This document shows, in pieces, positions 1 through 45,190 of a DNA stretch of 45,190 bases. This stretch comes from Actinomycetota bacterium (GTDB taxonomy: Bacteria; Actinomycetota; Thermoleophilia; RBG-16-64-13): contig JAHJSA010000066.1 in NCBI GenBank assembly GCA_018830645.1, forward strand, positions 1-45,190, read 5' to 3'. The position numbers and the translations under genes are program-made. How positions within the stretch are numbered: position 1 is the first letter of the stretch; each line of letters starts with the position of its first letter. Under the pieces are notes generated by a model. It worked only from the letters and a program-made list of their open reading frames with translations. It was not told the origin of the DNA and ran no database searches.

Positions 1-126
1 GATTGCGCCGAGGAGGGTCGCGGCGAACCCGAGGAGGAGCACAACGGTAGTCACCCGCAGGCTGATGAAGAGCGCCATGAGACGGGCTCCCCACCGCCGA
101 GCGCTCCTATCCCGGCCGGTGCTCAT
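1..126 (-). CDS. ResB-like cytochrome c maturation protein, N-terminal fragment
   Basis: This gene is cut by the left window edge, so only its first 42 codons are visible. A short basic cytoplasmic start is followed by a segment with the pattern FISLRVTTVVLLLGFAATLLG, split here as FISLRVTTVV and LLLGFAATLLG. That pattern is like the first membrane helix of ResB/Ccs1 proteins, which pass heme to apocytochrome c in the System II pathway. The ATG overlaps the TGA of the upstream TPR gene (ATGA), so the two are very probably co-translated. The neighbourhood of many multiheme cytochromes fits a maturation factor. With so few residues any other protein starting with a similar helix is possible. 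The assignment is an inference from pattern and context. Confidence 0.5.
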   Translation of the reverse strand, partial: MSTGRDRSARRWGARLMALFISLRVTTVVLLLGFAATLLGAI

Positions 127-743
127 CGAGTGGTTGCGCCGGGGTCAACCCCGCCGGGCGGCTCGGCTGGAGGGGTGGCGGGTCCGCCGGAGGAGCCGTC
201 GTCGACCGGGGGCGGCGCCACTTCACCCCCATGGAACACACCAGGCGGAGCCTCCGAACCTGGGGAATCCGGCGCACTCTCCCCCCCGCCCGTGAGGCTC
301 TCCCGCACCTGCTTCACCATACCCTCGTACTGCCGGTTCCCCGGATCGAGCCGCGCGGCCGCCTCGAAATAGGGGAGGGCGGTCTCCGCCGCTCCCAGCC
401 GGAACTGCACCACACCCATCATGTAGTTTGCCAAAGGCGACTGCGGATTCCCGCGCACGGCGACATCAAGGTATCGCTCGGCATCGTCAAGTCGATTGGC
501 GAACAGGTACTCCTCCGCGAGACGGAGGGCGGCAAGCCAGTTGCCTTCGTCCACCGTCAGAGCGTCCTCGAGTACGGCTGTGCGCGCGTCGCCGGCAAGA
601 GCGCCCGCCTCCCGGGTCATGCCGTAGGCGGCGGTTCGGCGCGCGTCGCCCCAGTACGTTTCGAAGAGGAAGACCCCGAGCACCACCGCAACGGCGAGCG
701 CCGTTGCGAACAGAGTCAGACGGAGTAGTGCGGAGGATCGCAT
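123..743 (-). CDS. Membrane-anchored TPR protein next to ResB-like gene
   Basis: The product has 206 residues. Residues about 7-27 form one hydrophobic helix without a cleavage site, so the protein is probably anchored in the membrane with its body outside. Residues about 60-150 form two to three TPR-like helix pairs (patterns such as ALRLAEEYLFANRLDDAERYL and ALPYFEAAARLDPGN, each a helix-turn-helix with small residues at TPR positions). The last 50 residues are rich in Pro, Gly and Ser and look disordered. Its stop overlaps the start of the ResB-like gene. TPR proteins of this layout often hold apocytochrome during maturation (CcmH/NrfG-type role), which would fit here but is an inference. 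The exact partner is unknown. Confidence 0.75.
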   Translation of the reverse strand: MRSSALLRLTLFATALAVAVVLGVFLFETYWGDARRTAAYGMTREAGALAGDARTAVLEDALTVDEGNWLAALRLAEEYLFANRLDDAERYLDVAVRGNPQSPLANYMMGVVQFRLGAAETALPYFEAAARLDPGNRQYEGMVKQVRESLTGGGESAPDSPGSEAPPGVFHGGEVAPPPVDDGSSGGPATPPAEPPGGVDPGATTR

Positions 744-823
744 CGAAGAATCATCCTACAGGACGTGGCGGTGCGGCAGGCCTATGCGGATGCTGGAACC
801 GAACGCGCTTGGACACTACCGAG

Positions 824-3800
824 CTACCAGGATCGCTTGTCTCCGCGGTTGACGTCGTTGTCGTGAAGACCATCCGTGCCGCCCTGGTAGCGCGACCAGC
901 GGTGCTCGTTGTCGCAGCGTGTGCTGGTGGTGGGCGTGCCGCCCATACCACCCTTGTGGTCGCGCCAGTCACCCGAGCCGGAATGACACGTGCCGCAGAA
1001 CTTGCCGTAGAAGTCGTCGTATAGACGGCCGTTGCCGTCGATAGGCCACGCCGGGATGCTGATCGCCGCTCCGGGAAGATAGGTGCGGCCGGCGTTCATG
1101 TTGATCCCGTCCACGACGATGTACTCGCGGAGTAAGTAGACGTTCTGGGAACCATGGGGGTCGTGACAGGTGGTGCACTGGATCGCGGCGTAGGCTCGGG
1201 CGGGCGGCGTATTGCTGTACGTGGAGCTCTGAAACGGATAACGCGGCCGCTGGTCGTTCTCGTTCATGTAGTTGCCGCGGCCGTTGCCGTGTGCGATGCC
1301 GGTGTTCCCGGTGGCGAGATAGCGAGTCGCGATATTCATGGGGAGCCCGGCAGGGTTCGCGGCGCCCATGCTGACTGCAGGCGACGTACCCGTGGGCACC
1401 GTGTTGTCGTGGCAGGCCAAGCAAAACTTGATGGAGTCGGCGGTGGCGTCGGCCGAGCCGCTGGCCGGGTTGTAGGGATGACCACCGACCGGCGAGGGGT
1501 TCGTGCCCAGGGGTTTATCCGGGTTGGCGTCGGCGTTGGGAGCCGCGGTCCCCGAGTTGTAGCTGTAGGTGGTCGCACCGATGGTCAGGGTGTTGGTAGT
1601 GGCATACACGCGCAGAGCCGTCGGATAACCCACCTGCCCCGGCTGCACGTCGGCATCGAGCACCTTCCAATAGTTGCTAGACGGATTGGCGCCTGCGTTC
1701 ACGTGCGGATTGTGGCAGTTCAGACATTCGATGGCGCCGGTTGTGGCGGTGACCGTCGTGACGGTTCCGTTGTTGTTCTTCTTGATGGTGTCGAATGTCT
1801 TGGTCTGCTCCGCATCGAGCACCGGGTGCCGGCTCAGAGGAACCGCGGCCCCCGCCGCGGCCCGGTTGTAGGCCCGCGTGAAGTCCGGAACCGTCGTGGA
1901 ACCACCCGCGCGCCCCTGGGTGAACTGGCGCTGCACGCTGTAGCTGCCCGGACCGAGCAGACGCCCCGGTCCAGCCGCCGCGTGGCACTGATAACAGAGG
2001 TCTTCTTCGAACGCCAGCGTGTAGTTCGCGAACTGCGTGCCGTGGGGGTTGTGGCACTGCTTGCACACGCCCACCCGCAGGTTCTGCGCGACCGCCGGCA
2101 CGGGCGGCGAGTAGGTCAGGCTGCGGTTCTTGGCAGTCACGTCGTGACCGGAACTCGTGTAGGCCGCCGTCGAGACGCTCGTGCCCGGCCAGTAGATCCC
2201 TCCGAGCCCGGCTGCGGAGTGGCACCTGAAGCAGAGGGGATTGTAGGTGGTGTTGTAGCCCGTTACCGTCGCGCTGTTGAACGTGATCGCCGCTCCGTTC
2301 ACCTGCTCAGCTATCAGCTTACTGTTCGAACTCCCATGCTCGCTGTGGCAGCCCTTGCAGGCGATGTTCTGCTTCGACGGCACCCGCTGGTTGTTGGTCA
2401 TGATCACGGCGCCGGTGGTCTTGTTGTGGCCCGCGTCGGTGGTGGGGTAGTAGGTCTTGTGGTCGGAGCCGGTGCTGGCGTTCCAGGAGGCGCTCGAGAT
2501 GTAGCCCGCGGAGGTGGCGGCCGTTGTATTGTGGCACGTCCAGCAGAAGTCCTTGCCCGTGTTGACCACGTACGCCCCGGAGAAGCTGGGGTCGACCTTC
2601 TTGTTGACGAGGAAGCGTGCGCCGGTGCCCGTCATGTTGTGGGCGTTGTGGCAGTTGGAGCAGCGCATGGTCACGCCGGTGTTCGTGGTGGTCGCGTTGA
2701 CCCACGAGTACGTCATTGCGCGGGCCACCGGATGCGACGAGGTCATCACGGTCGTGCCGATGGGGTTCTCGCGGAAGTCCCAGGAGAAGGGCGAGACGTT
2801 GTCGGCGGTCTTCACGTTGTAGGAAGACCCGGTCCCGTCGTGGCAGGCATAGCACACCTGCTTCTCGGTGGCGGCGGGGAAGAGCTTGCCGCCGCCCGTG
2901 GCGGCCCGGGTAGCGGCTCCGTGCACCGAGTGGCAGTTGCGGCAGAGATTCTTGGCCGTCGTGTAACCCCCGTGCGCCGTGATGCCGGTGGCTGCCGTGG
3001 TGAAGGTCGTGGTTGACGCGGAGCCGAGCGGGTTGCCCGCGAGGTCAGTGACAGCCCCCGAGATCCACACGGTGTACACCGTGCTGATGTCCATCATGGC
3101 GTCGGGATAGACGTAGACCCGGGTGCGATCCGAACTCAGCACGACGGTCTCCGCCGAGATGGGCGTCGCCCCGATGCGGATCTGCACCTTGTCGTTGGTG
3201 AGGGTGCTCGGGTCCATGGGTTCACTGAACACGATGGTGACGAACCCGTTCACCGGGACGCCGGTGGCGCCGTTCGCCGGGGTGACGCTCGAGACGGTGG
3301 GAGCCGTCACGTCAAGGCTGGCGGCCGCGAACTCGGTGAAGTGGCTCACGGTGCCGGTGACGGTGTCGGCCGCCTGGTTCACCACGGAGCCGCCCTCCAC
3401 CTGCACCCACGCCGAGCCGTTGAAGTAGAGGAGCTTGATGGTCGATTCGTCCACAGCCCCCGGAACGTACTTCAGCGTGATCTGCACGGGGTTGGTGAAC
3501 AGCTGCCCCGCCGGCGTGAACCGATAGCTCGGGGTCACGAAGACTTTGGGCGGCGAACTCGGGGCGGCGACCTGCTCGGTGATGGCGATGGGGGTGACCC
3601 CGGCCAGCGCACCGGCCGGTACCACGATACGCGCTTCACCGCTCGAGGAGCTAAGCGTGCCCCCACCCGAACCCACGTTCGAGTTCACCAGCACCATCCC
3701 GGTGTCGGCGACATCGGACTTCACCGATTCGTTCGCGCTCGTGTCGACCGCCGTCACCTTGTAGTAGTAGACGACCCCTTCGGCTCCATAGGTGGTGTCG

Positions 3801-5881
3801 TCGTAGGTAGTGGCGGCGATCAGAGCGCCGTTGACCTTCGTCGCGAAGGCGCCGCCGGCCGAGGTGTCGCGGTAGACGTTGTAGCCCGCGAGGTCGGGGG
3901 CTATCGACGCATCCCACGAGAGCCGGTTGCGGGCGTGGCCGGAGAAGGCGGTGAGCCCGGTCAGCTGCACCGGCGGAGTCACGTCGAGCGCCGGGTTGTA
4001 GCCCAGGAAGCCGGCGGTGCCCGGAGCCTGCGGCAGATTCCCGGCCACGTCGGTCACCGAAGGGGTCGTGAGCTTTACGCTCACCGTGTAGGGGGCGCTC
4101 ACGGTCTGGGCCGATGTGGTGAGCCGCACCGTGCGATTGTCGGGAAGCAGGGTGGCGCCGGACACGGTGAGGCCGGGGATGGTGAAGTAGGCCGGAAGCA
4201 CCGAGGCGGGCGCCAGGTTCTCGCCGAAGAGAACATCGACGTTGGTGGCCGCGATGGCCACGGCCGCGACCACAGCCGGGCCGGTGTTGTCGATGGTCAC
4301 GGGTGACACCGTGATCGTGGACGAGTTCGTGAGAGCGTCAGTGGCCGTCAAGCGGAATTGGTACTGCCCGTCGGAGCGCGTAGTGGTGTTGAACGTGTTG
4401 AGGACGGCGTCGGTCACATTGCTCGTGCCCGTGGCCAACGTGGTCCATGACACCGGAGACACTGCGGAAATGGAGAGAGTCCAGTTGGAGATCACCGCGT
4501 CGCTGGCGGTACCGCGGATCTGATACGCCGTGCCCCTGATGGTCGCACCGGCCGCGGGGGCGGTGATTGCCACCGTCGGGCCGGTGTTGTCCACCCGCAC
4601 GTACTGGGCCGGAGAGAAGGAGGTGTTGCCGGCCACGTCGCGAAGCTGCGCCTGCAGCTTATACCTGCCGTCGGCCACGAGGGCCGTGTTCCACGACACT
4701 CGGTAGGTCGAACCGGACACCGGCGTCGTCTGGTTCACGCCCACCTGGGTGCCCACCGCGTCGTAGGAAGAACCGTTCCACGCATAGTAGTAGAAGGCCA
4801 CGTAGTTCACGCCCGAGCCGGCGTCGGTGGCCGTGGCGTCGTAGTTCACCGTGCCCCGGATGCCGGTGGGCGGCGGCGCGCCGTCCGCACCCGTGGGCGT
4901 GGTGATGGTAGGGGCGGCGATGGTTGCGTCCACATTGAACAGTTGGCTCTTGTGCGGCGTCTCCTCGTTGGGGATGGCGTCCCGCGAGTAGTACCAGAGG
5001 GTGTTGGTGCCCGTGAGGGCCGGGAACGTACCAGCGTAGAGGGTGCCCGTGCCGGGGGCGGGGTCGCTGTTCCAGGCATATCGGGTGGTGGTGGGCGAGC
5101 CCTCGGGGTCGGTGGCACTAAGTGTGATCGTGGGAACTGTCTTGAACCAGCCGGAGTCCCCGTCGGGCGCGGCGGGGCTGGTGGAGAGCATGGTGGTGGG
5201 GGCGGTAGAGTCGGTCAACTCATCCACGGTGATGAAGCTGCGATCGGGATCGGCATTCATGTTGAAGTGGATCCTGTGTCGCAGGCTCGAAGGGTTCGTC
5301 ACACTGACGCGCACCCCAAGGCGGTGGCCTGCCTGGATCACCGTTGGCGTCGAGTTGTTGAAGGTGAAGCTGAGGGCTGTCGCGGTGGCGGCGAGGGTGC
5401 TGGTCGAATAGCTACCGATCACCACGAACGAGCCCGTTGCCCCGTCGACATCCACGAGGTCGAAGGTGAATGTGCCGCCCTCGTTCCTGTACCCGAACGT
5501 CGCTGTGGAGTTCGGTGCGATGGTCACCGCGGTGGCGTAGTCGCTGGGAAGGACCGCCATCCCTATGAGGCGCGTCCCGGTCGTCGCGAACTCGTACAGC
5601 CATCTGGTCTGGCTGCCGGCGGGCGTCGTCGTCTGAAGGTACGTGCGGCCGTACTGCGTAGCAGTCGGATTCTGCGGGACGCTGTAGTCGGTATTGTTCG
5701 CCGAGTTCGTCGTTACCGCCCCGCCTGGCCACGCCTGCCCGTTCGAAGCGGTGAGGTGGTACGTTCGAACAACGGCCTGCGCAGGAACCGCGCTGAAGAC
5801 GAAGAAGAGCGCGAGCAGCATGAAGCCCACGAGGACGCGCGCACCCAGCCCCGTGATCCGCAGGCTTGTGGCCTTCTTCAC
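824..5881 (-). CDS. Giant modular surface cytochrome, 12 hemes with Ig/FN3/ZU5 domains
   Basis: The 1,685-residue product begins at a GTG with a weak SD. Residues 1-36 are a signal peptide ending in VPAQA. Residues about 37-230 form an unassigned beta-rich domain, and about 235-630 are Ig-like repeats of the surface-protein type (patterns such as DNTGPTVAIT and ATDALTNSS). Residues about 635-735 are a fibronectin type III domain, about 740-850 a ZU5-like domain (GGGTLSSSSGEARIVVPAGA), and about 860-965 an SbsA-type Ig domain (PANGATGVPVNGFVTIVFSE). From about residue 979 to the end there are 12 CxxCH motifs, many followed by xxHG as in the doubled-CxxCH family. No sorting motif or terminal anchor is visible. 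The long beta-sandwich arm in front of a heme domain suggests a secreted cytochrome that spans or binds the wall or a substrate. A poor promoter match lies at 6013-6041. Confidence 0.9.
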   Translation of the reverse strand: MKKATSLRITGLGARVLVGFMLLALFFVFSAVPAQAVVRTYHLTASNGQAWPGGAVTTNSANNTDYSVPQNPTATQYGRTYLQTTTPAGSQTRWLYEFATTGTRLIGMAVLPSDYATAVTIAPNSTATFGYRNEGGTFTFDLVDVDGATGSFVVIGSYSTSTLAATATALSFTFNNSTPTVIQAGHRLGVRVSVTNPSSLRHRIHFNMNADPDRSFITVDELTDSTAPTTMLSTSPAAPDGDSGWFKTVPTITLSATDPEGSPTTTRYAWNSDPAPGTGTLYAGTFPALTGTNTLWYYSRDAIPNEETPHKSQLFNVDATIAAPTITTPTGADGAPPPTGIRGTVNYDATATDAGSGVNYVAFYYYAWNGSSYDAVGTQVGVNQTTPVSGSTYRVSWNTALVADGRYKLQAQLRDVAGNTSFSPAQYVRVDNTGPTVAITAPAAGATIRGTAYQIRGTASDAVISNWTLSISAVSPVSWTTLATGTSNVTDAVLNTFNTTTRSDGQYQFRLTATDALTNSSTITVSPVTIDNTGPAVVAAVAIAATNVDVLFGENLAPASVLPAYFTIPGLTVSGATLLPDNRTVRLTTSAQTVSAPYTVSVKLTTPSVTDVAGNLPQAPGTAGFLGYNPALDVTPPVQLTGLTAFSGHARNRLSWDASIAPDLAGYNVYRDTSAGGAFATKVNGALIAATTYDDTTYGAEGVVYYYKVTAVDTSANESVKSDVADTGMVLVNSNVGSGGGTLSSSSGEARIVVPAGALAGVTPIAITEQVAAPSSPPKVFVTPSYRFTPAGQLFTNPVQITLKYVPGAVDESTIKLLYFNGSAWVQVEGGSVVNQAADTVTGTVSHFTEFAAASLDVTAPTVSSVTPANGATGVPVNGFVTIVFSEPMDPSTLTNDKVQIRIGATPISAETVVLSSDRTRVYVYPDAMMDISTVYTVWISGAVTDLAGNPLGSASTTTFTTAATGITAHGGYTTAKNLCRNCHSVHGAATRAATGGGKLFPAATEKQVCYACHDGTGSSYNVKTADNVSPFSWDFRENPIGTTVMTSSHPVARAMTYSWVNATTTNTGVTMRCSNCHNAHNMTGTGARFLVNKKVDPSFSGAYVVNTGKDFCWTCHNTTAATSAGYISSASWNASTGSDHKTYYPTTDAGHNKTTGAVIMTNNQRVPSKQNIACKGCHSEHGSSNSKLIAEQVNGAAITFNSATVTGYNTTYNPLCFRCHSAAGLGGIYWPGTSVSTAAYTSSGHDVTAKNRSLTYSPPVPAVAQNLRVGVCKQCHNPHGTQFANYTLAFEEDLCYQCHAAAGPGRLLGPGSYSVQRQFTQGRAGGSTTVPDFTRAYNRAAAGAAVPLSRHPVLDAEQTKTFDTIKKNNNGTVTTVTATTGAIECLNCHNPHVNAGANPSSNYWKVLDADVQPGQVGYPTALRVYATTNTLTIGATTYSYNSGTAAPNADANPDKPLGTNPSPVGGHPYNPASGSADATADSIKFCLACHDNTVPTGTSPAVSMGAANPAGLPMNIATRYLATGNTGIAHGNGRGNYMNENDQRPRYPFQSSTYSNTPPARAYAAIQCTTCHDPHGSQNVYLLREYIVVDGINMNAGRTYLPGAAISIPAWPIDGNGRLYDDFYGKFCGTCHSGSGDWRDHKGGMGGTPTTSTRCDNEHRWSRYQGGTDGLHDNDVNRGDKRSW

Positions 5882-6055
5882 ACTCTCACTTGGACGTCCG
5901 ATCGATGCCTCCCTCGACCAACCTCAACCTATCTTCTATCGGCACGAGGAGTGTTTCGCTAGAGTGCACATCACCCCTCCAAGCCGCCACACCTTTGTCC
6001 AGTCCGCATGCTATCAAAGGGCGGCGTCATCGGGGACACAAGAATGCCGGCCCGC

Positions 6056-6808
6056 TCAGTTGGCGACCGTGGTTGAGGTGGTCCCGTCGGCCCCGGGCTG
6101 CGTCGTGGTCGTGGACGTTCCCCGCAACTCGTCGAGCAACGCCCTCGCTTCAGCATTGTCGGGGTTCTCGGCGAGGGCCTTCTCGAGTTGCAGGGCGGCG
6201 TTGTCGGCCTGATCCACCGCCACCAGCTGCTCGGCCAGCGCCACGCGAATCTGGTCGAACTGCACCCCCATGGGGCGCATCTCGATCACCTCGAAGTAGA
6301 GTCGGATGGCGCGATCGGCGTCGCCCAGTCCGGCGACCGTCTCGGCAAGCGCCACGCGCGCCGCCGTGAAGTCGCTGTTGAGGCGGAGGGACTCCTCGAA
6401 GCTTGCTGCCGCCTCCTCAGGCTGCTCGAGGCGCCGGTACAGATTCGCAATGCGGAAGTGGGCTTCGAAATCACGGGCGTCAAGTTCGAGGATGTCCGCG
6501 TACACCTGCATCGCCCCGTCCCAGTCGAGCCCGCGCTCGTGCACGAGAGCCAGAAGGTAGCGGGCCTGCTTGTCCTGAGGGTTGGCCTCAAGGTGCGCCT
6601 CCAGCTTCGACTGCGCGGCCGCAAGATCACCTGATTGGATGTCCGAGGTGCCCGGGATCGCTTCCCCCAACGCAGGGCTGGTGGTCGCGACGATGGAGGT
6701 GGGGGTGCTGGCGACGGGCTCACTCCGCAACGAAGCCACGACCGTGACCGCGACGCCGCCGAGCAGCAGGACTATCCCGAGTGCCAGAAGAAGCTGTCTC
6801 ACCGACAC
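6056..6808 (-). CDS. Membrane-anchored TPR protein with Thr-rich tail
   Basis: The start is taken as the GTG at 6808, because a GGAGG lies 7 nt upstream. A longer frame opens at 6895 but lacks such a site. The product has 250 residues. Residues about 4-24 are a membrane helix. Residues about 55-225 hold four to five TPR-like units (for example ARYLLALVHERGLDWDGAMQVY, given in two parts ARYLLALVHERG and LDWDGAMQVY). The final 20 residues are a Thr/Ser stretch (TSTTTTQPGADGTTSTT) like the linkers in the nearby cytochromes. The protein is probably outside the membrane and may help assemble or hold the cytochrome encoded next on the same strand (gap 174 nt). That role is an inference. Confidence 0.8.
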   Translation of the reverse strand: MSVRQLLLALGIVLLLGGVAVTVVASLRSEPVASTPTSIVATTSPALGEAIPGTSDIQSGDLAAAQSKLEAHLEANPQDKQARYLLALVHERGLDWDGAMQVYADILELDARDFEAHFRIANLYRRLEQPEEAAASFEESLRLNSDFTAARVALAETVAGLGDADRAIRLYFEVIEMRPMGVQFDQIRVALAEQLVAVDQADNAALQLEKALAENPDNAEARALLDELRGTSTTTTQPGADGTTSTTVAN

Positions 6809-6981
6809 GAAGTCGCCTCCGTACTCATGCTGGACCGATGCTCGCCGCAGGCCAACGGCTGGTCGTGCGTGCAGGAAGCCACGACCCGGCCTCACGTTCC
6901 GAGCCGAGGATAGTATGACACAAGAGTCCGTCCGCGCTCCTCACGGGCCCGGGCAGAGTTTCACAAATCCTACCCCCCTTC

Positions 6982-6990
6982 TGCTATGAT
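6982..6990 (+). promoter_or_regulatory. Extended -10 promoter of the PRC-barrel operon
   Basis: TG-C-TATGAT reads as an extended -10 element. No good -35 is present at the right distance (the nearest, TTCACA, is 19 nt away). Transcription would start near 6997 and give a leader of about 65 nt before the ATG at 7062. Confidence 0.5.
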
Positions 6991-7061
6991 GCGGGCGATA
7001 CCGGCGCGAGACGCGATAGGCATCACGACACGTCCGACGGAACAAGGAGGAGTGGGGCTAC

Positions 7062-7577
7062 ATGGCTCGCAGCGATAAGGATTTCTTGGGTCTGGAGGTA
7101 GTCAGCCTCGAAGACGCGACGGTCGTGGGTGAGGTGGACGCGCTCATCGTGGACGACACGAAGAACGCCGTCGTCGGTCTCGTTATCGACCTGGGCGTGT
7201 ACGAAGCGAAGGCGCTCTCTTTCAGCGACATTCTGAGCATCGGGGAAGACGCGGTCATGATCGGCGCCTCATCGGCCGTCAAGCCCATCTCCCAGCACAC
7301 CGCACTTGAAGCGCTCGCCGAGCGCGACGTGCAGGTGACCGACACCCTCGTCATGACAGACCACGGCGATCTCGTGGGCGTGGTTGGAGACTACTATCTC
7401 GACTCGGCCACCGGTGTCATCAAGGGCATCGAAGTCTTGCCGGAAGACATGGGGGACGACGATGTCGCCGCCACGTACCTCGTTCCCGCGTCGGACCTCA
7501 TCACGATGAGCGCTGAACTCGTCATGATCAAGGCGGGGTTTGAAGATCGTGCGGTCGATTCCGAGGAATCTCTCTGA
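7062..7577 (+). CDS. Double PRC-barrel domain protein
   Basis: The 171-residue product starts at an ATG preceded by AAGGAGGAG. It holds two PRC-barrel-like domains in tandem (about 1-78 and 80-168). The first has the classical signature of a short beta-barrel (LGLEVVSLEDATVVGEVDAL and VVGLVIDLGVYEAKAL), and the second repeats it (GDLVGVVGDYYLDSATGVIK). There is no signal peptide or membrane helix, so it is cytosolic. PRC-barrels occur in photosynthetic reaction centre H subunits, RimM and many small actinobacterial and archaeal proteins. They act as binding modules, so no reaction can be named. The gene leads a three-gene operon whose last member is a longer paralogue. Confidence 0.85.
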   Translation: MARSDKDFLGLEVVSLEDATVVGEVDALIVDDTKNAVVGLVIDLGVYEAKALSFSDILSIGEDAVMIGASSAVKPISQHTALEALAERDVQVTDTLVMTDHGDLVGVVGDYYLDSATGVIKGIEVLPEDMGDDDVAATYLVPASDLITMSAELVMIKAGFEDRAVDSEESL

Positions 7578-7630
7578 CCGACCAAAGGGAGGGACTCGAC
7601 GAGCGCCATGACCTCTGAAAGGCACACCAT

Positions 7631-8371
7631 ATGAACACGCTGGTGCTCGCAGTGGCCGGTGTGTTCGTGCTTGCGGGCCTGGTGCTCATCGTCCTCTCGT
7701 TCCTGGTGGGGCGCACGAAACCGGTGGCAGAGTCTGCGCGGACCGGAGTTGCCGTCGACGCCTCCCCAGCTGAGAACGCCGCCGCCTTCATCGACAAACC
7801 CCTCGCCAAAGACATGGAAGACGATCTTGGCGATCGCAAGAAGGCCGTGCCTACGCCGGCCGTAGCAGCAGCCGCTTCGGCCACCACCGCCCCCGCAGGC
7901 GCCGCTGCCGGCGTCACTGCCACGTCCGATGTAGCCGCGGCTACGGCCGCATCCGAGGCGGCCGAGACGAAGGCCGCCGACGCAGCTCCCGCGGAGAGGG
8001 CCGAGGAGAGGGCCGGGCCCGCGGCGACAGCCGCGGCTCCGACGCCGGCCGCCAACTTGGTGGGATTCAACTTCCGGGTGCAGCTCGGATTCAAGTTCCT
8101 GCAGAACGGCCTCTACGAAGACGGAGTGGCCGAGTTCCAGAAGGCACTCGCCCTCACGGACGACCGCGACGCCAAGCTCAAGCTCTACGTAGAGATAGGC
8201 AACGTCTTCCGCACCCAGCGCATGAGCGGTCCGGCGGCGGCCTCCTACATGCAGGCTACCTCGTACACGGAGAACCCGATGCTACTGGAGCATTTGGAGA
8301 GGACAATCTCGGACATGATGGAATCGGACACGTCTACCCAGGGCACGTCCGGATCAACAAAGGAGGAATGA
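7631..8371 (+). CDS. Membrane-anchored Ala-rich protein with TPR-like C-terminus
   Basis: The 246-residue product begins at ATG 7631 after a modest AAAGG site. Residues 4-27 form a membrane helix. Residues about 45-145 are a low-complexity Ala/Thr/Glu/Pro linker, probably disordered. Residues about 150-225 contain helices with a TPR look (LGFKFLQNGLYEDGVAEFQK, then a second pair around VEIGNVFRTQRMSGPAAASY). It sits between two PRC-barrel genes with gaps of 53 and 4 nt. The most likely layout is a membrane tether whose cytosolic, helical end docks a partner, perhaps the PRC-barrel neighbours. No enzyme motif is visible and the family is not recognised beyond the TPR-like part. Confidence 0.75.
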   Translation: MNTLVLAVAGVFVLAGLVLIVLSFLVGRTKPVAESARTGVAVDASPAENAAAFIDKPLAKDMEDDLGDRKKAVPTPAVAAAASATTAPAGAAAGVTATSDVAAATAASEAAETKAADAAPAERAEERAGPAATAAAPTPAANLVGFNFRVQLGFKFLQNGLYEDGVAEFQKALALTDDRDAKLKLYVEIGNVFRTQRMSGPAAASYMQATSYTENPMLLEHLERTISDMMESDTSTQGTSGSTKEE

Positions 8372-8375
8372 GGTT

Positions 8376-9611
8376 ATGGCAAGGATTGATACGGATCTCC
8401 TGGGTCTTCAGATCGTCGCGCTGGACACGGCCACCGTCGTGGGCGAAGTGGACGGCCTTCTGATCGACGACGCGACGGTCAAGGTGGCCGGCTTTCTCGT
8501 GGATCTGGGCCTGTATGAGGCGTCGGTATTGCCGTACGCTTCGGCCCATTCGGTAGGACTCGACGCGGTCATCGTGGAAAGCGGCTCCAAGATCGCCGCC
8601 ATCTCCGCCAACCCCGCGCTCGCAGCGCTCGCGGAGAAGGACATCACCATCACCGACGCCAAGGCGATCACGCGTGAGGGTCGCACGGTCGGCACCATCG
8701 GCGACTACTTCATCGACACGAAGACCGGCGAAGTGGTCGGCATGGAGTTCATCGCCGCCGACCAGACGGTATACCCCCGTGAGACGGCCGTGATCCCGGC
8801 TTCCAGTGTCTACCGCCTGGGGCGCGACATCATAGTCCTCGAGGCCGACTACGACCAACACCTGCAGAAGGACGACAGCTCGCTCGAGCGGGTGGCCAGG
8901 ACGCAGACGGTCGAGCCGGCGAAGACAGAAGCCCCGGCCGTGATTCCGGTCGCAGTGGCCGAACTCGAGCCCGTACAGCCCATCGCGGTCGTCGAGCCCG
9001 AGCCGGAGCCCCCGGTCGCGCTCGAACCCGCTCCCGTCGAAGAGCCCGCGCACGAACCGGCTCAGGAGTTGGAGGAAGCCTTCGAGGCCATCACGACTCC
9101 CGAAGAAGCGACGGCCGTCGAAGCACCGGCCGTCGCCGAAGCCGTGGCACCGGTGGTCGAGCCCGCGGTCGAAGTCGAAGAAGTCGTGGAGGTCATCGAG
9201 GAACCGCCGGTCGAATTGGTGGCAGAGCTCAAGGAAGTCGAGCCGGAGGTCGAGGTAGCCGAGGAGATCGCACCGCTTGCGGCCGTGACCCCCGCCTATG
9301 CCGACGACACGCTCACCTCGGAACCCGCCCTCGACCTATCGGAGCCCGAAGTTGCCGTCGAGGAGGCGCCGGTCGAAGAACCACCTGTGGTAGAGGCCCC
9401 AGCCGCGGGAGCTCCCACCGCGGAAGCCCCGGCCGAGGATGCGTTCACGTCGCAGCAGAAGCACTTCCTCATTGGGAAGCGCGTACTCCGCCGCATCGAG
9501 ACCCCCTCCGGCGAACTGATCGCCGACATGGGCGAACTTGTCACCTTCGAGATCATCCAGAAGGCGAAGGGTTCCGACCAGCTGCTCATCCTGTCACTGA
9601 ACGTCGAATAG
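8376..9611 (+). CDS. PRC-barrel protein with long acidic linker and C-terminal barrel-like domain
   Basis: The 411-residue product starts 4 nt after the previous stop behind a strong AAGGAGG. Residues 1-168 repeat the double PRC-barrel of the first gene in the operon (LGLQIVALDTATVVGEVDGL is close to the same place in that paralogue). Residues about 170-350 are a Glu/Pro/Val/Ala-rich segment with a strong negative charge. Residues about 358-411 form a small compact beta domain (FLIGKRVLRRIETPSGELIA, then DMGELVTFEIIQKA) that may be another barrel. No signal peptide is seen. The long acidic linker would allow the two folded ends to reach separate partners. Function is unknown. A terminator follows, so this is the last gene of the operon. 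Confidence 0.85.
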   Translation: MARIDTDLLGLQIVALDTATVVGEVDGLLIDDATVKVAGFLVDLGLYEASVLPYASAHSVGLDAVIVESGSKIAAISANPALAALAEKDITITDAKAITREGRTVGTIGDYFIDTKTGEVVGMEFIAADQTVYPRETAVIPASSVYRLGRDIIVLEADYDQHLQKDDSSLERVARTQTVEPAKTEAPAVIPVAVAELEPVQPIAVVEPEPEPPVALEPAPVEEPAHEPAQELEEAFEAITTPEEATAVEAPAVAEAVAPVVEPAVEVEEVVEVIEEPPVELVAELKEVEPEVEVAEEIAPLAAVTPAYADDTLTSEPALDLSEPEVAVEEAPVEEPPVVEAPAAGAPTAEAPAEDAFTSQQKHFLIGKRVLRRIETPSGELIADMGELVTFEIIQKAKGSDQLLILSLNVE

Positions 9612-9620
9612 CTATCGCGG

Positions 9621-9680
9621 GGCCCTTCGGGGCCGGCGCGTCGAACACCGTGAAAAGCCCGGCCTTCCAGCCGGGCTTTT
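9621..9680 (+). terminator. Terminator of the PRC-barrel operon, two hairpins
   Basis: A first small hairpin (GGCCC, TTCG tetraloop, GGGCC, 9621-9634) is followed by a perfect 11-bp stem AAAAGCCCGGC / GCCGGGCTTTT (9653-9663 and 9670-9680, loop of 6). The T-run at the end fits a factor-independent terminator for the plus strand. The A-run in front could also serve transcription from the right. Confidence 0.85.
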
Positions 9681-9822
9681 CCTTTGCTCACCGCATGTCC
9701 CGTCGGCAGCGGACCACACCTCAGAATCCATGCGTCTGAAATCGGTGGTTTTTCTCCTAGTAGAAAGTCTTGGTTGCATGCGAATTATTCTGCCCGTCTC
9801 TAAGACTCGCTGTAAATGGCAC

Positions 9823-9860
9823 ATTCCCTGCTTGAAAGCGGGTCCTCCACGGGCAGGAAT
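9823..9860. repeat. Imperfect inverted repeat just upstream of the -35 box
   Basis: ATTCCCTGC (9823-9831) and GCAGGAAT (9853-9860) are near-perfect inverted copies, 21 nt apart, and end 5 nt before the -35 element. It could be an operator for an activator. There is no direct evidence for binding. Confidence 0.35.
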
Positions 9861-9865
9861 ACCCC

Positions 9866-9894
9866 TTGACAGGCCCCTAGGATGCCGATACGCT
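9866..9894 (+). promoter_or_regulatory. Promoter of the 47-heme cytochrome gene
   Basis: TTGACA (9866-9871) is a perfect -35 box. After 17 nt comes TACGCT (9889-9894), which matches the -10 consensus at the key first, second and last positions. Transcription would start near 9901, which leaves a leader of about 265 nt before the cytochrome start codon. Confidence 0.7.
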
Positions 9895-9976
9895 ATTGCC
9901 TGAGAGTAAAAGGAGTTGGAGGCATCGATCCCCGTTTCCGTACCTGGGCACTTGGGGCGGGGGGAGCTAGTAGTGC

Positions 9977-10010
9977 AACCGGCCGTGGGGATGGCCGGTT
10001 TCTTTCATTT
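9977..10010 (+). terminator. Terminator-like hairpin inside the leader
   Basis: An 8-bp perfect stem AACCGGCC / GGCCGGTT with loop GTGGGGAT is followed at once by TCTTTCATTT. This could stop transcription early (attenuation). The U-tract is broken by C and A, so efficiency is uncertain. Confidence 0.45.
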
Positions 10011-10113
10011 CCGGTTCATCTCAAGAACAGGAGACGACGTTACTTCAGACCGGAGCCTAGGCTCCGGTCGACTCGTCTCAGGGGCATTACTACCTGCCGT
10101 AGTAGTGCCGAAG

Positions 10114-10159
10114 TTCACAAACTCCTTTCCTCCATAGACCAATGTGGAAAGGAGGTGAA
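10114..10159 (+). promoter_or_regulatory. Hairpin that buries the ribosome-binding site of the 47-heme gene
   Basis: CTCCTTTCC (10122-10130) pairs perfectly with GGAAAGGAG (10146-10154), and TTCAC (10114-10118) extends the stem with GTGAA (10155-10159) across an AAA bulge. The paired right arm contains the whole SD sequence AAAGGAGGTGA (10148-10158), which lies 7 nt from the ATG at 10166. In this fold the site is closed to ribosomes, so translation should need an opening event. Confidence 0.7.
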
Positions 10160-10165
10160 TCGCAA

Positions 10166-13100
10166 ATGAAGATGAAGAAACTCGTAGTACTCACCATCTT
10201 GATCGCCGCCGTGCTTCTCGCCACGGCCTCGCCGGCTTTGGCACTCACAAACTTCGACTGCCTCGAGTGCCACAAGGCCCCCGGCGGGACGGCAACGGGC
10301 AAGCTGGTGAGCTTCACAGCTTCGCCGGTGGACACAACTACCAAGTGCGCTCCGTGCCACTCGGAGGCGTGGCTAGCGGACCATGACATAGCGCCCACTA
10401 CCACGACGGACGTCGCCAAGATCCACCGGTCACACAACGGGATCCGGTCGGACGGCACTAACATGACGATCTACGCCGGCACAGGTCAAATCTGTGAGGG
10501 ATGCCACTCGGGAGTCGTCGATTGCGAATGGTGCCACGGCAGCATGGTCACGCACCAACTTCCCTATCACGGCAACGGCTCGCTCCCGGGCACAATCGTG
10601 CCGGGCGTACCCACCCAGGTCGTCAGCGGAGGACTCGGCACAACGGCCGTGACCAAGTCGCTCACCTGCCTCGCAAGTCGGTGCCATGCGCTCCAACCGC
10701 CGGTGTCGCCTTCGCTGCAGCCCAGCATCCGCCTCGTGCCCTCCTGCGGCCAAGCCGGATGTCACGCAAGTGAGTCGCACGAGCTGGCGCACGAGCCGGA
10801 CGCGGCCCTCACGGCCACGTACGCCTCGTGCGGAGCCGCCGACTGCCACGACCTCAACCTGGTCACAGAGCACCTGACGAACCAACCGCTTGGTTGCGGC
10901 ACATGTCACGACTCGGTCGATCCGGCCGTTGTCGGGGCGATCGCCGCCGGCTCAGCGCCGGGTGGCGTCAAGCAAGGCTGCTACGTATGTCACGGTACCG
11001 ATGCCGGTATGCATACTCCGGCTCACGCCCTGACGAACCCGGTGCAGCCGCCGCTCACCTGCCAGTCGGCCTCGTGTCACGTGGCCAACCTGGTCACCGA
11101 ACACGTCGATCGTCGCGCGCTCACATGCAATACCTGCCACGCCGGCTCCGCCGCCGTTCAGGGTGTGATCACGACTTACGGCACGGGTGGCCTGAAGGCC
11201 GCCATGAACCCGACGTGTGAAGACTGCCACGGCCCGGTGTCCGGCCATGCCGACGACCATGCGTTGACGGCTCCGGTGGCACCTCCGGCCGAGTGTCAGT
11301 ACTGTCACGCCACCAACCTGTTGCCCGTGCACATCGATCCGGACTTCCCGGCCGACGTGAACGGCAGCACCTGGGGCGTGTACGACTGCGACACGTGTCA
11401 CGCGCCGAGCAGCAGGGTGGCGTCGCAAGTCTCGACGTTCGCGGCGAACACCGCCGCCAACCCGACCTGCGCGACCTGCCACACGGTCACGAGCATCCAC
11501 GTCGATCGTCACCTGACGACCTCGACGGCATGCTTCGACAGCGGTTGTCACGTGAGCACCAACTTGGCCACGCTCCACGCGGGGTACGGCCGAGGCTGTG
11601 ACACCTGTCATACTGCTTCTCCGCGCGCCGGTGTACGCGAGGCCATCCTCGCGAACAACACCTCGTGCGAAGCCTGCCACATGTCAGGGCACTTCGATCA
11701 GCACGCGTTGCCCGCCGGTAAGACCATCGGCTCCGGCTACTACAAGTACTCGAACCAATCGTCTGGCACCACCGACTGCGCCATCTGTCACACGAACAAC
11801 GTGATCTTGGAGCACACCGGTGACGCCACGACGGGTCGCCCGGCTTGGCTCGCGGCGAACGGCTCACCGCTCAACTGCGACACGTGCCACAAGAGCACGC
11901 GCGCGGAAGTGGTGGCCGCCATCGCGGCGGCGAAGACCGGTCAGCTGACGAACTGCGACCAATGTCACACGGTCCACGGTACGCCCACGTTGGAGCACCA
12001 GTCGCCGACTTCGGCGCCTGACCAGAGCTGCGGTCAGAGTGGGTGCCACAACGCGAACCTGCTGGTGGAGCACGAGATCCGCTGGTCGCAACCGGCCACG
12101 GACGTGCAGAACGACACGACACCTACGAACGGTGTGTGCGCACGCTGCCACCTCGGCAACACGGGCGCCCTGTCGAAGACCTTGGTGTTGACGGCCATCG
12201 ACAACGGCGACCGCACGTGCCAGGCGTGCCACGGCGCGAACGCGGGCGCGGGTCATACCGCGACTCACGATCCCGACGCGGCACTCTCGAACACGTACGC
12301 CTCGTGCAACGCACCGAGCTGTCACGTCCTGAACATCTCCACGGAGCACGTGGGACGCACGTTCAAGACGGGCACGGTCGGTTCGTGCAACACGTGTCAC
12401 GCAACGACAGCTCCGGCGGTCGCCAAGAACGCCATCGTGGCGTGGAAGGCAACGGGTGTCAAGCAGGGCTGCTTCGTGTGCCACGGCGCCAGCGCCGGTC
12501 AGCACCTGAACCAGCACACGCTCACCAATCCGGTGCAGCCGCCTGTTGAATGCCAGTCCTCCTCGTGTCACGTGGCCAACCTGGTCACCGAACACGTCGA
12601 TCGTCGCGCGCTCAACTGTGCCACCTGCCACAGCGGTTCCTCCGCCGTCCAGCAGGTCATCGCGACCTACCGCACCGGCGGTACCAAGGCCGCTATGAAC
12701 CCGACGTGCACCGAGTGCCACGGGCCGACGGCCGGCCAGCACGTGCAGCAGCACGAGCTCGCCGCATCCGACTGCTCGCTGTGCCACTCCAACAACCTGG
12801 TGACCGAGCACACCGTCAACAACCCACTCGGGTGTGACGCGTGCCACGGCGCTGGGGCGTCGGCCACAGTGAAGTCGGTGATCGCCACGTACGGTGGTGC
12901 GAATCCGGCGCTGCCGCTGTGCACAAGCTGTCACACCGCGTATCACGCGGGCGCGACCGCCAAGCACACGGCCAACGAGGGCACCGACTGCCAGAGCTGC
13001 CACCTGATGATGCTCCCGACGGAACACGCTCGGAGCACCAGCATCAGCAACTCGCGCAGCTGTGGCAACTGCCATCCGCTGCCCCAGTCGTTCGTGTGGA

Positions 13101-14464
13101 CGTACAAGTGCGCGGACTGCCACAAGACCGGCGGTCTGGCTCCGGTGCGCCATCTGGCTGAGACCACGAAACACGTGTCGTCTCAGACCGATTGCGCGAA
13201 GTCCGGATGCCACGCCACCGATCTGCGGACGGTCCACTCGCCCGTTGGCTGCAACGTCTGCCACAGCACGACCAAGTATCCGACCACGTCGGACTGCAAG
13301 GTCTGCCACGGCAGCGGTCCGCACGCCATGCGCGAGCCGTACAAGGCTAGTTGTGCCTCGACCGGGTGCCACAGCATCGGTGGCCCGGGCAAGAGCCTGC
13401 ACGACAAGCACGTGATCGACAAGCGTGTGGCCTGCATCTCCTGCCACAGCGGTGTCAACGCGACGCCGCCGCAGCCGCCCGCCTGTGCCACGGCCACGTG
13501 CCACGAGCACAGCGTGGAACAGGTCCACAGCAAGAGCCAGCACCAGGCCAAGCCGTGCACGTTCTGCCACAAGTCGGGCGTGCCGGGTCACGGACCCACG
13601 CCGTTCAAGTACGGGTTCACGCCGTCGCAGTTCCGGACGCCGTGTCTGTCGTCGGGCTGCCACGACTACAAGTCGCACATGGGCAGCGGCGACTGCATGA
13701 AGTGCCACGGCCCCGCCTCGAACAAGAAGACGGACGTGCACCTCGCCAACAGCAAGCACGTGGCCGATCGCAACGCCTGCGGCAAGTGTCACGACCTCAG
13801 CAAGAACACGATGACCAGCTGTGGGACGTGCCACAAGTTCTACTTGGGCTGGTACGCCGCGTGGACCTCCACGACCACGACGTCCACCTCGTCGACGACC
13901 ACGACTTCGTCTACCACGACGACTACGGGGCCGACGACGACCACGACGACAACGTCGAGCACCACCACGTCGACCACCACCACCACGTCGACCACCAGCA
14001 CCACGGTGCCGCCGGCGACGACCGAGTACAAGGTGACCAAGGCCGAGTACCTGGAAAACCTCAACAACAGCGACTCAGACAGCCGAGCCGATAAGCGGTA
14101 CGACGTCACCAGCAAGATGAGTGACAGTAGCTACGGCGACTCGTACGAGATCAACCGCAACCGCAAGATGATGTCGCTGCGGCTCGATCAGAGCGGCAGC
14201 ACCGTCAAGACGGCCGTGTTGAGGCTCTACGTGAACTCGCTCAGAGACGGGAAGACGCAGACCATCCGCGTCTACCGTTACAACAGCGACGGCAACTCGT
14301 TGGAGTCGAGCTACTCCCAGTACACGGTGTCCAAGACCGGTTGGATCGACCTCGATGTCACCACCCTGGTCAAGGCCACCAGCGGCACGTGGTTCAAGCT
14401 GCGCGTCACGTGCGCCAGCGACGACTACAAGATCTCTGAAGCACGCTACGTGTTGACGAGGTAG
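10166..14464 (+). CDS. Giant secreted cytochrome with 47 heme motifs and DNRLRE-like C-terminal domain
   Basis: The start is set at ATG 10166, 7 nt after AAAGGAGGTGA. An in-frame ATG at 10142 lies inside the hairpin loop and is not used here. The product has 1,432 residues. Residues 1-27 form a signal peptide (ends SPALA). Between residues 31 and about 1,224 a hand count gives 35 CxxCH and 12 CxxxxCH motifs, with many extra His residues (patterns LVTEHV, HALTNPV) suited to be second heme ligands. Residues about 1,234-1,286 are an almost pure Thr/Ser stalk. Residues about 1,287-1,432 are a beta-rich domain of DNRLRE type (TAVLRLYVNS, GWIDLDVTTLV), a fold found on surface proteins. The likely role is long-range electron conduction across or beyond the wall, with the end domain attaching to the surface or a polymer. 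A module of about 160 residues is duplicated inside. Confidence 0.93.
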   Translation: MKMKKLVVLTILIAAVLLATASPALALTNFDCLECHKAPGGTATGKLVSFTASPVDTTTKCAPCHSEAWLADHDIAPTTTTDVAKIHRSHNGIRSDGTNMTIYAGTGQICEGCHSGVVDCEWCHGSMVTHQLPYHGNGSLPGTIVPGVPTQVVSGGLGTTAVTKSLTCLASRCHALQPPVSPSLQPSIRLVPSCGQAGCHASESHELAHEPDAALTATYASCGAADCHDLNLVTEHLTNQPLGCGTCHDSVDPAVVGAIAAGSAPGGVKQGCYVCHGTDAGMHTPAHALTNPVQPPLTCQSASCHVANLVTEHVDRRALTCNTCHAGSAAVQGVITTYGTGGLKAAMNPTCEDCHGPVSGHADDHALTAPVAPPAECQYCHATNLLPVHIDPDFPADVNGSTWGVYDCDTCHAPSSRVASQVSTFAANTAANPTCATCHTVTSIHVDRHLTTSTACFDSGCHVSTNLATLHAGYGRGCDTCHTASPRAGVREAILANNTSCEACHMSGHFDQHALPAGKTIGSGYYKYSNQSSGTTDCAICHTNNVILEHTGDATTGRPAWLAANGSPLNCDTCHKSTRAEVVAAIAAAKTGQLTNCDQCHTVHGTPTLEHQSPTSAPDQSCGQSGCHNANLLVEHEIRWSQPATDVQNDTTPTNGVCARCHLGNTGALSKTLVLTAIDNGDRTCQACHGANAGAGHTATHDPDAALSNTYASCNAPSCHVLNISTEHVGRTFKTGTVGSCNTCHATTAPAVAKNAIVAWKATGVKQGCFVCHGASAGQHLNQHTLTNPVQPPVECQSSSCHVANLVTEHVDRRALNCATCHSGSSAVQQVIATYRTGGTKAAMNPTCTECHGPTAGQHVQQHELAASDCSLCHSNNLVTEHTVNNPLGCDACHGAGASATVKSVIATYGGANPALPLCTSCHTAYHAGATAKHTANEGTDCQSCHLMMLPTEHARSTSISNSRSCGNCHPLPQSFVWTYKCADCHKTGGLAPVRHLAETTKHVSSQTDCAKSGCHATDLRTVHSPVGCNVCHSTTKYPTTSDCKVCHGSGPHAMREPYKASCASTGCHSIGGPGKSLHDKHVIDKRVACISCHSGVNATPPQPPACATATCHEHSVEQVHSKSQHQAKPCTFCHKSGVPGHGPTPFKYGFTPSQFRTPCLSSGCHDYKSHMGSGDCMKCHGPASNKKTDVHLANSKHVADRNACGKCHDLSKNTMTSCGTCHKFYLGWYAAWTSTTTTSTSSTTTTSSTTTTTGPTTTTTTTSSTTTSTTTTTSTTSTTVPPATTEYKVTKAEYLENLNNSDSDSRADKRYDVTSKMSDSSYGDSYEINRNRKMMSLRLDQSGSTVKTAVLRLYVNSLRDGKTQTIRVYRYNSDGNSLESSYSQYTVSKTGWIDLDVTTLVKATSGTWFKLRVTCASDDYKISEARYVLTR
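11070..11123 (+). repeat. 54-nt exact internal repeat, copy 1
   Basis: This stretch within the 47-heme gene is identical to 12561-12614. It encodes the SCHVANLVTEHVDRRAL segment. It lies in a larger protein-level duplication (about 10790-11250 against 12262-12760). Identity at DNA level over 54 nt points to recent duplication or gene conversion. Confidence 0.9.
12561..12614 (+). repeat. 54-nt exact internal repeat, copy 2
   Basis: Second identical copy of 11070-11123, in the same frame and orientation, in the 47-heme gene. Confidence 0.9.
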
Positions 14465-14514
14465 CTCCGGGCACGATCGGCTCGTCCGCGATCTGGTCCC
14501 GGGCAGTGGTCCAA

Positions 14515-14546
14515 GAGAAGCGGGTCCCTGCGGGGGCCCGCTTCTC
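14515..14546. terminator. Hairpin between convergent genes
   Basis: GAGAAGCGGGTCCC (14515-14528) and GGGGCCCGCTTCTC (14533-14546) form a 14-bp stem with one G-T pair and a TGCG loop. It follows the cytochrome gene by 50 nt and faces the end of the NHL gene on the other strand, so it may serve both. A T-run is missing on the plus side. Confidence 0.6.
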
Positions 14547-14590
14547 GTTGGGCCTACGGACGCGGGCGGGGCGCCGCGACCGGAAGATGC

Positions 14591-15607
14591 CTAATAGGAG
14601 TAGACCACCAGCCGGCGCGCGCCGCCGTCGGAGATCACGATGCGGTCGTTGGTGATGGCGATGCCCTCGGGGAGAGTCAACCGCCTGGAATCGCCGGGGC
14701 CGCGCCCGTACGTGTAGAGGAGGCCGCCGTCGGACCCGTACACCTGTACGGCCTGCCCGAAGGTGTCCACCACGTGCAGGCGGCCGAATCTGTCGAACGC
14801 CAAGCCACGAGGCAGAACGAGTCCCTCTTCGGTGTCCGCCTTGTCGATCACGGTGACCACGCCGCTCTCGGCGCCGATCACCTGCACCCGTTTGTTGTTG
14901 CTGTCGGCTACGTACACCAGCCCGTCACGGTCCACCGCCAACGCGTTCGGGAAGGAGAACTCACCGGGATGGAACCCCTCGCCCCCGAAGTACCGCAGGT
15001 ATGAGCCCGAGGTGGAGAACGCCTTCACTCGCTGGTCTCCCACGTCGGTGAGCAGCACCTCGGTCGGGGTGACCGCGAGGCCCACCGGGGAGAGGAGTTC
15101 GGAGCGGGTGCGCTCGTCTTCCGAGATGAAATCACCGAGGAACGAACCGTCCGGGGTGAGTCGCCATACGCGTCCATTGGCGGCGTCGGCAACGAGGAGC
15201 GTGCCGTCGGCCAGCACTCCCACGGCTGTGGGTTGCGGATCGCGAGGCAGCTCTTGATCGAGACTGTCGGGCGTGATGGGGATGAAACCGATCTGGGCTT
15301 CCTGGCCTTCGGCGAGATCGAGTACCGCGACACGCTGGCCCTCGCTATCCGCGACGTACACGCGGCTCCCGGCTACGGCGGAATTGCGCGGACGGAAGGG
15401 GCGGTCGGCCGGCACCTGCACCGGGTAGAGGAACGAAGGCTCTCCGGCGTTCTCGCCGGGCCCCAGTGTGGTCATGGTGGACCCGACTTCCGGAGGCGCG
15501 CCGTCGACCCGCAGGTAGATCGCGAGCAGACTCACGAGGGCCACCGAGAGAACCACGATCAGAGCGATGTACAGGCGTCGAGGAGCCGCCGAGACCGATG
15601 AGCTCAT
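14591..15607 (-). CDS. Membrane-anchored NHL-repeat beta-propeller protein
   Basis: The start is taken at ATG 15607, which places a membrane helix at residues about 14-35. The longer frame from 15691 would add 28 unlikely residues. The product has 338 residues. After the anchor and a linker come about six NHL-type blades, each with the pattern G-x-hydrophobic-Y/V-V-A-D-S/A (VYVADSEGQRVAVLDL, LLVADAANGRVWRL, VYVADSNNKRVQVI, LHVVDTFGQAVQVY). NHL propellers act as docking platforms. A second protein of this type lies at 23273-24307, beside a heptaheme cytochrome. In Geobacter, NHL-repeat genes are known beside cytochrome-filament genes, so a helper role in cytochrome export or assembly is plausible but is an inference. 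Confidence 0.85.
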   Translation of the reverse strand: MSSSVSAAPRRLYIALIVVLSVALVSLLAIYLRVDGAPPEVGSTMTTLGPGENAGEPSFLYPVQVPADRPFRPRNSAVAGSRVYVADSEGQRVAVLDLAEGQEAQIGFIPITPDSLDQELPRDPQPTAVGVLADGTLLVADAANGRVWRLTPDGSFLGDFISEDERTRSELLSPVGLAVTPTEVLLTDVGDQRVKAFSTSGSYLRYFGGEGFHPGEFSFPNALAVDRDGLVYVADSNNKRVQVIGAESGVVTVIDKADTEEGLVLPRGLAFDRFGRLHVVDTFGQAVQVYGSDGGLLYTYGRGPGDSRRLTLPEGIAITNDRIVISDGGARRLVVYSY

Positions 15608-15681
15608 TCGCCCCCGCAACACGATCCGCCGGTGATGGGCAGAGGCGTGCTCCGCTCCTCGCTCGGCGACTCCACTTGGCG

Positions 15682-15709
15682 GTTGAAGCACTCCTCACGC
15701 ACGATATAC
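15682..15709 (+). promoter_or_regulatory. Promoter for the paired 12-heme cytochromes
   Basis: TTGAAG (15682-15687) and TATACT (15704-15709) are separated by 16 nt. It lies in the divergent gap and would start transcription about 120 nt before the first cytochrome start. Confidence 0.45.
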
Positions 15710-15835
15710 TGTTCCTTCGACCGAGCGACACGGCTTTTCGCAGCCACACGACGCCTTCGACAGGTCAAAGACGCCTTCGGCAGGCTACCACCAAGGGAGC
15801 AGGTGTTCAAACCCGCAGAAACCGCGAAACGGGCC

Positions 15836-16807
15836 ATGGCGCTGCTCGGCCGCCTTCCGCTCAAGGCTCTCCTCATCGTGGTGGTCTTCCTGTTCGCCGT
15901 CGCGGAGGTGGGCTTCGTTGTTCAGGCCACTACTCAGCGGGGCTGCTCGTGGTGCCACGTGCCGGAGCGCGTCCTCGCGGAGAACTCCGAGAGCAGCCAC
16001 GCGCAGGTGCGCTGCCTCGACTGCCATAGGACCCAGGGCTCGCTCAACCTGCTGGAGCTGAACGTCCGGGCCGTCCGCAACCTGGTCGTGCACATGAGCC
16101 CGTTTTCAGACATCGATGCCTCCCGAGCGTTCGTCCCCTCCTCCACCTGCTTCTCGTGTCACGAGAGCCAGATCGTCGGGCGATTGGCCGTGGCCAACAA
16201 CATCCGTATGCGCCATTCCGACGTACTCGACGCACGCATCCCGTGCGCCTCGTGTCACACGCGGGCACTCCACGGCGATAGTCCGGTCACAGGGGGGCTC
16301 ACTCACGCCAGCTGCTCCTTCTGCCACGACGGCACGACCGCCGGCACGGCGTGCAGTGTGTGTCACATGACAGAGCCCACGGGCGGAGTCGCCCAGCTCC
16401 CCGGCATCGAGGCGATAGTGCACGGATCGGAAGTGGGCACCATCCACGGCATGGGTGATCTCAGCGCCTGCACCATCTGCCACGCCCGCACCTTCTGCAA
16501 GAGCTGCCACGGGGTCGAGCTCCCTCACGACCCGAACGCATTCCCGCACCTCCACGGCGCCCAGGCGATCGAAGCCCGCGGAGCCTGCACCGACTGCCAC
16601 AAGCAGAGCTTCTGTGACTCGTGCCACCAGATCGAGATGCCCCATCCCGAGGGCTTCCTCCCCGAACACGAGGAGCGGATGCGCGAGCTGGACCGGGCCA
16701 CGTGCGACCGCTGCCACGTGCCCGAAGATTGCCAGTACTGCCACACCGCCCACATCCATCCGGGGCTTCCTCCCGAAGCCCTCGAAGAACTGCGCGGCCC
16801 CGGATGA
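15836..16807 (+). CDS. Membrane-anchored 12-heme cytochrome
   Basis: The start chosen is ATG 15836. A GTG at 15803 with AAGGGAG in front is a possible alternative that adds 11 residues. The product has 323 residues. Residues about 9-29 form an uncleaved N-terminal helix, and the rest lies outside with 12 CxxCH motifs. The first pair (CSWCH and CLDCH about 25 residues later, after ESSHAQVR) resembles the NapC/NirT opening, where quinol is oxidised, though the family match is weak. Later motifs include the CxxCHxxxMPHP pattern seen in the lipoprotein cytochromes of this window. The next gene, another 12-heme membrane cytochrome, starts 13 nt later, so both are likely co-expressed and form one electron-transfer unit. 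Confidence 0.88.
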   Translation: MALLGRLPLKALLIVVVFLFAVAEVGFVVQATTQRGCSWCHVPERVLAENSESSHAQVRCLDCHRTQGSLNLLELNVRAVRNLVVHMSPFSDIDASRAFVPSSTCFSCHESQIVGRLAVANNIRMRHSDVLDARIPCASCHTRALHGDSPVTGGLTHASCSFCHDGTTAGTACSVCHMTEPTGGVAQLPGIEAIVHGSEVGTIHGMGDLSACTICHARTFCKSCHGVELPHDPNAFPHLHGAQAIEARGACTDCHKQSFCDSCHQIEMPHPEGFLPEHEERMRELDRATCDRCHVPEDCQYCHTAHIHPGLPPEALEELRGPG

Positions 16808-16820
16808 GCGAGGCGCCGGC

Positions 16821-17894
16821 ATGATGTCGTTCCTGCGGACCCTACTCACCGATCTGCGCCAGGTATGGGCCGACCCTCAAGCCGACCCGCAGAGAACCGT
16901 GGTGTTCATCGCCGCGGCGGCCATCGCACTGCTTCTCGTGTTCGTGGTGCTCCTCCTGATCGTCTCCTGGGGGCCGCGTGGTGAACGAGAGCAGAAGCGC
17001 CGGTGGCGGGAACGTTTCGTCACGCCCCTCTTGGTGCCGGGGATCCTGCTCGTGTTCCTGGGTCTCTCTCTGGCCGGCGACGAGTTCGCCACCGCCCCCA
17101 CCACCTGCAGCCGCTGTCACGAGATCGCGGCGAGCGTGACCTCCTGGAATCAATCGGACCACGCAGGGAACGACTGCCTGCGCTGCCACGGCGACCGGGG
17201 AGTCATGGGGTTCGTCGCCACCCGCGTGCGAGGACTCAGCAACCTGACGACGCACTACCTGGGGGGCACGCCTCGGCTCGACGCCGGCGTCAGCGATTCG
17301 CGCTGCCTACTCTGCCACGGTGACATCACTACAGGGACGGCCCAATTCGGTTCGCTCCAGGTGCGCCATGAGGACTTCCTCGGTGCTGGGATCAGCTGTC
17401 TCGGGTGCCACGGGAAACCGGGGCACCTGGTCACGAAGGGGTTCGTCGAGCGGCCGAGCATGGACAAGTGCCTCGCGTGCCACAACAATCAGGATGCGGC
17501 CGCCACATGCGAGACCTGCCACCTCACCGACATCGCAGAGGTCCTCGAGATCCCCGACTCCTACCCCAAGGCCCACCTGGCAGAGAAGGGCACGTGTGAG
17601 GGCTGCCACAGCCTGGAGCCGTGCAGGGAATGCCATGGTCTCGACATGCCCCACCCACCGACGTTCTCCACGGTCGAGCATGCTCCGCTGGCCGCATTCG
17701 GAGGCAAGGACGACCTCTGCTACCGCTGCCACGAGCCCGAGGAGTGCCGCGACTGCCACATGGCCTTCGACGCGCACGGGCCTGACTGGGAGACCCGCCA
17801 TGGACTCCTCCAAGGTACGCCGGCGGCCAACTGCTCGAGTTGTCACGACGACATCCCCACCACCCCCATCTGCGAGTTCTGCCACCAGCCATGA
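16821..17894 (+). CDS. Two-helix membrane cytochrome with 12 hemes
   Basis: The start is ATG 16821, 13 nt after the previous stop. Longer frames upstream overlap the coding region of the first cytochrome. The product has 357 residues. It has two membrane helices (about 27-49 and 68-88) with a charged loop of about 18 residues between them, so the heme domain should be outside if the N-terminus is also outside. Twelve CxxCH motifs follow from residue about 95. The first, CSRCH, then CLRCH after SWNQSDHAGND, again recalls NapC-type quinol-oxidising cytochromes. CHGLDMPHPPTF is one more case of the MPHP pattern. The stop overlaps the next start (ATGA). Confidence 0.88.
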   Translation: MMSFLRTLLTDLRQVWADPQADPQRTVVFIAAAAIALLLVFVVLLLIVSWGPRGEREQKRRWRERFVTPLLVPGILLVFLGLSLAGDEFATAPTTCSRCHEIAASVTSWNQSDHAGNDCLRCHGDRGVMGFVATRVRGLSNLTTHYLGGTPRLDAGVSDSRCLLCHGDITTGTAQFGSLQVRHEDFLGAGISCLGCHGKPGHLVTKGFVERPSMDKCLACHNNQDAAATCETCHLTDIAEVLEIPDSYPKAHLAEKGTCEGCHSLEPCRECHGLDMPHPPTFSTVEHAPLAAFGGKDDLCYRCHEPEECRDCHMAFDAHGPDWETRHGLLQGTPAANCSSCHDDIPTTPICEFCHQP

Positions 17895-20014
17895 GCGATC
17901 CCGCGGAGGTGTCCCTCACGGAGGAACCACCGCACCGGGCGCCTGGCCGGGCGCCACCGGGCCAGGAACCGCCCGTCCAGGCGCCCTCCGCGAGGGCGGC
18001 CCCCTCTCTGGCGGTGTGGGCCGCGGCGGCGGCCCTGCTCGCGCTGCCGCTGATCTACCTGCCCGACGCACATCACGTGTACGCCCTGCCCAAGGCGACG
18101 GTCTTCCGAGTCGCCGTGGTGCTCATGCTCCTCGCGGGCTTCATGCGTCTACTTGGAAGGGATGCAGGGCGGCCCGTCCTCCGCGTACCCGAGCTGCTGC
18201 TCCTCGGATTCCTCGGCTGGGTGGCCTTGGCCGCATCCGTCTCAGGATGGGCGCCGGTCGCGCTCCTCGGCACCTCTCCGCGATACGAAGGAGCTCTCGG
18301 GTTCGTGGGGTATGCGGCCTTCTTCTGGACGGCCTCCCGGGCCTCACTCGCACAGGCCAAGCTCCTCGTGCGGGCGATCGCACTGAGCGGCGCGCTTCTG
18401 GGCCTCGCCGCGCTCCTAGAGATGCTCGGACCGTTCCGCCCGCCCGGGTTTGGGGCCTTCGGGCTCCGAGCCACGTCACCGATGGGAAACCCGGTGTTCC
18501 TGGGAGCCTGGATCGCCATGGCGATCCCCGCCACACTCGCAGGCATGTGCCTCACGCGCCACCGCTCGGAACTCGTGCTGGCCATCGTCGCACTCGGCCT
18601 GCAGTCCGGCGGCCTCTATCTCAGCGCGGGGCGGGGGGCGTGGCTCGGTGCGGTCGCGGGCCTGACGGTCGCGGGCGCGCTTCTGCTTCTCGTGCGACTG
18701 GCCGCCGGGAGACCCGGGAGGCCCGGAAGGTCCGGAAGGTCCGGGGGAGCGGGGACGCGCGGAGCCATCTTGCCTCGCCGGTTGCTCCTCGGAGGCGCGG
18801 CCGCCGCGGTCATCCTGGTGGCGGCGTTGGCACTCACCACCGCCCTCTCGCCCGGCGTGGCCGAGAGCGGCACCCGCTTGACCGAGGCCTTCGACACCGT
18901 GGCGCAGGGTCAAGGCGGAGGCTCGGCCGAGACGCGACTGATCATGTGGCGGGCGACGCTCGACCTCGTCGCCGAGCACCCGCTGCTCGGTGCGGGCCCG
19001 GAAACGTTCCTCGGGGAGTTCCCCCGGGTGCGCCCCCTCCGGCTCGTCCAAGTGGAGGACGCGGCCGCCTACCCCGATCGCCCCCACAATCACTGGCTCT
19101 ATCTGGCGTACGCGACAGGGCTCCCCGGGTTGGCTCTGTACGTGGGGTTCCTGCTCGCAATCGCCTTCCTGGCGCTCCGCTCCCTCCTCCGGAGCCCACA
19201 CCCCTCGTGGCAGCGAACGGCTGCGACGTGCTCCCTTCTCGGAGGCGCGGTCGCCTACGAGGTGCAGGCGCTGTTCAGCTTCAGCCTCGTCTGGACCACC
19301 CCCGCCGCCATGACCCTTGCGGGCCTTGTGCTCGCCCTGATGAGACATGGGGAGTTCACGGCGACCCTCCGCGCGCCCACCTGGGCCGCACGGGTCGCGG
19401 GCGTCGCCTTCCTCGCCCTCGCCCTCGCCCTGCTTTCGCCGGCGGTACGGGACCCCTGGGCCGACCGGGAGTTCAGGCGCGGCTTGAGCGAACCCGCGGC
19501 GGCGGTGGAGGCGACCTCCCGGGCAGTGAGTCTTTCGCCTCGCGACGCCGAGTACGTGATCGGGTACGGCCGCGCCTTGGAGCAGGAAGCCCGCGAGCGA
19601 GCCGACTCCTCCCTCCTCTCGCGGGCTATCCTCACCTACGAAGACGCCGAGCAACGCATCCCCCACCACCCCGACATGCTCTTCTCACTGGCCCGCGTGC
19701 AGGCCCAGCGCGGCCGGCTCCAGGCGGCGGGGCGCACCTACGAACGGGTACTCTCCCGCGACCGCTTCCACACGGGGGCCCTCTTCAACCTGGCGGCCAT
19801 CCGCCTCGAGTTGGGCGATCCCGCCGGCGCGGAGCCCCTGGCCGCGCGCATCCTGTCCTACGACGAGGCAGACGCCGGGGCCTGGTACCTGCTGGGCCGG
19901 ACCCACCAAGCGCAGGGGAGGCTCTCAGAGGCCCGCAAAGCGTACGAACAGGCCCTCACCCTCGACCCGGCTCTTCGCGATGCAGAGAGCGCCCTGGAAA
20001 GCCTGGGAGGCTGA
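17891..20014 (+). CDS. O-antigen-ligase-like membrane protein with TPR tail
   Basis: The start at ATG 17891 overlaps the TGA of the 12-heme gene. A longer frame starts within that gene and is rejected. The product has 707 residues. After a Pro-rich cytosolic lead of about 35 residues come roughly ten membrane helices (about 37-490). A Wzy_C-like loop holds the motif RATLDLVAEHPLLGAGPETF with the later HNHWLYLAYATG, typical of the O-antigen ligase/polymerase superfamily. Residues about 520-705 are TPR repeats (FSLARVQAQRGRLQAAGRTY). Such proteins join or polymerise glycans on lipid carriers, or attach glycans to surface proteins. A Thr-linked protein glycosylation role is possible given the Thr-rich cytochromes, but is an inference. 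The pair partner is at 20015-22036. Confidence 0.85.
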   Translation: MSDPAEVSLTEEPPHRAPGRAPPGQEPPVQAPSARAAPSLAVWAAAAALLALPLIYLPDAHHVYALPKATVFRVAVVLMLLAGFMRLLGRDAGRPVLRVPELLLLGFLGWVALAASVSGWAPVALLGTSPRYEGALGFVGYAAFFWTASRASLAQAKLLVRAIALSGALLGLAALLEMLGPFRPPGFGAFGLRATSPMGNPVFLGAWIAMAIPATLAGMCLTRHRSELVLAIVALGLQSGGLYLSAGRGAWLGAVAGLTVAGALLLLVRLAAGRPGRPGRSGRSGGAGTRGAILPRRLLLGGAAAAVILVAALALTTALSPGVAESGTRLTEAFDTVAQGQGGGSAETRLIMWRATLDLVAEHPLLGAGPETFLGEFPRVRPLRLVQVEDAAAYPDRPHNHWLYLAYATGLPGLALYVGFLLAIAFLALRSLLRSPHPSWQRTAATCSLLGGAVAYEVQALFSFSLVWTTPAAMTLAGLVLALMRHGEFTATLRAPTWAARVAGVAFLALALALLSPAVRDPWADREFRRGLSEPAAAVEATSRAVSLSPRDAEYVIGYGRALEQEARERADSSLLSRAILTYEDAEQRIPHHPDMLFSLARVQAQRGRLQAAGRTYERVLSRDRFHTGALFNLAAIRLELGDPAGAEPLAARILSYDEADAGAWYLLGRTHQAQGRLSEARKAYEQALTLDPALRDAESALESLGG

Positions 20015-22036
20015 TCAGGGCAGCCGGTCGAGCTCCTGCCGGGCCGGCGTGAACCGTGGATCCACGAGTAGGGCCCGCTCGAACGTAGCGCGGGCGCGCT
20101 CGACGTCGCCGGAATCCCTGAAGTAGAGGCCCACGGTGTGGAGCACCCGCGCGCTCCGCACATCCACAGCGAGGGCACGTTCCGCCTCGGCCAGCGCCCG
20201 CTCGGTCTCGCCCAACCGAAGAAGGGCGTATGCCAGCTGCGCGTGCGGCAGCGGCTCCACCGGCGAGTACGATGTGGCAAGCTGCGCGCTCTCTCGCGCC
20301 TTCTTCCACTCGCCGCGCTGCAGGTGCGCCGCCGTGAGGGCCGCGAGCAGATCCATGTCACGAGGCGAGAGGCTGAGCCCCCGCCGAAGATGCGTCTCCC
20401 CGTCCGCTACCAGGAGGGGCCGCCCCTGGGCTATCCCCTCCCGCGTCTCCGCGAGCGCGAGTGAACGCCAGTAGGACTCCACGAGGGGAAAGCCTTCGGC
20501 CGCCTCGGTGAGTTCGCCCATGTCGCCCCTGATCTCGCCCACCAGGTAGTGGCGATCGGCCTGGTACCAGGCCCAGGAGCCCACGGCCAACGTGAGCACA
20601 ACGGCGCCGGTGATCACCGGCGGCGCGACTCTAGCGGCGCGACCCGAGCGGCGCGTGCCCTCGACACCCTCGACACCCTTCGCCCCACGGCCACCGGCAG
20701 CACCTGCGAGGGCGAGCCCCACCACCACGAGCGCAACCGGCGTCACAACAAGATTCTGGGGCATGGTGAGCGACCCCGCCAAGAAGGCCGCGAGCACACC
20801 GGCGGCCGCTGCACCATCTTCTTCGAATCTCCTACGGAATAGCGCAAGGCCCATGGTCACGAACCAGCCCAACAGGACGACTGCGGCTGGGATTCCCCAC
20901 GTCGCGGCGATCTCCAGGAAGAGCGAATGGGCGTCGGCATCGCGCGTGAGTGGCTCCAACTCCAGTTTCTCAGCTGTCATGTGCTGCTGCGCCCCGAAAC
21001 GATAGTTGTTGGGGCCCCAGCCCAGCAGCGGACGATCGAGAGCGGCCTCCGCGGCGATGCCCCACATTAGGAGACGGGTCTCGACACTGGAGCCCGCCTC
21101 GATCGCGGCTTCCTGTCCTTGTGCGCCGACGCCGACGCCTCGGGCGGGGGCGAGCGCGGGAACCACGAGCAGGCCCACGATGAGACTCCAGCCCGCCAAG
21201 GCGACGAACAGCGAAGCGACGCGCGCACGCGACCCCGACTCCGAGTCGAGTAGTGCGCTCCCCGCCCACACAACGGCCCCCATCGCCAAGGCCAGCCAGG
21301 CGCCCCGCGACCACGACACACCGAGACCGAGGACGATCAGCGCCGCCGCCCCTGCAGCCAGTGCGGTTCCAACGCCGGAATGGGCTCTACGCGCAAGATC
21401 CAGCGACAGGATGGCGGCCAGCGCGAGGAACGCACCCGAATACAAGGGATTGCCGAGAGTGGAACCCGCTCGTCCGTCCACCCGAAAACCGAGGCGGAAG
21501 CGCAGGGGTTCCCAATGCGCGGCCTGCAGGACCGCGAGCGCAGCCACCACGACCCCTGACGCCACCAATCCGATCAGAAGCGCACGCCTCAGGCGCCCAT
21601 CGAGTCGCGACCGACGAAGAGCGAAGAACCCACCCACCGCCGCCGCCCAGAACAGCCAGCCGGTGCCCTGGTTGTAGGTGCCAAGAACGGCCGTAGCCAC
21701 GCTGGAGGCCGTAGCCACGCTCGCAAGTCCGAGGGCAAGAAACGCGGCCGCAAGGGCCTCCGATGCACGCCGCCGCAACCCAACGCCACCCGGCTCGGGC
21801 CGATCACCCGGGTTCAGCCTCTCAACCTCGACCTTCGCTCTCGGAAGCACGGCACCCAGCACGAGCAGCCCACAACCCGCGTACACCGGCAGGAGCTTAG
21901 CGGTGAAGAACGTCGCGGCGGCGGATGAGGAGAAGGCGAGGGGGGCCACCACGACCAGGAGAGACCAACCGACCACCGCAATGATATCCGCCGGGGTCCA
22001 CGCCACACCCCGACGCGCGATCGACTCTTCAGACAC
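20015..22036 (-). CDS. Second O-antigen-ligase-like protein with TPR tail
   Basis: The 673-residue product uses a GTG start at 22036 with a G-rich site just upstream. About ten to twelve membrane helices occupy residues 15-470. The ligase-type loop is present (TRLLMWGIAAEAALDRPLLG, WGPNNY, and later DAHSLFLEIAATWGIPA). Residues about 500-670 hold TPR repeats that end the protein (ARATFERALLVDPRFTPARQ). It is a distant paralogue of the gene at 17891, and the two stop codons abut exactly in TGATCA. It stands alone on its strand between the heptaheme gene and that paralogue. Its likely action is the transfer or polymerisation of lipid-linked glycan at the outer face of the membrane. The substrate is unknown. 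Confidence 0.83.
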   Translation of the reverse strand: MSEESIARRGVAWTPADIIAVVGWSLLVVVAPLAFSSSAAATFFTAKLLPVYAGCGLLVLGAVLPRAKVEVERLNPGDRPEPGGVGLRRRASEALAAAFLALGLASVATASSVATAVLGTYNQGTGWLFWAAAVGGFFALRRSRLDGRLRRALLIGLVASGVVVAALAVLQAAHWEPLRFRLGFRVDGRAGSTLGNPLYSGAFLALAAILSLDLARRAHSGVGTALAAGAAALIVLGLGVSWSRGAWLALAMGAVVWAGSALLDSESGSRARVASLFVALAGWSLIVGLLVVPALAPARGVGVGAQGQEAAIEAGSSVETRLLMWGIAAEAALDRPLLGWGPNNYRFGAQQHMTAEKLELEPLTRDADAHSLFLEIAATWGIPAAVVLLGWFVTMGLALFRRRFEEDGAAAAGVLAAFLAGSLTMPQNLVVTPVALVVVGLALAGAAGGRGAKGVEGVEGTRRSGRAARVAPPVITGAVVLTLAVGSWAWYQADRHYLVGEIRGDMGELTEAAEGFPLVESYWRSLALAETREGIAQGRPLLVADGETHLRRGLSLSPRDMDLLAALTAAHLQRGEWKKARESAQLATSYSPVEPLPHAQLAYALLRLGETERALAEAERALAVDVRSARVLHTVGLYFRDSGDVERARATFERALLVDPRFTPARQELDRLP

Positions 22037-22075
22037 GTGCCCCCCACGTCACGAGAGAGGATGGCCGTAACAAGA

Positions 22076-22101
22076 CGAGGGGCCCCTTGCGGGGCCCCTC
22101 G
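22076..22101 (-). terminator. Terminator of the heptaheme cytochrome gene
   Basis: CGAGGGGCCCC / GGGGCCCCTCG forms a perfect 11-bp stem with a 4-nt loop. On the minus strand it is followed by TCTTGTTA. It lies 42 nt past the heptaheme stop and 40 nt before the next minus-strand start. Confidence 0.75.
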
Positions 22102-22142
22102 AAGTGTACCACTTGGACCTGACGATCCAGCGAAGGAGCGGC

Positions 22143-23003
22143 CTAGAAGGTCGAGCCTACGTCGGGATGGCATTGCAAGCACACCCTATCCAGCGGGCTG
22201 GTAGCGGTGTGGGTATCGGTCAGGAACTGAGCACCCGAAGTGAGGTGCGGGAAGCTGTTGGCATCCGCGTACACCGCGGCGCCCTTGTGACAGCTACGAC
22301 ACTTGGTCGAAGCAGCGGTTGCGACGACGGCACCAACTGCGTTGGTGAGCGTCGTGGTCTGGATGTGCGACCTCTGGTCGCGAGTCTGGTAGCTCGACAC
22401 CAGCATCACATCAACGTGACAGTTGGCGCAGACTCCGCCGCCGGTGACCTGGAGGTTGTCGTGACAGTCACGACAGAACTCGTCCAGAGTCGCGGCGGGC
22501 GCAGCGAGTGCGCCGGTGGTAACGCCGACAGGGGCACCACCCGGGTTGTTCTTGAGAATCTTGCCGGCCGTGATGCCGTCACCGGCAGCCACGAACGTGT
22601 TGGCGCCGTGCACCGAGTGGCAACTCACGCAGCCGTTGTACCCTGAGCCCTGGTGCGTCGAAGCGTGGTTGTTCTCGTACTCGGTCGTGTAGAACGCGGG
22701 ATCCGGCCCGTACGGCTTCTTGATCGTGTACGTGGCGCTCACGTGACAGAACACGCAGGCGTCCGCCTTGCTGCTCCGCAGGAGGGCTTGACCACCAACA
22801 CCCGCGGCGTGGACAGCGTGACACGTCTTGCACTTGTTGGAGGTGTTGCTGTACAGGCTGTGCGGGTTCACACCAGCAGCAGGAGTCAGGTAGCCTGTCT
22901 GGTAGCCTGTCCCTGCGGACGGGATACCCGGTACTGCGAAGGCCACAACCGTCATCGAGAGTACGAAGATGAGGGCGAGGCCGATTACGATGGCTTTCTT
23001 CAT
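22143..23003 (-). CDS. Secreted heptaheme cytochrome
   Basis: The start is ATG 23003 behind a near-perfect GGAGGAGGTGAT. A longer frame to 23096 has no site. The product has 286 residues with a cleaved signal peptide (about 1-23, ends VVAFA). Seven CxxCH motifs follow, several with the xxHG or xxHAxG pattern of the doubled-CxxCH family (CKTCHAVHA, CVSCHSVHG). The spacing is open, with large loops, and the chain ends CLQCHPDVGSTF. It has no membrane anchor or lipid signal, so it is free outside the membrane. It is preceded by a strong promoter and by an NHL and a TPR gene. Size and context recall cytochromes that form extracellular filaments, such as OmcS or OmcE of Geobacter, but filament formation cannot be read from the sequence. 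Confidence 0.88.
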   Translation of the reverse strand: MKKAIVIGLALIFVLSMTVVAFAVPGIPSAGTGYQTGYLTPAAGVNPHSLYSNTSNKCKTCHAVHAAGVGGQALLRSSKADACVFCHVSATYTIKKPYGPDPAFYTTEYENNHASTHQGSGYNGCVSCHSVHGANTFVAAGDGITAGKILKNNPGGAPVGVTTGALAAPAATLDEFCRDCHDNLQVTGGGVCANCHVDVMLVSSYQTRDQRSHIQTTTLTNAVGAVVATAASTKCRSCHKGAAVYADANSFPHLTSGAQFLTDTHTATSPLDRVCLQCHPDVGSTF

Positions 23004-23182
23004 ATCGATATCACCTCCTCCCTCTATGGAGTATGCCGCTTCTACGGGATCCAAGTGCCTGATATCACAAACAACCAGACGCCTGTGGCCCGACAACAGC
23101 CTATGTCACCTAGGGTATCGGCAGGAGTCGATCTGGGCATTAGACCCCATTTCCACTCTGTGTCGAATACCTTTGGGCAACG
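23004..23182 (-). promoter_or_regulatory. Leader of the heptaheme gene
   Basis: About 180 nt without a credible gene. Near the SD it contains CTCCATAGA (23031-23023), the same nine bases as in the leader of the 47-heme gene (10130-10138). The CTCC can pair weakly with the SD GGAG. The sequence GTGATATC occurs twice. No known RNA family was recognised. Confidence 0.4.
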
Positions 23183-23188
23183 CGCAGC

Positions 23189-23218
23189 ATTATATCGGCG
23201 TCGCTCCTGTGGGGTCAA
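23189..23218 (-). promoter_or_regulatory. Strong promoter of the heptaheme cytochrome gene
   Basis: On the minus strand TTGACC (23218-23213) and a perfect TATAAT (23194-23189) are separated by 18 nt. The -35 lies in a small inverted repeat GGGGTTGACCCC. Transcription would start near 23182, which gives a leader of about 180 nt. Confidence 0.75.
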
Positions 23219-23272
23219 CCCCGAATTCCCCTGCGGGGAGCAAGATTGACCCAATCTGCGGCTCCGCGTGCA

Positions 23273-24307
23273 TCACTGAAGGGTGGTGTCGGGAGTGCCC
23301 ATCTCCGGAGTCGCCGTCGAGGCGGCGCGCTCCACGGCGGCCGCGTCGATCTCCACGATCTGCACGCGATCATTGCCCCACTCGGTTATGGCGAACCGGG
23401 TGCCGCCCATGTAAGCGATCTGAGAGGGGTAGCTGAAGAACCCCTCCTCCGAGCCGGGCTCCCCGACCTCGCCCACCTTCGTACCGTCCAAGCGATAGAG
23501 GTGTATGGACGAGTTCAGCGGATCGACGATGTAGAGGACGTCGCCGGCCAGGGCCATCCCACCGGGAAGGCCAAAGAGCCGATCGGCGTCACTCATGTCC
23601 GCTGGAGGCGCCCCCACGATCCACACCTTCTCGCCATCCTTGTCGAGGCGCTTCAGGCGCATGTTGTTGCCGTCGGCGACGAAGACCGACTCCCCTTCAT
23701 CGGTGACGATCAAGCCGTTCGGGAAATCGTATTCCGCTTCGCCGCGCCCACGGCGGCCCCAGGAAGAGAGCTCCTCATAGCCGGGGACGGAGAAGACCTT
23801 GATCGAATCGTACGAGGCCACGTACAGGCGGGCATCGTCCATGAGCCTCGGGATGAGCGGTCGTTCGACGTCGATCTCGGTGAGAAAGCTTCCGTCCGGT
23901 CGGTACACCACGATCTTGGCATGGGCCGAGTCTGCGACGTAGACGTCGCCCGCAACATCGACATCGATGCCCGCCGGGCTGTCGAGTTCACCCTCCCCGC
24001 GACCCTTGACGCCGATCGTGCGGACAAACTCACCCCTATCGTCGAACACCACGATCACGCCTCTCGTGATCTGGCCCACGTAGAGCAGTCCGTCCCCGTA
24101 TGCCACGCCGTATGGCTGTGAGAGCAGGGCGTCGGCACCTTCGCCGAAGCTATATATGCTGCGGATATGCTTGAGGCCCGGCGCCACGTCGATGGGATCG
24201 GCAGTGGAATCGCCTCTGTCCAGAGACACGTACACGTAGACGAGGCCGAACAGCAGGAGCAGAAGAAGGATCAGGACTACGAGGAAGAAGAGTCTTCTCT
24301 TGCGCAC
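23273..24307 (-). CDS. Membrane-anchored NHL-repeat beta-propeller protein, second copy
   Basis: The 344-residue product begins at a GTG with AGGAGG 8 nt upstream. Residues about 6-28 form a Leu-rich membrane helix. Residues about 45-320 hold about six NHL blades (LLYVGQITRGVIVVFD, DVYVADSAHAKIVVYR, SVFVADGNNMRLKRLD, VLYIVDPLNSSIHLYR). The last 20 residues are Thr/Ala-rich. It is 12 nt downstream of a TPR gene and 269 nt upstream of the heptaheme cytochrome on the same strand. A second NHL protein sits beside the 47-heme gene, so each main secreted cytochrome in this part has such a neighbour. The protein is likely extracytoplasmic and a docking factor. No catalytic residues are evident. Confidence 0.87.
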   Translation of the reverse strand: MRKRRLFFLVVLILLLLLLFGLVYVYVSLDRGDSTADPIDVAPGLKHIRSIYSFGEGADALLSQPYGVAYGDGLLYVGQITRGVIVVFDDRGEFVRTIGVKGRGEGELDSPAGIDVDVAGDVYVADSAHAKIVVYRPDGSFLTEIDVERPLIPRLMDDARLYVASYDSIKVFSVPGYEELSSWGRRGRGEAEYDFPNGLIVTDEGESVFVADGNNMRLKRLDKDGEKVWIVGAPPADMSDADRLFGLPGGMALAGDVLYIVDPLNSSIHLYRLDGTKVGEVGEPGSEEGFFSYPSQIAYMGGTRFAITEWGNDRVQIVEIDAAAVERAASTATPEMGTPDTTLQ

Positions 24308-24319
24308 AGGTATAGCCTC

Positions 24320-25006
24320 CTACTCGGCGCCGAGGCGCGCCAGAGCAGCCAACGCCGGCCCATAGTCGGGAATGAACTCGAGGGCGGCCCGGTACTGTTC
24401 TATCGCCATGTCACGCTCGCCCTGCGCCTCGTAGAGACGACCCAGTTCCACCATCACGTCAGAGGCCGTTGGTTGCGCCTCGACCGCGGCCTCGAGTGAT
24501 TCCGTAGCGCCGGCGAGATCGCCCATCGCCTCAAGCACGATGCTCCTTTCGACAAGGGCCGGAGGGTGCTCGGGTATAAGTTTCAGCACCTCATCGTAGG
24601 CCGCGAGCGCCGCGTCGTATTCGCCCATGAGCCTTAGGGCGATGCCCTTCACGATATGACCGTCGAGGTCGAGCGGCTGGAGCGCGATCGCCCGATCGGC
24701 CTCGGCCACAGCGTCGTCGTATTCTCCGAGCGCGGCGTATGCCCGTGCCAGTGCGATCCGGTCGCTCACGGAGTCGGGCCGCTTGGCCACCGCGTCCTTG
24801 TAGAAGACCAGGTCGCGCTCGGCCATGGTGATCGGCACTTCGTCTTGCGTGAAAACGCTGTACACGAGGGCCCCCACCACTCCAAGGATCGCCACGATGA
24901 GAATGATCACAGCCGCAGTCATCCACGTGGGCACCGAATCACCGGCCGCCGAATCGCTCACCATGGATTCCATTCCGTTCGCTACCGGGTCATCGAGATC
25001 GTGCAT
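24320..25006 (-). CDS. Membrane-anchored TPR protein
   Basis: The start chosen is ATG 25006, with AAAGG about 9 nt upstream. The longer frame to 25072 covers the promoter. The product has 228 residues. A membrane helix lies at residues about 29-52 after an acidic cytosolic lead. Four to five TPR units fill residues 65-228, each with the classic A-xxx-G/A-x-A-xx-P spacing (ALARAYAALGEYDDAVAEAD, ELGRLYEAQGERDMAIEQYR). The order TPR, NHL, heptaheme cytochrome on one strand suggests a small unit for making or exporting the cytochrome. Partners cannot be named. Confidence 0.83.
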   Translation of the reverse strand: MHDLDDPVANGMESMVSDSAAGDSVPTWMTAAVIILIVAILGVVGALVYSVFTQDEVPITMAERDLVFYKDAVAKRPDSVSDRIALARAYAALGEYDDAVAEADRAIALQPLDLDGHIVKGIALRLMGEYDAALAAYDEVLKLIPEHPPALVERSIVLEAMGDLAGATESLEAAVEAQPTASDVMVELGRLYEAQGERDMAIEQYRAALEFIPDYGPALAALARLGAE

Positions 25007-25060
25007 CAAGAGACGCCTTTCGTTCGTGCCACTGGAGCCGCACGCGTCGGCGGCCCGCAG

Positions 25061-25089
25061 AGTATAGGGCATGGTCGAACCAAGGCCAA
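25061..25089 (-). promoter_or_regulatory. Promoter of the TPR-NHL pair
   Basis: On the minus strand TTGGCC (25089-25084), 17 nt, and TATACT (25066-25061). The predicted start near 25054 is about 50 nt before the TPR start codon and supports the start chosen. Confidence 0.55.
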
Positions 25090-25155
25090 CCGTCCACGAG
25101 GCGGCCAGGGCAGCGCGCCAGAAGAGTCATGCGCGCGTCATGCGTGCGCGGCGGA

Positions 25156-26511
25156 TCAAAGCGCGCCCCGTCCCACGAGAACCACTTTGACCGTGCGCAA
25201 CAGGATCCGCAGGTCCAGAGCCGGAGAGCGATGGTAGATGTACATGAGGTCGAACCGCATCTTCACGTGGGCTTCCGTTCCGTATCCTCCACTCACTTGG
25301 GCGAGGCCGGTGATGCCCGGCCGCACCCGGAATCGTTCGGCGTAGAGCGGGTCCTCAGCGATGAAGTCGCGTACGAACTCGGGCCTTTCGGGCCGCGGGC
25401 CCACCAAGCTCATCTCGCCGCGCATCACGTTCCACAACTGCGGCCATTCATCCAGACGTGACACACGCAACCAGTACCCCACCCTCGTCACTCGGGGATC
25501 GTCTTTTCTGGCCAGCACAGGCCCTTCGGTCTCAGCATCGGGCACCATGGTGCGGAACTTGAGCAGCGCAAACGGCCGCTGCGCCAGACCCGACCGCACC
25601 TGCCGGTACAACACGGGTCGGCCGCTCGAGACGAGCACGGCAAGAGCTACCGCGCCGAACACCGGCGACAGCACCACAAGTAGCAGAGCGGCGGCGGCCC
25701 TCTCCAGGGCCACCTTCGCGGCATCCTGCCAGAGTGGAGGGTCTCCGGCGCTGAGCCTCAACAGCGGGAAGTCATCGAGCAACGTGAAGTCGATCTCGCC
25801 CAGATGCATCTCGTACAGCTCGGGCGTCACCAGTATCTCGCCCCGGAAGAAGGTGCTCGTGGCCAACTGTTCCAGGATGCGCCGATGGCGCGAAGGAGTG
25901 GCCACGATCAGCTGATGCGGCCGCTCTCGCTCCAGGAGGGCGGGCAGGTCTTCCACCGAGGCGAACACGGGGTACCCGCCCAAGCCGCCCATGGGCTCCG
26001 CGCCCGCCGACACGAGCGCCACGACCCGGTATCCCCACCGTTCAACCGACTGGAGTCGCTCCAACACCGGGCGCACGTCCTCGGCATCCCCCACCACGAC
26101 CACCCGTCTCTCGGGCCAGCGCACCCGCAGCAGCCCGGCCGCAGCCCGGCGCCAACCCCAGACGAGGAGCGTCTGCGTGAAGAAGGTCACCGCGATGACC
26201 GTTCGCGGGAAGCTGAAGGCCCGCAGTAGGAAGCTCATGGCGACCAGGGCCACGAGGCCGATCAACGCACCCTTGACGACCGTGCCGAGAAGCTGGGGGC
26301 CCGAGCGCTCGGCCGCCGGATCGTACAGATCGACGAGGAGGAAGATCAAGAGTTGCCCGATCGTGAGCGGAATAAGCACGCGCTGGTAGGCATCCATGTT
26401 GAAGGCCGGCAGCGGCCAGCCGAAGCGCACGAGGAAGGCGGCGAGAATGGCCAGGTTCACAGCCAGGGCGTCCATGGCCAGGCTGAGGATGATCCAAGAT
26501 CTACGACTCAC
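25156..26511 (-). CDS. Polyprenyl-phosphate sugar-1-phosphate transferase (exopolysaccharide initiation)
   Basis: The 451-residue product starts at a GTG that overlaps the TGA of the upstream glycosyltransferase by 4 nt. Four to five membrane helices fill residues about 10-115. A Rossmann-like region follows (about 130-250, VVVVGDAEDVRPVLERLQS). A further helix at about 275 precedes the bacterial sugar transferase domain with its standard motifs (KFRTMVPDAE, RVSRLDEWPQLWNVMRGEMS, LVGPRPERP). Such enzymes put the first sugar phosphate on undecaprenyl phosphate and thereby start exopolysaccharide or glycan assembly at the inner face of the membrane. The linked glycosyltransferases would then extend the chain. 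The sugar is not predictable. Confidence 0.92.
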   Translation of the reverse strand: MSRRSWIILSLAMDALAVNLAILAAFLVRFGWPLPAFNMDAYQRVLIPLTIGQLLIFLLVDLYDPAAERSGPQLLGTVVKGALIGLVALVAMSFLLRAFSFPRTVIAVTFFTQTLLVWGWRRAAAGLLRVRWPERRVVVVGDAEDVRPVLERLQSVERWGYRVVALVSAGAEPMGGLGGYPVFASVEDLPALLERERPHQLIVATPSRHRRILEQLATSTFFRGEILVTPELYEMHLGEIDFTLLDDFPLLRLSAGDPPLWQDAAKVALERAAAALLLVVLSPVFGAVALAVLVSSGRPVLYRQVRSGLAQRPFALLKFRTMVPDAETEGPVLARKDDPRVTRVGYWLRVSRLDEWPQLWNVMRGEMSLVGPRPERPEFVRDFIAEDPLYAERFRVRPGITGLAQVSGGYGTEAHVKMRFDLMYIYHRSPALDLRILLRTVKVVLVGRGAL

Positions 26512-27608
26512 AAGAGGACGCTTCGGTACACCTGGAGAGTCTCGGCCGCCGCGTTCTCCCAGCTGAACAGGGCCGACTGCCGCAGGCCCTCACGACGGAG
26601 GTTTCCGTTGAGCTCTTCATCGGTGAGTACGCGCGTGACGCACTCGGCCAGCTGGCCGGCGGAGGTGGGATTGAACAGCATCGCGGCCCTCCCGGTGACC
26701 TCGGGGAGGGCGGAGGAGTTCGAGACCACGCACGGCGTTCCGCAGGCCATGGCCTCCAAGGGAGGAAGCCCGAAGCCCTCGTAGAGCGACGGGAACACGA
26801 ACACATCGGCCGCCGAGTAGACCGCGGCGAGGTCGGCGTCGCGGATGAAGCCCGGGAAGACTACGTGATCGTCGAGTCCCCTGCGCGACACCTCGCGCCC
26901 GATCTTGCGGAACTCACCCTCCTGCGACCCAGCCATCACCAGGGTGAGCGGCTCCCCCAAGGATTCCTGTACCAACGCCCATGAGGACACGAGGAACTCC
27001 AGGTTCTTGTTCGGCCGGAAGTCGCCCACCCACAGCGCGAACCGTTCGGGAAGCCGATAGCGCCGACGCACGGCCTCCAGTGCTTCCGGATCGCTCACCT
27101 GCTGGAACTGCCGCGACACGCCGTTCTGGATCACGCGCACCTTCTCGGGAGCGACCCCGGCGAATCCGGTGAGGGTGCTCTGCGAGATCTGCGACACCGT
27201 GATGATGCAGCGCGCGGCGCCCAGCGTGCGGGCAAGCTGTCGCCGGTAGCGCGCCCGGGCGATCGGGTTCCGCACGGTGCGTGGGTAGATGAGCGGTATC
27301 ACGTCGTGCACCGTGGCCACCAAAGGCACCGCCACCGGCACCGGAGCGTAGTGACTGGGCACGTGGAGAAGGTCCACGCCGCTCTGCTCCACCATCCCGG
27401 CGAACACCGCCCGGCCCGAGCGGGACAGAGGGTCGATATTCGTGGAGACGAGCGAGAAGAGGGGAGCCGGGGGCACGGACTCCCGCTTGCCGTCGGGACA
27501 GAACACGACGACGTCGAGATCGGCACCCGCGAACTGCGTCAGCAGGTTGCGCGAGTACGTACCGATACCGCTCCAATCGATTGTCCTGGCGTCGAATCCG
27601 ATCCGCAA
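26508..27608 (-). CDS. GT4 family glycosyltransferase
   Basis: The 366-residue product most likely starts at a TTG at 27608, preceded by GGCGAGG. It has the GT-B two-domain form. The N-terminal domain has the opening MRIGFDARTIDWSGIGTYSR. The C-terminal donor domain has VGDFRPNKNLEFL and the nucleotide-sugar signature FPSLYEGFGLPPLEAMACG with the two conserved Glu residues. There is no signal peptide, so it works in the cytosol or at the inner face of the membrane. It transfers an activated sugar (mannose-type donors are common in this group) onto a lipid-linked acceptor. It is translationally coupled to the sugar-phosphate transferase, which supports a role in exopolysaccharide assembly. Confidence 0.92.
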   Translation of the reverse strand: MRIGFDARTIDWSGIGTYSRNLLTQFAGADLDVVVFCPDGKRESVPPAPLFSLVSTNIDPLSRSGRAVFAGMVEQSGVDLLHVPSHYAPVPVAVPLVATVHDVIPLIYPRTVRNPIARARYRRQLARTLGAARCIITVSQISQSTLTGFAGVAPEKVRVIQNGVSRQFQQVSDPEALEAVRRRYRLPERFALWVGDFRPNKNLEFLVSSWALVQESLGEPLTLVMAGSQEGEFRKIGREVSRRGLDDHVVFPGFIRDADLAAVYSAADVFVFPSLYEGFGLPPLEAMACGTPCVVSNSSALPEVTGRAAMLFNPTSAGQLAECVTRVLTDEELNGNLRREGLRQSALFSWENAAAETLQVYRSVLL

Positions 27609-27666
27609 GCTGCGCCTCGCCCGATCTTCGGCAGGTCAGAACCCCAAAAGCCGATCGCCGCCGATT

Positions 27667-28494
27667 CTACCAGACGCCGCCCGAGGTCCGCGGCTCGCCG
27701 GAAGCCGGCGCGGCGGATCCCTCGTCTCTCTCGACCGGTCTGTCGGGCACCGGGAACAGCAGCACGCGGGCGCGGCGCTGTGCCGGGTCGCCATCGGCCC
27801 ATCCGACGACACCCAGACCGGCAAGATCACTGAGGATGCGCAGGGACTCTGTCGGCGAGAACGGAGAGGCAGCGGCCACGTCCATGGGAGTCTTCTCACC
27901 GTCGATGTGGGCCAACACCTGTACCTTGCGATACGGAAGATCGCGCAGTGTGTCGGATTCGTCCACCTCGGCAACCACCCGCAACGCACCCTCTCCCGGG
28001 CCGAGGACTGTGCGGAGCCGCTCGAGCTCGTCCACGGCGGAGGTGATCTCGATGAGGAAGTCGGTCACGGGGAACATCACGGTGGTCTGCGACACCGCAC
28101 CCAGGTGCATCTCGAAGCCGCCCTTCGCCTCGTTCTCCACCGCGAAGAGCAGAGACTGCATGATCAGCCGGCGCAGGATGCCTTCCATCTCAACCTTCGT
28201 GTAGAACCCGTGGTCGATCACCAGCTGTCCGAGCCGCTTGCCGCGGGTCTTGGCTTCGGTGAGGAGGCGCTGCTTGTCGACCTCCTCCAGGCGCCCGAGA
28301 CTCGTGAGCAGGTCGCCGAGTTGCCACACACGGCCGGAGTCGGTGAGACCGCTGAGGTGACCGTCCTGGAAGTATGCGGTGATCACACGCTGGCCGGGGA
28401 ACAGCAGGCGAAGCGAGCCCATCTTGCGGAAGAGGCCGGCGATCTGGAGTAGCTCGACTATCCCCAGCGTCGATAGTGACCCGGTTGCCGACAT
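27667..28494 (-). CDS. DUF4388-domain protein
   Basis: The start is set at ATG 28494, with GGAG 8 nt upstream. A longer frame from 28602 begins within the tandem repeat. The product has 275 residues. Residues about 4-110 match DUF4388 (PATAN-like), with the pattern GSLSTLGIVELLQIAGLFRK and later LGQLVIDHGFYTK. Residues about 115-235 are a second alpha/beta region with a winged-helix look (VLAHIDGEKTPMDVAAA). DUF4388 proteins occur with response regulators and motility or gliding control in Myxobacteria and Cyanobacteria, where they probably bind partners. The gene sits in the glycosyltransferase run, 58 nt from the next gene, and may regulate surface polysaccharide. This is an inference. Confidence 0.8.
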   Translation of the reverse strand: MSATGSLSTLGIVELLQIAGLFRKMGSLRLLFPGQRVITAYFQDGHLSGLTDSGRVWQLGDLLTSLGRLEEVDKQRLLTEAKTRGKRLGQLVIDHGFYTKVEMEGILRRLIMQSLLFAVENEAKGGFEMHLGAVSQTTVMFPVTDFLIEITSAVDELERLRTVLGPGEGALRVVAEVDESDTLRDLPYRKVQVLAHIDGEKTPMDVAAASPFSPTESLRILSDLAGLGVVGWADGDPAQRRARVLLFPVPDRPVERDEGSAAPASGEPRTSGGVW

Positions 28495-28590
28495 CCTCTG
28501 GTCTCCACTCCCCGCGTTTCCCGTGCACAGATCGAAGACGCATCCGCGTCCCTTGCCGAGCATCGGCACCTGCAGCTCAGGGCTTGAGCA

Positions 28591-28638
28591 GAAGCTCCTC
28601 ATAGTAGAAGCTCCTCATAGTAGAAGCTCCTCATAGTA
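28591..28638. repeat. Three tandem copies of a 16-nt unit
   Basis: GAAGCTCCTCATAGTA occurs three times head-to-tail with no mismatch (28591-28606, 28607-28622, 28623-28638). It overlaps the last codons and stop of the glycosyltransferase gene at 28615. As 16 is not a multiple of three, a copy change moves the reading frame at the C-terminus. Confidence 0.95.
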
Positions 28639-29748
28639 GCCCAGCACCCGGCCGGTCATGGCTTCCAGGGAGAACTCCTTCGCCTGACGCTCGCGCGCCT
28701 GTGCACCCAACCGCGCACGAAGCTCCTCGTCCTCGAGTAACAGCCCAAGGGCGGCCGCCAGCGAGACCGCGTCCCCGGGCGGGACCACGAGGCCCGTCTC
28801 GCCGTGGCTGTTGGCGAACGGCACGCCGGTAGGGAGATCGGTACTCACGACCGGCACGCCGCAGGCGTGGGCCTCCAGCTGCACCAGACCGAATGCCTCG
28901 TTCGGGGTGACAGACGGCAACACAAACACGTCGGCCGCGTGGTAGTGCGCGACGAGATCGCGGAAGCTCAAGGACCCGGCGAACACCACTCGCTCACCGA
29001 TGCCCATGACCGCCGCACGTTCCTCGAGGCGGCCGCGCAGAGGGCCCTCGCCCACCACCGCCAGAGTGCCGGGAACGTGCCGGAACGCTTCGAGCAACAC
29101 GTCGACGCCCTTGTACGGCACGAGGCGGCCGACAAAGAGCGTCAATGGCGTTCCGTATCGCTCACGCAGCTCGATCGACCGCTCCGCCAGTCCTTCGTCG
29201 GCCTGCAGCGGCGCCGGGTCGATTCCGAACGGGATCACCCGCACTTTGTGAGCCACTCGGCGTAGAAAGGAGGAGCTCTGGGCAAGTTGTGGTGAGGAGA
29301 CGATGACTCCGTCGGCGCGATCCAGGAACCGCTTGGTCAAGACTGAGTACGGCACAGAAAGTACGCGTTTCGTCACCGACTGGGCGACAAAGTCGCTATG
29401 ATAGGCACATACTATCCGGGGAAGCGACGGCCTTCGCACGGAAGCGAGAAGCACCGCCAATTCGCCCGTGGGGAACGGGTAGTGCAGGTGCCATACGTCA
29501 TGAGACGAGGCCTTCAACACGTCAAGGAGAGCGGTGGACAACGGGTTCGAGGCGACTATCCCTAGCTGCGGCAGGCGATTCACAACCACACCCCTGTCGA
29601 CTTCGCGCCCGGGATCCCCTTCCGCGACCACTGCGACCTCGACCTCTACGCCCGGAACAGCCGCCTGGGCCCGAGCCAGGTCCTGAAGATGGCTCTCTAT
29701 ACCGCCTACATGCGGCGGATACCGTTTGTTGATGTGGAGTATCCGCAT
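28615..29748 (-). CDS. GT4 family glycosyltransferase with C-terminus in a tandem repeat
   Basis: The start is ATG 29748, with GGAAGG 9 nt upstream. The ATG three codons earlier (29757) directly abuts that site. The product has 377 residues of GT-B form. The acceptor domain has PPHVGGIESHLQDLARA. The donor domain has GRLVPYKGVDVLLEAF and PSVTPNEAFGLVQLEAHACG. It belongs with the phosphatidyl-inositol mannosyltransferase-like GT4 enzymes and would add a sugar to a lipid-linked acceptor. The chain ends YYEELLL inside the 16-nt tandem repeat. With one repeat copy it would end in a further Lys-Pro before a stop, so the effect on the enzyme is small. It is 120 nt upstream of the DUF4388 gene. Confidence 0.92.
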   Translation of the reverse strand: MRILHINKRYPPHVGGIESHLQDLARAQAAVPGVEVEVAVVAEGDPGREVDRGVVVNRLPQLGIVASNPLSTALLDVLKASSHDVWHLHYPFPTGELAVLLASVRRPSLPRIVCAYHSDFVAQSVTKRVLSVPYSVLTKRFLDRADGVIVSSPQLAQSSSFLRRVAHKVRVIPFGIDPAPLQADEGLAERSIELRERYGTPLTLFVGRLVPYKGVDVLLEAFRHVPGTLAVVGEGPLRGRLEERAAVMGIGERVVFAGSLSFRDLVAHYHAADVFVLPSVTPNEAFGLVQLEAHACGVPVVSTDLPTGVPFANSHGETGLVVPPGDAVSLAAALGLLLEDEELRARLGAQARERQAKEFSLEAMTGRVLGYYEELLL

Positions 29749-29751
29749 CGT

Positions 29752-29780
29752 TTGCATCCTTCCAAGAGACCAACTATATT
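29752..29780 (+). promoter_or_regulatory. Promoter of the diguanylate cyclase gene
   Basis: TTGCAT (29752-29757), 17 nt, then TATATT (29775-29780). The start point near 29787 excludes the upstream in-frame ATG at 29726 as the true start. Confidence 0.6.
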
Positions 29781-29821
29781 GTATCTGTGCAGAAGTTGTT
29801 CCCAGCGTGAAGAGAGACGGC

Positions 29822-30838
29822 GTGCACGATAAGCCAAACTCCAGTCAAGAAGAAGCCGTGAGCGCCCCAAACCCGCTCTTCCGCAAGGCGGAGAACGTCC
29901 TCGAAGCCAACAAGATCCGCATCACCAAGGACTGGCTCGGCCGGATCATCTCACGCATGGACGACCTCGACTCCCTGGAGAGCTTCCCGACCCAAGAGAG
30001 CATACGCGCATCGGTGGAGCTGGTGGAAGGCCTCGCGGCCGCTCTCCGCGACGAAACGGTGCTCGATAGCTTCCAGCCCGGCGGCCACTACTACGAGCGG
30101 GCGGCTCAGTTGGGCTTCTTCGGAGATGGTGACACGCCGGGGCTCGTGACGCTCTCTGGGAACATGTTGGCCTTGGAGGACTCCATCTGGATGCTCCTGC
30201 TGGAGACGCTGCGCAAGGAGGACAAGGAGCTCCTCACCCTCGTGATGAGACTGCGCGTGGCCCTTCACGGCATCTTCACCGCTTCCACCGAGTCGTACTT
30301 CCGACACTCCACAAGCGAACTCGACCGTCTCGCCCACACCGATCCGCTCACCGGCCTCTACAACCGCCGCTTCATGACGCGCGAACTCGAGCGTCATTGC
30401 GAGATGTACAAGCGCTACCGACACCCGTTCTCCATCCTCATGCTCGATCTCGACAACCTGAAGGCCGTCAACGACACCCACGGCCACCAGGCGGGCGACG
30501 CCGCACTGAAGCACCTCGCCATGCTGCTGAAGGTGAACGTGCGCGACGTGGACATCGCGTGCCGTCTGGGTGGAGACGAGTTCATCGTGCTGATGCCCGA
30601 GACCGAGCAGAGCGTGGTGCAGGTGGTGGGCGACCGCATCAGCACCTCACTCGCGAAGACCAAGCTGAAGGTCGACGCCGCGCTCGTGAGTCTCGAGGTG
30701 AGTGTGGGCGACGCCAGCTGCCCTACCCACGGCACCGAGAGCGACCAGCTGCTCGAAGAGGCCGACGCGAGCCTCTACCGGTCCAAGCAGGGCCGCGCGA
30801 CGAATCGCGAAGCGGCGAACGGTCCCGCTTCGCGCTAG
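29822..30838 (+). CDS. GGDEF diguanylate cyclase with helical sensor-like N-terminus
   Basis: The start is uncertain. The GTG at 29822 is chosen for its purine-rich AAGAGAGA site. GTG codons at 29807 and 29860 are alternatives. The product has about 338 residues. The first 165 residues are helical, with an opening (ANKIRITKDWLGRIISRM) that recalls RsbR-type N-terminal domains. From about residue 170 comes the GGDEF domain (HTDPLTGLYNRRFMTREL, DLDNLKAVNDTHGHQAGDAA). The active motif GGDEF is intact, and the inhibitory site RxxD (RDVD) sits five residues before it, so product feedback is expected. It makes cyclic di-GMP from two GTP in the cytosol. It is divergent from the glycosyltransferase gene, which fits control of surface polysaccharide. 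Confidence 0.93.
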   Translation: MHDKPNSSQEEAVSAPNPLFRKAENVLEANKIRITKDWLGRIISRMDDLDSLESFPTQESIRASVELVEGLAAALRDETVLDSFQPGGHYYERAAQLGFFGDGDTPGLVTLSGNMLALEDSIWMLLLETLRKEDKELLTLVMRLRVALHGIFTASTESYFRHSTSELDRLAHTDPLTGLYNRRFMTRELERHCEMYKRYRHPFSILMLDLDNLKAVNDTHGHQAGDAALKHLAMLLKVNVRDVDIACRLGGDEFIVLMPETEQSVVQVVGDRISTSLAKTKLKVDAALVSLEVSVGDASCPTHGTESDQLLEEADASLYRSKQGRATNREAANGPASR

Positions 30839-30854
30839 CTCCGCGTGCCGCCGT

Positions 30855-32828
30855 TCAGCCGCCGGCGCCGTGCATGTCGCAAGAGTCCGCGGGCACCGAA
30901 CTACGCGGGAGCAAGATCACCTCGGCGTCATCGCACTCATCGACGGCCAGCTTGAAGGTCTCCTTGCAGATCTTCGCCAGCTCGGTGTCGGCCACCAGGA
31001 ACCCATTGACGGGCGCGCCATGCAGAGCGCCGACCATGTAGTCGTGCCATACCTCCGCCGGCACCGTCCCCCCGGCCGCCTTCCCGACCGCCTCCTCCAT
31101 GCTGCGCGCCTCGTCCGGATAGCCCATCCACACCGCCGTGGAGAGCTCAGGCGTGTAGCCCACGAACCATGCGTCGCGAAAGTCCTGTGAGGTGCCTGTC
31201 TTACCGGCCGCGGGGCGCTCGAGGCGCGCCCTGATCCCGGTGCCGCGCTCCACCACCTGCTGGAGCACCCGGGTCACGCTCAACGCCACCTGGGCTGACA
31301 ATGCCTGCTCGCCGTTCGCCGAAGCATGGTGCATCACCTCACCGTCGGCGTCAAGGACCCGCACGATGTACCTGGGCTCCGTCCTGACCCCGCCGTTTGC
31401 GAACGTCGAGTACGCCGTGGCCATCTCCAATGGACTTACCCCCGTCTTCAGCCCACCGAGCGCGATAGCCGGATCGGGCTCGAGGGGCGAGGAGATGCCG
31501 GCGCGTCGAGCGACCGCGACCACGCGCTCGGCTCCGACCTTGCCGACGAGTTGCGCGTAGAAGGTGTTCACCGATTGGACCGTAGCCTCAAGGGGGGACA
31601 GCAGCCCGAACGACCGATCCTCGTAGTTGCTCACCTCCCAGTAACGTACGGTCCGCGTCTGGGGATCCTCGTAGCGCGTGATGAAGGGGGTGGAGCCGGA
31701 GAACAGGGGGGCTTCGGCACCGACCCCGTCCTCGAACGCGGCCGCCAGGACGAACGGTTTGAACGCCGACCCCGGTTGGCGCCTAGCCTGCACGGCTAGG
31801 TTGAACTGGCTGGCGTCGTAGTCACGGCCCGAGACCATGGCCCGCACGTATCCCGAGAACGGTTCCATCGACACCAGCGCGACATCGAGGCCCTCGGCGT
31901 CGGGGAGGTTCGAATAGGCGGCCTTCTCAGCCAAGCGTTGCAGGCGGGGGTCGAGGCTGGTCTCGATGGTGAGCCCGCCGGCGAACGCCTTGTCGGCCGG
32001 CAACACCTCAAGTAACTCCAGCTTGATCTGATCGACCACGTATGGCCACTTCACGTCGCTCGAAGAACGCTGGGCGACGACACCGAGCGGCGCCTCGATG
32101 GCCGCGACGGCCTTCTCGGACGAGAGATAGCCGAGCACCCGCATGCGTTCCAGCAAGGCGTTGCGCTGCAGGAGCATGTCCTCTTCGCCTACGGCGGGTC
32201 CTTTCAGGCTCGGCGCGCTGATGAGCACGGCGAGCAACGCCGCCTCGGGATACCCCAACTCGCGCGCGGTCGTGTCGAAGTAGCGGCGTGCCGCCGCCTC
32301 GATGCCGTACGCGCCACGTCCGAAGTAGACCGTGTTGAGGTAGCGGGAGAGGATCTCTTCCTTCGGCAAGGCGGCTTCCACCTTCTTGGCCGCGAGCATC
32401 TCGACGAACTTGCGGCGGTACGTGCGGGAGCGGTCTTCGAGAGTGGTCTTCACGTACTGCTGGGTGATCGTGCTGCCACCCTGGACCACGGCGCCGTTCT
32501 GGAAGTTGGCTATCGCCGCCCGGAGGATCCCGCCATAGTCGAGCCCATCGTGCGAGAAGAACGACTCGTCCTCCTTGGCGATGACCGCCTCGACCACGGC
32601 GCGTGAGATGTCGGAATAGCCCACCGGCTGGGAGTGCTCCCGCGCCATCATCACCGCGAGGACCGTACCGTCGGAGGCGACGATTCGCGTGTCTCCCCGC
32701 GCCGGGACCACCGGCCCCGGAACGGTCACGAAGAGCCAGTAGTAGATGCCGACGGCCGCGAAGCCGAGGGCGAGCGAGGCGATCGCCAGAACGCCCGTTA
32801 CCTTGAGCAGAAGCCGCAGGCGGCGCAA
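30855..32828 (-). CDS. Class A penicillin-binding protein (peptidoglycan polymerase/transpeptidase)
   Basis: The start is taken as the TTG at 32828, just after a GGGGGG site and 10 nt after the stop of the 15-heme gene. The longer frame to 32933 overlaps that gene. The product has 657 residues. A membrane helix lies at about 9-31. The glycosyltransferase GT51 domain (about 50-230) has EDESFFSHDGLDYGGILRAA and GGSTITQQ. The transpeptidase domain (about 310-600) has the active SxxK as SAFK, the SxN as SVN, and KTGTS. All key residues are present. The enzyme polymerises and cross-links peptidoglycan outside the membrane. Close coupling to a multiheme cytochrome is unusual. Confidence 0.95.
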   Translation of the reverse strand: MRRLRLLLKVTGVLAIASLALGFAAVGIYYWLFVTVPGPVVPARGDTRIVASDGTVLAVMMAREHSQPVGYSDISRAVVEAVIAKEDESFFSHDGLDYGGILRAAIANFQNGAVVQGGSTITQQYVKTTLEDRSRTYRRKFVEMLAAKKVEAALPKEEILSRYLNTVYFGRGAYGIEAAARRYFDTTARELGYPEAALLAVLISAPSLKGPAVGEEDMLLQRNALLERMRVLGYLSSEKAVAAIEAPLGVVAQRSSSDVKWPYVVDQIKLELLEVLPADKAFAGGLTIETSLDPRLQRLAEKAAYSNLPDAEGLDVALVSMEPFSGYVRAMVSGRDYDASQFNLAVQARRQPGSAFKPFVLAAAFEDGVGAEAPLFSGSTPFITRYEDPQTRTVRYWEVSNYEDRSFGLLSPLEATVQSVNTFYAQLVGKVGAERVVAVARRAGISSPLEPDPAIALGGLKTGVSPLEMATAYSTFANGGVRTEPRYIVRVLDADGEVMHHASANGEQALSAQVALSVTRVLQQVVERGTGIRARLERPAAGKTGTSQDFRDAWFVGYTPELSTAVWMGYPDEARSMEEAVGKAAGGTVPAEVWHDYMVGALHGAPVNGFLVADTELAKICKETFKLAVDECDDAEVILLPRSSVPADSCDMHGAGG

Positions 32829-32838
32829 GGAGTCCCCC

Positions 32839-34131
32839 CTAGAAGGTGATTCCCACCCCGGGGTGACACGTGAGACACAGGCCGTCTTTCTCTTTGCGCA
32901 CCATGTAGGTGAAGCCGCTGCCGTGCGGATCATGACAGCTCGAACACCTCATGGTCTGCTTGTGCCACGTGTCGTAATAGGGCGCGTCGTGAGGGTGGTT
33001 GGTCCGTAGGTGGGTCTTCCGCTCGTGGCACTCAGCGCACAGCGGGACCTCTCTCTTGGGCAGCAGCGGTCCGTAGGAAGAGCCGTGCCACATGTGGCAG
33101 TTGAGGCAACTACCCTTCTCGCGACCACTGCGGGAGACCTTGTCGTGAGCAGTCTTGGCCACCGAGACCACCTTCACCGCGTGGCACTCGCGGCACACGT
33201 CGTTGCCGGCGCCGTGCAGCAGCTTCCGGAAGTCGGAACCATGCACGAAGTGACAGCTCGTGCAGTTGAACTCTCCCGGGACGGGATGCCTCGAATCGAG
33301 CTTGAACAGCGCTTGCACCGACGTGTGGCAGCGATAGCACAGGGCGGGAGGCTTGGCCTGCAACAGGGGCGTGTCATCCGAGAAGTGGGGCAGATGACAC
33401 GTCGTGCACTCCTCCCCGGCCGGGCTGTGCAAGTACCTCTTTGTGAGCTCCTCGTCTATCTCGGTGTGGCAGTCAAGACACAGGTCGGGCTGCGCCGCCT
33501 TCGTCATGCCGGTGTAGTCCGAAGCGTGCGGCGAATGGCACGCGATGCAATCGAGGTCGCCGAACGGTGCGTGCACCTGCTCGTGCTGTGCGCTGTCGGC
33601 CACGAAGTGGCACGTCACACACAGGTGTTTCGCGGAACGTACCAGCAGCTTGGGGAAGTCGGTTCCGTGCGGATCGTGGCACGCGGTGCACTCGCCGTTC
33701 TGGAACGGCGGGTGCTGGTGCTGGTCGTCGTATGCCGCACCGACCGATCCGTGGCAGATCACGCAAAGTTCGCGCTGCGTGGCGATGAGGAACGGGCCCT
33801 CACCGGAGATGGTCCCGTCCGCGTTGGGCGCCGGATGCTGCGTGTGACACCGCAGGCATGGGACCTTCTCTGGAGCGTGAGCCGAGCCATTCTGGTGCCG
33901 GTCGGGGTGGCACGACAGGCAATCTTCAACCGTATCGGTGCCGGATGCAGGGGGCACGAACGTCGCCAGGTTCAGGAACGAGCAGGAGCGGGTGGTGAGC
34001 AGGATGATCAGAATCACAACGAGCAATACGGCGAGGATGATCTTGCCCAGCAGTGAGCGCCGGTTGTCATCCTCTCCTTCGTTGTCCGGCGGGTCCGGGG
34101 AAACCGGATCGGCCGCGGCCTGATCAGTCAC
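32839..34131 (-). CDS. Membrane-anchored 15-heme cytochrome (doubled-CxxCH type)
   Basis: The start is the GTG at 34131, with GAGGTG close upstream. A longer frame to 34350 runs through the terminator and has no site. The product has 430 residues. An acidic cytosolic lead of about 28 residues is followed by a membrane helix (about 30-50). Fifteen CxxCH motifs follow, mostly in the doubled arrangement with xxHG between pairs (CTACHDPHG, CTSCHFVHG, CSSCHDPHG). It ends CLTCHPGVGITF, nearly the same as the heptaheme protein. This group of repeats is typical of extracytoplasmic electron carriers that pass electrons along a heme chain. It precedes the penicillin-binding protein gene by 10 nt. Confidence 0.92.
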   Translation of the reverse strand: MTDQAAADPVSPDPPDNEGEDDNRRSLLGKIILAVLLVVILIILLTTRSCSFLNLATFVPPASGTDTVEDCLSCHPDRHQNGSAHAPEKVPCLRCHTQHPAPNADGTISGEGPFLIATQRELCVICHGSVGAAYDDQHQHPPFQNGECTACHDPHGTDFPKLLVRSAKHLCVTCHFVADSAQHEQVHAPFGDLDCIACHSPHASDYTGMTKAAQPDLCLDCHTEIDEELTKRYLHSPAGEECTTCHLPHFSDDTPLLQAKPPALCYRCHTSVQALFKLDSRHPVPGEFNCTSCHFVHGSDFRKLLHGAGNDVCRECHAVKVVSVAKTAHDKVSRSGREKGSCLNCHMWHGSSYGPLLPKREVPLCAECHERKTHLRTNHPHDAPYYDTWHKQTMRCSSCHDPHGSGFTYMVRKEKDGLCLTCHPGVGITF

Positions 34132-34300
34132 ACGCCCACCTCGTTCACAAGAAGACGCCCAGCGAGGGGCACTGTCGAAGGACCATATCGGCTCGAGAGC
34201 CCTTCCCCTTGATGCCTGCGAGCGCATGTGAAGACCTGCGCAACGCGCCACGCACCAGAATAACGTACGAGGGGCGCTCCCGCTAGACGCGCACGAAAAC

Positions 34301-34336
34301 GGAGGCGGCCGAGTCCCGAGGGACTCGGCCGCCTCC
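34301..34336 (-). terminator. Terminator of the ten-gene cytochrome operon
   Basis: A perfect 16-bp stem (34301-34316 and 34321-34336) with a 4-nt loop. On the minus strand it is followed by GTTTTCG. It lies 43 nt past the end of the last lipoprotein cytochrome and is the strongest hairpin in the window. Confidence 0.88.
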
Positions 34337-34379
34337 ACACGGCTCCACAACCTACCGCGTCAACGTTCCGAAGCTAGGA

Positions 34380-35276
34380 TCAGGTGCCGGGCTCCAGGTT
34401 CATATCGAACTCGCCGGTGACATGGCAGCGAGCACACGTCAACGGATTGTGGCAGGCGAAGCAGCTTTCGGCTCCGGCCGCCTTGACGATGGGCGGATGC
34501 TGAAGCGTCCAAGGCGTCTCGCCGGGCTTGTAGCCCGCATGGTGACAGTCGTTGCAGAGGTATTCCGCCGGATGGCACGTCGCGCACGACTGCTTACCGC
34601 CGCTCGCCACCGTCTGCGGGTGGGCGGCCTGCCAATCGGAAGCGTGCGGCATGGGGGTCTTGTGGCACGAGTCGCAGAAACTCGCAGCGTGACACATGTC
34701 GCAGTAGCCGCGATCTTCAGCGGCCAGGGCCGAGTGCTCGGCATCCACCGTCTTCACCAATCCCGGGTTTGCCGCGGGAAGCCATCCCGCAGCCGTGTGA
34801 TTCGCCGGCACGAGCGGGAAGTCGGCCGGATGACACGCTGAGCAGGCTCCCGGAGCCACAGCGTTCGCCTCTTGCGTGTGACACACGAAGCAGGCCTGCA
34901 TCTTCGGCTTCACGATAGTGTCGGGCTGGTGGGTGGGGATCGCGTGGCAATCCTCGCACCGGTAGCCCTTGTTCAGGTGCAGCGCGTGCCCGAAGTTCGG
35001 GGTGAGCACAGTGCTGGTCGCCAGGAACTGATTGAAGTCGGAGTGGCAATCCGTGCAGATCTTGAAGCTCTCGGACACAGGCTGCACGGCCTCCGAGCCG
35101 CCCGCGGTGGTCGCGGTGGTCTCGGTGCCCGGTGCGGCCGTGGTCTCCGTTCCGCCGGCGGTGGTGCTCGTTGTGCCGGGCCCGGCCTCGGTGCAGCCGG
35201 TGAAGACGACCAGTGCGACCGCCAACAAGGCGAACAGCAATGATGTGATGACTACTCTCGATCTGGGTGTTCTCAT
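34380..35276 (-). CDS. Lipoprotein cytochrome, 10 hemes
   Basis: The start is ATG 35276, with GGAGG 7 nt upstream. The TTG before it is less likely. The product has 298 residues. A signal peptide ends in the lipobox VFTGC at about residue 28, so the protein is probably lipid-anchored. A Thr-rich linker (about 33-62) leads to ten CxxCH motifs. CHKTPMPHASDW is a case of the CxxCHxxxMPHPxxW pattern. It is the last gene of the operon, 119 nt after the previous one, and lies in front of the terminator. It has the same plan as the next two lipoprotein cytochromes upstream. The likely role is electron transfer in or across the wall. Confidence 0.9.
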   Translation of the reverse strand: MRTPRSRVVITSLLFALLAVALVVFTGCTEAGPGTTSTTAGGTETTAAPGTETTATTAGGSEAVQPVSESFKICTDCHSDFNQFLATSTVLTPNFGHALHLNKGYRCEDCHAIPTHQPDTIVKPKMQACFVCHTQEANAVAPGACSACHPADFPLVPANHTAAGWLPAANPGLVKTVDAEHSALAAEDRGYCDMCHAASFCDSCHKTPMPHASDWQAAHPQTVASGGKQSCATCHPAEYLCNDCHHAGYKPGETPWTLQHPPIVKAAGAESCFACHNPLTCARCHVTGEFDMNLEPGT

Positions 35277-35395
35277 CAACTCACCTCCTTCCTTCTACGT
35301 CGCTTCTCTTCTCCCCGATAGCCGGGGCGATTCTCCACTATTTCGCCGGAGGGCGCAAGCGACCTGCCGGTGAGCGGACTCGGCGCCCGTTCGGG

Positions 35396-36394
35396 CTAGT
35401 TCTTGGGGAAGCGTCCCACATCATGGCATTCCTCGCAGAAGACCTGCTCGTGGCAGACGAAGCACGCACCGGTGCCGCGCTGCTCGACGATGGGACCATG
35501 CTCGTCTGAGGTCCAGGCCGCGGTCGGCGAGAAGCCGGCGTGATGGCAGGCATTGCAGAACTGCGGGGTCGACGGATGGCAACGAGCGCACGAAGACGAG
35601 TTGTCGGCGGCGATGTCCCCGTGACTGCTGTACCAGAAGGCCGGATGCGGCATCTCGACCCCGTGACAGCGCACGCAGAAGGCCGCATCGCGTGATTGGT
35701 GGCACTTCTCGCATGTGTCCGCGTGCGAGTAGGCGAAGCCGGTGTGCGACGCCTCCCAGCCGGCCGGATGGGGCATCACCACACCGTGACACTGCTCGCA
35801 CCACACCTGGACGTCGTGACACTTCTCGCAGGTCTTGCGTTCCAAGACATCGGGATCGAGATGCACCACCGGCTCGTCGTAGCCGGGGGCGATCTCGTCG
35901 ATCTTACGGTGGCAGTTCACGCACTGATGCGGAGCCGTCTCGCCTTCGTGACACGAGAGACAACTCATCATCATGGGAGCAGGAGCGTCGAAGTGCCCGA
36001 GCGGTGGCCTGTGGCAGGTGTCGCACGCCTGATCGAGAGAGAGGTGGACCTCGTGAGAGAAGACCAGGTCGTGGTCGGGTGTTTGCGGCGGCATATCGAG
36101 GAAGTCCGCGTGACACACCTCGCAGGTGCGGAACGGCTCACCTTCAAGGAACTGGGGCGAACTCGACACTCCCTCCGTCGGTCCCACGGTGGCGCTCGTA
36201 AGGCTCTGAAAGGCTCCGCCCGACTGCTCGACTGAGGCGTCGGTGGTGCCGGGCGATTCCGCGGAACTCCCCCATGGGCCCAGGACAAGGAGGCCCCCGA
36301 CGCCAAGAGCCGCTACGATCGCCACCACCAGTCCAACCAAGATCTTCACCCGGGAGCCGGCGCCGCGAATCGATGAGAGAGGTCCGGAGATCAT
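35396..36394 (-). CDS. Membrane-anchored 12-heme cytochrome of the MPHP group
   Basis: The start is ATG 36394, which overlaps the stop of the upstream gene (GGATGA), with GGGAGG 7 nt before. The product has 332 residues. An N-terminal helix (about 17-40, VKILVGLVVAIVAALGVGGL) has no clear cleavage or lipid site and is likely the anchor. A Ser/Thr/Gly linker follows up to about 85. Twelve CxxCH motifs follow. The pattern CxxCHxxxMPHPxxW occurs twice (CHGVVMPHPAGWEASH, CHGVEMPHPAFWYSSH). It is a paralogue of its operon neighbours. It may act between membrane modules and the lipoproteins. The exact order is unknown. Confidence 0.9.
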   Translation of the reverse strand: MISGPLSSIRGAGSRVKILVGLVVAIVAALGVGGLLVLGPWGSSAESPGTTDASVEQSGGAFQSLTSATVGPTEGVSSSPQFLEGEPFRTCEVCHADFLDMPPQTPDHDLVFSHEVHLSLDQACDTCHRPPLGHFDAPAPMMMSCLSCHEGETAPHQCVNCHRKIDEIAPGYDEPVVHLDPDVLERKTCEKCHDVQVWCEQCHGVVMPHPAGWEASHTGFAYSHADTCEKCHQSRDAAFCVRCHGVEMPHPAFWYSSHGDIAADNSSSCARCHPSTPQFCNACHHAGFSPTAAWTSDEHGPIVEQRGTGACFVCHEQVFCEECHDVGRFPKN

Positions 36395-37272
36395 CCAGCA
36401 CCTCCCTTCCCGTGCGTGTCGTGTATCTGGTGACAGTCGATGCAATCTTCGTCGACGTGGCAGATGCTGCACTCACCCCGCTTCGTGGCCGCCATCTCGG
36501 AGTGAGCAGCCCCCCAGTCGGAGGGGTGCGGCATGGGCATGCCGTGGCACGCCACGCACTGCTGCGGCTCATGGCACGAGGTGCACATCTTCGAGCCGCT
36601 ATCGATCACCGGCAGGCCATGGGTCTTCGTCCACTCCCGGGGGTGCGGCATCGCGACGGGGTGACACGCGAGACAGTCTTCGTCCGGATGGCAGGTGGAG
36701 CACATCTCCAAACGCGGATAGGCGATCTCCCCGTGCTTGGCCTCCCACTGGTCGGGATGCGGCATCTGTACCCCATGACAGGTCTGGCAGTGGAGGTAGA
36801 TGTTGTGGCAGTTCTCGCAGACCTTGCTGGAGTCCAGCGCGAGCACCTCCCGACCGTGGGCGACGCCGTAGTCCGCGTGGTGAGGCATCTTGAGGCCGTG
36901 GCACTCGTCGCAGGTCTCGCTCACCGGGCGCGGATCTCCAGAGTGACCGTAGGCCTCGTGGCAGCTGGAACACATGATGCGCTGTGAAACGTGCGGCCTG
37001 TGCGCGAAGACCTTCGGGTCCTCGGTGGTCGCCAACTCGTCGAGGGTGTCCTCGTGACAAGAGAGACACGCGTCGTCGAGCAGCGGCATGACGAACACGG
37101 TGGTGCTCGTGGTCTCCCCCGAAGCGGGAGCTTCTTGACCGGCATCTCGGGTGCTCTCGCCGCCTGTCGCGGCCACAGACGCCGCGCAGCCGGTCAGCGC
37201 GGCGGAGATCAAGAGAAGCCCGAGTAGGATAGGGCCGAAACGGGCCGAAACGCGTCCGCTGGATGCCACCAT
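36391..37272 (-). CDS. Lipoprotein cytochrome, 11 hemes
   Basis: The ATG at 37272 lies only 3 nt after AGGAGG, so the adjacent GTG (37269) may be the true start. The product has 293 residues. Its signal peptide ends in a lipobox ALTGC at residue about 29. A short Gly/Ser/Thr linker follows. Eleven CxxCH motifs include four with the MPHP or MPHH ending (CHGLKMPHHADY, CHGVQMPHPDQW, CHPVAMPHPREW, CHGMPMPHPSDW), the highest density in the operon. The lipid anchor places the cytochrome outside the membrane. It is translationally linked to the next gene. Confidence 0.9.
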   Translation of the reverse strand: MVASSGRVSARFGPILLGLLLISAALTGCAASVAATGGESTRDAGQEAPASGETTSTTVFVMPLLDDACLSCHEDTLDELATTEDPKVFAHRPHVSQRIMCSSCHEAYGHSGDPRPVSETCDECHGLKMPHHADYGVAHGREVLALDSSKVCENCHNIYLHCQTCHGVQMPHPDQWEAKHGEIAYPRLEMCSTCHPDEDCLACHPVAMPHPREWTKTHGLPVIDSGSKMCTSCHEPQQCVACHGMPMPHPSDWGAAHSEMAATKRGECSICHVDEDCIDCHQIHDTHGKGGAG

Positions 37273-37308
37273 GCGCCTCCTAGTGCTGTCTTGGCCGTGA
37301 CTCGTGCC

Positions 37309-38274
37309 CTAGCCCCCCAGCACGCCTCGCTGCTTGCCGGTGCGCACGTGGCACTCGGAGCAGAAGGGTGGTACGTGACACTCGTAACATGACTCAGCGC
37401 CAAGGCTTCTGGCCACGGTCCTATGCTGGGCCGTCCAGTCTTGCAGGCGCTCGTACTCGACGTGATGGCAGTCGTTGCAGAACTTGACGCCCTGGTCGTG
37501 ACACATGGAGCAGGCCTCCCGCTCGGACTTCGCCGACTCCTGATGGGCGGCCGGCACCCACTCGTCGGGGTGCGGGATCGCCATGCGGTGGCACGAGTCG
37601 CAATAGCTCTGCTCGTGGCACATCTTGCAGAAGAGGCGTTTCGTCTTCGCGTCGGCACTGTGCATGCCGAGCCCATCTCCCGCGAGCTTCACCCAGGTGG
37701 CCTCACTGTGATCCGGAGTCACCGGGGCGATGTCCGCGGTGTGACACGTGTCGCACGCGGTGGAGGCGAGGCTGCCCTGTTGGCCGTGCACCGTACCGTG
37801 ACAGACGAAACAGGTCTCCACAGAGACGTAGACGATCCTGCCCGGCTTGTGCGGGAACTCCTGGTGGCAGGCGGCGCACCGGATGCCTTCCGCGAAATGG
37901 GCCGGGTGATTGAACACGAGCTTGCGCTCGCGACGCCAGTCGAGTTCCCTGTCGAGCCGGTCGTGACACGTCGCGCAGAGCGAGATGAACTTCGCAGGGT
38001 GCTCCGCATCAGCCTCCAGTTCGGCCTGCAGTAGCTGCGCGGTCTCGCCGTCGGCCTCGCCGCCGGCCTCGCCGGTGGCGGCAGATACGTTGGTGGTGGT
38101 CACGCCGTCTTCGACCTGCGGGCTCGTGGGTGAGAGGGAGATCTGACCGCAGCCGGCGGCGCCCGCGGCAAGCAGACACGTGAGGACGAACGCCGCTCCG
38201 AGACGCGCAATGCCGGCCCGGCGAGTGCGGACGCCTCGATCCGATCGGTCGTCGTTCATTGAAGATGGTCCCAT
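37309..38274 (-). CDS. Lipoprotein cytochrome, 10 hemes, first of the MPHP group
   Basis: The ATG at 38274 overlaps the stop of the cytochrome b gene in TGATG. A GTG one codon earlier is possible, and an ATG at 38259 too. The product has about 321 residues. The signal peptide ends in the lipobox AAGAAGC at about residue 42. A Thr/Ala/Gly linker follows. Ten CxxCH motifs are present, with CHRMAIPHPDEW as the MPHP-like site. The tight coupling to the cytochrome b gene suggests that this lipoprotein takes electrons from the membrane module. It is the first of four similar cytochromes in a row. Confidence 0.9.
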   Translation of the reverse strand: MGPSSMNDDRSDRGVRTRRAGIARLGAAFVLTCLLAAGAAGCGQISLSPTSPQVEDGVTTTNVSAATGEAGGEADGETAQLLQAELEADAEHPAKFISLCATCHDRLDRELDWRRERKLVFNHPAHFAEGIRCAACHQEFPHKPGRIVYVSVETCFVCHGTVHGQQGSLASTACDTCHTADIAPVTPDHSEATWVKLAGDGLGMHSADAKTKRLFCKMCHEQSYCDSCHRMAIPHPDEWVPAAHQESAKSEREACSMCHDQGVKFCNDCHHVEYERLQDWTAQHRTVARSLGAESCYECHVPPFCSECHVRTGKQRGVLGG

Positions 38275-38978
38275 CACTGCGGCTTGATCTTGCCCTCTTG
38301 GACAAGACGATCGTACCAGGCCCTCTTGTCATGCTTCAGGTGCTCGACGGGCATGCGTCCCGTGAAGATCACCGGGTCCAAGGGGAACACGTTCATGCGC
38401 AAGTGCGAGTTGTAGAGGTGGACGAACAGGATCCATCCGATGGCCAGGATGGCCTCGTCACCGTGGATGATCCGCGCCACGTTCAGGAAGATGCCCGACA
38501 CGAACTGACCCGTGACGGTGGGGAACCACAGAGCAAAGCCGGAAGTACCGATCATGGCGATGCCCCAGAAGACCGCGAACCAGTCGAACTTCTCCCAGAA
38601 GGTGAAGCGCTCGAAGCGCGGCCGCTCCCCCCTGTCGAAGAACCACTTGATCATGCCTATCAGGTCGTAGAGGTCTTTCTTCCGGAAGAAGATGGAGTCG
38701 GGGCCGAAGACGTCCGCCTTCCTGATCACCACCCAGTACATGAGGTATATGGCGTGGACGACGAAGACGCCGACCATGAACCCCGCCATCACCCGGTGGA
38801 TCAGGCCCGCATTGTGGACGCCTCCCCAGAAGTTCATCATCGCCTGAGCCCAGAAGTCGTAACTGTACTTGAGCGGTGGGCCGGTGAGAGTGCACCCGAT
38901 GAAGGTGGTCATCATCACGAAATGGCTCAGCCTGTGGTACCAGTTGAAGCGGACGTAGTAGTCCTTGCCTTCTTCCAT
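38274..38978 (-). CDS. Cytochrome b subunit of quinol-oxidising module, copy 2
   Basis: The start is ATG 38978, in a TGATG overlap with the heptaheme gene, behind GAGGAGGGGGG. The product has 234 residues with four to five membrane helices and His pairs in helices (WYHRLSHFVMM, GLIHRVMAG, IIHGDEAIL), as in the b-type subunits of Ni-Fe hydrogenases and formate dehydrogenases. The conserved loop TGRMPVEHLKHD closes the protein. It would bind two b hemes and pass quinol electrons to the heptaheme partner. It is a paralogue of the gene at 40067-40918. Confidence 0.88.
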   Translation of the reverse strand: MEEGKDYYVRFNWYHRLSHFVMMTTFIGCTLTGPPLKYSYDFWAQAMMNFWGGVHNAGLIHRVMAGFMVGVFVVHAIYLMYWVVIRKADVFGPDSIFFRKKDLYDLIGMIKWFFDRGERPRFERFTFWEKFDWFAVFWGIAMIGTSGFALWFPTVTGQFVSGIFLNVARIIHGDEAILAIGWILFVHLYNSHLRMNVFPLDPVIFTGRMPVEHLKHDKRAWYDRLVQEGKIKPQ

Positions 38979-40006
38979 CACGCACCCCCCTCCTCGTCGG
39001 CGCCTGAGCGCGTGGGCTTGTCCGGCTCCCGCTCGTGGTCAGATTCGCCGGTCGAGCGATAGGATTCCTCTTCGAGGGCTCTGATGAAGCCGAAGAGACG
39101 ACCGAGGCCCCCGCCCATGACCCCGAGGATGATCCTGGTCTCCTTCTGAAGGTGGACGGTGGTGTAGGCGATCCCGACCACCAGTACGACGATGAGCAGG
39201 GTGCTGAAGAAGAGGTAGACGGCCCTCACCCCCCACCACGCGTTGAGGAAGTGTGGCTCGAGGTGCATCTGGAAGTAGGTGAACCCCGCATTGGCTCCCG
39301 GGTGGCACTGGCGACACGCTTCGACCGTCTCCGGTTCGCCGCTGTGAAGGGCTAGGTTCTCGTGGTAGCCGTGGCAGTCGAAGCACGTGGCCGCCCGCTC
39401 GTAGCCCAAGTTAAGGGCCTTGATGTGGAACTCGTCGCGGGCCCGGTCGAAATAGTCTTCGTGACACCTGCCGCAGGAGTCACGGGCCATCTCCATCTTG
39501 AACTCCGCGGTCTCCTCACCGAGCCGCACCCTCTTGATAGCGTGGGACCCGTGGCACGAGATGCAGATGGGGCCTGCCTCGTCCTGATAGTAGAACTTGG
39601 CGTGGGAGGAGGTCTGATAGCTCATGAAGGCATCCGGGTGGCACGCCTCGCAAGCTTCGATGGCCACCTGACGGAAGTCCTTCTCGACATCCACCTGATG
39701 CTGCGGGATGGTAAGGACGAATCCCTTGTGACAGGCCGAGCATGCCAACTCCCCGTGCACTGACTCCACAAACGTGGCTGAATCCACATAGAGCGACTTC
39801 GGCCCACCTTCGGTCGGGGTGGTGTCGACGAAGTCGGGGTCACCGTGACAGATCAGGCACCCTTCGACATCCCGCGCGGCCGCGGGCCAGGCCACCGCCA
39901 AACAAAGAAGAAGGGCCAGACCCAGCACCGCCTCGAGCCGTCGCAGCCGACTCAAACGGCCCAAGCCCGCCCTCGGGTGGCCCCTCTCCGCGCATCGCCG
40001 ACCCAT
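38978..40006 (-). CDS. Heptaheme membrane cytochrome, partner of cytochrome b, copy 2
   Basis: The start is ATG 40006, with GGGGG 5 nt upstream. The product has 342 residues. A signal peptide or first helix (about 27-46) is followed by seven CxxCH motifs, then a membrane helix (about 255-280) and a charged cytosolic tail of about 60 residues. The layout (secreted heptaheme domain with C-terminal anchor) is matched by the gene at 40918-41856. The tail is longer here. Heptaheme plus cytochrome b makes a two-gene unit that should move electrons from quinol to the outside. Confidence 0.88.
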   Translation of the reverse strand: MGRRCAERGHPRAGLGRLSRLRRLEAVLGLALLLCLAVAWPAAARDVEGCLICHGDPDFVDTTPTEGGPKSLYVDSATFVESVHGELACSACHKGFVLTIPQHQVDVEKDFRQVAIEACEACHPDAFMSYQTSSHAKFYYQDEAGPICISCHGSHAIKRVRLGEETAEFKMEMARDSCGRCHEDYFDRARDEFHIKALNLGYERAATCFDCHGYHENLALHSGEPETVEACRQCHPGANAGFTYFQMHLEPHFLNAWWGVRAVYLFFSTLLIVVLVVGIAYTTVHLQKETRIILGVMGGGLGRLFGFIRALEEESYRSTGESDHEREPDKPTRSGADEEGGA

Positions 40007-40066
40007 CACATCCCCCTTGCGCACTCCCGCAGTAGCTTCTCTCACGCCTTCTCGCTCAACTCTCCA

Positions 40067-40918
40067 CTAGAACAACACCGGCCAGAGGACAAGGAGCACG
40101 GTGTACGACGCTGCCAGGAAGGCGAACACCGTGGCCGTCGCGGTCACCCACCGGAACAGACGACGCCTGCGCGCCGACGGAGCGGGGCGGATCACCTCAT
40201 GAAGCGTTCCGGCCTTGAGCCGGTTCTCGTACTCCTGTGGACGATCGCTTATGTAGTGTTCGACGGGCAAGTAGCCGGAGAAGATCACCTCGTCGGCCGG
40301 GAACGACTCCGGCCTCCCGTGGGCCGAGAAGAAGTGCACGAAGATGAAGATCACCCCGGTCGCGAGAAACGCCTCGTTCGAGTGGATCACGAGAGCGACG
40401 TTCAGCGAAACGCCGGGCAGGATCCTGGTGGTGGCTTCAGGGAACCACATCATCAAGCCGGATCCACCGATCAGGAAGGTGCCGGCGAACAGGGCCCAGA
40501 AGTCGAACTTCTCCCAGTAGGCGAACCGGCTGAGCTTCGGCTTCTGCCCCTTGCCAAAAAACCAGCGGAACATGCCCTTCATGTCGGCCCAGTCCTTCTT
40601 CCCGGGCACGATCGAGTCCTCGTGGAAGATCGGCCCCTTCCGGGCGACCACGTACCAAGCCATGTAGCTGAACTCGAGGATGAAATACAGGATGTTGACC
40701 ACAGCCATGACCCGGTGCAGGAACCCGGCAGCCGCGACTCCCCCCATAAGGTCCATCAGGAGCTGGGCCCAGATGCTGTCCTTGAACTTGAGGGGGACGC
40801 CGGTCAAGACCAGGCCGAAGAAGCTCACCATCACCAGAACGTGGTTGAAGCGATGGAAGGCGCTGAACCGATGGTAGACGAGGTTCACACCGTCTTTGGC
40901 GTCGGTACCATGGGCCAT
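40067..40918 (-). CDS. Cytochrome b subunit of quinol-oxidising module, copy 1
   Basis: The start is ATG 40918, in a TGATG overlap with the upstream heptaheme gene and behind AGGAGG. A longer frame starts inside that gene and is a shadow. The product has 283 residues. Four to five helices carry the same pattern as copy 2 (FHRFNHVLVMV, GFLHRVMAV, VIHSNEAFL), and an extra C-terminal helix (about 255-280) is absent from copy 2. The loop SGYLPVEHYISD matches TGRMPVEHLKHD of copy 2. It most likely binds two b hemes and oxidises menaquinol. Confidence 0.88.
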   Translation of the reverse strand: MAHGTDAKDGVNLVYHRFSAFHRFNHVLVMVSFFGLVLTGVPLKFKDSIWAQLLMDLMGGVAAAGFLHRVMAVVNILYFILEFSYMAWYVVARKGPIFHEDSIVPGKKDWADMKGMFRWFFGKGQKPKLSRFAYWEKFDFWALFAGTFLIGGSGLMMWFPEATTRILPGVSLNVALVIHSNEAFLATGVIFIFVHFFSAHGRPESFPADEVIFSGYLPVEHYISDRPQEYENRLKAGTLHEVIRPAPSARRRRLFRWVTATATVFAFLAASYTVLLVLWPVLF

Positions 40919-41856
40919 CAGTGACCTCCTCCCTTGTTGAAGTAGAGCTTGTCCTTGAAACCCCGGTATATGTAGAGGAGCGTGTGCACACCACCGAAGG
41001 AGAACACCGCCACGATAAGAGCCAGGTACGCCATGGCGACCAGGAACACCACCAGCGGGGCTTTGGTCGACGTGGGCTCGATGTGCACGAGGAACGTGGT
41101 AAAGCCCTCGCCGGCGTCGGGATGACACTCCTGGCAGGTAGGGAGGATGTTGGCCTTGGACAGGGTGGACAGGGGGTTGCTCACCGGGAGGATGCTGTGG
41201 TCGCCGTGGCAATCGACGCACGTGGCCGAAGCTTCGCGGCCGAGGCTCAGAGATTTACCGTGATAGGTGTCCAGGAACGTGTCTTCCCTGCCTCCGTGGC
41301 ACGCTCCGCACACATCCGCGATGGTCTGACGATACTCGAGGGTGTCCACGTAGGCGATGCCATGGGTCCCATGGCAATCGACGCACAACGGCGAGGCCAC
41401 ACCCTCGGCGACACCCTCACGCGTGAGCTCGCCGTGGTAGCTCTGCTTGTACATCTCGAACTGGTCGTCGTGGCAGTTCTTGCAGGCCTCACCAGCGGTC
41501 TCCGCGAAGAACTCCGCGTTGGGCACCATCTGATGCGGGTTGTGGGAGAAACCGGCGTGGCACGAGTTGCAGGGCAGAAGGCCGTGCACCGAACTCTCGT
41601 AGACCTCCGGGTCGATGTGGAGGTCTCGTGGTCCGAGCGGAGTGTCGACCACGCCAAGATACGGCATGGAGTGGCACGTCAGACAGCGCCCGCTGAAGCC
41701 GGCAGGATCGACGGCATCGCCATCCTCGGCCGCGGCCGGAGTGCCGACAAGGACCACTAAGAGCATGGCCAACAACAAAGTGTGAAGGGCCCTCCACATT
41801 GAGAACGTGAACGCTTTCGCTAGTTCACCAGCATTATCATGAGCCCTTGCTGCCAA
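40918..41856 (-). CDS. Heptaheme membrane cytochrome, partner of cytochrome b, copy 1
   Basis: The best start is a TTG at 41856, because GAGGAGGG lies 6 nt upstream and the gap to the previous gene is then 12 nt. ATG 41799 is possible but has a poor site. The product has 312 residues. A signal peptide lies at about 20-43 (ends PAAAE). Seven CxxCH motifs are followed by a C-terminal helix (about 268-292) and a short basic tail. It pairs with the cytochrome b at 40067. The pair is duplicated next door. Confidence 0.88.
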   Translation of the reverse strand: MAARAHDNAGELAKAFTFSMWRALHTLLLAMLLVVLVGTPAAAEDGDAVDPAGFSGRCLTCHSMPYLGVVDTPLGPRDLHIDPEVYESSVHGLLPCNSCHAGFSHNPHQMVPNAEFFAETAGEACKNCHDDQFEMYKQSYHGELTREGVAEGVASPLCVDCHGTHGIAYVDTLEYRQTIADVCGACHGGREDTFLDTYHGKSLSLGREASATCVDCHGDHSILPVSNPLSTLSKANILPTCQECHPDAGEGFTTFLVHIEPTSTKAPLVVFLVAMAYLALIVAVFSFGGVHTLLYIYRGFKDKLYFNKGGGH

Positions 41857-41868
41857 TCCGACCCTCCT

Positions 41869-42837
41869 CTACTCGGCGACGCCTTCTGAGGTGTGGCAAG
41901 CCCCACAAAACGCAGGTGAGTGACAGGTGAGGCACGGTTCGCCACCGCCCTGCGCGAAATCGTGGTGAATGTCGACCCAATTTGGTGGATGTTGCACCTT
42001 ATGACACTTGTCGCAGAACTTCTCTTCGTGGCAGCCAAGACACGTTGCGCGACCCCGAGAGTCCACGTCACTGCGATGCGTGTAGCGCCAATCTGCTCGA
42101 TCGTGCGTGCGGGGGGGCTTGCTGTGGCAGTCGACACAGAACCCACTGCGCTCGCTGTGGCAACGATAGCAGTCTTCCTCGCGTTCCCTGGCCAGCTCGC
42201 CGTGGCTCTGGATGGGGTCGGTAGTATGCGCTTCGGCCGAGAGTTCACTGGGGGGGGTCAAGTGACAGGTCTCGCACTCGTTCGGCGCCTTGACGCCATC
42301 GTGGCACATGTAGCACACGTCCATCGGAGGCGGACCGCCGGGCTCTCCCCTGCGGGAGTGCACCACGTTGAAGTGACAGTCGACACACTTGAGGTCGCGC
42401 ATCTCCACGTGCTCCCGGTGCGGGATGCGGAGGTCGCCGCCCGGCGATACCTGCCGGTCGATCGAATGACACTGAAGGCAGCTCTTGTTGGAGGGAGGAT
42501 GGATGTCGGGCGGCATCTCGCCGTGGCCGAAGAACTGGGCGTAGATCTCTTTGTACGAGAGCACCTTGTGTTCCAGTTCATGGATGAAGCCGGGGTCCAC
42601 GTGGCACTTGATGCAGTTGATGTTCGCGTGAGTCGACTCCTCCCACAACTCCACGGGCTCGACCATGAGGTGGCAGTTGCCGCAGAAGCTCGGAGTAGAC
42701 GTCATAGCCACCGGAAGGTAGATGGCGGAGAAGCCGATGAACCCGAAGGCGGCCACCATAAGGAGGAGGTAGCGGTAGCGTACACGCACCGCCCGGCCGC
42801 TGTCGTCGTAGATACGAAGGAAGCCCGGCCAGCGCAT
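41869..42837 (-). CDS. NapC/NirT-type membrane cytochrome, 12 hemes
   Basis: The start is ATG 42837, in a TGATG overlap with the upstream gene. The product has 322 residues. A helix lies at about 22-45. The first heme region has the NapC/NirT signature (STPSFCGNCHLM, then WEESTHANINCIKCHVDPG). Such proteins oxidise quinol at the outer membrane face and pass electrons on. Typical NapC proteins have four hemes. Here the chain is extended to 12 CxxCH, a fusion of quinol-oxidising domain and wire. It follows a shorter NapC-type gene, and both lead the operon. Confidence 0.9.
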   Translation of the reverse strand: MRWPGFLRIYDDSGRAVRVRYRYLLLMVAAFGFIGFSAIYLPVAMTSTPSFCGNCHLMVEPVELWEESTHANINCIKCHVDPGFIHELEHKVLSYKEIYAQFFGHGEMPPDIHPPSNKSCLQCHSIDRQVSPGGDLRIPHREHVEMRDLKCVDCHFNVVHSRRGEPGGPPPMDVCYMCHDGVKAPNECETCHLTPPSELSAEAHTTDPIQSHGELAREREEDCYRCHSERSGFCVDCHSKPPRTHDRADWRYTHRSDVDSRGRATCLGCHEEKFCDKCHKVQHPPNWVDIHHDFAQGGGEPCLTCHSPAFCGACHTSEGVAE

Positions 42838-43622
42838 CACTGCCCAAACCTTTCGTTCAATCGATCTTCCGCGGTGAGCCGCTCGAAGGTGCCCGGATCA
42901 TGGCAGCCGCTCCGGGCACAGAAGCCCTGGTCGCTATGGTGGCACTTGAAGCAGTCGCGCTCCCGCCCTCTGGCCATCTCGGCATGTGCCTCCAGTGCGA
43001 GACCGGGGTGCTCCTCATCAGCGGAGGGTGGGTTGCGGTGGCACGTGCCACACTCGGACGAAGCCCTCTGACCATCGTGGCACATGGCGCAGGCGCCCAT
43101 CGGCGGGAGAGGCGTGCCGCCCTCCGGGGTGTGCACCACACTGTAGTGGCAGTCCTTGCATTCGAGGTCGCGCAGAAGGACGTGCTCGCGATGAGGGATG
43201 ATCAAGTCGCCCGATGTCGAAGCTCTGCGGTTCGTGGTGTGGCAGCCCGCCTGCAGGCAGTTCTCGTTGGTGGCCGACCTGATCTGCTCGGGCATCTCGG
43301 CCCGTCCCACGAGGTTCAGGTAGACGTTCTGGGTGACCACCAGTTGGTTGACGAAGTGGTTGACGACCCCCGGCTTCACATGGCAGTCCGTGCAGCCGAA
43401 TTTGGAGTGAGTGGACATCTCCCAGGACTCCACGAACGGCTCCATGATGTGACAGTTGAAGCAGAACCCCGGGGTCGAGGTCACGTAGAATGGGATGAAC
43501 AAGAAGGCGACACCGGCGGCGGCGAACCCCAAGGCGATGAGGATGAGGTATCGCCTCTGGACGCGTACCGACCGGCCGCTACGGTCGCGCACCCTGAAGC
43601 GCAGTGGATTCTGATAGGCCAT
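42837..43622 (-). CDS. NapC/NirT-type membrane cytochrome, 8 heme motifs
   Basis: The product has 261 residues and starts at ATG 43622 with a modest GAGAGATGGA site. A basic lead precedes a helix (about 24-46). The NapC/NirT signature is clear (STPGFCFNCHIM, WEMSTHSKFGCTDCHVKPG). Six CxxCH and two CxxxxCH motifs (CLQAGCH, CARSGCH) are counted. Segments such as GDLIIPHREHVLLRDLECKD are shared with the 12-heme gene next to it. It is the first gene of the ten-gene operon and a likely quinol dehydrogenase. Both it and its neighbour may be specialised to different quinones or potentials. Confidence 0.9.
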   Translation of the reverse strand: MAYQNPLRFRVRDRSGRSVRVQRRYLILIALGFAAAGVAFLFIPFYVTSTPGFCFNCHIMEPFVESWEMSTHSKFGCTDCHVKPGVVNHFVNQLVVTQNVYLNLVGRAEMPEQIRSATNENCLQAGCHTTNRRASTSGDLIIPHREHVLLRDLECKDCHYSVVHTPEGGTPLPPMGACAMCHDGQRASSECGTCHRNPPSADEEHPGLALEAHAEMARGRERDCFKCHHSDQGFCARSGCHDPGTFERLTAEDRLNERFGQ

Positions 43623-43764
43623 TCCATCTCTCAGCGTCGAGCGACCGCCTGCAAGCTGCGGGGCACCGGATCGGCCGCCACACGCCGCCGCAGCAAGGGT
43701 CGCATATTCTGTACTTCTGCTGCCTGGGGCTTCAGCGAGCGCTCTCGCGGCAACAAAGCAAGGT

Positions 43765-43794
43765 TTTCACAAGCTCCCGACAGTCTGGTACTAT
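43765..43794 (+). promoter_or_regulatory. Candidate promoter for the small two-helix protein
   Basis: TTTCAC (43765-43770) and TACTAT (43789-43794) are 18 nt apart, and TG precedes the -10 by one base (extended form). It lies in the divergent gap between the cytochrome operon and the small gene. No clear promoter was found for the minus-strand operon. Confidence 0.4.
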
Positions 43795-43855
43795 AGCACC
43801 CTCACGGGGCCTGTCTACCCCCACATCAGCCGAGCCGCGCGGAGGAGGACCACGA

Positions 43856-44044
43856 TTGAGTTCACGGTTCGATTTTCCCAACTTTATCGGCCTGCTGTTC
43901 ATCCTCGGGGCGATCGCCCTGTGGTCTCAGGCCGCCTTCGCGTTCCTCTACGTACAGCTCATGGACTTCCTCATCTACACCGTGCTGGGATTCATCCTGG
44001 CCATCTCGGGGGGCTACCTTCTGAAGCCTTCCGGCACCCGCTGA
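43856..44044 (+). CDS. Small two-helix membrane protein
   Basis: A TTG at 43856 is preceded by GGAGGAGG with 7 nt spacing, which decides the start. The longer frame from 43604 would read through the promoter region. The product has 62 residues with two membrane helices (about 9-30 and 33-54, the second ending in LAISGGYLLKPSG). No family is recognised. It lies between the cytochrome operon and a further plus-strand anchored protein. It may be a subunit of a membrane complex, but this is not supported directly. Confidence 0.75.
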   Translation: MSSRFDFPNFIGLLFILGAIALWSQAAFAFLYVQLMDFLIYTVLGFILAISGGYLLKPSGTR

Positions 44045-44096
44045 GCGGGTTCTTTCGAGCGATCGACCGGCCGGGTGATGACCCCCCGCGAGGCTG

Positions 44097-44720
44097 ATGT
44101 CCGCCTCTGACTTGAAGAGCACCGATGCGCCCGACGCAGACCTTGGAGCCGACCCCCGACTCGACGAGAGCGCATGGCGGGTGTTCGGGCGGCGGCTTCC
44201 ACGCCGCTGGAGCCTCTACGCGCGCGTGTTGGCGGGGCTTCTGCTTCTCCTGTCCCTCGGCTGGTGGTTCACGCGTGACGTCACGTACGTGAGCAACGTC
44301 AAGGTTGCCGGTCTCGATGCGGTGGAGCAGCCGTATGTCGATCCGCTCCGTACCCTCTCCTCCGACTTCGCCGGGTTGGTGAACAGACTGACCGACCTCG
44401 GCTACAGCTGGCAATCGGGAGGGCTCCCCTCGATGCGGGCGGCCGACGCGCTCACTGAATCGAGGGGGGTCGGTCTCGTCGCCCTTGGGACCCTCGAGGT
44501 GAAGAAGGGCGGAGCCAGCCTGTTCGGAGGCCCCATGACGGCCGGACTCGCCGACTACCTCGCTTCTCGAGGATGGGAACCACCGCCCGATTCGCCCGAT
44601 TCGCTCGAGGGGGCGACCAAACAGGTGGACGGCCTACACGCGGTGATCGTGCTCGAGCGGCGGCCGGAGGGGCGCGAAGCCCTGCTCATCGAGGTGAGGG
44701 CCGCCACGAAGACGGACTGA
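44097..44720 (+). CDS. Membrane-anchored protein of unknown function
   Basis: The 207-residue product has an ATG at 44097 behind GCGAGGCTG. It has a helix at about 41-59 after an acidic-then-basic lead. Outside the membrane a compact alpha/beta domain of about 140 residues follows (TYVSNVKVAGLDAVEQPYVD, GVGLVALGTLEVKKGG). The pattern of variable loops does not match a family I can name. There are no Cys residues and so no heme site. It is 52 nt downstream of the small two-helix protein and likely in the same unit. Confidence 0.7.
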   Translation: MSASDLKSTDAPDADLGADPRLDESAWRVFGRRLPRRWSLYARVLAGLLLLLSLGWWFTRDVTYVSNVKVAGLDAVEQPYVDPLRTLSSDFAGLVNRLTDLGYSWQSGGLPSMRAADALTESRGVGLVALGTLEVKKGGASLFGGPMTAGLADYLASRGWEPPPDSPDSLEGATKQVDGLHAVIVLERRPEGREALLIEVRAATKTD

Positions 44721-44740
44721 GTAGCCGCCCCTCGACATGC

Positions 44741-44758
44741 GCCCGTCGGGCGACGGGC
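44741..44758. terminator. Short hairpin between convergent genes
   Basis: GCCCGTC / GACGGGC, 7 bp, loop GGGC. It lies between converging genes and lacks a T-run, so it is at most a weak terminator. Confidence 0.35.
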
Positions 44759-44781
44759 TCCGCGTGGCCCGGGTGATGCCT

Positions 44782-44910
44782 CTATCGGTCGCTCTTCTTG
44801 TTGCGCGCTATCTCTTCCCGCCACGTCTGGATCATCCAGACGATCACGAAGATCAACGCGATGTTCCCGAACCCCACCACGGTCAGCGTGGCGATGGTCT
44901 CCATGTCCAT
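44782..44910 (-). CDS. Small membrane protein, 42 residues, beside cytochrome b
   Basis: The frame runs from ATG 44910 to TAG 44782. GGGAG lies 8 nt upstream of the ATG. It has one membrane helix (about 9-29, FGNIALIFVIVWMI) and ends in a charged tail (EEIARNKKSDR). It begins 30 nt after the stop of the cytochrome b gene on the same strand. Small one-helix subunits are common in bc-type complexes and oxidases, so it may be one of these. No family is recognised. Confidence 0.65.
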   Translation of the reverse strand: MDMETIATLTVVGFGNIALIFVIVWMIQTWREEIARNKKSDR

Positions 44911-44940
44911 TACATCACTCCCAGTTCGTGCCGCGCCCCA

Positions 44941-45190
44941 TCACTCGAACCCCAAGAACCCAAGGAGGGTGAGGGTGAGGGCGGCGATTGCTCCAAGACC
45001 CACGACGGTGTTCAGGATGGCGCGTCCCCAGCGGTAGCGGGTGATACGGCCCCAGAAGAAGGGCACGGTGAAGAGCATGACGGGGAAGAGGATGAAGCTG
45101 AAGCCCACCCCCAGCCAGCGGGGCACGTACTTGAGGAGCTGGTAGACGGCGAGGAAGTACCACTCGGGCTCGATGCCGGCCGGGGTGCGC
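44941..45190 (-). CDS. Cytochrome b (bc-complex type), C-terminal fragment
   Basis: The gene runs off the right edge, and only about 82 residues are seen. The fragment opens with GIEPEWYFLAVYQLLKYVP, the C-terminal cytochrome b domain with the quinol-oxidation motif PEWY. Two to three membrane helices follow. In bc or b6f complexes this part forms the quinol oxidation site with the Rieske protein. It likely represents a quinol:cytochrome c reductase. The remainder and the Rieske gene are outside the window. Confidence 0.85.
   Translation of the reverse strand, partial: RTPAGIEPEWYFLAVYQLLKYVPRWLGVGFSFILFPVMLFTVPFFWGRITRYRWGRAILNTVVGLGAIAALTLTLLGFLGFE

Follow-up and report, generated by a model that had tools for sequence, protein, structure and literature searches.

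What kind of protein carries 47 heme-binding motifs in a single chain, and what would an organism with one membrane use it for? The window, a stretch of 45,190 nt from contig JAHJSA010000066.1 of an uncultured actinomycetote of the class Thermoleophilia, contains an intact ORF for such a protein (Table 1). Our script, applied to the translation of this ORF, returned exactly the 35 CxxCH and 12 CxxxxCH motifs that the first-pass annotation had counted by hand in 1,432 residues, and no heme-motif spacers of 1, 3 or 5-8 were present in the chain. The motifs account for 94 of the 95 Cys residues, and the 48 non-motif His residues correspond to approximately one per heme. Because composition-preserving shuffles yielded means of 0.37 CxxCH and 0.39 CxxxxCH motifs (maximum 4 and 3, respectively), the observed numbers are far above chance. 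The earlier claim that the CxxxxCH motifs are not fortuitous was upheld by this shuffle maximum and by the retention of 10/10 such sites in the collinear part of the congener's ortholog; the recurring context proposed for them was recovered in part: SCHVANLVTEHV itself is present at two sites only, near residues 304 and 801, alongside many variants of it. Export, also proposed earlier, agreed with a Sec-type signal sequence that we read by eye and that has no lipobox. The sequence has neither a sortase motif nor a membrane anchor, no S-layer family was among its Pfam matches up to E 1, and the DmsE decaheme and MtrC/MtrF families were rejected since their matches fell under the respective cut-offs.

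Table 1. Positions, strands and basis of the features described at the locus
Feature	Position (nt)	Strand	Basis or detail
Gene for a PRC-barrel protein, immediately 5' of the riboswitch	8376..9611	+	PF05239
Promoter-like TTGACA-17 nt-TACGCT, 14 nt upstream of the aptamer	9866..9894	+	Read from sequence
c-di-GMP-II riboswitch aptamer (RF01786)	9909..9993	+	cmscan
Intrinsic terminator AACCGGCC-GTGGGGAT-GGCCGGTT-TCTTTCATTT	9977..10010	+	Terminator scan, fold
Strong leader hairpin	10030..10080	+	Fold -30 kcal/mol, z -4.8; conserved in congener
Second leader hairpin	10085..10107	+	Fold -9 kcal/mol, z -3.2
Hairpin pairing with Shine-Dalgarno AAAGGAGG (10148-10155)	10122..10154	+	Fold -15.8 kcal/mol, z -3.0
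Giant cytochrome CDS, 1,432 aa, 47 heme-binding motifs	10166..14464	+	Intact single ORF
Signal peptide, residues 1-27 (MKMKK... SPALA/LT), no lipobox Cys	10166..10246	+	Sequence read by eye
N-terminal heme region with 6 less regularly arranged motifs (residues 28-202)	10247..10771	+
11 triheme c7-like units, residues 203-1051, 33 motifs	10772..13318	+	Token order, unit alignment, PF14522
C-terminal heme region with 8 motifs (residues 1052-1232)	13319..13861	+	Partly missing in congener
Thr/Ser stalk, residues 1234-1286	13865..14023	+
C-terminal putative jelly-roll domain, CBM96/DNRLRE-like	14024..14461	+	Sub-threshold PF24517, model
NHL-repeat protein gene, convergent neighbour	14591..15691	-	PF01436
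Two 12-motif multiheme cytochrome genes, 12 CxxCH each	15632..17894	+	Motif count, synteny
GGDEF protein gene, candidate diguanylate cyclase, same contig	29726..30838	+	PF00990, domain 30332-30793

The core of the protein consists of 11 tandem triheme units in the order His-His-heme-His-heme-heme, which is the ligand order of cytochrome c7; in PpcA it runs His17, His20, heme I, His47, and hemes III and IV. Expressed as tokens, hh(4/2)h22 was repeated 11 times (shuffled mean 1.4, maximum 7), and every one of the seven CxxxxCH motifs in the array occupied the first heme of its unit. Each unit contains three non-motif His, all conserved in the congener, and the hemes of the whole protein are probably all bis-His. 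The Cytochrome_C7 profile (PF14522) matched nine stretches across the entire protein (E 1e-26), and TIGR04257 (nanowire_3heme) gave 24.5 bits, under its curated cut-off of 40 bits. A search of the PDB with a profile of the triheme units placed the 12-heme GSU1996 structure 3ov0 among the top matches (E 2e-6); c7 entries matched more weakly, and other multiheme proteins scored about equally. An AlphaFold2 model of residues 203-506 built on a seven-row alignment had a pLDDT of 34 and was discarded.

Tandem triheme c7-type domains in one chain are also the design of GSU1996 and GSU0592, the 'nanowire of hemes' proteins of Geobacter. However, GSU1996 has 12 hemes rather than 47 and is periplasmic in a diderm, and it has one His-Met heme per domain, whereas here three spare His accompany every three hemes, as read from sequence only. 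GSU1996 and GSU0592 are not known to have a stalk, terminal domain or c-di-GMP-II riboswitch, and CxxxxCH at the first heme of the unit may be a further difference. The giant cytochrome would thus work like GSU1996 but stand nearer to PpcA in its ligands.

Comparison with the congener supported the view that the giant protein is a genuine, conserved multiheme cytochrome. The two orthologs are 79-81% identical over residues 1-1051; motif Cys/His were identical at 113 of 114 positions (99%) and other His at 38/38 (100%), compared with 664 of the 855 remaining positions (78%). The congener's assembly has lost the stalk and the C-terminal domain and retains a 50-nt out-of-frame remnant; because both are missing there, either they are not always needed or that assembly is wrong. 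The full-size gene occurred in only two species among the 119 class genomes sampled.

The 53 residues 1234-1286 comprise 36 Thr, 11 Ser, 3 Pro and one each of Gly, Ala and Val; this stretch is the stalk that had been described as almost wholly Thr or Ser. For the DNRLRE-like beta-sandwich proposed beyond it, a single-sequence AlphaFold2 model was an all-beta, jelly-roll-like sandwich (pLDDT 65.6, strands mostly 70-83), and PF24517 (CBM96) searched against the domain alone gave E = 4e-4 and 20.6 bits, below the cut-off of 26 bits. The likeness to CBM96/DNRLRE consists of this sub-threshold match and the jelly-roll-like fold of the model, and the closest folds among solved structures belong to both TGF-beta family prodomains and CBMs (VIA-align Z of 9.8 to the BMP9 prodomain and about 8 to several CBMs). 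No relatives of the domain were detected in 17 other genomes of the family. The proposal of a built-in anchor is the weaker one, given the sub-threshold profile match, the lack of family relatives, and the absence of stalk and domain from the congener's assembly. Stalk and jelly-roll would be a dispensable addition at the distal end, probably one that grips a glycan or surface.

The leader upstream of the gene contains a riboswitch. The RF01786 match scored 55.2 bits (E 1.3e-9; gathering score 53.5) and was the only one in the genome at E <= 0.001; the congener has a match of 61.3 bits at the same place, and another genome, G007, has one of 61.4 bits. The putative ligand, c-di-GMP, is assigned through the RF01786 family only. 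The promoter-like site was too weak for a consensus scan, and the congener has TTGACA-17-TAGGCT at the same place. The terminator (fold -17.6 kcal/mol, z -2.4) was found in a scan in which the number of terminators was not enriched region-wide. Its stem, AACCGGCC/GGCCGGTT, takes the 3' strand of the aptamer, making the platform exclusive with the aptamer in three genomes, since the same overlap is present in the congener and in G007, where the T tract is better. Because aptamer and terminator have one strand in common, the riboswitch is predicted to be an ON switch, and the class II c-di-GMP riboswitches of C. difficile are transcriptional ON switches (PMC11477304). Further downstream, 35 of the 37 positions of 10122-10158 are identical in the congener.

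The leader resembles a c-di-GMP-II riboswitch in its aptamer core and transcriptional expression platform; in C. difficile the riboswitches of this class are known to control adhesins, pili and a signalling system (PMC11477304), whereas here the target would be a cytochrome. A narrow phrase search of the literature found no paper naming a c-di-GMP-II riboswitch together with a cytochrome, and one combining Coriobacteriia and multiheme returned none. In another family of the class, sub-threshold RF01786 matches were located upstream of unrelated secreted proteins, two of which have a single CxxCH, and therefore the class does not generally pair this riboswitch with a cytochrome. In G002, G003 and G011, matches of 28-35 bits were rejected because they belong to the c-di-GMP-II-GAG class (RF03169); the one in G011 precedes a Thr-stalked surface protein, not a cytochrome. 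We also rejected an rnk_pseudo match at 9620-9688, which did not reach the gathering score and resembles a terminator belonging to the upstream gene. Both the riboswitch and the triheme order had been overlooked by the first-pass annotation, although the finding is at its strongest in these two.

The PRC-barrel gene is the upstream neighbour in the congener and G007 too. On the other side, the NHL-repeat gene is conserved in synteny in the congener and near the G009 relative, and the NHL, NapC-type and other multiheme genes form a conserved neighbourhood of the giant cytochrome. The first 12-motif gene (ORF 15632-16807) encodes a NapC/NirT N-terminal domain (PF03264, E 7e-11). Because the window has several other multiheme genes, the place of the giant protein in an electron chain is a guess. 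The GGDEF protein matched PF00990 with 147.4 bits, and the two genomes of the genus contain 16 and 17 GGDEF domains. Omp85 was detected in neither of these genomes and in all seven control genomes, in agreement with the earlier statement that the organism has no outer membrane.

We favor, as somewhat better than an even prospect, the reading that this monoderm secretes the protein as an electron conduit: a wire built as a polymer of c7 units, induced by c-di-GMP and serving extracellular electron transfer. When c-di-GMP is high, its binding to the leader RNA would keep the terminator from forming, and the gene would be transcribed. The hemes, if all loaded and set in line, would form one continuous chain, and scaling from GSU1996 (12 hemes, 12 nm) gives a possible length of ~47 nm. 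The peptidoglycan of Gram-positive bacteria is 20-80 nm thick (PMC7911101), a range that includes this length, and therefore one molecule could carry electrons across. Electrons would come from membrane quinol-oxidising cytochromes, for which the adjacent NapC/NirT-type gene is a candidate, and would be delivered outside the cell; like this donor and acceptor, the surface location, the switch polarity and the C-terminal role are what we infer. The more demanding version, in which a single 47-heme polypeptide spans the full Gram-positive wall and is built via a c-di-GMP-II ON riboswitch, is put forward tentatively, as a possibility that we doubt.

Four other readings were weighed. That the protein is released like PgcA of Geobacter sulfurreducens, its stalk and domain binding oxide or matrix while the hemes pass electrons on, is rather unlikely. 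PgcA is an extracellular protein that binds Fe(III) oxide and contains repeats rich in Thr and Pro, and a GEMM riboswitch drives its expression (PMC5732950); the giant cytochrome is alike in its Thr-rich sequence, putative extracellular location and upstream dinucleotide riboswitch, lacks a membrane anchor or sortase motif, and has a C-terminal domain with a pI of 9.1. However, PgcA is a lipoprotein with three hemes, PTx repeats between them and a GEMM-I class riboswitch for cAMP-GMP, whereas the stalk here is a single C-terminal piece that, with its domain, is missing from the congener's assembly. The architecture of the giant cytochrome (one C-terminal stalk and no lipobox versus PTx repeats and lipid attachment) is therefore not that of PgcA. 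It is unlikely that the protein is an electron-storage capacitor in or just outside the wall, storing electrons when acceptors are short, although this has been proposed for GSU1996, the nearest structural relative by profile, which is described as a periplasmic capacitor (PMC10138318), and each chain would store 47 electrons on its 47 hemes: a monoderm, as the absence of Omp85 indicates, lacks a periplasm enclosed by an outer membrane; the stalk and jelly-roll end point to work at a surface; and control by a c-di-GMP riboswitch suits sessile surface life better than starvation. A filament subunit like OmcS, OmcE or OmcZ, with many copies stacked end to end, would accord with the very long, probably bis-His heme chain, the NHL and multiheme genes close by, and the extracellular cytochrome filaments already known. 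We consider it improbable, as the known subunits are far smaller (OmcS has six hemes, and OmcE shows tetraheme packing) and the terminal stalk and domain would need accommodating. An artefact or decaying gene, be it a chimera, an assembly inflated by repeats or a pseudogene, which the internal repeats, the hard-to-assemble Thr-coding stretch and the truncated congener copy with its out-of-frame remnant might suggest, is largely refuted and very improbable, because no stop interrupts the reading frame, identity reaches only 66% in the strongest internal repeat found, and the separately assembled congener has the same array with conserved ligands, leader and promoter.

The proposed secreted c7-polymer wire can be set beside other large or wall-associated cytochromes. 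ANME MHC-A/B/C and the 86-heme ANME-2c protein likewise combine very many hemes with a non-heme surface- or sugar-related domain and have been proposed to cross a non-membrane envelope; however, they are archaeal, and neither their S-layer or pectin-lyase-like domains nor their C-terminal TM helices were found in the giant cytochrome. Thermincola CwcA/OcwA and Carboxydothermus OmhA are secreted cytochromes for extracellular electron transfer in monoderms that face the same wall-crossing problem, but they have 6-11 hemes each, and the wall is crossed by several stacked CwcA molecules instead of one chain; the Thermincola model stacks 4-16 small cytochromes (PMC7911101). For electron passage through a monoderm wall tens of nm thick, a c7 polymer that reached far enough as one chain would offer another solution, and a concrete protein for study. 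The riboswitch would place extracellular electron transfer in a lineage of Gram-positive type under c-di-GMP, a signal of sessile life, through an RNA class other than the GEMM-I switches known in Geobacter. If a single polypeptide does span the wall under this control, the conductivity of the wall would be tied directly to the switch to surface-attached life.

The reading frame of the giant cytochrome is intact, and a good Shine-Dalgarno sequence, AAAGGAGG, lies ahead of its ATG. A script count returned 35 CxxCH and 12 CxxxxCH motifs in its 1,432 residues, the numbers given by the first-pass annotation; spacers of 1, 3 or 5-8 residues did not occur anywhere in the chain. The motifs hold 94 of the 95 Cys residues, and the 48 other His residues amount to approximately one per heme. 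Shuffled sequences contained on average less than half a motif of either kind, in agreement with the earlier claim that CxxxxCH is not present by chance. With cleavage placed by eye after residue 27, the mature protein was computed at approximately 147 kDa plus 29 kDa of heme.

Features of the giant cytochrome, its leader and its surroundings
Feature	Position	Strand	Remarks
c-di-GMP-II riboswitch	9909-9993		Rfam, 55.2 bits (gathering 53.5)
Two strong conserved hairpins	10030-10112		
Shine-Dalgarno hairpin	10122-10154		last leader hairpin
Shine-Dalgarno sequence	10148-10155		
Giant cytochrome	10166-14464	+	ATG at 10166
Triheme array	residues 203-1051		
Thr/Ser stalk	residues 1234-1286		
C-terminal domain	residues 1287-1432		heme-free
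Ig-like/multiheme protein	824-5881	-	1,685 aa
Wzy_C + TPR protein	17840-20014	+	
Wzy_C + TPR protein	20015-22036	-	
Multiheme gene run	32839-43622	-	6-15 CxxCH each
Multiheme gene in this run	42837-43622	-	two CxxxxCH besides CxxCH

Listing motifs and spare His residues in order revealed an irregular N-terminal heme part (6 motifs), an array of eleven "His His heme His heme heme" repeats (33 motifs) and a less regular C-terminal heme part (8 motifs). Across 20,000 shuffles, the mean number of such units was 1.4 and the maximum 7. Sequence identity of the array units with the first unit is 27-49%, and their ligand order is that of the triheme cytochrome c7 (PpcA). The best Pfam family was Cytochrome_C7 (E 1e-26, nine stretches). 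A profile of the units matched the structure of the GSU1996 dodecaheme protein (3ov0, E 2e-6); c7 entries scored lower, and other multiheme proteins approximately equalled the match, which is carried mainly by the motifs. Within the array, CxxxxCH is confined to the first heme of the unit (7 of 11 units); the four remaining units have CxxCH there, as does a relative from genome G009 at an aligned site. We therefore infer that CxxxxCH marks a position within the unit and that the two spacings are interchangeable.

The ortholog in the congener G001 (JAGXFW010000023.1, MAG LH_M24) has 43 CysHis motif ends: 30 CxxCH, 10 CxxxxCH, 2 CxxxCH and one with a spacer of 7. Over residues 30-1051, identity extends to 113 of 114 motif Cys/Cys/His positions, 38 of 38 other His residues and 664 of the 855 remaining positions. 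Loss of CxxxxCH in close relatives had been named as evidence against the original reading; every CxxxxCH of the collinear part is kept in G001, and the two that are not kept, at 1107 and 1160, lie within the divergent C-terminal part. The more distant G009 relative (20 CxxCH, 3 CxxxxCH, a heme-free N-terminal region) is near NHL, NapC-type and Ig-plus-15-heme genes, a neighbourhood resembling that of the window. A sample of 119 genomes from the class yielded no further relative at E 1e-15. The Ig-like protein of the window, in which bacterial Ig-like domains (Big_5, Big_3_3, ZU5-like) are fused to approximately 12 CxxCH, has a counterpart at 70% in G001 and a distant one in G009.

The isolated C-terminal domain scored 20.6 bits (E 4e-4) against PF24517 (CBM96, the DNRLRE family), short of the 26-bit cut-off, and matched a TGF-beta propeptide family about as weakly. 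A single-sequence model folded as a beta-sandwich (mean pLDDT 65.6, strands mostly 70-83); its best solved neighbour was the BMP9 prodomain (Z 9.8), followed by several carbohydrate-binding modules near Z 8, values of 7-8 being common by chance with this tool. "CBM-like jelly roll" is a fair description of the model; the beta-sandwich proposed earlier is retained, and its DNRLRE membership and sugar binding are putative. In G001, the reading frame ends in PTPTTTSTSSQR and a stop, inside a shortened Thr stalk (11400-11526 of locus L011), where the DNA preserves the last 50 nt of the domain in a different frame (45/50 matches counted by eye; the alignment scored 80, and shuffled sequences reached at most 26). 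This remnant indicates that the common ancestor of the two genomes probably had the domain. Either the stalk and domain were lost by deletion or a Thr-coding repeat collapsed in assembly; whichever holds, this end is under less constraint than the heme array.

The riboswitch is the sole c-di-GMP-II match at E <= 0.001 in its genome, as is the one in the same place in G001 (61.3 bits). In G007, from another genus of the family, an aptamer (61.4 bits) directly follows that genome's homolog of the PRC-barrel gene found upstream of the riboswitch in the window; it lies at the end of its contig, so that the downstream gene is not visible. In all three genomes, AACCGGCC is both the last conserved aptamer stretch and the 5' arm of a hairpin, AACCGGCC-N7/8-GGCCGGTT, that precedes a T-rich run. 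Since aptamer and terminator are mutually exclusive, ligand binding is predicted to prevent termination; class II riboswitches of C. difficile are transcriptional ON switches (PMC11477304). The last leader hairpin covers the Shine-Dalgarno sequence and is a possible second control layer. Identity with G001 is 94% in the aptamer, 97% in the terminator, 95% in the Shine-Dalgarno hairpin and 69% in the upstream flank. Two further hairpins separate the riboswitch from the Shine-Dalgarno hairpin. The genome encodes 16 GGDEF domains, one of them inside the window.

Elsewhere, c-di-GMP-II-GAG riboswitches (RF03169, 51-61 bits) occur at loci L017 (G011), L018 (G002) and L019 (G003), with tmRNA and sortase-like genes nearby. 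The one in G011 stands ahead of a surface protein that has a Thr stalk and is probably anchored by sortase. The pattern suggests control of surface proteins by class II switches in the family. In G092 (L029 and L041), sub-threshold c-di-GMP-II-like aptamers lie upstream of genes whose secreted products carry one CxxCH each.

Neither genome of the genus had Omp85, whereas it was found in 7 of 14 control genomes; this supports a monoderm cell type, as the first-pass annotation had supposed. The many further multiheme genes and two cytochrome b561-like membrane proteins mark the window as an electron-transfer island; the minus-strand multiheme run, which includes both b561-like proteins, looks like a second such island. 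The two O-antigen-ligase-like (Wzy_C) and TPR proteins, convergent and abutting tail-to-tail in this genome without Omp85, could be responsible for glycosylation of surface proteins, the Thr stalk for example. An obligate Fe(III) reducer with 17 multiheme cytochromes is known among cultured members of the Anaerosomatales, an order in the actinobacterial class Coriobacteriia (PMC9686372); placing the window in this order would be guesswork.

The size of the protein is by itself not novel, because an ANME protein has 86 hemes (PMC9012536) and Geobacter GSU2210 has 27, compared with 47 here. As far as checked, the combination is new: a c7-type chain this large in a monoderm cell, a stalked terminal domain and a class II riboswitch. 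GSU1996 has one His-Met heme per domain (PMC10138318), whereas the giant cytochrome has a spare His for every heme. The 12 hemes of GSU1996 occupy a length of 12 nm (Pokkuluri 2011); at approximately 1 nm per heme, 47 hemes would span about 47 nm, by arithmetic proportion and not from a model, inside the 20-80 nm range of Gram-positive walls (PMC7911101). Readings as an electron store, a mineral-bound protein or a filament are less probable alternatives. The best reading of the sequence is a secreted c7-polymer electron conduit: c-di-GMP would induce the giant cytochrome, and the secreted polymer would then conduct electrons.
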